The notes beneath the pieces were generated by a model. It saw only the letters and a program-made list of their open reading frames with translations, searched no databases and was not told where the DNA came from. DNA of 64,000 nt from Bryoerythrophyllum caledonicum. Lineage: Eukaryota > Streptophyta > Bryopsida > Pottiales > Pottiaceae. The stretch spans positions 5,659,519-5,723,518 of the forward strand of contig OZ020521.1 in assembly GCA_963971425.1 (NCBI GenBank), given 5' to 3'. Shown here one piece after another: positions 1 to 64,000 of this stretch (position 1 is its first letter; the number at the start of each line of letters is the position of its first letter). The position numbers were made by a program, and so were the translations under genes.

Positions 1-180
1 ATTAGGAAACTTTCTCTTTTGTTTGCATGAAAAAAAATAGATTATAATAGTATACTCTCAATAATACAAATACATTATATCTATAAAATAAATAATAAAT
101 ATTTATTGCAATATTATTTTACAAATGTATGAAAAATCATTGTTAAGGGATATTTATAATTAAAAATATTGAACTAATTG

Positions 181-1225
181 GGCACATGACAAATTTTAAC
201 GAGATGGATAGAGGTACATTGCGGTCATTGCAAACAATGCCCCCTTTACATAACCCGTATACTTGCCTATTTCAAACCAACGTATGCAGCGCAAAGGCAC
301 AATAGAACTAATGATGAAATTGGTGCAATCATGGTTGGAAGAGATTCTGATGAAGCTGATACTTGTTAAAATCTACTAATGGCCGCCTTCAACACATTTC
401 TCCTTTGCATCCTTCATATGTTTTGTTTCATTATATTTTGCTATTTTTGGATGATCGCCGAGGTTGGAATGAAAACATTGCTCTAAAGGACTTTGAATGG
501 GATGGAGATGAATTTATCCAATATGGAATGATACAATCGGAGGTTAATGAGGCTCAAAACATATCACCATGTTGCACTATTTATTGTGTGATATGGTGCA
601 CATTTATTGAGGTTAATGAGGCTCAAAACATATCACCATGTTATTATAGATGTTTCATTATTGCAATGTGCAATAAATATGGTGCACATTGCAATAACGA
701 AACATCTATAATGCAATCAAGAAGGCTATTGTTGCAATTTATAGTTGATGCATACGCTTGTACTGAATATAGTCGTTTGAAATATATCCATGAAAATGAG
801 GTAAAACTTTGGTGTGAGCTATACAATGGACTCCAAGACTCATTGCTTGCAAGTCACTGTGTTGTTGGGCACAAAGTTAGTCATATGATGATTTTACTTT
901 TGTTCTTTCAAGGAGGTGAACAAATAATGTCCCAGCTGTATCATGATGCAATGGCCATGGTACGCAAATTTAGCAAACCAAATATTTTTATTATGTTTAT
1001 GTGCAGTTCAAAATGGAAAGAAATTACAAGTGTATTTCTTCCTAGACATGTTGCAAAGGATCGTCTAGATTTAGTGAGTCTGAGTCAAGTGTTTCATTTA
1101 AATTAAAACTTAAATTCTTGATAATTAACTAATTTTGTTGCAAAAAAAATGGCTTTTTGGATTTCAAAAAAGATGATTTTTACATGCGCACATGTTATTG
1201 ATTTTAGAGGGGACCTCTAAATTGC
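181..1225 (+). pseudogene. Helitron replicase/helicase fragment (Helitron-like N domain)
   Basis: The region keeps the order of motifs of the Helitron N-terminal domain. Frame upstream of 363 reads NRTNDEIGAIMVGRDSDEA, then a break, then HISPLHPSYVLFHYILLFL, LLLQFIVDAYACTEYSRLKYI, YHDAMAMVRKFSKPNIFIMF, SSKWKEITSVFLPRHVAKDR, and VFHLKLKFLI near 1090-1130. Beyond the stop at 1104-1106 the same reading gives FGFQKR-FLHAHMLLILEGD, the usual QKRGLPHAH step, up to about 1225. In the family this domain precedes the HUH endonuclease and a helicase, and supports rolling-circle transposition; neither later domain is present. There are at least three lesions: a frame break at about 363, stops at 1104 and near 1180, and an internal duplication at 541-642. 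The sequence turns into gypsy pol just after 1225, so this is a dead, truncated copy. Identification rests on motif order, seen by eye. Confidence 0.8.
541..642. repeat. 33-bp direct duplication inside the Helitron fragment
   Basis: The same 33 bases occur at 541-573 and 610-642, 69 bp apart. They give the peptide EVNEAQNISPC twice in the open frame. The intervening bases have no counterpart in the expected Helitron motif order, so this looks like a local slippage or repair duplication in an already inactive copy. Confidence 0.85.
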
Positions 1226-1299
1226 GCACTCCCCAGGATTACGATTTCATGGTGTCAACTGAGATACCTTGTTAAGAATGTCATCATGAAATGTATGAA

Positions 1300-3640
1300 A
1301 TGCCCACGCCGGAGGAGTTATTTGATGCGGTGGGACACACTAGAGTATTTTGTACTCTAGATTTGCGGTCTGGGTATCATCAATTATCATTGATGGTGGA
1401 TGACCGGGTGAAGACTGCATTCTGAGGAATTGATCATGATAGGAAAGATCAATTCTACCATTGGAAGTTTCTCCCATTTGGCCTCAAGAACACACCCGTT
1501 GAGTTTCAGAGGGTGATGGACCGGGTGTTGACTGGTTTACCGTTTGCATGATGTTACATTGATGATATTATCATTTTTAGTAGCAGCCTACAGGAGCATG
1601 TAAGGCATCTTGAGGCGGTGTTTGAGAGGTTACGGCAGAGGGGATTGCGCTTGCACCATGGCAAGTGCAAGTTCTTCCACAATCGGTTGCCATATTTGGG
1701 ACATATGATTGTTCTAAATGTCTTGGCGTATAACAGATCAAGGTGGATGTGTTGCAGAAGATTTCTGCCTCAACCAATGTGTGAGGGCTTCGAGCTTTTC
1801 TTAGCTTCGCAAATTACTATCGCCGGTTTGTCAAAAATTTTAGCTTGATTGCTAAGCCGTTGACTATTCTCATGGAAATGGATCAACCATGAACTTGGGG
1901 ACGGGAGCAGCAACAACCGTTTTCTACTTCGAAGCTGAAGCTCAGTCCAATGCCCATATTGCGGCGTCCAGATGCTACACGATCCTTTCAGTTGTACACA
2001 AACTGGAGTGTTGTGGGATTGGAGGTTGTGTTGACTTAGAAGAATGATGAGGGACGAGAGTACATTGTGGCTTTTGCTTCTAGGAGCAACAACAATACGG
2101 AGTCCAACTATTTGTCGTATGAGGGGAGACTTTGGCCGCAATTTGGGCCATAGCCCATTTTAAGCCCTATTTATATGGGCAACGTTTTACGTTGATGACC
2201 ATCAGCCTTTGAAGTGGCTCATGGAGTCTGACAAGCTTACTGGCAAGCTCGCTAGATGAGCTTTGTTGCTTCAGGAGTATGACTTTGAGGTTGAACATCG
2301 GGCCGACATCACGAATTTGGATGCGGATGGTCTATCTCGCAATCATAGGCCCTCGAAGGAGGATTTGGCTGGTGCCAGGTGGCATGGGGACTATGACAGG
2401 GAGTCAGTCTCGGGGTGGCATGCAGTAGCTTACCTCACGTTGATGTCTAGCTCCGCATCAACGTTGCCTGATTAGGCAACTAATGAGGAACCGGATAGGA
2501 CCCAAATTGTTAGCGATGTGTGAGAAGACGGTCCAGTCTTGCACAAACTACAACATGGGGCACTTCCCCAAGCTCTTTCTGCTATGGAGCGTGATAGAGT
2601 TGGGCACCGAATTGCAAGGTTCCGTTGGGAGAACGACCTTCTATTTCGGGTGTGGCCTGATGGGACTAGGCGCATAGTTCTAAGGCCAGATCAGAGGGCT
2701 TCCTTGGTACGACAAGTACATGAAGACCTAGGATATTTTGGTGTACGACGGACTCATTCGATGTTGTGCAGCCAATACTGGTGGACCGGCATGTATCAGC
2801 AGGCCGCCACGTATGTTTCTTGGTGTGAAGTATGTGATCAGGTTAGATCCAGCTTCAACACCTTATCACCCCAATTGCATCATTTGCCCATTACGGAGCT
2901 ACGATACCGGTGGTCTTTGGACTTTATTGGTCCACTTGTTGTGACTCCACGGGGAGCCAAGTATGTCTTGGTGATGGTGGAGCATTTCAGCAAGTGGATT
3001 GAGCTTATGGCTTTTCCGCAGAATTCTTTGGAGTTGGCGGCTATGGCATTCCTTAACCGGGTGTCGACTCATTTTGAAGCTCTAGCTGAGGTTTTGACTG
3101 ACGAGAGGCGTGAGTTCCTTGGAGCTTTTAAAGCTTTGTGTACCAAGGCTTTGATTGACCATCGTACCTCTTTTTGAGATCACCCGGAAACGGACGGTTT
3201 GGCAGAGCGTGTTGTTCAGAACGTGAAGTGAGGCCTTCGGAAGTATGGATTAGTTCAGGGTAGCCACCGTGATTGGGATCTGATGATACCATGGATCGCC
3301 ATGGAGTATCGGTTTAGCCGGTAGGCTTCACTTGTTGCTTTTAATCCGTATCAGTTGTTGAACGGGCAGGAACCAATTTTACCGAGTTTCATTCCGGAAA
3401 AGTTGGCTCCGATTGTAGATTTGGACAATCCAGAGGTGTGGGCTGAGTGTCTTCAAAATTGAGCGGAGTTCTTCGAGTGGGCCATGCCTATGGCCATGGA
3501 GAACTTGTCCATCGCTCAGCACCGTAACACTATACAGTACGATCATATTTGTAGCGGTGCATACCAATCTCAGCTGCGACGTTTTTCCACGGGAGATTAT
3601 GTTTATTTGCAGCGAGAGGCACCCACGACAAGCATGATGC
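1300..3640 (+). pseudogene. Ty3/gypsy pol: reverse transcriptase, RNase H, integrase (decayed)
   Basis: Domains run in Ty3/gypsy order. Reverse transcriptase covers about 1300-1720, with FCTLDLRSGYHQ at 1350-1385, FLPFGLKN and the catalytic box CYIDDI at about 1552-1570. The connection and RNase H cover about 1770-2475, with FANYYRRFVKNFSLIAKPL, AFASRSNN and the tail LLQEYDFEVEHRADITNLDADGLSRN. Integrase covers about 2540-3640: an H2C2 finger (VHEDLGYFGVRRTH, then CEVCDQ), the core with DFIGP and TDERREF (usually TDRGREF), and HPETDGLAERVVQNVK carrying the catalytic Glu. Gag and protease are missing because the element is cut at its Helitron junction. About ten in-frame stops and a few frameshifts make it inactive. 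Most stops are TGA or TAG where Arg (CGA) or Gln (CAG) is expected. Confidence 0.93.
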
Positions 3641-3652
3641 ACTATTCTTCGC

Positions 3653-3961
3653 ATGAAGGATGTGTTGCCTAGTGGCATCTTGTTGCTCGCAGGCAAAGAT
3701 GGTTGGAAGTGTCGAGAGCACTCTAAGAATTGTGCTCTCTGCCATTTACCCATTGATGGCTCCGTTCATCAGGAGTTGAGCATTGTGCCTGACGGCCTTC
3801 CGTTTTTCGTGTGTGATGAGGAGAAGGGTGCGGCTACCATGTTGCTTTGTGACCATTGCCAGCGTGGTTGGCATATGGTTTGCTTGACGGCGCGTCTTTC
3901 TACTCTACCATTCGAGGATTGGACTTGCCCTTACTATTGGAGGTCTTTGAGCCACCTTTAA
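3653..3961 (+). pseudogene. PHD-finger domain at the C-terminus of the gypsy polyprotein
   Basis: Downstream of integrase, an open frame shows a C4HC3 PHD finger: CALC at about 3729, then FVCDEEKGAATMLLCDHC, QRGWHMVCLTARLSTLP and WTCPYYW ending near 3945. PHD fingers usually read histone H3 tails. Fusion of such a finger to gypsy integrase is known from some green-lineage retrotransposons and may guide insertion, in parallel with chromodomains of chromoviruses. The domain itself is uninterrupted, although the reading frame joining it to integrase is broken near 3660-3700. Downstream coding continues weakly to 4114, where the E1 insertion begins. Confidence 0.75.
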
Positions 3962-4941
3962 CTTGATGAAACAGCTTGAATTCTTCATGGACTTGTCATT
4001 GTGTGGTGCGTTGCCATCTAGTTGGAGTTCTTGGTTTTGATTCAGGGATAGGCAATGTGGAGATTGACCAAGGGATTAGTAACAAAGTTGCCTAAGGCGA
4101 TTAAAGATGGGGCTTGTGGGAGTCTAAAACTCCCACTTGGTCGCCCCTACCAAAAAAATTAGTTAAAATAGGGTTTTTAGTATTAGTTAATTAGAAAAGT
4201 AGTTAGTATTGTGTGAAATTAGATTAGATAGCCAATAGAGAAAATAGAGAAATGCTTAAGTAGTTAATTAGGTTTATAGTGGTGATAAAATTGGGTCTTT
4301 AAATCACTAATTTAAGTCCCGGGAAACAATATCAAAAGAGTCTCGGGAGAGATCCCGGGACGTAAGTCTAAAATCACCACTTAAAACTAAATTAACTATT
4401 TAAATTTAGGAGGTAGTTAGAAGTAGTTGAGTTCTTCTAGATGCTAATTCTTGTTTGAATTAGTAGTAGTGGTAGAGAAAAGAAAAGAAAAGACAAAAAA
4501 AAGAAAAAGATAAAAGAAAAAGAAAAAGAAAAAGAAAAGAAAAAGATTCCAAAAAAAAATTAAATTAAAAAATAATACATACCCGGGTATCAACTTGGGT
4601 ATGAACTAGCCCGGGTACCAACCCGGGTATGGGCTGATACTCGGGTGCCCGGGTAGCTCCAGCAGTCATGGTCGACTCTCTCTCTTCCCGAAATTTGCCT
4701 CTCCTCTCAGAAACTCTCCCCCCCTCCTGAACTCTTCTCTCTCTCTCCTTCATTCTCTAAAATCTTTCCCACCCCCTCAAATTTTCTCCTCTATCTCCCT
4801 ATCTAGTTCTCTCTCTTTCATAGGTTCTCCCTCTCTCTCTATTTAATCTTTGTTTGGAGTTGGGGTTTGAAGAAGTAGTTGAAGAAGTGCAAAAAAGAAG
4901 ATGCAACTAGGGTTTCAAGAAGAGGAGGTAGCGCAAGAGGT

Positions 4942-5064
4942 TTGAAGAAGAGGTGTGCGGGCTAGGCTGTGGAAGAAGAGGTGCGTGGGCTAGGTTTTGG
5001 TGGAAGAGGTGCGCGAGCTAGGGTTTGGTGGAAGAGGTGCGCAAGCTAGGGTTTGGTGGAGATT
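4942..5064. repeat. Tandem repeat, about 28-31 bp x 4, in E1
   Basis: Four consecutive units resembling GAAGAGGTGCGCGAGCTAG followed by GGTTTGGTG occur here. The last two are nearly identical and the first two more diverged. They lie just downstream of the CT-rich promoter-like tract of E1 and could be part of its leader. Confidence 0.7.
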
Positions 5065-5690
5065 TTAGAGTTTGCGGAGGTGGAGGAGATTTGTGGCCAA
5101 TGCGAGAAGATAAAAGAGACTAAGAAAGGAGATTGCGGGTGCAACAACAAGGTGATTCTTACCCATGTTGGGTTTTTTTTGTTTGTGCATAATTCTTATT
5201 TGTGAGTCTTTTCCTCTCTTGTCTACCGGGATGACTCCCCGGTAACATCCTCCCCGGTCTAGAGAAAAAGTCCCCCGGGGACTTCATCTAGACCTCATTG
5301 TGTTGTTTACATGTGTAGTTGTTGTCCTAGCCTTGTGGCAAGTTGTTATCTTGGATTGTCTCCCTCCTCCTATCATTTTAGGTCTTGCCCACAATTCCTA
5401 TCTTTTTCCCATTCTTCCCGGTCAACCGGGAAGAACCTCTTTCTAAGTCCTTGTCTCTAAAGTCCTCTCCTCGTTATCATTATAGGTGACCTTGTGTTGT
5501 TAGTATGTTGCTAGATGTGTGAGACACCCATATCCACATATTCTATCAAAGTGTTCCGGAATTGTCTACCGGTTGACCGGTAGACTTGTGTTTCCGGGCC
5601 GGACCGGAGTTTGTGATAAGTTAATAGGGAGATTGGTGGAAGTACAGACATTTCAAGAATTTCGACTACCCCGGACAACATGGCTCTCCG

Positions 5691-6062
5691 GTGAGTCGGG
5701 TGGATTCCCCGTCCTCCAAAGAGTGGGGCTTGAAGGTCTATGAGAGAAAAAGAAGCCTCCCGGTAACCTCTACCGGGAAGGAACCAGTAGACCTCCCTTC
5801 CTCAACCCCAGAGTCCTTGGTGGAGTCCTCTGCGGCCATACTAATCGAGCTTAAAGAGACTCCGCATGTATCTATAGATACACCCAACCTTCCGGTGGAT
5901 ACCGCCACTCCACCGGTAGACCGCCCGACGGATATTCCCAATCCATCGGTAGACCTCCCGGTTGAGACATCCGACCTCCCAGGGGATTCTCTTGACCATG
6001 TTGGTACTTCCAGACGTGGTGACAATCTCTATACGTCTCAACCGGAAGAGTCTTCCGGTTGA
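5691..6062 (+). CDS. Proline-rich frame in E1, possible remnant of a gag-like protein
   Basis: A 123-residue open frame with spaced PVD motifs (NLPVDTATPPVDRPTDIPNP and SVDLPVETSDLPGDS). It has no recognisable domain. Composition resembles the proline-rich tail of the gag-like frame in E2 (11000-11250), so it may be the remaining C-terminal part of the same kind of protein after internal deletion in E1. Much of the codon choice follows the element-wide abundance of CCGG, so protein-level selection is uncertain. The start shown is simply the first ATG. Confidence 0.3.
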   Translation: MSRVDSPSSKEWGLKVYERKRSLPVTSTGKEPVDLPSSTPESLVESSAAILIELKETPHVSIDTPNLPVDTATPPVDRPTDIPNPSVDLPVETSDLPGDSLDHVGTSRRGDNLYTSQPEESSG

Positions 6063-6317
6063 GTCTTTGTTACATGTTATGCGTTGATTTACCTCACCGG
6101 TTGGTGAGATGTCGTTTTAAGTTGCTAAAATTACACACTAGGGTGAGAATAGTGATGTCGATGGGGCCCCATTGCGCACCCGGTCACTACCACTTGAGTG
6201 GTTTCTCCGGCTACTTATTTTTGTTAGAAAAAGGTTCACCGGTCCCGGGACCGTCGGACCGGGAGTCTTCCAGTTTACCGGTCTACCGGTAATCCGCCGG
6301 TGACTAGGCTACCCTTG

Positions 6318-6520
6318 ATTTTAGGATCTAGATGTTGTTTTGTCTTTTAGTGGAGCTACTTTTGGAGGGTAGCTATTGACTTTAAAGCACCTCCTAGATG
6401 CCGTTTTGTCCTTTTGTAATCTAGTTTTGGAGCGTAGCTACTGATTTTAGTGCACTCTTTAGATGCCATTTCCACCTTTAGAGGATCTAGTTTTGGAGGG
6501 TAGCTAGTGGCCTTTGTGTA
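6318..6520. repeat. Tandem repeat, about 73 bp x 3, in E1
   Basis: Three diverged copies contain GATCTAGTTTTGGAGGGTAG followed by CTA and a stretch resembling TTTAGATGCCGTTTTGTCC. Spacing between successive GGTAGCTA cores is about 70-75 bp. No coding potential is evident. Confidence 0.65.
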
Positions 6521-7518
6521 CTTAAGGGCCTTGGGCTCTTGTGTTACTCTTCTCTTTGTTGATCTCCTCGTGTCTTGCCTTCATTGCTTGTGTCTAGAGT
6601 CTTTGTTGAGCTTGTGTGAGTTGACCGGGAGAGAGTTGAGTCCTCCTAGTGTGTCTTTATTAGGTGTGCAAGGTTGTGACTTGTTGTGTGTTAAGTGATT
6701 GAGTGTGAGTAGAGACATCCCGAGGGGCTAGGATATCCGGGTTAGATAGGTAGAGTGAGGTCCGGGACTTGTGCTCTAGACTTTTCACCGGTGGGACCGG
6801 GAAGAGTTGCTTTATCGGATGGGATCCGGGAAGCCCATGACTATTTATAATAGCCTCCCTTAAGTGGGAAGTGTTAGGATTGGTGGGGAGTAGGGGGTGA
6901 CATCCCCCTTCTCTCGGTACACCGGGAGACATCCCGGCTAAGCCTGAGTCCGGAGAATACCGGGATTATTATCCTTGTAGTGGATGAGTTCTGACGATCC
7001 CCGTGGAAGGTTGTTTTGCTCATATGATTTGCTTAGTACTAACTTGTTGTGAGTCTTGTATCTTCTTGCTTTGATTCATTGGATGTGGTTGTAGTTGGAA
7101 CCCGGGCTTGCGTGACCGGTTTACCGGGACAAGTTCCCGGTAGATTGTGAAGACCAGTAAATCGGCTGCGACCTTTTAACTCTTTCAAGGTGTAGGGTTA
7201 GATTGTGGATATTGTGGCCTCTGGACTGCGAGAACGGAGGGCAGTGACTTTCCGGGCACTGTAAAAACTTACCGGAAATCTACTCTGATGCTCAACAGAG
7301 TTTAACTGAAACACATGTGGTTACTTGTTACCGGTTACTAAGGTACCGGGGAAGCCATCCTCCGGGATGTGCCGAGGTATTATGTGTGGATTGTTGTTAA
7401 GATTTAAAGAGTCTGATGCACGATAAAAATCCCTGGAAACGATATGGTAAGGTGGGCTTGCTTAAGGTTAATTTCGGTTAATTTTGAGAATAACGAACCA
7501 CTAGACTACGACAGGGCT

Positions 7519-8265
7519 CACATAGCACCCGGCCTACCCTCCCTTTGTTACTTCTTCATATGCTTATTGATTCGGCGACGAGCGACATCTTTGACTGGAT
7601 GCGTACAATTGTTGCAGCGACATCACCGTGGCGTTTAGTCTTGTTAGTGTTGTTTGGTCCTAGATGGATAGAAGGTCTCTTTATCCGCCAGGGGGGGCAC
7701 TTGAGGGTGTTCTACGTATACTTGTTTTAGTGTATGTTTTTTGTTTATTTAATGTTGGGTTGGACTCTTGATATGTTGTGGTTATCGATCTTTCTTTACA
7801 TACAACTGTCACGTGACGTGGCATCGAGGGCCTCTCCGCATCGTTGTGTTTTAGAGTAGATTAGTTTGTTACTAATCTACGGGTTTAGGGACATACGGCG
7901 GCGCACCACATTCATCCGTGGATGTTTTTCATCTAGTTAGAATTGTGTGTGTGCGTATAGCGCCACACACGTCCTTGACTTGACGTCTTTGTCAAATCAA
8001 GCTTTGTGAGTGAGTTAGAGAGTGTTAGTGATTACCTTTGCTTGTATATGATTGTTTATCATTAGTTAAGGCTCCGCATTCTCCTATATTACTTGTACTC
8101 GTTGATTCTCCCTTCGTGGAGTGCGAGACGCTTGACTATCCTAGAATTTCACTAATTATTCTCTTGAAGGTGTTCTACGTATACTTGTTTTATTGTATAT
8201 TTTTTGTTCATTTGATGTTGATTAGGACTCTTGATCTGTTGTAGTTATCAATTTTTCTTTACACG
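7519..8265 (+). mobile_element. 3' end of the split gypsy element: polypurine tract and LTR
   Basis: To the right of E1 the sequence runs into a purine tract, AGGGGGGGCACTTGAGGG (7690-7707), directly followed by TGTTCTACGTATACTTG at 7708. A polypurine tract followed by TG is the usual start of a 3' LTR. About 95 bp from this start are repeated at 8171-8270 at roughly 85 percent identity, so the LTR start is present twice, 463 bp apart. The second copy is cut near 8265, where a TTAA-family repeat begins. Whether this is one LTR followed by a truncated second element, or a local duplication, is unresolved. With E1 removed in thought, the frame from 4065 continues open into 7519-7638, which fits one interrupted element. 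Confidence 0.5.
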
Positions 8266-8271
8266 ACATTT
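7704..8271. repeat. Direct repeat of about 95 bp (7704-7808 and 8167-8271)
   Basis: Both copies start with GGTGTTCTACGTATACTTG and share TTTTTTGTT, GGACTCTTGAT, GTTGT and TTTCTTTACA in register. They differ by scattered substitutions. Confidence 0.8.
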
Positions 8272-8935
8272 TTTTAAGTGGAAAATAGCATATCAACCCA
8301 CGTCAAACATTTTCACACATTAGAGGTTTTCTCCAAGTGAATTGGGTGAATAGCCCTGGGTTAACCTTCTATCTGGGGTTTGATGGATTAACATCAAAGT
8401 ATAAGCTAGAAATAGTAGAAGGCCAAACTCAGGTAATCATAGCTGGTCTTCCGTTTGAGTTCAAAGCCCCAAACGTTGCCTTCAAAGCCACAAACACTAG
8501 ACGACCCAAACTTTGCAAATTGCTTCCTTCCAATGGACCATCGAAGAGCACAATGTGTACTATTCCTGGCACACAATGCATTATCCTTGGCATGCACTCG
8601 AGGCTAGAAACGACGCACAAAATATGTAGAGTGAGATTTTTCACCTTGCAAAAATTGTTGTATATAATTTCGTATCGTATTAGAGTTTAGAAAAAGACAG
8701 AAGATCTGCATGATATATTGCACCCGGCCTTTTTGCATGACACAAGATGGCCACCTTGTAAAAACACAACTTTCAAAAAAACTATTGTCACACATTGTCG
8801 GGCAGGGTACAAAAAAAACTTCTTGTACATATAAAACTGAGAGACTTTTTTAAAGTTTACTTTTTATTTTTTCCACCACATTATGGGCTGTAAACCTTCT
8901 TTTTGACCATTTGGATTATCAATCTAAGATATATA
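8266..8935 (-). repeat. TTAA-bounded dispersed repeat, copy 1 left part (split by E2)
   Basis: This is the family seen most clearly at 35850-36802, here in reverse orientation. AAGTGGAAAATAGCAT, the CATTGTCGGGCAGG box near 8790-8805 and GTAAACCTTCTTTTTGACCA at 8890-8909 match 26355-26560. The copy is cut at about 8265. It is interrupted by an unrelated 466-bp segment at 8322-8787 and again by E2 at 8936. It resumes at 12824. Confidence 0.8.
8322..8787. other. 466-bp segment interrupting the TTAA-family repeat; identity unknown
   Basis: Comparison with other copies shows that the family reads straight through at this point, so the segment is an insertion. It begins AGAGGTTTTCTCC and ends CAAAAAAACTATT. 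I see no clear terminal inverted repeats and only a possible 3-bp duplication (ATT). A 117-residue frame at 8337-8690 shows no recognisable domain. Confidence 0.5.
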
Positions 8936-9296
8936 TGGGAATCCGTTCCCACATGGTGCCGGTAGTTAACCTAAAAATCCGGCAAAAACAAAAAAAATTA
9001 GTTAAGTAGTTACGATAGTTTGTGCTAGAATAAAATCGATAGTCAGTTTGTAGGAATAAAGACAGATGGACTTGGCTGAAATTCCTAATGGAGCCTAAAA
9101 GCTTCGAAACGGACAGCCGGACTAGTTAATAGAATTCCGGGATTATCTGCCTTCCGGAACTGTCATCCGGAGTTGTCACCATTAGTTGTCATCATGAGCC
9201 GTACTAACGACCAGACTACAAAAGGCTATGATGCAAGGGGAAACCCTTTCTTTTCATTTCTTCTTCGCGTGTCGAGGTTCCGCTGTAGTGCTCTCT

Positions 9297-9330
9297 CACT
9301 CTCTCTCTCTCTCTCTCTTTCTCGCACTCT
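9297..9330. repeat. CT-rich microsatellite before the E2 gag-like frame
   Basis: A (CT)n run with short interruptions lies about 130-160 bp upstream of the first in-frame ATG of the gag-like frame. Similar CT-rich leaders occur at 4675-4840 in E1. Pyrimidine-rich tracts like these are common in plant 5' leaders, so this may belong to the element's transcript leader. Confidence 0.7.
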
Positions 9331-9459
9331 CCTAATTGCTGGCGGTTAGGGTTTGTAGTTTAGACGGTTAGAACGGACGTGTGTCCGTTAGGGAGGGTTT
9401 TGTGAGGTCAGTGCGTGCAGGGACAACATCGAGGGAAAGTGAGGAAGTAGGGACATTCG

Positions 9460-11522
9460 ATGAAGACGGTCCCTATGGCCAAGAAGAAGAGAACCGACAG
9501 AGATGGGCGCGGGAGGCGAGACGAAGAGCCGGCCGCTACGCTTCCGCCTTTGACGCGGGTTCTTCCGGAGATCCCTGCAAACCCGTACAACATGCTGAAG
9601 GAGAGCTTGAAGAACATGGGCTGCGCCGGCTTGCTCGAAGTTGCCTGGAGCATGCAGGAGGAGGTATACGTCCAGGAGCTGATAGGCGCTCCGGACGAGA
9701 AGTACAAGGGGTTGATGCGGGCCCATCCGGAACTCTGGGGGAGTTCCGGAGTGGACACATGCATACGACTTCCGGGCCGGCCGCACCAAGGTAGTGGAAC
9801 GGCGAGACGATGTTCCTGGCGGAGGAATTTGGGGGACAAGCCGATCCGAAGGAAGGCCACAACATGCAAGACTTACGGCACCAAGATGTCCAACTGGTGC
9901 TAGGGTTTTTAAACCCTATTTTCCATCCGGAAAAGCCGAGGCGGGTAGTGGTGAAGTGGGCCTGCACTTTCCTCGGAGCACTCCGGGGGAAGATTGTCGT
10001 AGACTGGGGACACTCATGAGCAAGATGATCAACCGACTGGTGGCCAACCTCCAGAAGGTGAAGAGATCGGCAACCCCCATAGCTTCCTATGTCGTACATC
10101 TCTACTGCCACCATCAACAGCTCACCCAGACGGAGCAGAGGCAGTACGACGAAGTCCTCAGCCTCCAAAAGTACAGAGGTGAAGAGTCAGAGGAAGAATC
10201 CGGAGGGGCAACGGAACCCGTGCCGGAAACAACAACCGCGGACACTCCGGAAGAAGACTGGAGAACTCATAAGAGGCCTCAAGGGAACGAGCCCTTGCCG
10301 GAGAGTCCGGACATCCGCAGCTCATCTGCATCATCCGAGGAAGATGAGTCTAGGCTTTTAGGGGAAGCCAGCCGGAAAAGGAGGAAGGTTGATCCAGAAG
10401 ACTCCAAGGCTCAGCTGAAGGAGATGGATGATCTCCTACACGAAGTCGGCTAGAGAGTAGCTGCCCTCAAGGAGACCAACTTCATTGTCACCACCGGCGT
10501 AGCGCAGGTCTTCCGGAGCCTGGGAGTCAGCCGCCTGGAAGACGCCATCAACCGTGTGGAAGATCTCCGGAGAAGGGAGGCTGATGTGAAGGCTTTGCAC
10601 CTTCAGGTCTCCATCATGTACAAGTCCACCGCGGAGCTGGAGAAGAAGGTGGTGCACCTTCGCCAAGAGACAGCGCTGGCGGTGGTGGCCCGGAAATAGG
10701 CGGAGGCAAAAGCCAATGCATTGGCGGCTGCCCTGACAAAGGTTCGAGAAGCCCTAAAGCTTCCGGTGGACGTGGTGAATCGGAGCCAGCTCTTCACCGA
10801 ACTGGTGGAGAAGGAGAAGATGTTGACCAAGGCCAACATCATCCGATTTTTCCTGGATCAAGCGGAGAAGATGGGACAGACCTGGGAGCAGATGTAGCTG
10901 CTGGTCACCAACATCACTCCGGTGGACCCGGAGCACCAATCAGCTCAGGTACCGGACGACTTCATGACTCCAGAACAGACCACGGCCCCTCCGGAACCAC
11001 CACAACCCAAGTCAACTCCAGCTCCGGGTACCTCAGCGATTCCGGAGACCCTCGACACTCCGTCACCTCGGACACCGGCGGAGGGCATCGTATCTCCCAA
11101 CCCTAGTATGGGTGAAATACTGAAGAAGCTTCTAGATATGTTGTCGCCACCAAATATGCGCCTGCCAGATCCTCCGGCAGAAGTCGACCCCCAGACACCA
11201 CCGAAGTCCGTATCCCAAAGATTGGCGCCTAGATCAAGGAGTCCCTCCGGAAGCTACAGGGACCTGGTTCACGAGACTAGGTCAGCTTCCGAGCCGGAAC
11301 AACCAGCACCTGCCGTTCCGGAAGGTTCACCGGAACAACCACCTCCACCTCCGGATTCCAGAGCTCTGACAGCAAGGGTTTCTCTAGCGGCCTGACCATC
11401 GAGCCGGAAGGGCAACTCTTCGCCGGCAACAGCGAAGAAGTTCAAGGGCAAGCAGCGAGCTCTGGTGGAGATCTCCCCCTCGCGCAGAAGTGGGAGAAAC
11501 CGGGTATCCGGTGCTCCGACTT
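9460..11522 (+). pseudogene. Gag-like protein of E2 (decayed)
   Basis: Joining three frames in order gives a protein of nearly 690 residues. The first part (9460-~9755) has a basic start (AKKKRTDRDGRGRR) and ANPYNMLKESLKNMGCAGLL. The next frame (~9755-10017) holds LNPIFHPEKPRRVVVKW and ACTFLGALRGKIVVDWGH. The last frame (from ~10017) gives MSKMINRLVANLQKVKRS and TPIASYVVHLYCHHQQL, like the gag or ORF1 region of some plant retroelements. A long helical, probably coiled-coil stretch (10454-10900) and a proline-rich tail follow. Lesions are two frameshifts (about 9755 and 10017), TAG at 10451, 10697 and 10895, and TGA at 11393. Each TAG is one C-to-T change from CAG and the TGA one from CGA. The tail then runs open to the stop at 11520. 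No CCHC knuckle or enzyme is seen. Function is inferred only by resemblance. Confidence 0.6.
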
Positions 11523-12818
11523 AGGTTAGTTTAGGTGTAGCATTATTTTTGGGTTTAGATTCCGAACCAGCAGAGATTAAGGATGGAGCTCCAAGTGCAC
11601 CCGGCTGCTGACGGAGTCGACGGCTAGTTTTTGTAGTTAGAATAGAAATTCGAGAGCCGAAAACTTTTCCAAGATTATAGGATCTGAGATCTGATCTGGG
11701 ACTTTTCCGGATTTCTCGGTTCTTTTAGATAAGATCTAGCGGATTTTCAGTAGATATAGCTAGGAGGAAGGCTAAGTTTAGAAGGGACTTAGTTAGTGCT
11801 TAGTAGTGAGGTTTTGGAGAAAAACCTTTTATCTTGTCTTCTCACTTTCAATATACTTCGTACCTTCTTGCCAAACTTGCTTCCTCGTAATTTTGGGTGT
11901 GGAGTGTAGACATTGTGCGAAACAGATCCATTCTTGTAGGTGTGATTGTGTAAGAATTCTTCCAAAAGTAGAGTGATAATCTTGTTTGCTAGAGGGAAAA
12001 CCGGTCATATCCGTGTCAGGAGATTGCTTGGGAGAGCTAGAGGGCTATTGTAGAGGTGTGCCTGGTAGACTCCAGGGTCCGGAAGTAGCCAGGAGGGGAA
12101 GAGATGAACTGCAGAGGTGTTTCTAGTAATCTCTAGAACGCGGAAGTATCCGTGTTAACCTGGATTCCGGTCAAGGTCGGAATTCTCCCTCAAGATAGGA
12201 AAAATCCTGATACGTAGGTCTAGACGGGATACCCCTGGCGAGTAGTAACAACTGTTCCGGAGAATTACAATTGCACTTACTGGAATGTCGTTGTAGTCCG
12301 GACTTGTCTCTGTGTGACCGCGTCCGGAAGGCCATCTGCATGTTGTGAGAGTCTAAGTCTAGCCGCAGCAATCGAATCCCCGATTAGCAAAGTAGGGAGA
12401 GTGGTGTCGGGTCACTATAAGTACCGGGCAGTGGGGGTCTAGCCACTTAAAGTCACAAGGCAGTGGAAAATCCAGCCACTTACACAAAACAGGATCAGTG
12501 GACTTCGGCCACTTGCTTAAAAACTCCAGAAGACACTCTGAGGAGGAACAGAGACAAGTTAAACTACCCTCCGGACTTCCGGAAACTATTTCCGGAAGCC
12601 GTTGTACAAAATCCGGACTCCGAAAGGCTTTGGATCTATAATACATAATTGAAGAGAATAGCTAATCCGTGAATGATTGGTGTGATAGTTTAGTTATTGG
12701 GAGTATCTGGAAAAGAACATTAGGTCTTTGTGGGAACAAAACCGGAGCAGTTACTTTGGAAGCATTTAGTGACGATTGGATGCAGTCCGGAGGAATACTA
12801 TCTCTACGAACTGCAACA
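11523..12818. other. 3' noncoding part of E2
   Basis: About 1.3 kb without a credible reading frame. It keeps the CCGG excess of the element (for example three sites in 12570-12595), and has short repeated phrases such as GCCACTT at 12439, 12474 and 12509 and AGAGGTGT at 12050 and 12113. No terminal direct repeat of the E2 start was found here. Confidence 0.6.
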
Positions 12819-12823
12819 ATATA

Positions 12824-13262
12824 TTAAGCTTACAAAAAAGTAAATAGTGAATTGGCATGTTTTGAACCTCCAATCCTTGCACTAGTGTTTTGAATTTGCT
12901 AGACCCCTCCTCTACCTCTAAAAATTGGTGTACAAGGAGTTAATATCATGATCAATATGATTACATAAAATTTAGACCTTGTGTAGTGCAAATTTGACAT
13001 CAAGTGAAGTCAAAGTTTGTTGATCCACTCAATGCAGGGAAAATAAGAAACCATCTGTGTGACTTTGAACACTATAATCTTTCAATCCGTGCGGTCAAAG
13101 CTGATGAAATTTTGTGAGTATGTTACATAATAAGTCAAAATTGAGATCCTATAGCCAAATCTAGGAATGGAGGTTTGGATTTCTTTTTGTATTCATTGCA
13201 CTAGAATCGAGCAATTTTGAAGTGTTTTTGGTGTGAAACTGTCATGGTACCTTAGGTCTTAA
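12824..13262 (-). repeat. TTAA-bounded dispersed repeat, copy 1 right part
   Basis: This is the continuation of the copy split by E2. GAATTGGCATGTTTTGAACC, TTGGTGTACAAGGAGTTAAT, CTTTGAACACTATAATC and TTTTGGTGTGAAACTGTCAT match other copies in order. It ends with ACCTTAGGTC and TTAA at 13259-13262, the family's left terminus in reverse. Confidence 0.85.
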
Positions 13263-13887
13263 GCAGTATTGGGGTGGTTAAAGTGAAACATAGTCACAGT
13301 CAATGCCCAGACATAGTGTGCGGAATTGGCTCTATAGCTCCTTCCGCGCCAAAGCGCGCACAACACCTGGAGAGCTGATCAAAGGAGGAATGCCATTAGG
13401 AAAGCTGCCCGTTGGCAACGGCGTAATAGAGTACCAGGGCTCAAAACGGGCAATGTTATGCTTGTGGAGCAGCCGCACACTTAGTCGCAACAGGAGAGCA
13501 ATGATATGAGCCCGCAGTCTGATTTCAGTCAACCGCGCAATATTATCCTTATCTAAAACATGGCATTTTTTCTTACCGGATCCCTCGGTGCTTTTGGCCC
13601 ATTGGCATGCTCTGGCTTCTTCTTAGAGGCATTATCATTTGGTATCTTTGGAGCGAGAGAAATGACTTCGCGTTTAACGAGACGAGGTAGCCGAGCCAGA
13701 AGCTTTAGGCCAAATTATGGCTTAAGCTCATTGACTATGAATGTGCCCCGTAGACCAAGAGCTGGACTCAATGTCTTCAGAACCCTGCAAAAAGTGAGAA
13801 ATTCACCAAGCGATTTAAAAACCTTTGGTGCTGCAACAAGGTGTTTGCTTCATGGGCGAATAAGCAACCTCACTAGCACATGTACCA
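13263..13887. other. No gene recognised (13.3-13.9 kb)
   Basis: The longest frame (13560-13907, 115 residues) has no recognisable domain and runs into the neighbouring MITE. Composition is less AT-rich than the flanks, and the region may be worn-out transposon sequence. Confidence 0.5.
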
Positions 13888-13890
13888 TAA

Positions 13891-14233
13891 GGGCCAGTTT
13901 ACACTAAAGTGAAGAAGTGCACCGGTCGGTCAAGAATTTCAGCCCAAGACATGGTTATTTGAGGCAAGGGAGTTCTCCGGAGACCATGTTTCGTGTCCGA
14001 GGCTTTGAGCTCGTCCAAGAAACTTGACCTCCGGAAAACCTCCCCTCCAAAAAGTGTCACCACATTGGCAGCCATGTCATTTTTTCATCCATGCACAAAG
14101 TTCTCCACCGGAGGACTCTTGGCCGTAGTGTAAACCCCCATCGGAGAAGAGCGTCACTCTTGGCCAATCGAATTTCAAAATTCCCCTAGAATTCATGACC
14201 GGTGGACTGCTCCACTGTAATGTAAAGTGGCCC
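13891..14233. mobile_element. PIF/Harbinger-type MITE with TAA duplication (343 bp)
   Basis: TAA occurs at 13888-13890 and 14234-14236. The left end is GGGCCAGTTTACACTA and the right end is its inverse with a few changes (TAATGTAAAGTGGCCC). A 3-bp TAA/TTA duplication with GG-starting inverted ends is the PIF/Harbinger (Tourist) pattern. There is no coding capacity. Confidence 0.8.
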
Positions 14234-14299
14234 TAAGTCCCTTAGTACTACTTGTAGTTCGTGTCTTTTTACTAACTCTTTAACTAGGCCCGAGTTCTT

Positions 14300-14560
14300 T
14301 TCTCAGCCTTGTCGAGCCTGGCGGGGGGTCTGCCTTGTATTTTTCTTTTCCTAGAAAAAGTTCCCCTTATTTGTGTCCAAAAAAAAACCAAACATAGTCA
14401 CCATCCTAGGCGTGCTCTTTGTGTGGTTTTTGGTTTTTTGGTTCTTTCTATGCAAGAAAAGTTTGTTTTTCTTGTGCTGGGGGAAAAAAAATCAAAAACA
14501 AAAAAACCAAAAACAAAAAACAAAAAACAAAAACAAAAACAAAAACAAAAAAACACATAA
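14300..14560. repeat. Low-complexity A-rich tract with (CAAAAA)n
   Basis: 14483-14556 is a run of CAAAAA and AAAAAC units. The preceding 80 bp include T-rich inverted counterparts (TTTTTGGTTTTTTGGTT). Two overlapping frames here only reflect the low-complexity sequence. Confidence 0.8.
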
Positions 14561-14834
14561 GGTTGGATGACCTATAACCACCAACTTAAGCTTGTTGACC
14601 TATTTATAGCATTTATATACGTGGTAAGAATTTTTTTGGAAATTCAAAATAGGATTTCATGAATATTGCAATTGTCGTGACCATTTATTTCTTCATATTG
14701 AAATTGCTACAATTTTTTTAAGTGGATAGAAAGCCGTGATCCATTCCTCAACATACAAAATTCTCTACTTCCACAGTAAGTTGTGCTAATGACCACTTGT
14801 CAAAGCATCCATCACTATCAGCACAAGAGACTAA

Positions 14835-15372
14835 GGGCCGCTTCACACTATGCCCAAGTCGAGAGGCCGACTATCAAAATGAGTGGCCAGACTATGGCAA
14901 GAGGCCAAACTTTTTTGCCAAAAAAATACATTAAATAATATAGATTGAAGGTTTGGCCGGTCGTGGTGTGAAGCCCCAAAGGTCAAGTCCAAAGTCCAAA
15001 CCCCATATCATTACGCCCAAAAAAATCAGCCCAAAAAATCAGCCAATAAAAATCAGCCAAAAAAAATCAGCCCAAAAATTCGGTCTCTTTCATCTAACGG
15101 TCTAGATCTTGTCAGTTTTTTATTATTTAAATTAAAAAAATTGACGGACTCTCGATTGTAGTTTGGGTCGTCTAAAATGGGCGACCCAAGTTTTGCTCGA
15201 GAGGCCATTGCTTTGGCGCCAAAACAATCCAAAAGTGTTGCCATGTAGGACGACGGCCTTTGGAGTTTGGGCACAAGTGTGAAGGCCCAAAGTCCGGACT
15301 TTGGCCATTCTAGCAATCTCATTGGTGGAAATCAACGGCCTCTCGACTTGGCCACCAAGTGTGAAGCGGCCC
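14835..15372. mobile_element. PIF/Harbinger-type MITE, copy 1 (538 bp)
   Basis: TAA flanks both ends (14832-14834 and 15373-15375). The terminal inverted repeat is GGGCCGCTTCACACT against AGTGTGAAGCGGCCC, with further matching subterminal blocks (CAAGTCGAGAGGCC at 14850 and its inverse near 15340). Interior sequence such as CCAAACCCCATATCATTACG recurs in the copy at 34363-34871, so this is a mobile family. Confidence 0.88.
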
Positions 15373-15489
15373 TAAAAACCGAGAGCTGTGAACCAATTAT
15401 AAATTGAGACCCAATTACAAACTGACTTTCCTAAAATTTTGGAAATGGGGTGGGTTTCGGAAAATGGCTGGCGGTTTTGGCCCACAGAA

Positions 15490-16206
15490 GGGGCTGTTTA
15501 CATCTAGATGGTTAGGGCTGGAGCCCAAAGAATTCTCGAGTTCTGATTGGAGTAAAGAATTGGTACCCCGGAAATGGGTTTACATCAAGCAAAATGCGGG
15601 CTGTGGCCCAAAGTTCTTTCCGTGGATGAGAAATCTAGTTGAAATCCTACATGGCAGATTTGAATGGTGTTTTACAGAACTTAAGGAGAATTATTTCCTA
15701 CAACCTCTAGGAGGTTGTATTTCCGGAAGGCCAAGAGAGTATTTTTCAGAACCTATTTCAGTCAATCATTTATAATATTTTACTACTAACATTTACTGTT
15801 GACATTTACTGTTGAAGTTTACATTTACTGCTCATATTTACTGCTAAAATTTACATTTGTTGCTGACATTTACTACTGAAGTTACATTTACATTTTTGTA
15901 ATTTAAATTTATTTGGAAACTTCACAAATTTCTTATGAAGATGTAATCTAACCGTACTACAAATTCTTTCACTATGGGTTAGTTCTCAAAAGAGCCCATT
16001 CTCATAGAACTATTTAGAAATTCAGCCCAAGTACACAATGGGCCACAACCCTTCTATTCCGGTTTACACCTAAACTTTGGGCCACAACCCACTTAGAACT
16101 CCCTTGTTTGGTGGAAGGTACCCTGCTTACAATGGTTTCATCCTTTAAGGGGGGTACCACTTGTGTCTATGGGCTTCAACCCAAACCTTCAGGTGTAAAC
16201 AACCCC
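15490..16206. mobile_element. Inverted-repeat element of about 717 bp (Harbinger-like MITE)
   Basis: The ends are AGGGGCTGTTTACATCT at the left and AGGTGTAAACAACCCCT at the right, with subterminal blocks GGGCTGGAGCCCAAAG and its inverse. A second internal pair (GGTTTACATCAAGC near 15578 and GGTTTACACC near 16060, inverted) suggests a nested or two-armed structure. Flanking GAA and TGA are not identical, so the duplication is not clear. Confidence 0.55.
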
Positions 16207-16209
16207 TGA

Positions 16210-17197
16210 GGGCCGGTTTACATTAGGCCTGGGGTTGGATGGAAGGCCGGCTGGATTTGCCTTCAATCCGGCCTTCAATCCAGCCCCAATTCTTCCATCC
16301 GACTCCAAATAGTGTAAAGCATTGAGGCCGGATTCTAAGGTTGGATTTCAAATTCATCATCTTGGCCCTAGTCAATGTAAAGTGTTGGGGCCGGATTCTA
16401 GGGCTAAATTTCCAATTTTTAAGTGTCTTGGATTTTTATAGGGCTCAACTAAAAATTATAGAAGCACATGAGTGAAGCCTTTGTCTTTATTTCTTTCCTA
16501 GTTTAAAGAAAAATAGGTTTCATATATTTACTTTATTTGTTTTCTTTCCTTACTACATTTAAAATAAAAAATAATAAGAATATTTTTTCTAATTTCATAA
16601 AAAAATTCTTTTTCTCTTATTTTTCATAGGTCTAAAATAAAAGAGAGTTTTTTTTTCATATGGAGTACATGCGACTTCTGATTCCTCTTCTTATTTTGAC
16701 TATTGGAAAAAAGAGTTTTATTTACTTTATTTGACCAAATCCCTTTTTCTGGTGCATATTAAAAACGAAGGAGTATTTTTACTTTTTCAAAATAAAATAT
16801 TAAAATAAATAAATTTTCAAAATAAAATATTAAAATAAATAAATTTTCAAAATAAAATATTAAAATAAATAAATTTTCAAAATAAAATATTAAAATAAAT
16901 AAATTTTCAAAATAATTTTTTTTTTAAATTAAAAAAAAATCATTTTTTTTATTTTTTTCAAAATAAACAAATAAAAATAAAAATAAAAATAAAAATAATT
17001 TTTTTACTAATTGATGGTAGCGATTTGAAGGATCCAACGGAGAATCCGAATCCGGTCCTAGATGGGAGTTTGGGCCACCCCAAACTTCGTCCCGATTGCT
17101 CCCTTGGGGCTGGAAGGTTTGGCACCAAAACCATGCCACCTAAGGCGACACGTAGGATGAAATGTAGTTCAGGCTAGCCCCAAGTATAAGGCCGTTA
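16210..17197. mobile_element. Probable MITE-like element, termini uncertain
   Basis: It starts GGGCCGGTTTACATTAGGCC right after the previous element. A partial inverse, GGCTAGCCCCAAGTATAAGGCC, lies at 17173-17194. A similar inverse near 18058-18085 is an alternative right end. It contains the 30-bp tandem repeat described separately. Confidence 0.35.
16785..16914. repeat. 30-bp tandem repeat, about 4.3 copies
   Basis: The unit TAAAATAAATAAATTTTC followed by AAAATAAAATAT starts at 16801, 16831, 16861 and 16891 and is identical in all full copies, so the expansion is recent. It continues into A/T homopolymer-like sequence up to 17000. Confidence 0.95.
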
Positions 17198-17227
17198 CCA
17201 CACGGCAGGCAGGCCAAATCTCCTTGC

Positions 17228-17662
17228 AGGCTATGGTTTAACGTCAAAATACCTTAAACCGACACTCAACCTTGAAGCGACACTGCAGACCTCGTCAGAA
17301 CCGGATTTCTTCCTCTCGTTTTCTGTCATATGTTCTGTCAGAAATATTCCAAGTCTATTCCAGCCCACCAATGAATGCAAGGATGGAGCTGGATGGAGCT
17401 GGCGGTTTGGTGGGATAGAGGTGACGGTTTAATGTGCTTTTAAGGTTTGGTTTTGTCACTAAACCTGGTCGCTTTAGGGTTGATTGGAGGAAACCCACTT
17501 TCTTTCTTTTTTCTCACAATCTACAACGTTGTTTTCAAAAAAAAATTCTCTCACAAATCAGAACCTTATTTCTCTACCCAAGCATATTTTTTTTGCAATT
17601 AAATCTCAACTTTTGAAGCACAGAATCACTAAAGTGTCGGTTTAAGGTATTTTGACGTTAGC
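17228..17662. mobile_element. Short inverted-repeat element (about 435 bp)
   Basis: A perfect 27-bp arm lies at 17239-17266 (AACGTCAAAATACC followed by TTAAACCGACACT) and inverted at 17632-17659, with GGCTA/TAGCC just outside. No transposase is present. The flanks give no convincing target duplication. Confidence 0.65.
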
Positions 17663-18130
17663 CTAGGTTGCTTGGGCCACGTCATGGTATGGTGCTTCAC
17701 CTCCACCACACGGGTGGCAGAGAGGGCCCCGCGGCAAAGCTCTCTACTGGCCAAGAGAAGCGGATGTGAGGGGGTGGCCATGTCGATGGTGGACCCGATG
17801 ATGCCGAGGTGGACCAAAAAGTTCGAACTACCAGGGGGTTGTCCCTGGTAGTGTCACTCTGCCGGAGCGACGAGCCACCTCGGATTGCCGGCCAGCTGCT
17901 TGCCACTCGTGTGGTGTGTGGCACGTTGGCTCGGCCAATCAGAGGCAGCAGGCCGAGCTGCCTGCCCCCCATGTGGCACCGCCCTAAAGCTCTTGGGTTG
18001 GATTTTGAGAGATTGAGAAACCCCATTGGTTGAAACTTGGAGAGTTCTGGTAGGCCCTCAATCTGGCCCCAAGTATAAACCGATTCTGGGATTGATGGTG
18101 GTGATAGGTTATCCAACCATAGTCACGGTC
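17663..18130. other. No gene recognised; GC-richer segment with MITE-like edge
   Basis: A short hairpin (CTACCAGGG...CCCTGGTAG) lies at about 17828-17851. The right edge near 18058-18090 resembles the GGTTTA-type MITE ends. Open frames on both strands here (up to 139 codons) overlap each other and show no recognisable domain. Confidence 0.45.
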
Positions 18131-18466
18131 CTTTAGGGGTCAATCAATGCAGAGAGATGGCAGGTGGCAGATGCCCCGAACATGTTACAGTTCCGTGACA
18201 GATTGCCATACATAGAAAAGGCTGCCACAATCAAAATTTTGAGCTATATCAGGGATGCCGGTACTCTACGACATGGCGGTTATTTTAAGAAACACGTGAT
18301 TCCAGAACTGGAAAGGATACGGACAAGCTCAATTACCTCCTTGTAATTTATATATTTTATATTTTCATCTTATTACTGAAACATATAACAACCATGGGCT
18401 GTTCAAGGAAACGACAAGCAGCCAGCCAAAGCAATGAGCTTCTGCCTCCCTGACAGTCCCTACGGC

Positions 18467-18529
18467 AGTCTGTACTGGTGACTTTTTGCAATCAAACCTG
18501 GTTTGTTTTGTTTCAAAAAAAAAAAAAAA
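18467..18529 (+). mobile_element. 63-bp poly(A) retroposon with 15-bp target duplication
   Basis: Forty-eight bases are followed by fifteen A. The insertion is flanked by GACAGTCCCTACGGC (18452-18466) and GACAGTACCTACGGC (18530-18544), 14 of 15 identical. A poly(A) tail plus a long duplication is the signature of LINE-type target-primed reverse transcription. The source is too short to identify; it may be the 3' end of a LINE, a SINE or a cellular transcript. Confidence 0.75.
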
Positions 18530-18544
18530 GACAGTACCTACGGC

Positions 18545-21500
18545 CAGCACATTCCTCTGACTACTTCCTCCGACTAACCACTTCCTCCGACTTGAATTCC
18601 GTAAACGCCAGCTCAAAAAGTTTGAAGCGTTTATTGCTTGCACGCTGCTTGATCCACCTAACGCCCAGGCCAATCGCTTTTCGCATCAATAGCACTTCAC
18701 AGTGTTGAACAACATCCACTGTAGGCCAGCGTTGAAGCAGTTCTGATTATCAACGAAGACAGTCGCACCCAGGAGCACTGATATCTCATTACTTCTTCTG
18801 CAAATCCAGCGTGTTTAGCTATAGCGTAGGGTTGTTGGAGTAATTTGTTCCAGACAAACCCCCACCCAATTGCATTAACTATTAAAGTGGAAAGTGTTAT
18901 CAAGTCATCGTCGACTTGCAGATTAACAGCGTCATGGATTGAAAAGTCATCTGTACAACACATACAGCGTTCAGATACTTACTTTTCCCTGATGACCGAG
19001 TACAGGGTGCTTCATGCTTAGTCGTAAAGTTGTCAATGAGCACGTGACAAGCACCTGATGAGATGGGCAATAGAGATGCCGAAAATGAGAGACTGGGATT
19101 CATCACTGTGGAAAACTATTCTTCATTTTCAACAGAAAGCACTGAGCAGTCGATGAGGCAGGAAAGGTTGTGCTACGAAAGCTTAGGAACTACTTATGCT
19201 GTGATGCTGGCAACACGTCAAGAAATGATTGGACTGAATTCAGGTCACTTCATGAATTTAACCGTGGAACAGAAAGAAACTTCTGTGAACGAAATTCTGT
19301 ATCAGTAGGAGGGGTTGATGAATATGCAGATCATAGTGTACAGTAAAGTGTTGATCAGTTTCACAGACTCGAGCTCTTCTAGATCTCCAAGTGAAGATCA
19401 AATAAATCATACTGATCCTGCGACCTTACAACAGCTCTAGGCGTAGAGGAATCCGGTTCAAACTGATCACCAAGAGTTCCACACTTGTTGACTATGCATC
19501 AGCAGTTGCAGTAGAAGATCAACTCAAGACGCAAGGAGCTGTAGAAGAATGACTGCGAACTGTATAGCCTGGGCAACGGTCCTCAGCGATCTTCCTACGG
19601 ATTGGCACCTGCATATTTGAAAGCAACATGTGTTGAAGTTCATATTCTGAGCATAGAATAATCTCAATCTTAAATACAAAGACACTAAGCAACATCCAAG
19701 GGGTAAACATAAGTTCATTTCCAAGTCCAAGCTAGAACCAGCAATGAAATTAAGAGATTCACGGCCGCGTTCCTGCACCTGGAACCATTTCCAATACAAA
19801 TTCGTGCCTGGTCGATCCACCGACCGATCGTTACGCACCATTTACTGGTTTTCATTGTGACCTGCAATCCAAGTTCGCACAACCTTAAGTTCCAGGAACA
19901 TGTAAGTCTGTAGAATCTGAACAGTACATCCAACGACGCGACAAGGAATAAAGCTTTCAAAGAATGATCGTTCGAGAGGCTTCATCTTCTGTAACTCAAG
20001 GCTCCGAGACTCCAGTTCTCCTCACGACTGCCACCTAGCATCTGCAGGCTAATCACGGAAAACATGCATTTCTAGCTCCTATTCTCGATAACATGGTACA
20101 TGTAACTAGTCCAAGGAAGTGAGCTTCATTGAAAACTGCAACCAAGTAACAAAAATGAATACATACATTAAAAACTTAGAAACTGTACAAGGGAATGGAT
20201 CATGGCTCTTTGCCCCCACTGCCAGTAAGCTGCAAAGAAGTCAGACGAATCAGTCATGGAGGATTGAACTGTACGTTGACAAGTCGAGTGACAAGGTGTA
20301 CTGTACAAACGAGGAAAATCTGTCAAGTGACAAGCTGTACCTTTGAGGCTCTGAGAACTTTTACAGCCAGTGGCGATTGGGTCATGACTCATGCTTCACG
20401 GCCTGGCAGCAGCGACGGAGGCGTCATCTTCCAGCAGGCGCAACGGATCTCTTTGCTAGAGTCAGTTCTCATTACGGAACTGAAAAGCCACGACTAGTTC
20501 ACGGGTTTCCACGACTCTCTGGCATGCATGAAGGCTATGTCCGGATCCTACATCTATCACATTCTCTCGAAAGAATGCATGAAGAGGATCCAGACATAGA
20601 CTCCATGCAACGTCAGAGACGCATGGAGACTCAAGAACTATTTGTGACACCATCGCCTCAATGAAGTCCTTCAAGCCTGCAGCCTTCCAAATCCTGCCTT
20701 CCGGAATCCCGATAGAGCTGAGCCCCGGGATAATTTGCGTTAACTCCAGGGCAAGTAATTGACCCAAGCAGCGAAAACTAAGACACAACTTTTTTGTAAT
20801 ATTCATTAGACAAAGCTAGATAATAAAACGCAATTCCAGAAACTTGATAGGCACTCAAATTTGGGAAAAATTCCTGAGGCATCACATGTGTTATGAACCA
20901 TCTGGGCCAGAGATTTGACTCGCTTGACTAAACCTGGTTTAAGAGTAAATATCCAAGTATAGACTCCACAAAGGAACTGTACTGATATGGAGTCCTCCCA
21001 ACCAGGCGACCTCAGGCGCGCGGAAGGAAAGGAGAAACACAGTACAAGTTACAGCATAAATATTACAAACCAGAACCACATTTGGCGGATCAGACATAAA
21101 AGCGGGAAATTGCTAAGAACATGCCATAAAGCGGCCCCGTCTTTGCAAGGCCGCTGGCAAGCATCAATCTCACCGCATAGTGCACTAGCGCAAGATTGAC
21201 CACAAGTCGAAGCGGCACAATTCACGTGTCACAGAAGAAAACAAGAAGCCGTCAACTCCCATGGTCAGAAACTCCAACAAAATAATTCGCGAAGCCAGAA
21301 CTCAATTGTTACCGATAAATTCAATACTTCCAATCGAGATCAGACAGAGATCGGGACTACGACATGATTGTCACAATTGATTACCATGCGTTCGGCAACA
21401 CACAAAAGCACAAAGCCAGTTCTGCTCAAGAACCTCAACAAAAGCCGGCTCCGCCAGTCAGCAAGACACGCTTCCGAATCCAAGCCTGACAACAGTTGGG

Positions 21501-22334
21501 TGCTCAGGCACCACCGTCCTCACGCAATCCTGCAACTGCTCCGACACGGTGGCTGCGCAGGAGCCACCCGCGGCAGAGAGTCACGACTGGCAACCCCTCG
21601 CCGTCGTCATCAGCAGCAACAACAACAAACAAAATCGGAACCCCACCCACCGGCACCATATACCATCATCATTGGACATGACATGAAACATGAGACGGTG
21701 CACGAGATCGGAATCATCGTCCTCGCCCGGGGGACACATGACAACAAAACGAGGGAGGGTCACTGCCTCGTCGATGGAGAGGAGGAGCGTTGGTTGAATG
21801 AGATGGACGGCAAATGCAATACATATATATACCATCAAAAAATTATATATATATATATATACATACATATACAAATGGCGCAGGGCAACGGCGGCTGGGC
21901 TGGTGGATCCCGCGGGGCCCAGCTCACGTCGGGCGTGGGGTGGTAGAACTTGTAGTCTTCTACTAGTAACGACGGGAGGCACGAGGCAGGGAGCCTGAGC
22001 AGAAACGGTCGAAGACCGACAGGGAAACACCGCGAGGAGAAGCAGAGTTGGTTCCTCGCGCCAGAGTTGGAAACGCCGCGGCTGGAGTAGCGGGACCGAC
22101 GCTGGTCTGGTGTGGGCCGCCAGAAATAGCAACGACGCTGTAGCAGCGTTCTTCCAGAAACTTTCCTTCCCACTTGGACACATGGAATCAATTCTGGGGA
22201 CTGTACTGTACTCGTATTCGTGACCACCGCCCCAGTTCTATTGGCCAGATTCCGCACTGCATGTTCCTCACGGGCAGTTTCCTGATGTCCAATCCGTCCG
22301 TCCTGCTAGACCGTCCTGCTAGACCGTCCCCCCC
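18545..22334. other. Quiet island without recognised gene
   Basis: About 3.8 kb with more balanced composition and little internal repetition. Frames of 60-200 codons overlap on both strands and none shows a recognisable domain. A small TA/CA microsatellite lies at about 21843-21872. A 15-bp duplication (CCTGCTAGACCGTCC) sits at 22302-22331 next to the hAT element. It could be intergenic sequence or hold introns or UTRs of a gene whose exons I cannot see. Confidence 0.4.
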
Positions 22335-22359
22335 CAGGGTTGATTTTTCACAAAGTTTT

Positions 22360-22515
22360 AACCCGTCCATGTCCAAAAACCTTGAATTGAAAGGCAAAAA
22401 AAATTGCAAGCCGTCCCAAAACCGGTAATCTCAAAATCAACCCGTCCATGGAAAGGTTAAAAAAAAAACAACCCGTCCCAAAACCGGTTCAAAAAAGAAA
22501 TACCCGTCCCGTATG
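22360..22515. repeat. Subterminal repeat array of the hAT element
   Basis: ACCCGTCCATG, GCCGTCCCAAAACCGGT, ACCCGTCCATGG, ACCCGTCCCAAAACCGGTT and ACCCGTCCCG follow one another within about 150 bp of the left end. The right end has CACGTCCAAAAACCGGTT and ACCCGTCCACTGG at about 25748-25790. Clusters like this near both ends are transposase-binding sites in studied hAT elements; here that role is inferred. Confidence 0.75.
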
Positions 22516-22997
22516 TTTATAAAAAAAATTATATTAAAAAAAAAACCAAAAAAAAAACACAAAAAAAGAATAGGCAGAGCCTGCAGGCGGCAGCTGCAGA
22601 GCCTAGCCATTGCAGAGCTTGGCTTGGCCTGGCTCTAAAGCCTGGCCCGGCCCGGCCTGAAGGCCCGACCCGGCCAAGCTCTGCAGCTCAGGTTGAGGCT
22701 GAGGCTGCACAGGCTGCAGAAACTACGAGGTTCAGTTTTTGGCTCATTTTTTTGGGTCTAGCTCTTGCACAGCTCAGTGGTGCGTTTTCAGCCTGGTTGT
22801 GATTTTTAGAGGTGGACTAAAGCTTCATGACCTAGGTATGTTTGTTTACTTTGATATTTCTTATTTTTTTCAAGTGATAGAGAAGTAATGTATACAAGAA
22901 ATCAACATAGAGTCTAGGTTTAGGGTAAGTCACACATTTAGGGTTTTTGTATTTCATGTGTGTGGTGATTGATCTATTTTGAATATGTATTGCAGTT

Positions 22998-24171
22998 ATG
23001 TCTTTGCCAGTGTCTGGAGTACCCAGGCAAAGGAGAGATGCCTAGCAACAGAGCATTCTCCATATGTTTAGGGCATCTTCTTCTTCTCAAACTTTGAGTG
23101 ATGGGAGGAATGAAGTGCCTGAGCTGTCAGAATCTTTTGTTAGGGGTTCTCCACGTGGTATTCCTGATGTTGAGGTAGAGCAAGGTGGCGTTCAAGGTCA
23201 TGATCAGATCAGAGAGGACATTGAGATGGCGGAAGAGAATGAGATGGGGGAGAACAATGATTTTGATGATAGTGCACATGAGGAGGATAGTGTAGGAGTA
23301 CAGGTTCCAGCTCATGGTGGTGAAGGGCGGCCTCCAAGAAGGAGGAAGTTTATGCCCGTATGGCGTCAGGGAAGGCCCTGGTTGATGCACATTGCTCTCC
23401 CTAGACAGAAGCCCTACATGAAGTGTGCAGCATGTCAAGCAGCTGGTCAAAACTCACGATGGGGGACCAGAGGAGACGGTTGTGAGTCATTGCAACTTTC
23501 AGCTGTGAAGGAGCATGAAGGATCAACCCTTCATGCTCATGCCATGCTCAGGTGGAGACCGATGAGAGATAACCCTGAGGCACTTGCCATGGCTAGACAG
23601 TAAATGCTATTGATGCAGAGAGTGCTAGAATTGTTTGTTGTATGAAGATTTTATACCATTTGGTAGTTAATGATAGAGCTATCAACCAGTATGAGGATAT
23701 GTGTCAGATAATTAGACATCTCAGGGCTCCAGACATGCCTGTCAATGATGAGTACGGTGCTTATACTAGTAGACAATCTGCATATGATTTTTTGTGGGCC
23801 ATTTCATAGCATTTGAGGGATGTTGATCTTTTAGAAGTTAGAGATTCACCGGTGATCTCTCTTCTTGTAGATGAATCAACGGATCGTAGTCTAGAGCAGC
23901 ATTTGATTGTGTATGTTTGCAGTCTATCTCGTGGTGGCTTAGGCCCTCCACGTATGCAGTATGTTGGTTTGTCTGGTGTTCCATGAGCCACAAGAGAGGT
24001 ATTCTATAGGAATGTGGTGGATTTATTGGAGGAGTTGCAGTGGCCTCTTGACAAATTAGTGGCTTTAGCTACTGATGGAGCGGCTTCTATGACTGGGGTG
24101 AGACAAGGACTAGCAGGCAGACTTCGGGCAGATGTACCAACACTTGTTAATGTGCATTGCATTGCACATAG
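22998..24171 (+). pseudogene. hAT transposase, N-terminal half (TTF-type zinc finger and start of catalytic domain)
   Basis: The likely start is ATG at 22998, two bases after an intron-like AG; a GTATGT donor at 22836 suggests a 5'-leader intron. An acidic N-terminus leads to a zinc-finger region (WLMHIALPRQKPYMKCAACQ, CESLQLSAVKEHEGSTLHAHA at 23380-23550) like the TTF/BED-type fingers of the ZNF862/KIAA1586 group of hAT-derived proteins. After a frame shift near 23600 come the catalytic motifs LLVDESTDRSLEQH at about 23866-23907 and LATDGAASMTGVR near 24062-24103, with two catalytic Asp. Lesions are TAG at 23043 and 23807, TGA near 23986, and the frame shift. Exon 1 ends CAT AG at 24171, just before a GT-AG intron. 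Confidence 0.88.
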
Positions 24172-24261
24172 GTGAATCTCTAATTTTAAGTTTTTTTTAA
24201 ATGAATTTCATTATTTTCTAGAATGTAATATATTCACTAATTAATTCCCGTGTTTGTTTAG
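24172..24261 (+). other. 90-bp intron in the hAT transposase gene
   Basis: GTGAATCT at the 5' side and TTTGTTTAG at the 3' side. Removing it restores the reading CIAH-R-DALAASDAAEASL across the join (codon AGA split after AG). It is T-rich as plant introns are. Confidence 0.85.
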
Positions 24262-25422
24262 AGATGCACTGGCAGCCAGCGATGCAGCTGAGGCATCACT
24301 GGAGCTACAGGTTTTGGATGATTTCTCCAACTTTGCATACACGTGGGTGGGCAGGTCATCATTGCGGCGGACACAACTTGATCAGTTGATGCTGGAGTTT
24401 GCGATGGATCCATTGGTTGTTCTCCACATACATGGAGTTCGATGGTTATCCCGTGGACAAGTGATGCAACGGATTTTGGATTGTATGCCCTCGTTTCTGG
24501 AGCTTTTCCATGAAGAAGAAGCAATGTGGTATCGTAAACTCACATCCTTTCAGTTTCAATTCCTTCTACGGTTACTTGTAGATATTCTTACTGAGTTGAA
24601 TAAACTCAATAAGCTATTTCAGAGTGACCATGTAGATATTACTCAGATTGGAGGTCATTTAAACATTTGTATCACAGTATTGAGTAGACGTTTTCTAGTA
24701 GCTAGAGGTGCAGCATTTGGAAGAGGTTCAAGGGCATTGTGGCCATTTTTGGAGACCTGTGCAACTTCTATGGAGATGGAGTATCCAGTTGCAGATGGTG
24801 GCCTGAGAACCTATCCAATGCATTTGGAGAGTGTTACTGGGAGAGCCGGTACTATTGAGGAGTGCAAACTCATTGGGGCAGAGTATGTACAGAGGGTGGT
24901 GGATGCATTGAATAACAGGTTTCGAGACTTAGGCATCTTTAATGCATGCAAGCTCTTCAGCCCCAATCTCTATCCTGCAAATGATGATGAGAGGACTCGT
25001 ATTACTGAAGAGTGGTTGGAGAGGTTGTTTGTGAAGTCCAAAGTTCTGAAGAAGAACAAGATCGGTGTCAAGGTGAGTGCTTGGAGATGGTAGAGACCAT
25101 GAGAGAGGTGATCCCAAATTAGTCTTTATTTGAAGCATGGGAGTTTGCAGGTACAACTCCAGAGTGGTCCATCAATTGGCGTGGTTTGAGTAACTTGTGG
25201 AGGAGAGTTATGGTGATTCCTGTGAGCACTGCAATATGTGAGAGGGGTTTTTCCAAACAAAACCTGATCAAGAGTCATCTCCGTACTAGGTTGAAGTTGG
25301 AGGCTTTAGATGCTTTGATGCGCATTTCATGTACAAATATTCCAGTTGAAAACATCAATTGGAATGCAGTGATGCTTGTCTGGAGAAACATGAAGGATAG
25401 GAGAGTTCATCCACTTGTTTGA
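24262..25422 (+). pseudogene. hAT transposase, C-terminal half with hATC dimerisation domain
   Basis: The frame gives VRWLSRGQVMQRILDCMPSF (the expected RW motif after the second Asp), a helical insertion domain, and EYVQRVVDALNNRFRDLG. A one-base frame shift near 25070 and a TAG at about 25117 (N-stop-SLFEAWEF) interrupt it. The final part, 25186-25422, is the hATC dimerisation domain: LSNLWRRVMVIPVSTAICER, GFSKQNLIKSHLRTRL and LEALDALMRISC, ending RRVHPLV and TGA. The length agrees with a full transposase once joined with the N-terminal half. It cannot be active as it stands, but could supply termini to a related active enzyme. Confidence 0.9.
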
Positions 25423-25921
25423 ATGATAAGTTCTTTTTTTTTTGTAAAAATTGAACATGTTTATATTAACTAAATTTTTATACAATTGCTTAGTTTACCT
25501 TCAATTTAAATCTTTGACATTGTGTTAAAAAAGTTCTAAATATTGTGGTTGATGAATCAATGTGTGCAGGTGAATCCAGCCTTTTGAAGATTGGTATTTT
25601 GATTTGGTATTAGTGGTTTGACTCCATTATGTTTACATTCACATGTCATATATGACATAATGTAATTGATATTTGCATCATTCATTTTTTTGGGAAAAAA
25701 TTGTCAATTTTTATTTTATTTTTAGAACCCATCCAAAGTGAATTTGACACGTCCAAAAACCGGTTCATTTTCAGAGAACCCGTCCACTGGAAATGTTTCT
25801 TTTTTCAGAACATGTCCCGGGACATGTTAGGGACCTTGTGAAAAATCACCACTGCCCCCCCCCCACTCCACCACCATCATGGTCTCCACAGAACATACTC
25901 CTCCCTCCATCACGGATCTCT

Positions 25922-27328
25922 TTAACCCCTAAGGTACCGTGACAGTTTCACACCAAAAACACTTCAAAATTGTTGGATTCTAATGCAATGCATAAAAAAG
26001 GAAACAAAAACTTTTATTTCCAGTTTTGATCGTAGGATCTCACTTAACCCGTAAAGGACCAAGACTACCCTCCGGGTACTCTTCAAGGATTGGGTAGGTT
26101 CCTGTGGTGTCAATTTATAACATTCCTTTTTGAAATTTCTATTGAAGATGGACATTGCTAAAAGCTTTGTGTGAGTCCAATTTTTTCCTAAATCCGACAT
26201 TTCATGAAAAAATTATAGGGTTTTGAATTTCAATGGGGAGACCGGGCACGTCGGGCAACTCCAATAACTTTTGCTAGGACAATCTATTGAATGTGAGATT
26301 TTTAGCGATGGAAAATAATTTTATTTCCTTTCATATTGTCAAAAAAATCTCTTGTCTTAAGTGGAAAATAGCATAATAATCTAAGTCAAACTTTTTTGCA
26401 CATTGTCATGTCGCACTTTGTCGGGCAAGGTATCAATAAAACTTCTTCTTTTCCTTATGAAACTTAGAGATCTTCATATTTCTTACATTTTGTTTTTCCT
26501 ACTATACAATGTGGTGTAAACCTTCTTATTGACCATTCAGATTATCATTCTAAACATATTTATTTCACAAAAAAATAAAACAAGAATTGGCAATTTTTGA
26601 ACCTCCACTCCTTGCACATTTGTTGTAAATACGCTACACCCCTTCTCTACCTCTAAAACTTGGTGTACAAGGAAATAACATCATGATTAACATGGTGGTA
26701 ATGTTTTCAGACCTTGTGTAGTGCAAAAATTTGACACCAAGTGCAGTACGCTCATTCACTGAAGGCACGGAAGGAAATGAATCATTTGCTTGACTTCAAA
26801 CACTATAATCTTTCTATCCGTGTGGTCAAAGTTTATGAAATTTGTGGGTATGTTACTCAATAAGTAGTAACCCCTAAAGGCCCAAGGCATTTTCACACCA
26901 AAATCACTTTAAAAATGCTCGTTCTAGTGCAATGAGTAATGAGGTAATCAAAACCTTTTATTTCTACAATGTGTGAAAGTGTTTGACTAGGGTCGATATG
27001 CTATTTTCACTAATGGCATGAATTGTTTTTTGAAAACAAGGGATATAATATTACTTGTGAGTATTGAAAATTTCACATGCAATAGAGAGTCCCAACAAAA
27101 GTTTTTGGAGGTGCCCGAGGTGCCCGCTTTCCCCATTTGAAATTCAAAACCCTATCATTTTTTCATCAAATGTCAGATTTAGGAAAAAAAATTGTTTTAC
27201 CCACTAAGGTCTTAGTAATGCCCTCCTACAACAAAAAAATTCAAAGAAGAATGTTGGAAATTAACACCATAGGAACCTAATCAAACTTTCTAAAAGCCCA
27301 TTTTTGACACTTGGTCCTTTAGGGTTAA
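25922..27328. repeat. TTAA-bounded dispersed repeat, rearranged mosaic (copy 2)
   Basis: The outer ends are TTAACCCCTAAGGTACCG (25922) and TTTAGGGTTAA (27328). Inside, a right end in reverse orientation (CTTAACCCGTAAAGGACC, 26044) and the reversed middle (26355-26870) are followed by a second left end (TAACCCCTAAAGGCC, 26871) and a forward right half (26975-27328). So pieces of two copies are joined in inverted order, either one inserted in another and rearranged, or an inversion between inverted copies. There is no coding capacity. Confidence 0.75.
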
Positions 27329-27329
27329 A

Positions 27330-27540
27330 CCATGTAGACAAAAGGTAAGGGAAGGGGGTGTGGACAAAACTTGGCCCTTATTTTTTTGGAGGGGGCCCAT
27401 GTTTAGACCATGGTGGGATTGTGGGGGTAATTTAGAGCCGTAGAGCCCAAATTTACCCAAACAAATTTCCAAAAAAAACTTCTAGACCTTTGAAATTTAA
27501 AAAGTCGAAAAATGGCCTACCTTTACCAATCCTCCCGTGA
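27330..27540. mobile_element. Relic of a Mutator-like MITE
   Basis: GGTAAGGGAAGGGGGTGTGG, TTGGCCCTTATTTT, GAGCCC and AATTTCCAAAAAAAACTTCTAG match in order the MITEs at 29038-29323 and 33242-33519. The ends are worn and no target duplication is visible. Confidence 0.45.
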
Positions 27541-28727
27541 CATTCGTCTATATGAAATAAAGAGGTCCGTCCATCATCCTACTACAGTGAGAGCATTCTC
27601 AGGCTTATCATAGGACTCCCACTTGCCTGCAAACCCAACAGTTGGCGTGGGAGGAGCGTAGAGGAGTGTTGCACTGGATAGAGGTGTCTGTCAACGAGGA
27701 TGTTGGACTGCCTCCACCCAACCTTCCTGCACACTCCGCTACCGGGAGTTTCCTTTATCTAGCTTCAAATACCGGCACTACATTGTGTCACTACTTTATT
27801 GTTCCACCACTTGTTGGCTTGCGATGTGAGATGCAAGTTTTCGTGTACGATGCGGGAATGCTGGGAGGCAGTGGAGGGCACACCGAGGCCGACCCCGGCA
27901 CGCTACTTCTACCCTCACCCTAGCCTCTCCTTTGTGATCAAAGGGGGGTCAGGGATGGGAATGCTCTCAACGTACTACTACTCTTTGTAACCACCATGTC
28001 AACAACTTTGCCTTTTGCCCTAGTTCCTTCACCATCTTTCCATTTGCACTATATAGATAACAATATTTAGTGTTTGCAACACTAATTATGAACATGACAC
28101 TAAATGCAAACAACCATATTAGTGTTATGACACTACAAGCCAACTCCAATAGTATTTGTTGAGAAACTACAAAAAGATTAATTACACTTTCTTCTGGTAA
28201 TTAAGTTAAAGTTCTTCTTGGATTGGTTGTCCGAATGTTAATTTTTTCTCATTTTTGTTTTGTTTTTGCTCTATGCACTCCAGAGTGTTTTTAATGTCAC
28301 ATTGTAAAATATTTAAGGACTTAGACAAGTAATAATGTCACTGCCCAGGTTCAAATATCCCCTTCATGTGCATGTCCTTGATCGAATGATTCCATATACC
28401 AGCTCTCTCTGAGCATATACCGTATACGGAGAAACTTCATCAAACTTTACTTTGGTTTGCATTTGTTAGTAAAGTCCAATTGGTATCTATTTGGGGAAAG
28501 AAATATTCTTATGTTTATTGATTGATTGCGAGTGACAGTGTTTCATGGAAAAGAATGTACATGCAGGAAAAATGGAGCCATGGGTCCCATCAGGAGGCAC
28601 AACGGTTAGAGTAAGCTTATCAGGAGCAACACCCAATGAGTAAAGAGCCAAGTTCGGGCAAGCTTGGTGGGGGAACATCATTGTCCATAGTGTTGTCTCC
28701 CATGTTCATCCGGTTCAACAGTGCTTA
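27541..28727. other. No gene recognised (27.5-28.7 kb)
   Basis: A 93-codon frame at 27642-27923 and its overlaps have no recognisable domain. The remainder is AT-rich with short inverted phrases (ACTAATATGGTTG-like words around 28070-28120). Confidence 0.5.
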
Positions 28728-29413
28728 GGGCGAATCCCCATGTAATGCCAGACCCCAATTATCGCTGTAACTTCCCTACTTGTAGAACGCAGGGAAGAAA
28801 ATGTAGGGCCAATTCCATGCATCACACCCACCAACTATTATAATCAACCCAAGGTTTTAGGTGCTTCCAAGTTGTACCCTAATTACCTTTATTAAGAGAA
28901 TCTCACACGTCCCACTTTGAAGTTCCCCATACGTCATTGCTCTTGTTAGTATGTAGGGAGGAATAGAGAAGTTGATGGGCTTGAAAAGCGGCTCCATCAT
29001 CCCCAAAATAATTAGCTACACCCGACCTTCCTTTTTTGCCCAGGGCAAATTGACCCCCTCGTTGGTACTTACCGAGGGGGCCATGAGGTGGTGGGGCCAA
29101 ACCTGGCCCCTATTCTGTTTTAGGATTAGAACCTATTTATAGCAAGGGAAGGTCCTTTAGAGTAAACAATGGCCGTAGGCCCAAAATTTGTCCAAAAAAT
29201 TCCAAAAAAGCCTCTGGATCCTCCAAAATAAGAGGGCCAAAGAGGGCCAAAAAATGACCCCATGTAATTAAGACGGTGCCCACCTTGGATAAGTACCAAC
29301 GAGGGGGTCAATTTGCCCTGGGCTCCTTTTTCGAGTAGGGTGACAAGCTAGCTATATGGTAGTGACCCGACTCTGTCAGAGATGACATTCGGGCATTACA
29401 TGGAACCGGGCTC
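28728..29413. mobile_element. Tourist-like MITE A (with nested MITE)
   Basis: TTA at 28725-28727 and 29414-29416 flank inverted ends GGGCGAATCCCCATGTAATG and CATTACATGGAACCGGGCTC. The 3-bp TTA duplication indicates a PIF/Harbinger relative. A Mutator-like MITE (29038-29323) sits inside, so A is the older insertion. It shares its right-hand TTA with MITE B. Confidence 0.75.
29038..29323. mobile_element. Mutator-like MITE with perfect 34-bp inverted ends, nested in MITE A
   Basis: The left arm 29038-29071 (starting GCCCAGGGCAAATTGACC) is the exact inverse of 29290-29323. Flanks TCCTTTTTT and TCCTTTTTC are an 8-of-9 match, fitting the 9-bp duplication made by Mutator transposases. Interior blocks are shared with 33242-33519. 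Confidence 0.82.
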
Positions 29414-29416
29414 TTA

Positions 29417-29620
29417 GGGCGAAATCCCATGTAATGCCCGACCCAAATTATCACTATAGTTTCCCCAAATTATCCCTACTTTATCCAACTTTACCCACAA
29501 TTTTCGAGATAATCAGCTATACCGGACCTTGCTTTCTTGGGTAGGGTCAGAAGCTGACTACATGGAAGTGACCCGACCCCATAAGAGATGATGGGTCGGG
29601 CATTGCATGGAACCATGCTC
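29417..29620. mobile_element. Tourist-like MITE B, adjacent to A
   Basis: It lies between TTA at 29414-29416 and TTA at 29621-29623. The ends GGGCGAAATCCCATGTAATG and CATTGCATGGAACCATGCTC are near-inverse and match those of MITE A. At 204 bp it is a shorter member of the same family. Confidence 0.75.
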
Positions 29621-29623
29621 TTA

Positions 29624-30344
29624 GAGCCTCCCCATTCACACACATGTGATTGGTTCTCATCATAATTTTGATTGATGATTTGGAGTGTGAAGAGTGGGGA
29701 TGCCACGCACCTGGATTCTAGGATGCCACTGTAGCATGGACAAGGGATTGAAACAAGATCAAGAACACGGGGTCATGGTCAAAGTTATCAAGTACAGAGT
29801 ACAAATATTTGTATTCCAAATAAGAATACATAGATTTAACTGTACTTTTTAATCCGAATACGCCCGAATACATGATTGGATGAGGAAGAAGAAGCCGCAA
29901 AGAAGAGTGTCAGCTAGAAATGCGTCGTCAACAATAACTGGAGTTCAACGTGTACTAGTACTTCTACATACAATGTATACAACGAGTACATCTGAATAAA
30001 TGTATTCATTTGTCCAGGTACATGTATTTGATAACCTTAGTTGTGGGCGGGGAACATTGAAGGTTCAACGGACTTGGACCCCAAATTCGTGCAAACATAG
30101 TCATTGCCCTCCTATTCATTCCGCATGAATTGTTCAATGGAGTCAACCGAACTTTTCTCCTTGTATGCCGTGTGATTTTGCCACACGCCAAATCCTAGTG
30201 TTGAATTGGAAAAACCCTGGGGCTGGTGGAATTTTCTCCTTTGCCATTTTTTTCACTTTCAGTGCTAGACTCTATTCCAAATTTCACACGGTAAAATGGT
30301 GAGGAACTGTTCATCCTTCCTGAGTGTGGATGCTCTAAATCCAC
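29624..30344. other. No gene recognised (29.6-30.3 kb)
   Basis: No convincing reading frame. Words like GAATACAT and its variants recur around 29820-30010, perhaps a degraded inverted-repeat element. Confidence 0.4.
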
Positions 30345-30560
30345 GTAACGCCCGCTCTCCTCTCAAGCCCGTTCATTTTAACGACCCTCACTCGGCAGAA
30401 CATTGCAGCAGGCGGGCCTCACCAAAAAATTCCCTCACCGAAATATTCCCTCACACACAAATTCCCGGGCAGATACACAAATTCCCGGGCAGGAAATCCA
30501 TGTCAACCCGGTGCACGAGAAGCAAAGACTGAAGGCGCTTGAGAGAAGAGCGGGCGTTAC
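30345..30560. mobile_element. MITE with 24-bp inverted ends (216 bp)
   Basis: GTAACGCCCGCTCTCCTC plus TCAAGC at 30345-30368 inverts to 30537-30560 with one mismatch. The interior contains a CACAAATTCCCGGGCAG direct duplication at 30453-30490. No clear target duplication. Confidence 0.7.
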
Positions 30561-30563
30561 GCC

Positions 30564-30690
30564 GGAAGAGGCCCGCTTGGTCGGGCCTCCCGATCTGGGA
30601 GATACCCTCCGCGTCGGGCCGGGCTGCCGCCCTTGCCCTCCGCGTCGGGTATCTCCCAGATCGAGAGGCCCTCCCAAGCGGGCCTCTTCC
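30564..30690. repeat. GC-rich hairpin with 43-bp arms
   Basis: The arms 30564-30606 and 30648-30690 pair with about five mismatches, separated by a 41-bp loop that itself repeats CCCTCCGCGTCGGG. GC content is far above the surroundings. It begins three bases after the 30345-30560 MITE. Confidence 0.85.
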
Positions 30691-30917
30691 TATACAGAAT
30701 AATCTAATCAACAAATAGACGTATCTCTCTATAAATTTGGCTATAAGTAACAACGGATCACAACCACCTATATGCAATGGATTGTCCCATGATTTTCCAA
30801 AGAAGATTATAGGATCAGAATAGATCGTGAGAATAGGGTGATACAAAGACCATGTTTCCATAATATTTCAAGGTGAGCCAGGCATTTTATATACAATATC
30901 ATCATCAAACCATCACT
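30691..30917. other. No feature recognised
   Basis: AT-rich sequence between the two hairpins, without reading frame or repeat that I can identify. Confidence 0.4.
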
Positions 30918-31043
30918 TAAGGTAAGTGGCTCTTGAACCGACCCTGTTTCTAGAACCGACCCCCTCTTGAAATGTACACTGTAGGTACATTTCAAGAGGG
31001 GTCGGTTCTAGAAACAGGGTCGGTTCAAGAGCCACTTACCTTA
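30918..31043. repeat. Near-perfect 126-bp palindrome (60/59-bp arms, 7-base loop)
   Basis: The arms 30918-30977 and 30985-31043 are identical when inverted except for one extra C in the left arm. The loop is ACTGTAG. Ends read TAAGGTAAGTGG and CCACTTACCTTA. The same peptide (GSVLETGSVQEPLTLS) is readable on both strands simply because of the palindrome. It may be a foldback element or a source of small RNAs. Confidence 0.95.
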
Positions 31044-31470
31044 TCAGGAGCTTCGGAGCCCAAACCATCATTTGGGGCATTTAACATCGATCGTCAATCA
31101 AAAGGTGCTCTCAATTGTTTCTGTTGGTTCCCTCGGTCCTCGGTTCTTTGCAATTCAAGCTTCGCTCTGTTTTAGAGCCAGGAAGAAAAAAATAATAATA
31201 ATAATTTAAATTTATTAAATAAATAAATAAATAAAAAGTGCTCTCACAAGGCAAGAGATCAGAGGGTAGGTGGGCTCTTAGTAGCTTGGCTTTACCAAAT
31301 GTAATAGGATCGTGTGCCACGTTAGACACTTTGTCATCTGACAACTGTTTAGATTGTCGAAAGTCTGCCTCCAATCTATTCCAGCCGATTTTGACTTCAA
31401 ATCTTGCAGCTGGATTGGCCGGACCTGCATGTTTCTCTCTTGAGTTTCTTTACGACTAATCTACATCTAT
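31044..31470. other. No gene recognised
   Basis: It contains an A/T-rich tract (31186-31235, AATAATAATAATAATTT then AAATAAATAAATAAATAAA) and no supported frame. Confidence 0.45.
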
Positions 31471-31995
31471 GGTAGAGGCACCCAATTCCGATCACTTAAG
31501 CCAGGTGGGGACTCAAATGACATTGTATGTCAAAAACATTTATGTAGAAAGATGCGGAATTAGGAATGAAACTCAACAAAAACAAATTCAAATTTAATCT
31601 CAAAGATTTGGAATTGATATAGAATTTAAAAGCCCAAAAACCACTAGAGCCCATAATCAAAATATAGAGTGGGTGAGATTTGGCGCCCTCCTTCACCCAA
31701 TGCCAACAAGTGAGATTGAGTAAAAGAGAGAAGACATGCCATGGATAACCAACTCATGGAGGGTGCCCAATGCCAATCGGCCTTGTTCGTCTTTCGAGGC
31801 AAGGCCACCAATGAGAGTTCTATTGAGGTGGAGCAACCCAAAATTGCACACTTCATGACCCAATGCCGATATTGACAAAGGTTTTCAGATTTTGAGTTAT
31901 CGCTTTCGGGTTGCTTCATGCACCATTTCATGCATTTACCATTTTCATACACCATGCCATGCATACTCTACTGATTGGAATTGGGTGCCTCTACC
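31471..31995. mobile_element. MITE with 24-bp inverted ends (525 bp)
   Basis: GGTAGAGGCACCCAATTCCG plus ATCA at 31471-31494 inverts to 31972-31995 with a single mismatch. CCCAATGCC occurs several times inside. No long frame has any recognisable domain. Flanking bases do not give a clear duplication. Confidence 0.75.
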
Positions 31996-32221
31996 TTACT
32001 CTTCTTCATTTTGCATTAGCCAACATTTTTCTTGGTTGATTTAGGCAATACAACATGCATCAGCACCTAGACCTGGTTATCTAATTCAAGAATCCTTCTG
32101 GTTTTAGTTCATTGTGCCGACATCTTATGGCATTCTCCTTCTAGACTTTATCTGCACGTAATATAATATTACCGTGCTTATGAATTGGTTGTTGTACTAG
32201 ACATTGTCTTACTATAATAAT
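31996..32221. other. No feature recognised
   Basis: Short AT-rich spacer between a MITE and a TTAA-family copy. Confidence 0.4.
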
Positions 32222-32985
32222 TTAACCCCTAAATTTCCTTGACAATTTCACACCAAAAACACTTCAAAACTGTTAATTCTAGTGCAATGAGTAAGGAAGG
32301 AAACAAAAAATTGTATTTTAAGTTTTAACCGTAGGATCTCATTTAACACTTAGTGAATAACATACTCACAAAATTCATCACCTTTGACCCCACAAATTGA
32401 AAGATTATAGTGTTTGAAGTAGAACATATGGTTCATTTTCATCCTTGCGTTGAGTGAATCATCAGACTTTGACTTCACTTGGTGTCAAATTTTTGCAGTA
32501 CACAAGGTCTAAATTTTATATCATCATGTTGATCATGATATTAACTCCTTGTAAACCAATTTTTAGAGGTAAAGAAGGGGTGTAGCATATTCAATAAAGT
32601 TGTGCAAGGAGTGGAGGGTCAGAAAGTTCCAATTCACGTTTTATTTTTTGGGAACAATACATGTTTTAGATTGATAATCCGAACGGTCAATAAGAAGGTC
32701 TATACTACGTCTTGTAATAAAAAAAATGAAAGTGAAAAATATGAAGATATTTAAGTTTAATGTGGAAAAGAAGAATTTTTTTGGTTCCTTGCCCGACTAT
32801 GTGTGGCAATGTGTACAAATCTTTGACTAGGGATAAAATGCATTTTTTCACTAAAGACAGTAAATTTTTTTTGACAACATGAAAGGAAATAATATTACTT
32901 GCTAGTATTGAAAATCTCAAATCTACTAGAGTGTCCTAGAAAAAGTTTTTGGAGTTGCCCAACGTGCCCGCACTCAATAGTTTTT
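32222..32985 (+). repeat. TTAA-bounded dispersed repeat (copy 3, right end lost)
   Basis: It starts TTAACCCCTAAATTTCC, followed by the family blocks TTTCACACCAAAAACACTTC, AGATTATAGTGTTTGAAG, TTTGACTTCACTTGGTG, CAATAAGAAGGT and GTTTTTGGAGTTGCCC (32945). The copy stops at about 32985, where the usual right end is missing. Confidence 0.82.
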
Positions 32986-33241
32986 TCTTTATGATGGCAT
33001 AACTTTTTTTTTTTAGAAGTCCAATGAGAATAAAATTATACTACCACATACCTCTTTTCTTCTTGCATCAATGTACAAAATTTCAAGAATTGCAAATATA
33101 AATTGCAACCATTGGCTATTTGTCCATGCCATCAAAGTCTACTTCTGTTTGTAGATTGAGGAGGGATATGGATGATCCAAGGCCTTTGGTTAGCTGTGAG
33201 AGGGTTGGACTCTAGTAATTAAAAACTACCTCCTCAATAGG

Positions 33242-33519
33242 GGCGTGGACAGGAAACCCCCCAAGCTCGGACTTACCCGCGGTGGGGCCCGTCTTAATTG
33301 CATGGACTCATTTTTCTGGCCCTTCCATTTTGGGGGGGTCAGAGGCTTTTTTTGGTTTTTTAAAAACTAAATTGGGGCCTATGGCCCTAGTTTAGTTTAG
33401 AAGACTCCCCTTGCTAAAAATAGGGCCCCATCCAAAAACAAAATAGGGGCCATGTTTTGGCCCCACCACCTCCTCCCCCACCTAGTAAGTCTGAGCGTGG
33501 GGGGTTTCCTGTCAAATCG
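33242..33519. mobile_element. Mutator-like MITE with perfect 9-bp duplication CTCAATAGG
   Basis: CTCAATAGG is found at 33233-33241 and 33520-33528. Arms contain GACAGGAAACCCCCCA and its inverse followed by a shared CTTAC/GTAAG edge, about 27 of 29 matching. Interior blocks (GGGGCCATG, GGCCCCACCACCTC) match the MITE at 29038-29323 in the opposite orientation. Confidence 0.85.
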
Positions 33520-33528
33520 CTCAATAGG

Positions 33529-34109
33529 AGCAATGGGCACTTTTGTTGTTGTTAATCAATGTGAAATGTAGTATCTTCAATTTTGATTGATTGAACGATC
33601 AATCCAATAGAATTCCATGTTATTTATAAATATTTAAAGATTGTGATGCGAATTAAAAATATTCGATTTTGGTCATAGTTATTTGCAGTGTTCAGGGCTT
33701 GACAAAGTCGCGACCAAAAAGTTTGAGCCGCTCAAGTCAGATGGGAGCTTCTCAATAGGTGAAGAGGGACCAGACTACCAAAGAAGTCGCTTGGGTAGAA
33801 AAATTGAGCTAGAGCAATGGACTTGGTATGGCATCTGGATTCTAGACCCGGAGGCTGGTGCAGCCTAGACCAATCTTTTGCAAAGCTTTTACAAGTTCAC
33901 ATTCCAAGACCTCATTTTGAAAGGATCTTTATTAATCTTCCATCCTAGAACTAGAAATCTAAAAACAAAATTGTCCAGCAAAAGGTTTTGGGGCAAAAAC
34001 ACATTCCAAAAGCAGTGTAGAATGAAAAAATCATGTCTTGTCAAAAATCATTCTAAGTGAACTTTTCTTATGAAAATACCAGAAAAAAAGAAGTTATAGA
34101 CTTAGCCTA
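33529..34109. other. No gene recognised
   Basis: Two 60-codon frames (33683 and 33878) show no recognisable domain. It may be older hAT-derived sequence upstream of the relic that follows. Confidence 0.4.
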
Positions 34110-34362
34110 ACTTGGCAGCCTGGCCTGATATAGAAGTGTACTTTCATTGGCATGGAGTATGTCCAATATATTAAAGATGTATTCAATGACAAGCTTCCAA
34201 ACTTGCGTAATTTGAATGAATGAAAGTTATTTAGTCCAAACTACAAAATAGGCCATTTCCTTTCGGTATTATTCAATTGAACTACCTGATCCAATATTTT
34301 CAATTATGATGTCCATGAATATTATGCATTTAATGTGTATCCAAACGTTCATAGTGTTCTAA

Positions 34363-34871
34363 GGGCTGCTTCACACTAGGCCGAGACGAGAGTCCGTTTG
34401 TCAAAAAATTTGCCCAAACTATGGCAAGAGTCCAAACTTTTGGATTAAAAAAAACATTAAAATATACATATTAAAGCCTTTGGGCGGCTGTGGTGTGAAG
34501 CAAGTCCAAAGTCCAAACCCCATATCATTACGCCAATAAAAATCAGCCAAAACAAATTAGTCAAAAAATTTGGCCTCTTTCATGTAACGGTCCAAATCTT
34601 GTTAGATTTTGATTATTTCATTGAAAAAATTGTTGGACTCTCGAATGAAGTTTGGGTCGACTAAAAACGGCGACCCAAGTTTAGCTCGAGAGTTTGTCGC
34701 CTTGGCGCCAAAACTCTCTAAAAGTACTGCCATGTAGGCACATTGGAAGACGACGGCCTTTGGACTTTGGCCTTTGGTGTGAAGGCCGAGAGGCCAGACT
34801 TTAGCCATTCAAGCAATCTCATTGGTGGAAACCGACAGACTCTCGACCTTGGATTTGGTGTGAAGCAGCCT
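34363..34871. mobile_element. PIF/Harbinger-type MITE, copy 2 (509 bp)
   Basis: It is flanked by TAA at 34360-34362 and 34872-34874. Ends GGGCTGCTTCACACTA and TGGTGTGAAGCAGCCT. Its interior is collinear with 14835-15372, including CCAAACCCCATATCATTACG and GCGACCCAAGTTT. Confidence 0.85.
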
Positions 34872-34899
34872 TAAGTAAAAAAACTTTACCAAGAAGTAT

Positions 34900-35165
34900 G
34901 TCTGTATGAATTTGGAAATTGTAACAAGTACATAGTTAAATATAAATATACCTCTTGTGATGAATCCCAAGAGCAAAGTTTTAGAAAAATTACAAACTTG
35001 TAATATTATGCAAGTCAACAATCACATTCAATAGTCAAAAATCTAAAATCAAGTGTAGTTTGGATTTGTGAAGCAAAAGAACGGTTGTGACTTCTAATAT
35101 TGCTCTCAGTGACAAGTTTTCATACTAGCTTAATCAACTACAACCCATTCATAAAAGTAAATTCA
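34900..35165. repeat. Dispersed repeat shared with 56940-57180
   Basis: AGTCAACAATCACATTC, AAATC(C/T)AAAATCAA, AGAACG(G/C)TTGT, GTGACA(A/T)GTTTT and CATACTAG appear in the same order and spacing at 57030-57165. No coding potential. It lies within the hAT relic, so it may be part of an older related element. Confidence 0.6.
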
Positions 35166-35849
35166 TATGTGAGTCAAAACTCTGTTTCAAATCATGTGGT
35201 TTTTTATATGTAAAAAATAACAATCTAATCATTCTATTCTTGGATATGTATGTTGGTGAATAAAACATCTCAAAACAACTTGGTGGATCATAATTAGTTG
35301 GCTGGTATTTTAGTTCCTAGTGCTCACATGTCATATGTTAGAGCAATTGTATTGATTCATTTTTTCAATAAATTTATGATGGAGAGAAATTATTAAATTA
35401 AAAATCTGTCCAAGGAAAAATTGATACATTCAAAGACTGGTAGTTTCTTTTATAGTCCAACCAGAAGGAATTTATATTCTGGAGGAACTTGTTCAAAGAC
35501 TTGTTTGGGGCCTTGTATAAAATCACCACTAAGGTAAGCCCCCCATAACCAACAAAAATCCATAGCCAACGCCTATAAAATTGGGGTATATCCAACCCTC
35601 TTCCATCCCATTACCACCAACTCAGCTCCAAATGGAGGTCTGCTATTAGTCAAGACTTTTGGTCGTTGGTTATGGGAGGTATCTATTGTTGGCCACCCAC
35701 TAAACATGGCTGCACAATTTGAAAATTCACAACTAATTCAATTTTCATCAAAAAAAATATGAAATCACTTGGGTTGGAATTGTAATTCTATTGGCTATCA
35801 CTGAAAAATAATAGTATGATTATCTCCTCTCTCCATATATGCACATTCC

Positions 35850-36802
35850 TTAACCCCTAAGGTACAATGACAGTTTTACACCAAAAACACTTCAAAATTG
35901 GTGGATTCTAGTGCAATGAACAAAGAAGGAAACAAAAAAATTGACTTCTAGTTTTGACCATAGGATCTCAATTAAGACTTATTTAGTAACATACTCAAAA
36001 AAATTCATAAACTTTGACAGCACGGATTGAAAGATTATAGTGTTTGAAGTCAAGCACATGGTTCATTTTCTTTCCTGCGTTCACTGGATCAGCAGACTTT
36101 GACTTCACTTGGTGTCAAATTTTTGAACTACACAAGGTCTAAATCCATTACCATCTTGTTAAGCATGATGTTAGTTCCTTATACACCAATTTTTGGAGGT
36201 AGAGGACGGGTGTAGCATATTCAAAACAATTGTGCAAGGAGTGGAGGTTCAAAATTTGCCAATTCACACTTTAATTTTTTGTGAACTTGTTATGTTTTAG
36301 ATTGGTAATCTGAATGGTCAATAAGAAGGTTTACGCCACATATTGTTGTGGGAAAAATAAAAAGTGAAAAATATAAAGACATCTAGGTTTTATGTGGAAG
36401 AGAAGAAGTTTTTTTGGTACCTTGCCCGACAATGAGTGACAATGTATGAAAATGTTTGACTTGGGTTGGTATGCTATTTTTCACTAAAGACAAGAGACTT
36501 TTTTTGACAATATGAAGGGAAAAAATATTAATTGCAAGTATTGAAAATCTCACATTCAATAGAGTGTCCTAGCAAAAGTTTTTGGAGGTGCCCGAGGTGC
36601 CCGCTCTCCCCATTTGAAATTCAAAACCCTATAACGTTTTCATCACATGCCCAATTTAGGAAAAAATTGTTTGTCCACTAAGGTCTTGGTAATGCCTTTC
36701 TATAGTAAAAATTTCAAAGAGAAATGTTGGAAATTGACACCGTAGGAACGTGACCAAACTTTCAAAGTGCCATTTCGTGACACTTGGTCCTTTAGTGGTT
36801 AA
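35850..36802 (+). repeat. TTAA-bounded dispersed repeat, best-preserved copy (953 bp)
   Basis: TTAA stands at both ends (35850-35853 and 36799-36802). The left end CCCCTAAGGTACAATGACA and the inverted right end CCACTAAAGGACCAAGTG are similar. TTAA flanks are the target of piggyBac-like transposases, while TTA would fit PIF/Harbinger, so class is open. No reading frame for a transposase exists, so the family is non-autonomous. At least five other copies or pieces lie in this window. Confidence 0.8.
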
Positions 36803-37305
36803 CTTGTTGGTTTTAGGGGGGCTTACCTTAGATGCACGCACATGCGTGCATAGGGGTTGCTATTAGAGACCAACGCGCCAGATTGCGAGCCCTCACTTGA
36901 TGTGGCCCCAACAACAGGCTATTAGGCGCACACACGTGCATACATATGGTGGCATGGCTAGTTAGGTGTCACCAGACGCGCAAATTTCATAGTATTTCTG
37001 GCCATTATTATCCCGCCCCTTGTAGTTTTCCTTTGCCAACAAACAAGCCAAGTGCTCTATATATCAATAATTTTCTTGATATCTAGTTTGTGATGAAAGG
37101 TTTTGGAGAGATGTGACTTTTGGTGGGAGTATTGTGCACATGGTATGTTCTTAGAGTGTAATATTTTTTTGTAATGTTTACCACATATTGTGAAGTATAC
37201 ATTAGACATTTTGAGTGCATTTATTGAACATGTTTTGCGGACATTCTAAATGCTTTGTAGTTTTTTCTACGTTTACAGTTGAGTCTAATGTTTTTTTTTC
37301 TATGT
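36803..37305. other. No gene recognised
   Basis: It contains a short palindromic run around 36836-36856 (GCACGCACATGCGTGC) and AT-rich sequence. It probably belongs to the element that carried the Harbinger transposase remnant. Confidence 0.4.
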
Positions 37306-37309
37306 AGGT

Positions 37310-37985
37310 GCCTCACAAGCAATAGTGGATCCTTCTTTCTTTTGTACAGTTGTGATTGTGTGGATGCTCTTGTCAACAACATTGGGTGATTTTACATTGA
37401 CATTGGACAATTTCAAAAGTTATAAATCAGGAGCAAGGATGGTACTAGAGTTCAAAAATGGCCTCTATTATTTTTCTCTTTTGTAGTTAATAGCCACAAG
37501 AAATAATTATGCTCCAAGGATTTATGGATGGAGCGTAGCCAAGAAATCCATTAGAATTATGTTGCCCCATTGTTTGAAAGACATCAAAAAATATGCATTA
37601 TAAAAAGTACATGAATGTAGAATGAGCCCAAATGTATTTGATGAATTGATTTATACGTTGACACTCTATTTGCAGTCAAATATCATAAACCATGGTAGGC
37701 CTCAATTGGTGATTAGGAAAGTTGTTGTTGTAGTACTCTATAGGCTTGTACATGGTTCTTCTCTTGATCATATTGTTGATCGTTTCAAAGTTGGTGGATC
37801 CACCAATTAAAAGTATGTAGACATAGTTTGTAACATCCTCTCGAACAAGAACAAATTGTTTAGTGGATGCATTAGCATATCCAGAGGTGCACACTCGCAA
37901 GACATTATTGATGATTTCCACAGAATCATAGAGTTGCCAAACAAGACCATATTTATTATATTGGGAGATTTTTAGGACTTGGAAA
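37310..37985 (+). pseudogene. PIF/Harbinger transposase fragment
   Basis: The frame at 37622-37810 reads FDELIYTLTLYLQSN, then RKVVVVVLYRLVHGSSLDHI and VDRFKVGGSTN, the usual region before the nuclease in PIF/Harbinger transposases. After a TAA it continues YVDIVCNILS and DIIDDFHRIIELPN, matching the step before the GAIDGTHI box, which is not present. All three catalytic acidic residues are absent, so this is an inactive N-terminal scrap. Such an enzyme would be the expected driver of the TAA/TTA MITEs in this window. Confidence 0.72.
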
Positions 37986-39032
37986 GGTATTCTACTGCCC
38001 AAAACAACACCAAACAACCAAAATTTCACATACAAAAAATTGCTACATGTTCAAAATACACATTTAGGGTTTCAAACGTGAGCATTTTACTTCTCCAAAC
38101 CGGCCATAACCCAACCTCAGCTTCTACAAGCTTCAAACCGCTCAAACTTCCTAAGTTGCTTCACATCTCTAACCTTATCTCTCAAACTTCTACCTCCTCC
38201 ACACACACCCACACACATTGACACAAGAAAGAATGAGGGAGTGAAGGTGTCGACCCTCATCTCCCTCCAAACCCTAGCCGTCATGACCGTAAGTCGAGTT
38301 TTCATCCGCTATAGTCTATATCGAACAACACTTGCATCTACTTCTATCGGATTCAAAAATACTACCATACTCCCTATAGTTACCGCGGCACTAATTCTTC
38401 AGTTAACATTATCCCCCTTTTGATCTACACATACCCTTGGAACACGCAATTAAGCAATTATGCACTTGGCCAAGTGCGCTTATTGGCGCTCAATAACAAC
38501 AAGATTTTGAGTGGAAATGCCTTTTGGAAGGAAAAAAAAATCCGACAATCCCTATTTTATTTTTGCTATATTTTTGTGACAATTTCATTGAATATTGGTT
38601 TCTCAATGTGTACATAAGTAAATAATTTTCACCATTTTGGTAAGATTATGCATAATATATGATTACGATATTTCATTTTTATTGCATTGACAATATTACA
38701 TTGACCATGTACTTACAAGAAACTATTCATATATAATTTATTGCATGAAATAAATTTTATATGAATTTAAATAAATTTTAGTGTCGTGCTACAAATACAA
38801 TTTGTAGGAGATGTAATGATAAAGCACGCAATACAATGATGAAGTGTGAGGTTTAGAACTCTATGTTTTTCATATATATAAAACCATACATGATATAACT
38901 ATTGAATACTACAAAGATCATATACTACAATCAAACAAACCGTCTTTAAAGCAAATATACCAATCACACTGTACTAGTCACCTAAACATCATGTATGCTT
39001 AGCTACGGTATGACCTCAGAGTCTACATCATC
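37986..39032. other. No gene recognised
   Basis: A pyrimidine- and CA-rich stretch (38090-38222) and AT-rich sequence follow. Short frames show no recognisable domain. Part of it may be the 3' flank of the minus-strand gene that ends at 39033. Confidence 0.4.
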
Positions 39033-40232
39033 CTATGGCGATATTACTCCCGTAGCGTGTTCCATGGCAATATTTACCATTTCAGCCAACTCCTCTTCTT
39101 GCACCGGACTATCTTCAAGACTGACTGATGTAGACTGTTCATATCTGTAGCTGCGAGGGTCGCCGTGCCGCGTGTGCCTTACGCCATCTGCATCATAATA
39201 GAAGCCATCCCTAAATGTCATCAGTGCAGTGAAGGTCTCCCGAAATTTAGCAACATCTTCCGGTTCGCTTTGTCTTGAAATAGATGGCAATATTGGTCCA
39301 GTGCCACCTCCAATACCTTCAGCGCTCCCATATGTCGCAGATCCAAGCTCTGATGGAGCAGACCCCAAAGACTGTCCACCCCTACTCAACTCCAAAAAAA
39401 ACATGAGAGAATCGGTCGTACATTGCTCTGATTTTGATAGGTGAGAAATGGATATGTTCATCCCATCTGTTGGTGCCTCTAAAGGAACATCCAGTACCCT
39501 GGTATCATCCCCCATTCCAACAGGTGTCTCATGTACACAAACTCCCAGATGCAGCGGCGGCGTTGTTAGAACCACGTCTCTCCTAGGTGCTTTTCCATCT
39601 TCACCTTCGTCTTCCCCTTCTTCTGCTTCAGTGCTTCGCTGCGAGTCGAGCGAGCGACTGTCAGGCGTGGATTCGTCCGTCCCATATTCAAGTGGCAATC
39701 TTTCGTTCAAATGGGTGTAGAAATCCACATCATCGTCACCTTCCGTTCGTAAAGGAATCGCATCTTCGGTAGCATCCATACTAGTGGGAGCATTGTCCGT
39801 TCCATCGATGTTGTTAGACATCAACAAATGCCCTTGGAAGTTGTTGGACAACTCACCGTACAAGAACAAAATTTTCTCGCTGTAATCGTCAATGACAATG
39901 ATCTCGGATCCTTGGAAATCCGAGTGTAGTATAGTCGGAATCGCTGTCGATATGTTATATACCACCAAACCCCAACCCTGAGGCAAGTACAAACCCACCA
40001 GCCTTGATAACTCAGATGGAGATCTCTCGAGAGCATCAATAGCAGAAGGCTCTTGTGCTTCACCACGGTTATCATCAAATAAAAGAGGAAGTGGACGGCG
40101 GCCAGTAATAAAGTTCGCCTCAACAGACAATCCAACTGGGTGTTGGAGACAAATAATGATATCGCCTATTGGTTCAACTGCTTGTTGTAAACGCCCTCCC
40201 TCTATAAAGTTCAGAGGATGATCAACCGAGGT
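39033..40232 (-). CDS. C-terminal part of the same large protein, after an in-frame TAG
   Basis: The phase is identical to that of 40233-43040, and 399 codons are open beyond the TAG. The part just after the stop (TSVDHPLNFIEGGRL, GLSVEANFITGRRPLPLLF) continues the domain. SPSELSRLVGLYLPQGWGLV, VYNISTAIPTILHSDFQG and SEIIVIDDYSEKILFLYGEL fit the order of the C-terminal half of N6/N4 DNA methyltransferases (KPxxLlxxLI, VLDPFxGSGTT, GxEI...Y), though the FxGxG glycines are not kept. An acidic, low-complexity tail follows. One C-to-T change from CAG explains the TAG. Either the gene is newly broken or the TAG is read through. Most tracks would show this as a separate gene starting at a TTG codon, which I think is wrong. 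Confidence 0.5.
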   Translation of the reverse strand, partial: TSVDHPLNFIEGGRLQQAVEPIGDIIICLQHPVGLSVEANFITGRRPLPLLFDDNRGEAQEPSAIDALERSPSELSRLVGLYLPQGWGLVVYNISTAIPTILHSDFQGSEIIVIDDYSEKILFLYGELSNNFQGHLLMSNNIDGTDNAPTSMDATEDAIPLRTEGDDDVDFYTHLNERLPLEYGTDESTPDSRSLDSQRSTEAEEGEDEGEDGKAPRRDVVLTTPPLHLGVCVHETPVGMGDDTRVLDVPLEAPTDGMNISISHLSKSEQCTTDSLMFFLELSRGGQSLGSAPSELGSATYGSAEGIGGGTGPILPSISRQSEPEDVAKFRETFTALMTFRDGFYYDADGVRHTRHGDPRSYRYEQSTSVSLEDSPVQEEELAEMVNIAMEHATGVISP

Positions 40233-43040
40233 CTAACCAAACGCCCAACATCCACGCCGATGAGAGCAACCGTCCGGGAGCTTCAACTTCGTAATCAACT
40301 CTTCGGTGGCGAACACGGCTGGTGGTAATAGGAAAATGACGTTCCATCGTTCGACGGTCGTCATCCATAACGCCAGTTGTGCAAAGATTCTAGTGAATTG
40401 TTCATCTTCCCAATGACCGTTGCCATGCCGTCCACCGCCACGGCGACAATCAATAATCCACAGGTATGGCCGTGTCAACTCCACATACTCTGAACGAAAT
40501 AGTCCTCTTCTACACCAAATCAGAAGCGGATCCTGTGTGTCGTTCGGGCCTGGCCTCCGAACATGCAACTGCCACTCCCAATTGGCAGTGTTTGCCACTC
40601 CCTCACATACGGATGGTGCATTCTCGCCTTGCCCCTTTGCTGCAACAACCTGATAATGTACCTTGATGAAAGGAGGGACGAGGTCGCTTATGTCTTTCAG
40701 CTTCGACACCTTCTCTCGCTGCGGCGCACCCCATTTGGTTCTTGTTTTGCTATCCAATAGCTCGGCAAATTTGACAAGTTGTTCCTTGCCTCCTGGAAAA
40801 TACTTTCGTACAGATATACGAAAGAACTCTTCCATGGAATTCGGTGAAGATTCCTTGTTCTCTACCATCAACGAGCGAATGGTATTTATCACCGCTTCTC
40901 GTCTCATAATGCACTCACATACACCGGCAAGAATATGAGTCCTTGGATTTTGGTCTTTAATGCCGTTGAAGTAAAGTGTTTGACGAGGTCTACGTCCATC
41001 CTCGCCTACTGGCTTAGCTGTACAGGCCTTTGCAACCTCCAGATAGTACGAATCTGGAAGTCTCCCAAGCGGCATCAACCAATGCCCGGTCATCCGCTTC
41101 CGCCTCGGTCGAACATCCGCATTCGGATCCAAGTTCTTCATCAGTGCCAAAGCCTTCCACCTCTTCTCCTCATCCTTGTTGTAAAACATGAAGCCATTTT
41201 TGTAGTCCTTGCTGACTTGAAGGGCAGCTTCAAAGCACTCATTGTTGGGATTCCAAGCATGCTTGGTTAGGTCCTCCATGATCTTTGCCAGTGTGGACAT
41301 TGTAATCTTGTTGTCATCTCTGTGAGGCACTTTCCGCACGGCACTTGCTGCGCTCACTAGTGCGATAGCCCTGCGTTCATCGTCTGCCTGGACCGAGTTA
41401 TCAGGCCTGCCATACAGATCCCATATCTGTCGGAGCTTCACCAAATCCACATTCATGGTGGAAAGTTGTTTTCTTTGCCACTCCGCATTATTGACATGTA
41501 CTGACTTGTTAATGTAAAGTCGTCGATCATCGTACACAACAAAGGTAGCCTCCCGCTCCTCAAACGTCTTCTGATACTCAGACATAGGGATGTTACCGCT
41601 CATGCACTGCTCCTTTGCATACTTGCAAGCAGCTATGACGTGTTGCCCGTCCACAGGCTCCCAAATGATACGCTCTTGAAGCCAAGATAGTTGAGAGCCC
41701 GCAGTACCGTGTATAGAAGCACCCGCATGGCTTAAGAACATCCGTTCAAACTCTCGTGTTGCTCCAGTAACCGGGAAATCCACTCCCTCACGCTCAACCA
41801 TGCCAGTGTCGGTAGTGATATCGACGAGGTACTGGATTGGACGAAGTACCAATTTACTTACTCCGGTCATGTTCTGGGGATCTCGTAAGAAGTGATACAC
41901 TTCTGATTTCCTCTTCTCTGACAGTATCCGATGGTTTGTCTCCGGATTCACCACTTCGACGATGCGGTCAATGTGCGCCCTGAACACAATGTCGCCCCAT
42001 ATAGAACCTCTCGCAACTTCCTCTTTCGTAGGTACTGGAGCTTTCAAATGCCTAGAAGTTGGAACGGTTGCTGGAATGTCTGCCTCCTCCTCCGAATCTC
42101 CCAATGACTTATCAGAAAAGTTGTGCAAGTCGTCATCCATGGCCGACAAACTCACAGAGACACCCGCTGTAGATGTTGAGGATCTACGATGAGTTTCGGC
42201 TTGTCCAGCTATCGATTCACGGCCCCTGCCACGTGATGGCGATGCCCTGCCACGCAATGTCGAGGCCCTGCGATGCGATGTCTCTGAGCGGCCACGCGAT
42301 GTCTCTGAGCAGCCACGCGACATCTCTGAACGGCCACGCAATGTCTCCGAACGGCCACGCGACGGCCGTCCATCAGAATCTGGAGCTATGTTGCCTTCTT
42401 CACGTCGTGGCCGCTTAGATGGACGACCACTTGTTGGTGCACGAACACGCGATGGTGGCAGTTCAGTGGACGGCGGCCAATCCAACTGTATTGGCCTTGC
42501 TAACGCGCGATAAATGGGCTCGGTCTCCTCTGGATCCGCTGGTAGACTTACACGCTCAACACTTGCACGCTCTGGCTCCGTCCGCCGTAATGCCTCATAC
42601 ATGGTATGAGCACTCATAAATCTTCTAGCGCGTGCCTCATCCTCTTCAGATAACGCCAAACATGCCAACACATGCTCATGCCTAGCATTGCGCACCGCAA
42701 GATCCGTGCTGAGCCAAAACGTCTGTAACGAGGTTATGTTATTCACCCGCCTTGAATTTTGAAGGAAATCTGTAGGAACAGGTGCTAGAAGCAACTTCTT
42801 TGAAAGAGAAGTCTTTGATGCCGTTTGGCCAACCCTCGGTATGCAAACTACATAGACCATATCGTCCGGTCGAAGATTAATTGCTCGAAGTTCAGCGAAG
42901 GGCTTCCCCAATGCTGATGTGCGCATCCCTATTTGAAATGGATGTTCCATGAGCCACAGTACTGGCTTTGACGCCGCGTCTACTGCAATCCACCAACCAT
43001 ACTCCTCCCAGTGCCTTTCGATTGGAAGTGGTGGTGCCAT
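40233..43040 (-). CDS. Large uncharacterised protein, N-terminal part: ParB-like domain and start of a degenerate DNA-methyltransferase fold
   Basis: The frame opens at 43118, but ATG at 43038-43040 (ATGG context, MAPPLPIERHWEEYG) is the better start, since the preceding 26 codons look like intron or leader. In frame numbering, residues 225-302 are Arg/Ser-rich with 7-residue repeats SRGRSET and a likely nuclear signal (KRPRREE). Residues 421-575 resemble a ParB/sulfiredoxin-like domain: EPVDGQHVIAACKYA in place of the GHHR/GERR box, ATFVVYDD, then NNAEWQRKQLSTMNVDLVKL, like the NxQRxxLxPxExA step of ParB. Residues 885-895 (YLWIIDCRRGG) sit where a methyltransferase DPPY/DPPW box would fall, so catalysis is probably lost. 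TAG at 40235-40233 ends the frame, which continues in phase to 39033. Domain calls are inference; no family name is certain. Confidence 0.55.
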   Translation of the reverse strand: MAPPLPIERHWEEYGWWIAVDAASKPVLWLMEHPFQIGMRTSALGKPFAELRAINLRPDDMVYVVCIPRVGQTASKTSLSKKLLLAPVPTDFLQNSRRVNNITSLQTFWLSTDLAVRNARHEHVLACLALSEEDEARARRFMSAHTMYEALRRTEPERASVERVSLPADPEETEPIYRALARPIQLDWPPSTELPPSRVRAPTSGRPSKRPRREEGNIAPDSDGRPSRGRSETLRGRSEMSRGCSETSRGRSETSHRRASTLRGRASPSRGRGRESIAGQAETHRRSSTSTAGVSVSLSAMDDDLHNFSDKSLGDSEEEADIPATVPTSRHLKAPVPTKEEVARGSIWGDIVFRAHIDRIVEVVNPETNHRILSEKRKSEVYHFLRDPQNMTGVSKLVLRPIQYLVDITTDTGMVEREGVDFPVTGATREFERMFLSHAGASIHGTAGSQLSWLQERIIWEPVDGQHVIAACKYAKEQCMSGNIPMSEYQKTFEEREATFVVYDDRRLYINKSVHVNNAEWQRKQLSTMNVDLVKLRQIWDLYGRPDNSVQADDERRAIALVSAASAVRKVPHRDDNKITMSTLAKIMEDLTKHAWNPNNECFEAALQVSKDYKNGFMFYNKDEEKRWKALALMKNLDPNADVRPRRKRMTGHWLMPLGRLPDSYYLEVAKACTAKPVGEDGRRPRQTLYFNGIKDQNPRTHILAGVCECIMRREAVINTIRSLMVENKESSPNSMEEFFRISVRKYFPGGKEQLVKFAELLDSKTRTKWGAPQREKVSKLKDISDLVPPFIKVHYQVVAAKGQGENAPSVCEGVANTANWEWQLHVRRPGPNDTQDPLLIWCRRGLFRSEYVELTRPYLWIIDCRRGGGRHGNGHWEDEQFTRIFAQLALWMTTVERWNVIFLLPPAVFATEELITKLKLPDGCSHRRGCWAFG
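42205..42370. repeat. 21-bp coding minisatellite, about 6 units
   Basis: The plus-strand unit GGCCACGCGATGTCTCTGAGC occurs in about six variants. Read on the minus strand it encodes the 7-residue repeat SRGRSET. The period is a multiple of three, so unit number can change without breaking the frame. Confidence 0.85.
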
Positions 43041-43118
43041 GATGTCACATACAAGAAACCTGATCATAATCACAATACATATACAATTGTCAATACGGTG
43101 TATGTTCATATACATCAA

Positions 43119-44120
43119 TGCTTACACCTTCTAAGAAAAATACACAAGAGCATCATATTACAACTCAAATGTGGCTTCCTTGACTTGTAAAGATAAACCC
43201 CTAAATTTTATGACTCTACAAAATGTCAATTTTTAAAATCATTAGTCCCATTTTTTTTCTTTCCTACTATGTGAAAACACACCTAAAAAGTTCAAATCCG
43301 AAGTCGAAATTCCAAAAAAATTATTATTTGGGAAGTTATAAACTCACTGTTAAGTGAATCTGCGGAAATTACAGTTTCAACCATAAAAGATGAAAATCGT
43401 AGCACGGATGAAAACAGAGGATGACGAATCACAACTGATGGAAAATCACAGTGGATGAAAAGGGAAAAAATCAACGAATGAAATGCCAATAAAGGGATGA
43501 AAAACAGTGGATGAAAACTTGCGGATGAAATGCCAAAAAGTGGCTTCCGCTCTAAATCTGAAGTTAATATGTAATTAAAGAATTACGGACTTGGCTAATT
43601 TCAGCAAATGAACCACAAAAATATGCCCGGTTTTTTTTACAAATTTTTTACAGATTTTTTTGAATTTTATTCAAATTTTTCATATTTTCAAATTGGAATG
43701 GAAAGTAGGCTTCATAATCTTCATTTCTTTGTTTGGACTCAAAATCACAAAATATCATGTTAATGACCCAAATTCAGATTTAGAGCTGGAGCTAGAATCT
43801 ACGAAATCGGAAGAAATTCTGCAAATCTTCACTATGGTGATTTCAGCGACCTTTGAGGATTTTTAGAAAAAAGAGAAAAAATAAAAAAAATCCGAAAAAA
43901 ATTGGGATGATACCTCCTGATTCAATCTACAAGGGAAAAAAAATTCAAGTTATTTTGAATTGTTGAAAATTACTTATAGGCATTTCAGTTTCGTCCAAAT
44001 CTATGGAAAAAATACTCTTTTTTTTTCTTTTCTTTTTTTTCTTTTTTTTACCCTTACAGCGATACAAGGTTTGACCGGCTATACGATTGGATCAGGGTTT
44101 GACCGGATATATGACTAAAT
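43119..44120. other. No gene recognised; includes GGATGAAAA-type repeats
   Basis: 43385-43540 contains irregular repeats of GGATGAAAA with variable spacing. 43620-44060 is A/T-rich with long poly(T) tracts. The short frame at 43660-43866 shows no recognisable domain. The region may hold the promoter and leader of the large minus-strand gene. Confidence 0.45.
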
Positions 44121-44389
44121 AATGGGTATCAACGAACTCTGGAAGGGGTATCAACCAAGAGCAACGGCACGATTAAGAGCCCCCTGCGTACGCACGGGCC
44201 GTAAGAGAGTTGAGCCCGCTCAACATTGCCGACGCCAAACCCTAGCCCGCCCACACTGCCAACGCCGCTCCGAAATCCACTACGCCGCTCTGACCCTAGC
44301 TACTTTCAAACTACTGACTTCGACACGCACAACACATGGAGGAGAGAGAAGGAGAGAGATGAGGGTGAAGTGAGGAGAGAGGACCAGTA

Positions 44390-44700
44390 GATTAGTTAGA
44401 ACGTTTGCAAGTTGGTGATGTTGCTTGCGAGTTGGTGATGTAGCTTGTAGGTTTTTTGCACGTTGTTCACTCATCTACTCTCAGGTTGTTCACGCGGCTT
44501 GGAGCGTTACTCACTCACTCACTCACAGGTTGTTCACGCGTCTTGGAGCATTACTCACTCACTCACAGGTTGTACACTCGCACCTTGTTATCTAGGTGAA
44601 ACCCTAAAATACCCTAGGAGAAACCCTAAGACACCCTAGATGAAAACCTAAGACACACTAGTCGAAAGCTAAGGACACCCCTGCGTATGCACCCCCCTGA
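44390..44700. repeat. Local tandem repeats and telomere-like CCCTAA words
   Basis: GTTGGTGATGT(T/A)GCTTG is repeated at 44412 and 44433. CAGGTTGTTCACGCG plus CTTGGAGC(G/A)TTACTCACTC is repeated at 44482, 44525 and partly 44565. Then GAAACCCTAAAATACCCTAG and variants occur three times at 44596-44680. These words resemble the plant telomere repeat but are irregular and surrounded by unrelated sequence. Confidence 0.65.
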
Positions 44701-45289
44701 GGTGAGAAGTCCAGCCATGAAAATGGCGGCGCCGCCAAAATTAGGGTTTCAAAAATTAGGGTTTCCATATCGCCGACAAGGTTTAGATAATTAGGGTTTT
44801 CAAATGTAGTGTCTCATGTTTTTCAACTAAGTACTGACCCAACCTTAAACCCTAAACTGAAGTTCATAGGATAAAACGCAAACAAAATTAAAGTATAAGT
44901 AGTTTAGAATGGTTGTGCACCTGAGTAGTTTAGAAAGGACGTGCTACTTTCCGCTTTGAACCTGCAATCATATATAAACGAGTGAACAACATAATAGGAT
45001 GAAGTAGAAATCTTGACCATCTAAAAACATCTAAAAACATGATATGTGGAGCTCACCTTTGGATGATCGTAAAAAAGAGACTCACTATTATGAAATGGCT
45101 GCCTTATATGGATTTCTAAACTTTGTGGTTAACTACTCTACTTTTATACATATACCAAATATTACCTTCTTTTAAGAATATTACCTTGTGGTCAATCACT
45201 CTACTATTATACATATAAAGAATATTATTTTATGATCAAACAATCTACTTTTATACATATAAATATTACCGTCTTTTTCTTACCAAAAA
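44701..45289. other. No gene recognised
   Basis: AT-rich with small duplications (ATATTACCTT, ACTCTACT(A/T)TTATACATA near 45130-45260). No supported frame. Confidence 0.4.
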
Positions 45290-46480
45290 AAAATTGTTTA
45301 GTGTAAAAAGTACATTTTAACCCAAGTCGAACATTTTTAGACATTTTGAGGAAGGGGAAAAAAAACTTGTTTTCTACATAAAAACTAGAGATCTTCAAAG
45401 TCTTTGCTATTATTTTTTTTTACCACAATATGTGGTAAAAACCTTAGTATCAACCGTTTGGATTATCAAAGTATTCCATATTTGTGTTAAAAAAAAAGTT
45501 AAAACGTGAATTGGTCATTTTTCATTTGTTTTCAATTAGACATCAAAATTAGATGCTTTGCCACTTTTTATTTGTGGTAGTTTTGGGGTGTTTCTTGATG
45601 GAAAAAGGCTTGGAAATTTAGGGGTTTGTTCCTTGAGGATACATACGTTCATTGAAATTTTAATATGAAAATGTCCTTCATAACAACTTTTTGGAGGTAT
45701 TTAAATTATTGTATTTGGGTTGATGGTTTGAAAGTTAGTTCATACCTAATATTGGAACTTACAACTTTTGCTATTACTCTCTATTGCCATTAAGATTTTC
45801 CATACCCATAAAGGAAAAACAAGACTTTTAGAATGGACTAGAAAATAATAATTATATTTTGTGTGAATTTCTAATTGCATATAGATCTAAATCTGAGTCA
45901 AATGTTTTCAGGAAAATGATTGGAAAAAACCATACCTTCTATAGTAAAAAAAGCTTATAAATCTTCAAAGCATTCCCTTCTACTGTTTTTGATATCTATT
46001 AGTGAGAAATTTCTTCTTAACTGTTACAATTGTCATTCTAGAACATATTAACAATTTCAAAGTAATATATCACGATGTAGCAAATAATGAATCTGTATTC
46101 ATTGTACATTTTTCTTGTAATATGCTTTTATTTTCTACCTCTTAAACTTGGTTATAAGGAACTAACAAAACTATTAACATAACAATAGAATATTTAGACT
46201 TTCATTAGTGCAAAAATGAAATACAAAGTGAAGTCAAATTCGATTCTATACCTTTAAAGTAGGGATGAGAATGAATCTTTTCCTCAACTTCAAACCTTAT
46301 AATCTTTTAAGCTGTACGGCTAACATTTATGTCCTTTTGATAATTATATTGATTAATGGATCATTGTTGAGATGTAATAATTAGGACATCAAATAAATGT
46401 TGTTGACTTCTAATTTACACTTTGGAGTAGGATCAACAATTAGTACCTATATTTAATATAAAATTCTAAATGAATTTTAG
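45290..46480 (-). repeat. Diverged copy of the TTAA-bounded repeat family
   Basis: Blocks resembling AGTCGAACATTTTTAGACAT, CTAGAGATCTTCAAAG, ACCTTAGTATCAACCGTTTGG, TTGGTTATAAGGAACTAACA and CCTTATAATCTTTTAAGC occur in the order of the reversed family. A piece of about 400 bp (45550-45950) has no counterpart. It is more diverged than the other copies. The ends are not resolved. Confidence 0.45.
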
Positions 46481-46884
46481 GAGTTGATATACAAAGATTT
46501 TAGGTTGTTTTCATCATGTGTTATATAATGTCACTAATGTGTTTGTTATAGTGAGGTCGTAAAGATTTTGGAACAAAAAGAAGAGCATAAGTTTTGGCAA
46601 CGAAGACTGATTGGTGATATCGTCATATAGAGCGGCGTTGAACTCCGGTACCACGCCCTCTGATACTCACAATTAAAATCTAGGTGAGGAATATCTTCTT
46701 ATACCGATATGATGGCTTTTTGGATGTATCATATGTATCGTGCTTTACATTGGATCACTTGAAATTGCAATTTTGTTCAATTAGATGTGCTTGTGAATCT
46801 TATAAATGATCAATCATTATATGTGAGAGTATAAGTATATGTCTATTAGTGAGTACTCTATTGGATGAATGATGCTTTTGAATT

Positions 46885-46888
<4 letters not shown>

Positions 46889-46935
<47 letters not shown>
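46889..46935. repeat. (AT)n microsatellite
   Basis: An uninterrupted run of AT dinucleotides of about 46 bp lies 36 bp upstream of the first ATG of the following transposase-like gene. Confidence 0.95.
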
Positions 46936-46937
<2 letters not shown>

Positions 46938-46971
46938 CCACTATTGTGTCTATATTTGTCAAATAGTATCA

Positions 46972-48352
46972 ATGGAAAGCGGAACATCCCAGATTCCTTT
47001 AGAACCTCCAAACATTCACAGATCAAATATCCTTCCTAATAGTTCAGTGGGGGCTCGGTTGATACGAGCAGTACGGGCGCGCCAAATTCAAGAGAGATCG
47101 GTTGGAATAGGTGATTTTGAAGCGGGAAGGACTGTAGAATTGCTCTCCAAAATAGGCATTATCGTGGGTTTGGCAAAAAGAGAGTATGCCTTTAAAAGTG
47201 GAATGGTATTGCATGGACGTAGAATGTTTCCATCTGAGGTGGCAGTGCGTATAATTTGGGTTGACGATGCATCACATTGGACATGAGAAGTTGTAGAAGA
47301 ACGGCTTGGTTCATGTATGGACCTGATCATTCGTTGGAACCGGTCATTGCTTCGTGACTTGGCCACAACACCTAATTTTCCAAATGCCCATAGTGAAGAT
47401 AGATCTCATATTTCACCTATACGGACAATGGCCCTAGGATTTGATGTTCAAGGGCGATCTATCACCCCAGAATTGAATGAAAGATCTATGTGGAGTAGCC
47501 AAGCTTCAAACCCCGTTGATGAGAGTTCACCATTTTCTCAATGCACCCTCTCTAACATTTGAGATTTGCCCCATGTGGAGGGATTTGCTCACGTTAGAAC
47601 AACGCGCCGACCTTATTCTATGCAGAATAGAAGAAGGATAGTTTCAAGCGAGTCAAATGTGACAGGAGCTGCAGCAAGTAAGGTATCTTTGGCAAGCGTG
47701 GAAAGGGCAATAGCACAGGGAGGATGCAAGCAAAATTGTTTGAGGGACATTCCATCTAGGCATATTTTAGACATGCAATATAATGCTTGGGCACCAGAGT
47801 ATTCAATCCGAAGTACATGGACATTGGATAAGACAAATGTTGGTTTCTTTTCATACACGAACGGAAGGATTTCATCGGGATATATTTGAGACGAAGTTAG
47901 ATGGCAGGCTTGTTTGCAATGCTTGCTACGCTCTTAAGGTTGGTTATTCGCAACGGCGTTTTAAGGAGTTCAAGAAATATTGTTTAATATACGGTAGAGT
48001 GACAGCAATCCACGGTAACACACTATCGAATCCGATTAGAGAGAGTACTAGAATATGTGATGCAGAGGCTTACTTCAAATCATTTATGGAAGAAGTTGGA
48101 TGTCCTCAACCTCATCGTTCTATTTGCCGTAAGGATGACAACACAGTGGTGCCTCTTATTCTCCTTCCAATGAATACAATAAAATTTGACCTATTCAATT
48201 ACGTGAATGAAGAGGTGAAGAGAATATGCAATGGAGAAACCATTTCAATTAGCTTGTTCCATAGGATGGGGCGTTTCAGATATCCCCATGTCCAAGTTCC
48301 ACCATTCTCAAGGTTCTCAAAGTGTCATCATTGTTAGGAATATAAATGTGCT
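46972..48352 (+). pseudogene. DUF7869-type transposase-like protein, N-terminal part
   Basis: The first frame (46972-47880) is broken by two TGA codons (47284 and 47563). Past them it includes GCKQNCLRDIPSRHILDMQY, a Cys-containing step typical of this family's N-terminal region. A frame shift near 47880 leads to LDGRLVCNACYALKVGYSQR at 47897 onward. At 48335 a TAG interrupts SKCHHC-stop-EYKCAMEGTT, a probable zinc-binding SKCxxC motif just before the conserved core. All three stops are one C-to-T change from CGA or CAG. The next 604 codons are open. Together the gene would encode about 1,060 residues. The start at 46972 follows an AT microsatellite and could be preceded by another exon. Confidence 0.65.
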
Positions 48353-50167
48353 ATGGAGGGAACAACCAATGCCGATGCAAGGATTAGGATCAAAGAATTG
48401 TTTATGTTGCATCTACGCATCCAAATGGAGGAATGTAGGCATTATTGGATATTCAAGAGGTCGTGTTATATCCACCCTGAGTTGTACATGTGCATCATTG
48501 TGGATGGCATGGACCAAAATACAACCATGGTACCAAGAATGCGTCAAACCGTAAAGAACATTGAACACCGGTTTGTGAAGACCCATCTATGCGGGGCTCT
48601 AGTACGTGGAATCGGTTTGTATTGCGACGTATGGTTTGGAGCTCACCACAAACATGACAGCAACCAGGTCGTGAGCACATTGTTGTATGTGATTGGAGAC
48701 GTGTTGCGGAGGAAGGGATTTTTGCCACCAACATTGCGCAACCAAGCAGATAATTGCACCCGTGAGAATAAAAACATCTATATGTTTGCTCTATGCGCAT
48801 CCTTGGTGGGATTGGGATTTTTTCAAGAGATGGAACTCTCTTTCGTTATAGTAGGCCATGCACATGAAGATATTGATCAACGTTTTAGTTGTATATCAAG
48901 TACTTTGAAGCGATCGGACGTGGAATCCTTAAAAGAAATGCTTAACCTTATAGAACGGGGAACGTCTTCTACGGAGGCATTTATCACCGCACGGCTGTTA
49001 GAGAATGTGTGGGATTGCAAACAGTTCATAACACCCCACCTACAAACATGTCTGGATTCATTGGTTGGCATAACATTTCCACACCACATACGATTCTATA
49101 TAGATGATAGAAATGGGACCCACAAGGTTCGAGTGCAACACAAACATTACTACAATGATGCTTGGGGACCAGAGATAGGGACAAAGACTTTGAGGTCGCT
49201 GCCAAGTAGAGATGAGCAACCAGCGTTCGCAAATGTGTTTGCAGCGGACGAACGGGAGCTAAAAGCGTTGGATGACTTCTTTGCCTATAAACAGAGGTGC
49301 ATTGAAAGATTGCAACATGTGAAAATGAACCGTGATGCTAAAGTGGAGGCCGAGAAATTGAAACTATATTTAGCCAAATTTTCACACAAAGACCGTAGCA
49401 ACGAGCATCATTCTTTACCATTTTGGCCTTCAGGTGTATCCAATACGGCATCTGCGGAACGTGTTTCATTGGATGAAGTCAACGGCCCAGGCGACGAAAA
49501 TCGCGAAGTAACCGTTGTGGACCAAATTGTCGCTATAGATCCAAATGCAGACTCTCGAGGATATTTTGGTCCGCGTAAAGGAAGACCATCAAATCAAGCA
49601 GTGCGTAGGGCCCAACGAACGGAACGCAACCATGTTCAAGAACGAATCGAACAAGGAGCAGAGGATGAAGTTAATCACGACCCGTTTCCACCATTCAATC
49701 CACAATCAGATATTAATTGTGGACAATTTATAGCCATAAGTGTTGATAGAGCTGAGGTTGAAGGTGGTATACCATTCTATGTAGGGAAGGTGATTGAAGA
49801 TGGGAAAAATCAAAGAAGTCATAAGATGAAGGTTTGTTGGTATTGGCCCATCATGCAAAGAGAAAATGTTGACAGAACAGGGTCCACCGCACAACAATAT
49901 GCAAATTGCATGGATGCATTCTGGGAGCCCACGTATGAGAGCCATAGTTGGGTAGAGAAAGAGGCATGCATCTTTTCGTGGATAGACGAACCTGAAAGGA
50001 CAGTGGCTGGCGCTTTCCGGAGGAGAAAGAGAAATATACTCGGATCGCAAGTTGAAAGCAAGATTCGGATTTTTCAGTCAGCTAAGGCTCACATACTAGA
50101 ATATATTGCAATGCAAACCGAAGCAATTGACGATGGACGGTTGCAAGTAGCCTTGAATGATATGTAG
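48353..50167 (+). CDS. DUF7869-type transposase-like core with C-terminal reader-like module
   Basis: This 604-residue open frame holds the conserved core. CIIVDGMDQNTTMVP (Asp 51 and 54), HDSNQVVSTLLYVIGDVLRR, QADNCTRENKNIYMFALCA (Asp 133) and FVIVGHAHEDIDQRFSCIS (His 169-Asp 175) give spaced acidic motifs consistent with an RNase H-like DDE/D nuclease. Similar DADNC...GHxHEDID proteins are abundant, apparently mobile, in several plants and animals under the label DUF7869; that assignment is from memory of motifs. The C-terminal part (about residues 458-545: FIAISVDRAEVEGGIPFYVG, KVCWYWPIMQ, CMDAFWEP) looks like a small chromatin- or peptide-reader barrel of the BAH/Tudor kind. The frame itself is intact, but the N-terminal half of the gene is not, so the element is probably dead. 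I did not find its terminal repeats. Confidence 0.72.
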   Translation: MEGTTNADARIRIKELFMLHLRIQMEECRHYWIFKRSCYIHPELYMCIIVDGMDQNTTMVPRMRQTVKNIEHRFVKTHLCGALVRGIGLYCDVWFGAHHKHDSNQVVSTLLYVIGDVLRRKGFLPPTLRNQADNCTRENKNIYMFALCASLVGLGFFQEMELSFVIVGHAHEDIDQRFSCISSTLKRSDVESLKEMLNLIERGTSSTEAFITARLLENVWDCKQFITPHLQTCLDSLVGITFPHHIRFYIDDRNGTHKVRVQHKHYYNDAWGPEIGTKTLRSLPSRDEQPAFANVFAADERELKALDDFFAYKQRCIERLQHVKMNRDAKVEAEKLKLYLAKFSHKDRSNEHHSLPFWPSGVSNTASAERVSLDEVNGPGDENREVTVVDQIVAIDPNADSRGYFGPRKGRPSNQAVRRAQRTERNHVQERIEQGAEDEVNHDPFPPFNPQSDINCGQFIAISVDRAEVEGGIPFYVGKVIEDGKNQRSHKMKVCWYWPIMQRENVDRTGSTAQQYANCMDAFWEPTYESHSWVEKEACIFSWIDEPERTVAGAFRRRKRNILGSQVESKIRIFQSAKAHILEYIAMQTEAIDDGRLQVALNDM

Positions 50168-50980
50168 TAAAGGAGGATACTAAAATGAGTGTATGGTGTA
50201 TGGTGATTGGCATGTAGGGTATATGCAAGAGTAGTCTACCACAAAGGCTATACAAGGGGTTTGGTAACAATTGACCAATAAATCCGAAAGGTTTTTCCCA
50301 TTGTTTGATTACATCACCAAGTACAAGAATATATGCAATATGTTGATTTTCTTCTTCTTATGTATCATGTTCCATGTGTAATATATTCAAATCAATTGCC
50401 ATTCATTGCGCAGTGTTTTAGTTTACATAATTGCGTATTCTGTATAGTTACTTGACAAGCTTCTTTCCAAAAACATACTACTGAGTATGAAACAAATATT
50501 TATCAAATTCTAACCAAGTTCCATATCAAATTTGTCAAAAATGCCAAAAAAAACTTATTGAATTAACATTTTTGGTTATATTGAAAATTGTTCTTATGTT
50601 TTTTGTTTTTTTTTAATCCCTAAAACCATGTGTTAGTCTAATTAATAAGAGGGAAGGTTCAAATGAACACTAAGTAACAAAAAGAGACTATGCTTGCTTT
50701 GAGCTTTGCATATTATACTTCACTTATCCGGTAGGCATCCAATCTTCTTTCTCCAAAACTTTGTGAAGTCAACCATTACCGGTTCGGCATTCTACTAGTC
50801 CACATTTTTCATTGCCGTTGGCTTGCTCTTGCTCTTGCTCTTGCTCCAGATCCTAGTCCATATCCAAGTCATGGTCTTAGTCTCGATCTCGGGCTTAGTC
50901 TTGATACTGGTCCATCTCCACTTTCAATCCATCCCCCCGTCATTTAAGCTAGCTCCATGCTTGTCTCTGGAGATAAAAAC
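50168..50980. other. No gene recognised; flank of the copia insertion
   Basis: AT-rich sequence with a short (TTGCTC)n run at 50822-50846. It ends with AAAAC (50976-50980), the left target duplication of the copia element. The last 250 bases may be part of the minus-strand gypsy element seen on the other side. Confidence 0.5.
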
Positions 50981-51261
50981 TGTTAGGAGAGGACAATATA
51001 CAACACCACCATGTCCACATGAAAGAGAGCTCTGACCGGGTGAGGTCAGCTCTTATATACTTAAGAGGTGGTTAGGTGGCATTAATAGCCAATCAGCCAC
51101 CTAATTCAGTAGTGGGCGATGTAATCAAGACTGCCATAATTAGGTAGGTAAGTTTACTTACCTACCCTAATTAGGTAGGTAAGTCTCATAAATACCGCCT
51201 AACTACAGTGGACCCGGGAGTTTAAGTAAGAGTAGCTAGGCTATTTTAGGCTATCTCAACA
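50981..51261 (-). repeat. 3' LTR of the copia element
   Basis: 281 bp, TG...CA ends. An internal inverted pair TTAGGTAGGTAAG and CTTACCTACC lies at 51141-51185, near the presumed polyadenylation or promoter region. It is identical to the other LTR except at two bases. Confidence 0.97.
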
Positions 51262-51329
51262 CTCCTCCTCGAATAAATGATTTTCTCGTTAAAAAACTGC
51301 GGTAAAAATGCAGAAAAAGAGTAAAATCT

Positions 51330-52259
51330 TTATTCGCTTGCTAACTCCGTGAGGGTCCGCATGCCAGCTGCTTTGATCAGCTTGCGGTGTTGATGTGCGG
51401 GTAGAGCCTTCGTAAGTACGTCCGCAATATTTTCTGCTGAAGCAATCTTCTTTGCTTGAATTTGCCGTGTTTCGATTAGATCTTGTGTGTAACTGAATAG
51501 ATGAGGGCTGATATGCTTGACACGGTCGGCCTTAATAAATCCAGAAGAAACCTGTTCAATACAAGCTGCATTGTCTTCAAATAAAGTGATCGGCTCCTCC
51601 TGGTGTGAAATACCGCTCATCTTGAAGATGGTGTAGTGCATTGTGCGGATCCAAACCGCTTCGCGAGATGCTTCGTGAAATGCGACTAACTCCGCGTGGT
51701 TGGTTGATGTGGCCGTGATCGTCTGTTTGGTTGATCGCCAGGATATCGGCGCTCCGTTCTTGATGAATACGTAGCCTGTCTGAGATTTGCCCGTGGCTGG
51801 ATCCGTCTTGAATCCGGCGTCGGCATAGCCGGTGATGGCGCTGGACTTGGTTTTGTGGAAGTGGAGGCCAAGGTCTGTCGTCCCTCGCAGATACCGTAGG
51901 AGATGCTTAACTCCTCGCCAGTGTCTATCGGTTGGCTTTTGATTGTGGCGAGCAAGCACGCTGACGGCGAAGGAGATATCGGGTCTGGTGTTGGTCGCCA
52001 AATAGAGTAGCGCTCCAACAACTGCTAAATACTTGGGCCGATCCACTTCCTCTTCCTCCTCTTCTGCTGGCCGATAAGGGTCCTCGTCGGTGCGACTTTT
52101 CCCGATCATTGGGGCGGACAGCGCGTTGGCGTCGGCCATGTTGAAGAGCAGCAAAAGCTTCTTCACGTAGGTCTGCTGATGTAGAAGGATGCTTCCATCT
52201 GATTTTGGGTTGATCGGCCCACATATGTCACCGTGGAGCCGATGCAGCGGGGCGGGCAT
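51330..52259 (-). CDS. pol: Copia pol remainder: integrase start joined to RT end, and RNase H
   Basis: In phase with the preceding frame, the 309 residues begin MPAPLHRLHGDICGPINP, the N-terminal end of the integrase core. They jump directly to KSDGSILLHQQTYVKKLL, which belongs near the end of reverse transcriptase. So roughly 600 residues including the integrase DDE core and the RT YVDD box are missing, without frame change. RNase H is complete: YADAGF, NHAELVAFHEA, LFEDNAAC and ADVLTKALP carry its four acidic residues. The stop is at 51330-51332, about 60 bp before the polypurine tract. An independent start at 52259 is unlikely to be used; this is the downstream part of one polyprotein. 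Confidence 0.93.
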   Translation of the reverse strand: MPAPLHRLHGDICGPINPKSDGSILLHQQTYVKKLLLLFNMADANALSAPMIGKSRTDEDPYRPAEEEEEEVDRPKYLAVVGALLYLATNTRPDISFAVSVLARHNQKPTDRHWRGVKHLLRYLRGTTDLGLHFHKTKSSAITGYADAGFKTDPATGKSQTGYVFIKNGAPISWRSTKQTITATSTNHAELVAFHEASREAVWIRTMHYTIFKMSGISHQEEPITLFEDNAACIEQVSSGFIKADRVKHISPHLFSYTQDLIETRQIQAKKIASAENIADVLTKALPAHQHRKLIKAAGMRTLTELASE

Positions 52260-53954
52260 TTATGTCGGGAGCGTCCATCGCGACGGCTGGCGGATGAGCT
52301 TGCCTTGTATACACGCCGCGCACTCCTCTACGCGCTCCGCGTCCCGTGTGCAGAGGTCGTGACCGACTAAGGTCGGGACCATTTTTCTCATCATGGTCGT
52401 CCCAGGGTGCCCCAGCCGGCGATGCCAAACATCAGCCTTCGTGCTGGTTGTCAAAAAGGACATCGGCACCCCTTTCAGGGGTAGGCATGGGGATCTACGT
52501 CCGCCATCCTCTTCCTCACTCTTACGAGCGGGGCTAGGTACAGCGCCAACAAGGGGCAGCTCGTACAGGCCGGTGGCTCCCGCGTGTGCGGTGGCAAGGA
52601 GTCTCTCGCCTTGCCGTAGCTCGAGGACCTCATCATCAATTCCTACCGCGGTAGAAACGTGGATTTGATTGGCCCGTAAATCCCGGTAGCTGATCAGACT
52701 CCGGGGGGCATCCGGGACATACATTGCCCTCTTGCAGGTGAGGGGGGCTCCCCCGGGCAAGACTATGTTTGCCCGGCCCTCGCGGAATTTAAAGGTCCGC
52801 TTGCCTGCGATGGTGATTATATCACAAGTTTGCCACGGCTCGTTCCTAGTTCTGAACTCAAAGAACGCCGGGTCTTGGAGAATGGTATGAGTGGACGCAC
52901 TGTCTAACAAAGCAACTCTCGCTTTGCTAGGTTGTGACCCAAACTGTACCATATAGTTTTCTGGGTCGACATCGTTTAGCGTAAGGGAGGGGGCATCGAG
53001 AGTATGGGTTTCTCTCTTTCCTTCCCTTAAGGACTTTAACTCTCTATACATGTCGACGATATATTGTGACGCTCGACAATCCTTAAGAAAGTGCCCTGGA
53101 CGACCACACTTGTGACATGACCCTCGCGATCCACTCCCTGATGTACTTGTCGACTTATCGGGTCGATGTGTGTACCTCGGGTTCTTGTCTGATTGCTGTT
53201 GATCACGACGTGGGGGGCGCCAATCGCCTCGGGATCGTCGCCTGGGAGCCTCCGCGCTCTGGGTTTCTCGCCTGGGGTTTGTCGACTTCGACGGCGTCGT
53301 CGAGTTGGGCTGCTTGCGGCTCTCCTTTACTTCGCTTGTGTGAACCTCCTTCGCAGGTCGCGCCTCGGCGTTTTTAAGGAGCATCTGCTGCTGCTTTTCA
53401 GCTAAAAGCAAATATGACATAAGCTCCGAATGTTGTGTAAATCGCATGTTACGGTACTGCTGAGCTAGAATAGCACATGCGGGGGGAAAAGTTGAGAGGG
53501 TCTTATCGATTAAGTCGACGTCGGTAACCGTGTCGCCGCAGAGGCGAAGCTGCGCGACGATGCGGTGTAGTTCGGAGTTGAACGCGATGAAATTCGGAAA
53601 ATCCAGTACGCGCAGACTGAGCCAGTCGCTGCGGGCTTGGGGGAGGAAAATCGTTTCCTCATGCTTGAAACGCGCTTCCAATGCTGACCAGAGTACCGCC
53701 GGATCTTCAACCTGTATGTATTGTTGACGCAGGGACGCATCGATGTGTCGCCGGATGATGAGAAGCGTCTGCCACTTGTAGGTGGCTGGTATCTCCGCCT
53801 CGGGCTCTCCCTCCAGCGTGACGATCAGCTCCTCCGCGCTCAAGTAGGTCTTCATATCGACGTACCAATTAAGGTAATTCGAGCCGTCTGCCTCAAGTGG
53901 GTCGAAGAAAAGTGGGGTGGTTCGTGTCTCTCTTGGTTTTATCACCGTCGCCAT
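52260..53954 (-). CDS. gag-pol: Copia Gag, protease and integrase zinc finger
   Basis: The frame of 564 residues starts MATVIKPRETRTTPLFFDPL, after the leader next to the 5' LTR. Residues 1-200 are capsid-like (LNWYVDMKTYL, WSALEARF). The CCHC knuckle CHKCGRPGHFLKDC is at 280-293. The protease active site reads LLDSASTH (about 350-356), where DSG or DTG is usual; the Gly-to-Ala change probably harms activity. The GAG-pre-integrase finger WHRRLGHPG...CAACIQGK is at 510-551. A TAA at 52262-52260 stops the frame, but the same phase continues for 309 codons immediately after it. Unlike other stops here it is TAA, possibly from AAA (Lys). Confidence 0.95.
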   Translation of the reverse strand: MATVIKPRETRTTPLFFDPLEADGSNYLNWYVDMKTYLSAEELIVTLEGEPEAEIPATYKWQTLLIIRRHIDASLRQQYIQVEDPAVLWSALEARFKHEETIFLPQARSDWLSLRVLDFPNFIAFNSELHRIVAQLRLCGDTVTDVDLIDKTLSTFPPACAILAQQYRNMRFTQHSELMSYLLLAEKQQQMLLKNAEARPAKEVHTSEVKESRKQPNSTTPSKSTNPRRETQSAEAPRRRSRGDWRPPRRDQQQSDKNPRYTHRPDKSTSTSGSGSRGSCHKCGRPGHFLKDCRASQYIVDMYRELKSLREGKRETHTLDAPSLTLNDVDPENYMVQFGSQPSKARVALLDSASTHTILQDPAFFEFRTRNEPWQTCDIITIAGKRTFKFREGRANIVLPGGAPLTCKRAMYVPDAPRSLISYRDLRANQIHVSTAVGIDDEVLELRQGERLLATAHAGATGLYELPLVGAVPSPARKSEEEDGGRRSPCLPLKGVPMSFLTTSTKADVWHRRLGHPGTTMMRKMVPTLVGHDLCTRDAERVEECAACIQGKLIRQPSRWTLPT

Positions 53955-54145
53955 CGCGAGGTGGTGTGTGCCTATGGCTCTAGTGGGGGATTCCTAAAAA
54001 GCTGACGTCACTCCGGCCGCTCAATCTCTTGGTAATAAAGTCTTCTGTCTAAACAACTGTAGTGCAGATTCGGAGTGTGTCAGAAAAATGAACAGTGAAA
54101 CGAATTGTGCTTTCTAGGAATATGAGCTATACAGTGCTGATAACG

Positions 54146-54426
54146 TGTTAGGAGAGGAAAATATACAACACCACCATGTCCACATGAAAGAGAGCTCTGA
54201 CCGGGTGAGGTCAGCTCTTATATACTTAAGAGGTGATTAGGTGGCATTAATAGCCAATCAGCCACCTAATTCAGTAGTGGGCGATGTAATCAAGACTGCC
54301 ATAATTAGGTAGGTAAGTTTACTTACCTACCCTAATTAGGTAGGTAAGTCTCATAAATACCGCCTAACTACAGTGGACCCGGGAGTTTAAGTAAGAGTAG
54401 CTAGGCTATTTTAGGCTATCTCAACA
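54146..54426 (-). repeat. 5' LTR of the copia element
   Basis: 281 bp. It is the promoter-bearing copy because the gag frame starts at 53954 on the minus strand, about 190 bp inside. CTTATATAC at 54216-54224 (GTATATAAG on the coding strand) can serve as a TATA box. Confidence 0.95.
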
Positions 54427-55149
54427 AAAACCTCCTCTCGGCAAGTATTCGGGTCCAACTTGTTGAGTTTGATTTACTTCCAAACATGGTCTTGCTCTTG
54501 GTGTTCTTGTTAGTTTCATGACTCGTTTACTTTGAGAGTAGTACTTGATGCCTATGGCTTGGTTTCTCTTTGGTTATCTCCAATGGACATTGATACTAGG
54601 TCTGAATCCTCCCAATCACATGCATCTTCACAACTAGTTCGTAATGTCGGGACCTGGCTGTCTTGGCGACTATCCCCCATATGCTTCCTGCCATATCCTT
54701 GGATTGAATAAGTCTAGACAAACATGTCTTTGTAGTTGTGGTAGAGTAGTTCCGCTTGGGCTACCAATTTTGGGTCAATATTAGCATTGATCCGCAAGTA
54801 TTTTGGATCTTCCTCCATCCCAGTGTTAATCTTTCATAGTTGTTCCGCCTCCAAAATGGTCTTGGTAGCCACCTTCAAAGTTTGAACTTTGACCTGTGCG
54901 GATGTTGCATCCACCTCAATGTCTTGTTTCATGAATGTATACTAATGCTTGGCGGTCCAGTTTTGGTCTATCTCTTCTTCCTTGGCGCATGTCCAATCCA
55001 GGTCTCGTCTTTATAATAGTGGATTGCCGGAATGTACCACGTCTTTTCGGCCCCAATGAAAATCGAGGCTGACATCCGGGTTGAATCGGAGTAGGGCCAC
55101 CGTCCCAGTAGCTAAAATCTTCGGCTCCACCTCCAGCCACCTTGCTTCT

Positions 55150-55450
55150 TCCTCATTCAGTAGTCCTTCCCCTCTCACTGAACCTTCTCTCACTCTCACA
55201 AGGCCTTCTTTCGCTCTCACAAGGCCTTCTTTTTCTCTCATGAGGCCTTCTTCTGCTCTCACAAGGCCTTCTTTTTCTCTCATGAGGCCTTCTTCTGCTC
55301 TCTCTAGGCCTTCTTTTGCTCTCACTAGGCCTTCTTCCGCTCTCACCAGGCTTCCTTCCGCTCACACCAGGCCTCCTTCTGCTCACACCAAGCCTCCTTC
55401 CGCTCACACCAAGCCTCCTTCCACTCACACCAGGCCTCCTTCCGCTCTCA
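55150..55450. repeat. 21-bp minisatellite encoding a heptad repeat
   Basis: About 14 units resembling CTCACAAGGCCTTCTTTCGCT occur in a row. On the minus strand they encode EGLVRAK/EGLMREK heptads, suited to a coiled coil. On the plus strand they give RPSFALT. The last four or five units (55360-55445) carry CACACC, which reads GTG TGA on the minus strand, so a stop-bearing unit was itself amplified. Confidence 0.88.
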
Positions 55451-56562
55451 CCGGGTCTTCTTTTGCTTTCACCGGTCCTTCTGTTGCCTTAGGTCCTTCC
55501 TTCAATGCCTCAAGTCCTTCCTCCGGTGCCTCTAGTCCTTTCCATGCCTTCGCTCCATCCTCCAATGCCTTTGGTCCTTCTAGTGCCTTCAAACCTTTCT
55601 CTTGTGCCTTTGGCCATTCTTTCGGTGCCTTCAGTCCTTTTGCTAGTGGCTTTGGTCCTTCTTCATGTGCCTTGGATGGCTCGGCTTCATACATGGGCTT
55701 CTCCAACTTTGGCTTCTCCTTTATTAGTTCTTTTAATTGTTGAGCTTCTTCCTGAAGGTGTTGTCTCTCTTCTCTCAAAAGTTATTGCCTTTGTTGTTCT
55801 TTATATCAAGCCCGGAAAGCCTCTTGCCTGCAACCCTCCTTATATTCTTCAAACTTGTCCTCAAGGTATTCATCCATTGAAAAATGGATCGCTTGTTGTC
55901 TAGGTTAGGATGGAATCGAATGATTCCACCTAAGAGATCCCAAGCCCGAATACTTTGGTCTAGGTTAGTAATGCCTTGGCCAATCCTTTTCCATCCAATC
56001 TTATAGATTAGTAGGACCCTGGTCTCCGAGTACAGGAGTAGCTACTTTATTCTAGGTTGATAGTTGGATCCTCCCTCCAAGTCCGGATAATAGACATTAA
56101 TACTTTTAATGGCACTGGTTGGTCTTCAATGTTGTTGGATATCTCTTCTTCCGGTTGCAAACCCTCTCTTGGCCTTCCGTAGAGAAGTCACCAAGCCTCC
56201 ATATTTCCTTATCTCATCTTCTTCTTGCAAAGTCCAGAAGTTCAATCTGGTCTCCAGGTCTTCCGGGTCTTTTAGGTATTTCCGGTGTGGATCTCTTGTA
56301 TTGTATCCACCTCTACGAGCTCCATGTCCATCGGGTCTCTTGGATAGAAGCACACTAAGATTACTCACTTCTGGGCAAAATAAATATACTCTAGAGCATA
56401 TTTGTTTTGGAGCCCTTTGTAAAACTATTGTTAAATGTCAATTGTCCATTGAAAAAATCTAAAGAAATCTTGGCCAATAAAACATTAGGCAAACAAAAGA
56501 TATCTTGGACAAATTGCTAATTTTTTGGAATTTGTGTTGATTGAACATGTGTTCTTCTCTAA

Positions 56563-56757
56563 GTGGTCCAACTCAAAAGCAAGACAGAGTCTATTGCAGA
56601 CTACAAAGGCTCAAAATATACCAAATATTCTGTGGAGTATAAATCAAAGCACCCAAAATTAGGTTTGAAGAAAATGATGGAAAATCTTATGTGTCAAGAT
56701 AGAATTTTTTATGGTGAAGAAGGTAGAATAAGAATTTGGAGCAAAAAACAACATTAA
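56563..56757 (+). other. Small open frame of unknown meaning
   Basis: It encodes 64 lysine-rich residues (YSVEYKSKHPKLGLKKMMEN). No family is recognised and there is no supporting context. It is probably chance within degraded transposon sequence. Confidence 0.15.
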
Positions 56758-56939
56758 TCCCTAATTCAAAAATTGTGGAAAATAGCCAATTTTCTATCAG
56801 TAAAAGTCAATTTAAATTTTTGATCTAGAATTTTCAACCATAATGTATGAACATATTATGGTATAAATGTGTCCCAAAATTTTCAAAGTATTTTACCTTG
56901 TGAACCTCTCCAAAGAAGTATATTTTTTTGATTTGAGAT

Positions 56940-57180
56940 ACATGTGACAGGTATGTAGTAATGACAAATATACTTCTCTTGATCAAACCGGAAGGAATTT
57001 TTTTTTAAATTTAAGAGTCTCGCCATGTTCAAAAAGTCAACAATCACATTCCATCATCACAAATCCAAAATCAAAGCGTGGTTGGCACTTGGTAGCAATA
57101 GAACGCTTGTAACTACGCTCCAGATCCTTCGTGACATGTTTTTCATACTAGTCTAGTTGACTACCACCCTCTTGTTGGCC
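56940..57180. repeat. Dispersed repeat, partner of 34900-35165
   Basis: It shares AGTCAACAATCACATTCC, AATCCAAAATCAAAG, AGAACGCTTGTAACT, GTGACATGTTTTTCATACTAG-like and GACTACCACCC blocks with the copy inside the hAT relic. Confidence 0.6.
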
Positions 57181-58149
57181 CCTTTGCTATGCTCTCCTCC
57201 AAGCTTGGTCTGCAGCCATCCATATTCTTCTCCACTTACGCTCTTTGCTCCTCAAACTCGTATCCGGCATGTCTTTGTGCCGCTTGTAACCTGGCTAATG
57301 CTTCCTAGACTTGCCATGGATAGTTTCCTTCCATAATAGGAGACATATTGCTCCCCTTTGAGGTAGTTGTCCTGTCAATTGCTATCATTGAGCTTGTAGG
57401 GTTGCTTCTTCAACTCCATTTTTTGAGTCCTTTTGAGATTTAAAAAGATGCTTGAAAGGGACTCGGACTAGGTCCCACATAGTAAGACCAAAATATAAGC
57501 TGTTACTTCTGACTATCTGAAAAGGGAGTGGAATGGATGTGTCAAGGAGGAGTTGGAGGGAGTTGCAGTTTCACCTAATTTTCATGGCCGATCTAGCTAA
57601 TTTTTTTTTAAATTAGCAATTTTGAATAGATTCTGGCTCATTTTTCGAGTCCCTTTTTAACATTTACCTAATTCTCATAGGTTTCAAGTCCATTTATTGC
57701 CCTAACTTCTTCCCATTAGTTTAGGTTCATTTCTCCCCTTTCATTTCTATCACATATAGACACATTTTCCATTTTTAATGATTATTCAGTTGGTAGTTGC
57801 TATCCAGCCTTCCACTGATCCATTGCTATTGGCCACTAACTTCTTTTTGTTTGGTTTAGTTTTCTTTCCTTACTAAAATTTTCCAAAATTTAGTGTCGTT
57901 TGATTACAACAATCATCAATTGGTTGGACGGAGAACTTACCTCAACAATGGCTGACTATCTCTCTTTTGAAATTTGGAGCGGTCCTCTGCTCTAGGTAAT
58001 CTCGGGATTGTCTTGGGGATTTTTGGATGCTCCATTGATCAAACCAAAGCAACACACTCCTCCACTTTGCCCGGTCGGGACAAATCCACTCTTGTACTGT
58101 ACTTTTTGGATATGATCCAGCCTTTTCTGTTCTACTGAAATAATCTGGC

Positions 58150-58435
58150 TCGTCGACAAAGGTAGTCTTATATTCTTTGGAAGGTTTGAATTTATGTGGT
58201 CCGGTGGGGGGTCTTTATATAGTAGTCCTTTGACGCATAGTATGTGGTTAGAATCATATACTTTCCAAAGGATCTTTTACTCTTTGGAAGGGTTTTATAC
58301 TTCCCGAGAGGATCTTATAATCTCCGGGGGGTGGAGGGATTTTATACTCTCCATGTTGGCAGGGGAGGTCTTATACTCGATAAAGGGGAGGTCTTATATT
58401 CATTGCCTAGGGAAGGGATATTATAAACTCAAAGG
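58150..58435. repeat. Imperfect tandem repeats around TCTTATA
   Basis: About nine units of 22-30 bp centre on (T/A)CTTATA(C/A/T)TCT followed by a G-rich run, for example GTCTTATATTCTTTGGAAGG and GATCTTATAATCTCCGGGGG. They may form part of an LTR or promoter of the minus-strand gypsy element. Confidence 0.65.
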
Positions 58436-58462
58436 GCAGGGTCTGAGCGACGCTATTTTGCG

Positions 58463-58516
58463 AGCCTAGAGCGGTGAGCAGTGAGCCTAGAGCGGTGAGC
58501 AGTGAGCCTAGAGCAG
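58463..58516. repeat. 21-bp tandem repeat, 2.5 copies
   Basis: GAGCCTAGAGCGGTGAGCAGT is repeated exactly twice and then partially. It marks the end of the repeat-rich stretch. Confidence 0.92.
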
Positions 58517-58879
58517 AAATAAAATACTATTTTAAGGATTTCGGGTTAATTTATAATATTTCAATATTAAAAAAATTTATTTTTATTATTTTTAGTAAAA
58601 AATAGGACCTATCACCGTGGACAATTTTACATAATAAATAGTATATTGGATTCATCGAAGTAGATTTAGAATAACAAAACTTGAACCATATCATATATAA
58701 TTATCCAAGATAAAGAGGGATATTAGCAAAATCCAAGACAAAAAATTGTACAAATTGTCCACTATGACATAATCCACAATAGAATAGATAAAACCTTGTA
58801 GTGGCCCTTTTAGTCTCACTACATCTTTACTGCATGTTTAAAAACCGGAATACAAAGTACCCAAATGGCATAGGAAACC
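58517..58879. other. 3' flank of the MULE gene; no gene
   Basis: AT-rich sequence without frame; probably the 3' untranslated region and terminal region of the minus-strand MULE. Confidence 0.45.
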
Positions 58880-60334
58880 TTAAGAAATAGGATGGCTAAG
58901 TAGACCGCTCTCAAGAATGCGCTTGATCTCGTTAAAACTAAGACTTGGAGCATGTATAAATACATCAATATCGGAGTGTAATCCACAGATAACAATGAAG
59001 ATGTAATACAAGTGCTTACAATTTGTCCACTGACCTCGCTTACCTAGAGATTTCTTCATCATTTCTTGAAAGAATGGACAGGAACAAGTGGGGAACTGTC
59101 CAACAGTGATGGAATATTGTTCGATTTTTGGAGGAGTTCCGGAGTCAAAAGTAACAATGCATCCAATAGCTGGAATAGGTATCATGGTCAATCGGCGGAG
59201 ACTACCTCTGACCAAAATGGCGGATGCACAAACATTAGTCTGTTTCGTTGAAGGTGCTTTTACATTCCTACGAATTTTTTTTCCAAACCTGAGGAAGGGA
59301 TGATCATCAGGGAATTCCGGAAGAGTATATCCGGACAAATCGACAGGAATCCGCTGACCTTCGAATAATCAACGAGGCGATATTGCAGCACGTGGCTGAA
59401 GTTGAAATCCTGTAGTTTGTAGTGCAAGAATCTCAGAGGTAGTTAGGTTAGTACCCATCTTCACTGGCCAAACCTCTGGCACAGCTGGTTTTGACACCAC
59501 CCACTTGCGTCTGGTACCCTTGACGCACCTTTCAATATCATCGTTGCAGAAGAAGAATTGCATACGCTCTTCCCGGTTCTTCTGGTAATTGTGCATCATT
59601 CCAGTATATGTGGGAGCCGCAGTACTCCTCCCATCCTGGACAATCTTTGCAATACACTTTCTCTTTGTGATTGCCTGTTGGGCAAAACATGCCTTGGCAG
59701 AAGCCTTGGATAATCTTGCTATGTGCCATTCAGTCTCATCACATGCAGTTTCTTGGACGGCATTCACATGTATCCTTGGAGGTGGAACAACAATTGTCTC
59801 AACCTCTTTATGTGCGGCATGTTGAACTTCATCTGTCTCCACATGTACACCAACTCCTGGAATAGCGTCCTCAAGGTGCCTTGATGATCCTTGCCTAGTT
59901 TGAACGCGTGGACGAGAGAAATTGATCTTGTCGGGTCTATGGGAGTCATTATCGCAACCAGGAGGAAGATCAATCTTCCGTTTCAGAGAACCAAATACTT
60001 CCTCCCCTTCAAGATGTGGTTCCCGAGTACAAAAAGCAGAAGCTCCAAGTAGTTTGGCCATTGCAGCATGTAGTGCTTTCGGATCACCTGACCGATGAGT
60101 TGTACGTTGAGCCACTCGTAAGAGGAGTTCTTCCTTGCCAGGACCGGTGCCTGATCGATTGCCATTCAAGTATTGGTAATATGCCACAACTTGCATGAAG
60201 GCTCGAACATAATCATCCACAGTGGCGACGTAAAGGTCATTGCCACGATTTCCAGATTGTTGCAACCACTTATTATGCACTGTCTCCGCAAGATTACAAG
60301 ATGGCATTTCAGCCAATTCGGAATCTGTGAGGGG
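58880..60334 (-). CDS. MULE transposase, exon 2 with C-terminal SWIM zinc finger (one internal TGA)
   Basis: After the splice join the frame runs through HNKWLQQSGNRGNDLYVATV, typical of the region after the MULE core. A low-complexity linker leads to TGA at 59371-59369 (AAISPR-stop-LFEGQRIPVDLSGYT). The same phase stays open to 58880. The C-terminal part has the SWIM finger CSCPFFQEMM...CKHLYY (CxCx...CxH, at about 59010-59090), which binds DNA or protein in FAR1-like and MULE transposases. A CGA-to-TGA change, or TGG-to-TGA, explains the stop. With that single defect the gene is close to intact, at about 1,200 residues. Mobile relatives or a host-adopted gene are both possible. Confidence 0.8.
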
Positions 60335-60465
60335 CTGTCCAAAAACAAGAACCATCACACAAAATATAAGAGTGGAACAAAAGAATGGACTACTAATCTA
60401 GACATGTAGATTATACGAATACAGTATTAACGTTGAAAGTAGGAGAAATCAGGATAAGAGTATAC
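60335..60465 (-). other. 131-bp intron of the MULE gene
   Basis: The minus-strand donor is GTATAC and the acceptor is TTTTTGGACAG, phase 0. Splicing joins RQWDGFMQL to PLTDSELAEMPSCNLAETVH. Reading through the intron instead gives a stop after 13 codons. Confidence 0.85.
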
Positions 60466-62622
60466 CAATTGCATGAAGCCGTCCCATTGGCGATAGCGGA
60501 AATGCCAAAAAGCAAGCCAAAGATCAAGACTGGCGACCTCTTGATCTGTTGCTGCTCCAGAGGATAACCACCAGGATCGGATGGCATGGTATCTAGCCTC
60601 CGCCTCTTCGATGGATTTAGCATCCTTGTATTGCTTGCACATTTGGCGATGTTGTGCTTGGAGATCTGGCCGAATGTTTGCTTTGGTGTGTTTCTCTAAC
60701 GATTGGGTCCAATGGAAAAGGCATGTCCTCTCTTGATTCTCCATCGGTTGTGCTACGTCTCCACTTCCATAGATTAGGCGAATAGCATTCCAGTTTGCTT
60801 GAGCACTGTCCGCCATAAAACCTTTAAATTTTGGATTGGGGACGCCATGCCTAGTCATCACGAGGTTAAGATTCTTCCAAAATAATGATTGAACAGTAGC
60901 ATCCTCTGATTGCATATCACAAACGGCAATAGTCATGACTCGACAGTATTGAGAATCATAGACATGGCACGCCATGGTAGTCCATCCTTTGACACGCTTG
61001 ACGTGGTCGAACATTAGCCATGCGTTCTGAAGATCCTCTTCCGACTGCATTCGCTTGACAAGATCTACACCACTCCCGGGACCCATTTCGGACATTTTGA
61101 AAACGAAGACCTTGTCGCAGTCTGATCCTTGGCCCGGAAACTTGTTTTCTTGAACAAATGCCCACTTGCTAGATCCTCGAAGCTTAGTGATGCTATCCAT
61201 AACTCCAAATCGACGCAAGTATCGAAAGGATGAGACCTTGTTGCGAATGTTGGGTGAAGACATATGCTTGCAAGTGTTGAGCACTGGAACAAGTTCGTTG
61301 AAGGTGAGAGTCGCGTGAGGTGAATCCTCCGGGTGAAGCAATAACTCTCCAAGTAGATCTTTGCTTGCCTCCATGATAATGGCTGAATTGGTGGCGGTAG
61401 GAGTTCTCTGAACTTGCTCTCCAATAATACTCTCTGCCTTTTCTACAAATTCCCTATCGATTCCAATCTTCACAGGATGTGCATGTGAACCAAGATGGAT
61501 ACAAGCTCGAGTCATATGACTTCTAGCAAGAACATAGTAGATTTTAGCTGGGCATGTTGCAAGGCAAGAGGGAGGAACCTTACAGACCTTACAAACAACG
61601 TTCGAACCTTTAGGGAGCTCACATCCAATGTCGAAAGTGTTGGTGCTGACTCCATCCCACTCAACTTCATTTGCTGTTGTGGTGCGATGAACTCGGGTCA
61701 CGTAATCGCAGTCAACGTTCATACATTTGAGATGGCCCAAACAAGATGATGATCTGAACGTGAGCCCCATGTCGTTCTTGACATTGGACGTAATGGTTCG
61801 CGTCCAGGCGTGTCCGTCGTGTCGTTTGTCCATTCCACGAAGGAGCCTCGCTTGGGAGTGCGATGCTGAGGCACCGATAGGTGGCAATTCAAAAACAACA
61901 TCACCATCAAAAGTGGGTGGCAGGAATTCCACTTTCTCTAATTTGATGCTACTGTAATCAATCTTTGTAACTACAGACTTCGAACCTCTTCTAACGGACA
62001 ACTTTTTGAGACAGTCAATGACACTAAGACTATCTGAAGTACGGTGAGGAAGTGGAGGCTTGCCACTAGAGAGACATGGTGATTGAGAGGGCTGAGATAG
62101 ATGAGATGGGACAGGTTGGACCACGATATGCGACACAGGAGATAGGGGAGTTGGAGTGTCATCACCAGAGTCATCACTAAGAAGATGGATTGGTTCAAGC
62201 CCTGGCTCTATCTTTACTCTCTGGACACATGGTGAGTTGAGCGTGGAAGTAGCTGATTGTCTGGAAGTAAGAATTTCAGTTGATGCAGCAGTGAGGGAGT
62301 CAGACAGACCATACAATCTGAACCTTCCTGGCGGTAGTCGCCAGAACTTAACACCATCATTCAGATAGGAGAGTTGACTGACTGTATGGGTGAGCTCACT
62401 AGAGGCATCGTCAAATATCTCCTGATCGATCTGCATAGACTCCTCTAGGAATTGAAATCTAAGACTCAATCGAAAGGCTGTCACAATGCAAAATCCTTCG
62501 TTGGCAATGGGAAACGAGACAGGTATCCCATGCCCATTAGCATGTATGAATGCCATTGGAAAAGCAGATTGTGCAAGCTTGGTTGAAACACTGAGCAATG
62601 ACATACACGTTTTAGAGGGCAT
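60466..62622 (-). CDS. MULE transposase, exon 1 (GCM/WRKY-like zinc finger and DDE core)
   Basis: The exon starts at ATG 62622 and is open for 719 codons to a phase-0 donor (TTG|GTATAC at 60466/60465). Residues 130-160 contain VKIEPGLEPIHLLSDDSGDD, a possible SUMO site (VKIE) next to an acidic SUMO-interaction-like run. Residues 270-385 form a WRKY-GCM1-type zinc cluster: SCLGHLKCMNVDCDYVTRVH, CKVCKV...CLATC, and RACIHLGSHAHP. The Mutator-type catalytic region follows: FDHVKRVKGWTTMACHVYD (first Asp, 539), FMADSAQANWNAIRLIY (second Asp, 604) and CLFHWTQSL (637). It would bind DNA ends and cut and paste the element in the nucleus. No lesion is seen in this exon. Confidence 0.85.
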
Positions 62623-63585
62623 TGTGATTCACTAACAAGTATTAACGAAACATTTACAACCAACCAAGCTATGGTTATTCATAAACATTTAATATTTAGC
62701 AATTACCGTTGGATTCATTAAATGTACAATGAGGAGAAATTATATCGGTTGCAGTACAAAAGACAAACCAAATAATTGACAAGGCTATCCACGAGCTGCA
62801 TCGTAGATAATAGAAAGGGAATTGGCTGTAACCAAATTCAAATAAAAACAAAATAGTGAGTAAATTAGTTACAGCCGATATGCAAAAAATTTATTACACT
62901 TAATATAGTGTAGTGGTTCAAACCATTTATAATTGAAGCGCCAATTTCCATGTGCATTTACGAAAAGCACTGCCCAAAAATTTATTTAACATACCCAAGT
63001 ACATGACCCTAAACCAATTTTACTTGAATCCCAATGCTAGTAACAGAAAATTGAAAATGGATTCTGACACTACCAGTTTGACACCTCCATTAATATGTTC
63101 TGTTAAAATTTAGGGATTCTGGCAATAGCTAGTGGATATAGAAGAGCTTAGTTGTCAATTCGTATAATTTGTATGATAAAGCTTGGTGGTCTTCAAACTG
63201 ATGTGGCAACTCCTTCTCCATCTAATTTGGTGCATAATGAGTTGCACCATGATTTAAAAGACCAACAAGGTCTACTATACTTAAAAAGGACAGAGAATCG
63301 AGTTATATTAGAGGAAGCAGCTGTTGAGATTCAAAATTCTATTGGGTCCTAATGTGTCAGGCACCTAATTTATTATTTTAAAAATGAATAAAGCATCCGT
63401 GATTGCGTTCACTAATAACATTTAATATGATTTCATAAGGTTGATCTTTCTCGCTATAAGAATGCACATCGGAAGCGCGTATTAATGAGTAAGGTACATT
63501 GTGTTTGAGGTGATACGTATATCTTAGAAGTGAGGTGCTAGTTGTTGAAAGTAGTGTATGTGTGCAGAGATGAATCTTTGACTAT
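62623..63585. other. 5' flank of the MULE gene; no gene recognised
   Basis: AT-rich sequence. A 66-codon frame at 63152-63352 (SPSNLVHNELHHDLKDQQGL) has no recognised domain and may be an exon or chance. I see no terminal inverted repeat matching 58.5-58.9 kb. Confidence 0.4.
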
Positions 63586-63882
63586 ATGCAGCTAGCAAAC
63601 GACAGTGTAGATCATATTTGTGTTGCTAACAGGAAGAGAAGGAAAAAACGCCCGGCGATATATTTCTCCTCTGCAAAAGCCCTTAGAAGATCCAGAATGA
63701 AACAAAAGAAAGTGGTATGCAAAATAGGGGGGTCATCACTTGGAGAAGTACGGAAAACGTTGCGGTTTGCGGGAGGAACAAGCAGCGGAGATGTTGCCAC
63801 AGTCAATGCATTAAATGATGGACAGTCAAACGTGCAAGAGAGCACAGTCGACAAGCACAATGAAAGAACGGAAGTCATTGAG
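63586..63882 (+). CDS. Possible exon of an unknown basic protein, ending in a strong splice donor
   Basis: The frame has a basic cluster (NRKRRKKRPAIYF and RRSRMKQKKVV) like a nuclear-localisation or nucleic-acid-binding segment, then a Gly/Ser-rich part. GAG|GTAAGT at 63881-63888 is an almost ideal plant splice donor, so the frame to 63930 beyond it is probably intron. The gene would continue past the right edge of the window. The start is the first ATG after a stop and is uncertain. No family is recognised. Confidence 0.3.
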
Positions 63883-64000
63883 GTAAGTGTCCATTCATCA
63901 ACTGTCGTAGGTAGATTTCAAAGTTGTTAGACATTTATAGAGGATTAATATTTACGGTATGAATTATTTTTCAGAAATATGACTGTGCATTCAATTGATT

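Follow-up and report, generated by a model that had tools for sequence, protein, structure and literature searches.

The 1,335-residue frame at 39033..43040 (minus strand) of the window, the 64-kb stretch of moss DNA analysed here, is one of the genes carried by a class II DNA transposon that is present in many copies. Its product is very probably a transposon-encoded protein that combines a ParB-type domain with a methyltransferase fold, as structure prediction indicates, and the ParB and methyltransferase-like regions are both under purifying selection. Judged by its motifs, this ParB-methyltransferase protein is likely to be non-catalytic.

Results

The earlier note, made from the letters of the window, described a minus-strand frame of about 1,335 codons interrupted by a single TAG; translation bore this out and placed the TAG at 40233-40235. 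The two stop-free stretches of the frame (962 and 399 codons) are far longer than expected by chance, as 30 order-2 Markov simulations of the 64-kb window produced none above 251 codons. Since 11 of the 20 genomic copies examined with flanks contain frames without a stop (1,344-1,377 codons from stop to stop), the TAG is decay of the window copy. The motifs quoted in the earlier note were found, and lie within conserved parts of an alignment of nine member proteins. Its view that the genome is of plant type is backed by telomere arrays of TTTAGGG, present at 6 of the 13 contig ends read; of the remaining seven, four read N and three have no TTTAGGG array. A basic cluster, RPSKRPRR (42402..42425, minus strand), is by eye a likely nuclear localisation signal. 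An RP.K-type cluster occurs in 21 of 24 sequences; it is diverged in P0008 (RTSNRGRN), and none is visible in P0009 and P0011, both partial sequences.

The suggestion of an 'odd transposon protein' was correct, as the gene sits within a transposon with terminal inverted repeats (TIRs) and target-site duplications. Beyond what had been noticed before, it is one of two genes in an element of 12-13.6 kb. The window holds a whole copy with one end lost at 38441..50594 (minus strand, as oriented by the ParB-methyltransferase gene, with the gene-3′ end at 38441), which aligns by blastn to positions 128-12316 of a complete copy, C4, with 90-94.6% identity by segment. A 31-bp repeat at 38441..38471 (plus strand) has the same sequence as the repeats of C4; the opposite end of the window copy showed no partner when up to 6 errors were allowed. 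The C4 copy is 12,316 bp long with a perfect 31-bp TIR at both ends, and a copy of a second subfamily, of 13,607 bp, carries the same TIR with one mismatch at one end. The left repeat is present in all 13 further short end pieces. Among the 16 copies with both ends readable, 13 are flanked by identical stretches of 4 bp or more and three are not, one more copy not being scorable. A sharp 3′ boundary is common, within a few bases, to 17 of 18 aligned main-subfamily copies, including that of the window, the exception being L255, which ends earlier; the boundaries of the window copy match those of other copies. Two marks of a class II (TIR) DNA transposon, terminal inverted repeats and a target-site duplication, are present. 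The duplication is of the 4-bp type of the Sola1 superfamily; it is also common to other superfamilies, and its support for a Sola1 assignment is therefore weak.

No terminal repeats emerged when the window was searched by itself, because the window copy is without one end. The inverted repeats at 36095-36192 and 46144-46241 were rejected as element ends, since in self-comparison both arms match other interspersed repeats of the window. A Harbinger-like fragment in convergent orientation, at about 37440-37970, was rejected as the element's transposase because of its position beyond the TIR at 38441.

The two genes are divergently transcribed. In C4, uninterrupted frames of 1,074 codons (DUF7869) and 1,363 codons (ParB-methyltransferase) are found, and the DUF7869 frame of the 13.6-kb second-subfamily copy has 1,077 codons. 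In the window the DUF7869 gene (46936..50164, plus strand) is broken, with tblastn matches at 46936-47865 and 47813-50164; the match to Pfam PF25273 has an E value of 3.6e-46 for this copy and 4.6e-51 for C4. The protein has a D..D..E spacing, seen by eye only, and is a probable DDE-type transposase, a role suggested here for what is a Pfam family of unknown function. No match was found among PDB sequences, and a literature search found no paper naming DUF7869.

Between the genes lie tandem repeats (44461..44680), a candidate binding array, with 40-44-bp units at 44461-44566 and 22-bp units at 44592-44680. The 40-44-bp repeats occupy this place in 17 of 18 main-subfamily copies, but not in L267, where the region is non-homologous, and none was seen in L263-L265. 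As the units differ between subfamilies, they may be ordinary promoter repeats. A k-mer test on the noncoding DNA of the C4 element found no shared short motif above shuffles; the telobox AAACCCTA occurs 11 times in the second-subfamily element, where 60 shuffles gave at most 8.

Counting genomic copies, a check proposed in the earlier note, gave dozens: the genome contains at least 51 matches to the ParB-methyltransferase gene. Twenty of the 51 were examined with wide flanks, and one of the other 31 is the window copy, studied in the window; in the copies examined the gene is located inside the approximately 12-kb element. Eight uninterrupted copies are 96.3-99.6% identical to the C4 protein, which indicates that the transposon lineage spread recently, and the frame is broken in many copies. 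The C4 protein shares 57% identity with the second-subfamily protein frames of L264 and L265. Between the subfamilies dN/dS is 0.19 for the ParB region, 0.22 for the methyltransferase-like region and 0.15 for the DUF7869 protein; in 12 pairs of recent copies it is 0.12-0.34.

Structure prediction gave a ParB-type domain followed by a methyltransferase fold, in the order read earlier from the motifs, and not unrelated folds in the two segments. The predicted ParB-type N-domain (residues 345-524; 41469..42008, minus strand) was recognised in the model with a second-look aligner. In bacterial ParB the arginine of the GxHR/GERR box binds nucleotide. Here that arginine is absent (DGQHIVAA, with DGQH at 41640-41651), and all 23 readable sequences have DGQH followed by I or V, so CTP-dependent spreading of the bacterial kind is doubtful.

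The second domain (residues 825-1070; 39831..40568, minus strand) is predicted to have the permuted strand and helix order of a beta-class DNA methyltransferase, as seen in the domain model, by Foldseek and by VIA-align. Beta-class methyltransferases carry a catalytic box, D/N/S-P-P-Y/F/W, and a SAM-binding loop, FxGxG. The reported loss of the catalytic box held in every one of the 23 readable sequences: at the DPPY position, DCRR (40440-40451, minus strand, in the window copy) stands in 22 and DCCR in one. NISTAI (within 39939-39974, minus strand) takes the place of FxGSGT, and the FxGxG loop is present in none of the 21 sequences read there, among which L256, P0009 and P0010 are not included. 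Other residues are kept. All 23 readable sequences have W..DC, and the acidic pair that ends the second strand of the SAM half (VIDD at about 39885-39895, minus strand) is VIDD or IIDD in 20 of 21 and VIDN in L250. The retention of W..DC and VIDD could mean that some chemistry persists.

The methyltransferase assignment is much stronger than the ParB assignment. For the whole-core model (mean pLDDT 54.6), Foldseek returned 285 matches at E ≤ 10, none of them at E ≤ 1e-3; among the best 50 of the 285, the first 22 are beta-class methyltransferases and none is a ParB entry. The ParB assignment therefore leans on the second-look aligner and the motif order, and our confidence in a transposon-encoded protein of ParB plus methyltransferase fold is slightly lower than it would otherwise be. 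Searches of Pfam, PHROGs and PDB sequences gave no ParB or methyltransferase match; in Pfam, nine members were scanned at E ≤ 10, with matches to six unrelated weak families. No profile-profile match to separate sets of phage ParB and methyltransferase proteins was significant: of all 12 comparisons, the best score went to the reversed core with the methyltransferase profile, above the real core. Of 40 column-shuffled controls in each case, 3 reached the local score for ParB and 36 that for methyltransferase, and the two global scores were reached by 37 and 26. Since these comparisons were not significant, the homology proposed to ParB and methyltransferases rests on predicted structure, not on sequence. 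Two pattern scans of IMG/VR, each with at least 120 matches, yielded no usable phage ParB-methyltransferase fusion by motif filters among the matches listed; three that passed the filters were judged spurious by eye. Pattern searches of viral and prokaryote contigs gave 20 and 45 stretches, none of which tblastn confirmed as a relative.

Discussion

With modest confidence, we favour the explanation that this transposon gene encodes an element-bound accessory protein made of ParB and dead methyltransferase parts. The protein would enter the nucleus by way of its basic cluster, the ParB-type domain would hold it on the DNA of the element that encodes it, and the methyltransferase-like domain would serve there as a non-catalytic clamp; the tandem repeats that separate the two genes are a possible site. 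The bound protein would keep the element expressible, or assist the transposase, which would be the DUF7869 protein; it would thereby act like the VANC anti-silencing proteins, built from bacterial-type parts. We would put the odds of an anti-silencing role somewhat below even, and a role as transposition helper is a weaker possibility. More speculative as a whole is the idea that a bacterial-type ParB-methyltransferase was domesticated from a mark-writing enzyme into a dead, sequence-specific clamp that shields a recently spreading transposon from silencing, an independent VANC-like solution.

That the protein is still an active DNA methyltransferase (N4-cytosine or N6-adenine), with DCRR instead of DPPY in an unusual active site, and marks its own transposon appears improbable. 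We know of no catalytically active beta-class enzyme that does not keep both the PP box and the FxGxG loop, and here these occur in 0 of 23 and 0 of 21 sequences read. On the other side stand the invariant W..DC, the largely kept acidic pair, a methyltransferase-like domain about as constrained as the ParB region, and the algal proteins, which are predicted enzymes and for which binding and modification of the transposon that carries them have been proposed (PMC12477816). A direct part in transposition, as a second end-binding protein that assembles a transpososome with the DUF7869 transposase, is a tentative alternative of greater weight. Second proteins serve in transpososome assembly in Spm and Harbinger elements; both genes occur in a copy of each of the two subfamilies, and their 31-bp TIRs differ by at most one mismatch. 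The many copies with a broken ParB-methyltransferase frame argue against it, but decay after insertion would equally yield them.

That the gene is captured host cargo of the Pack type, with no function for the element, is very unlikely given its occurrence in both subfamilies and a dN/dS of 0.3 between them and under 0.35 for recent copies. Gene capture by DNA transposons does occur (Pack-MULEs are named in PMC12477816), and, with flanks examined in 20 of the 51 matches, a free-standing host copy could lie among the rest. We give as little credence to the view that the fold matches are spurious and that the transposon protein is specific to its lineage, with no kinship to ParB or methyltransferases, a view that the lack of matches in Pfam, PHROGs and PDB sequences, the non-significant profile comparisons, the low pLDDT of the whole core and the lack of Foldseek matches at E ≤ 1e-3 would favour.

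The closest known case to the favoured accessory protein is Sola1-1_Ec32, a 21.5-kb Ectocarpus transposon that carries a ParB-methyltransferase accessory protein (PMC12477816); that source also cites similar proteins in green and red algal transposons (Iyer 2011, Petroll 2025). Domain order, location in a DNA transposon and a strand opposite the transposase are alike as described (PMC12477816). Unlike the Sola1-1_Ec32 protein, a predicted enzyme, the moss protein is without DPPY and FxGxG; its partner is a DUF7869 protein, and whole elements are 12.3 and 13.6 kb long, with at least 51 matches. Compared with the beta-class DNA methyltransferases M.BceJIV, MboIIA, M1.HpyAVI, CcrM, PvuII and Adineta N4CMT, it lacks both a DPPY-type box and the FxGxG loop, and its methyltransferase-like domain follows a ParB-type one within a transposon. 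METTL14 and other non-catalytic MT-A70 partners work as one half of a heterodimer whose other half is active, whereas the long frames of C4 showed no other methyltransferase gene. In contrast to bacterial ParB, Noc and KorB, the nucleotide-binding box arginine is replaced and there is no partition context.

VANDAL elements are Mutator-like, and VANC proteins, marked out by sequence-specific binding to their own element and by loss of its DNA methylation, to our knowledge share no domains with the ParB-methyltransferase protein. VANC proteins are reported as anti-silencing proteins of Arabidopsis VANDAL elements (PMC10398659, PMC5735166) that bind noncoding regions of their own elements, at rapidly diverging tandem repeats (PMC10398659). 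In both systems an accessory gene of a plant DNA transposon goes with tandem repeats, which differ between subfamilies in the moss element; anti-silencing is reported for VANC and only inferred here.

ParB-methyltransferase proteins were known from algal transposons; here, in a plant-type genome, one belongs to a lineage with many copies and recent activity. Its catalytic motifs have disappeared, yet both domains remain under selection, which suggests that the transposon needs DNA binding, not methylation. The uninterrupted copies make it a testable question whether a dead methyltransferase is used by a transposon to escape silencing.

Results

Coding frame and catalytic motifs

The earlier note had described a minus-strand frame of about 1,335 codons broken by a single TAG, and this was borne out: window 43040-39033 (minus strand) comprises 1,335 codons, open but for one TAG at 40233-40235, and its longest stop-free runs are 962 and 399 codons; 30 simulated windows contained no run longer than 251. 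For its product, the ParB-methyltransferase protein, a search of ~5.8 billion proteins returned eight relatives of 1,205-1,488 aa, 32-63% identical across the alignment, and a later search three further partial ones; no precomputed Pfam domain is recorded for any of the relatives. The segments that the note had quoted (WEPVDGQH, FVVYDD, WIIDCRRGGG and SPSELSRLV...GWGLV...VIDD) all lie within strongly conserved stretches of the alignment.

Known beta-class DNA methyltransferases require a PP box and an FxGxG loop for catalysis. As had been proposed from the window alone, the catalytic DPPY box is lost: a PP box was found in none of the 23 readable sequences of the family, the box after the fourth strand being DCRR in 22 and DCCR in one. 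The FxGxG loop was seen in none of the 21 sequences read, and W..DC is retained in 23 of 23. Judging from these motifs, catalysis by the methyltransferase-like domain appears to have been lost.

The gene lies in a transposon

We searched the 437-Mb assembly (894 contigs, window included) by similarity to the ParB-methyltransferase protein, scoring 49 of 2,373 candidates, and found at least 51 matches at 49 places, two copies each being split in two. Thirty-one matches, the window among them, extend over the full 935 query residues (82-100% identity), and three over 934 (57%); the remainder are partial. Twenty copies were fetched with flanks, 11 of them with frames of at least 1,344 codons; 17, together with the window, form the main-subfamily alignment.

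In 17 of these 18 copies the element ends abruptly 3' of the ParB-methyltransferase gene (window 38441). The exception, L255, ends earlier; its right end was not found, and it was left out of the flank count. The opposite end was located from upstream stretches of four copies, and the left repeat was present in all 13 additional short end pieces. A complete main-subfamily copy, C4 (12,316 bp), has perfect 31-bp inverted repeats, and L263, from a second subfamily (13,607 bp), has the same repeat with a single mismatch at one of its ends. Flanks identical over at least 4 bp were present in 13 of the 16 copies with both ends readable and absent in L251, L257 and L260, the last two having an altered end repeat. 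The window copy occupies 38441-50594: the element's first 127 bp are missing, one of the repeats with them, and both genes are broken.

In C4 the stop-to-stop frame for the ParB-methyltransferase protein has 1,363 codons, and a divergent one with DUF7869 (PF25273) has 1,074; the longest DUF7869-side frames reach 1,010 and 950 codons in the two remaining main-subfamily copies for which upstream DNA was obtained. L263 has a 1,077-codon DUF7869 frame and an interrupted ParB-methyltransferase frame, which is uninterrupted in L264 (1,348 codons) and L265 (1,344 codons), also of the second subfamily. By eye, the DUF7869 protein has plausible D-D-E spacing (82 and ~39 residues), the first D just upstream of the Pfam match. 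Given this spacing and the location of its gene (L269:6336-9557, minus strand; window 46936-50164, plus strand) in a terminal-inverted-repeat transposon with 4-bp duplications, PF25273 is probably part of a transposase core. Our searches of open-licence PubMed Central listings turned up no mention of DUF7869.

Between the two genes, 17 of the 18 main-subfamily copies carry 40-44-bp tandem repeats (2.3-4.7 units); in the exception, L267, the intergenic region is non-homologous. No 40-44-bp array was found in 3.6 kb searched of L263-L265. Upstream of the ParB-methyltransferase gene, at L263:1487-1650, there is instead a 20-bp array based on the plant telobox AAACCCTA.

Selection on both genes

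Between subfamilies, dN/dS is 0.30 for the entire ParB-methyltransferase protein (C4 versus L264): 0.24 in the N-terminal part, 0.41 in the basic linker, 0.19 in the ParB region, 0.29 in the middle, 0.22 in the methyltransferase-like region and 0.53 in the C-terminal tail. The DUF7869 protein, compared between C4 and L263, gives 0.15 overall and 0.03 for a core of 201 codons; all these values are rough because synonymous divergence is ~0.9-1.5. Among recent copies (nine of the 20 fetched, main subfamily, frames of at least 1,349 codons), 12 pairs gave dN/dS of 0.12-0.34 at 93-99.6% protein identity.

Host and neighbouring features

TTTAGGG telomere arrays stand at six of 13 contig ends read (four are N, three without an array), which fits a plant-type genome. 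Immediately beyond the element's repeat, translation by eye revealed a degenerate PIF/Harbinger-like transposase fragment (window 37440-37970, plus strand). Interspersed repeats at 34.3-36.8 kb, in both orientations and ~78-90% alike by segment, have matches near 8.3-8.9, 12.8-13.3, 14.8-15.4, 25.9-27.3 and 32.2-33.0 kb. The window also holds a retrotransposon integrase (2524-3174, plus strand), a Copia-type gag/pre-integrase frame at 52263-53993 next to a further frame (together 51333-53993, minus strand), and three consecutive long frames of 733, 342 and 162 codons (58883-62628, minus strand). The last three have no Pfam match at E <= 0.01; the 162-codon frame contains, by eye, a SWIM-finger-like C.C/C.H pattern.

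Discussion

The ParB-methyltransferase protein is an accessory protein of a transposon. Such proteins are already known as a kind: PMC12477816 describes, in an Ectocarpus Sola1 transposon, a protein of 1,104 aa that combines a ParB-like domain with an N4C/N6A methyltransferase domain and is encoded on the strand opposite to the transposase, and it notes reports of similar proteins from transposons of green and red algae. Our searches of open-licence PubMed Central listings turned up neither a catalytically degenerate transposon ParB-methyltransferase nor a plant-type host of one.

With both predicted folds, ParB-type and methyltransferase, kept and catalysis apparently lost, DNA binding would be the function likely retained. 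That the protein is a still-active enzyme is a reading we favour less, as is a direct helper role in transposition. The VANC proteins of Arabidopsis are reported to bind noncoding regions of their own VANDAL elements, where the targets are tandem repeats that diverge rapidly, and to cause silent marks to be lost (PMC10398659; PMC5735166). By analogy, we favour an anti-silencing or element-binding role, in which the ParB-methyltransferase protein may act on its own element.
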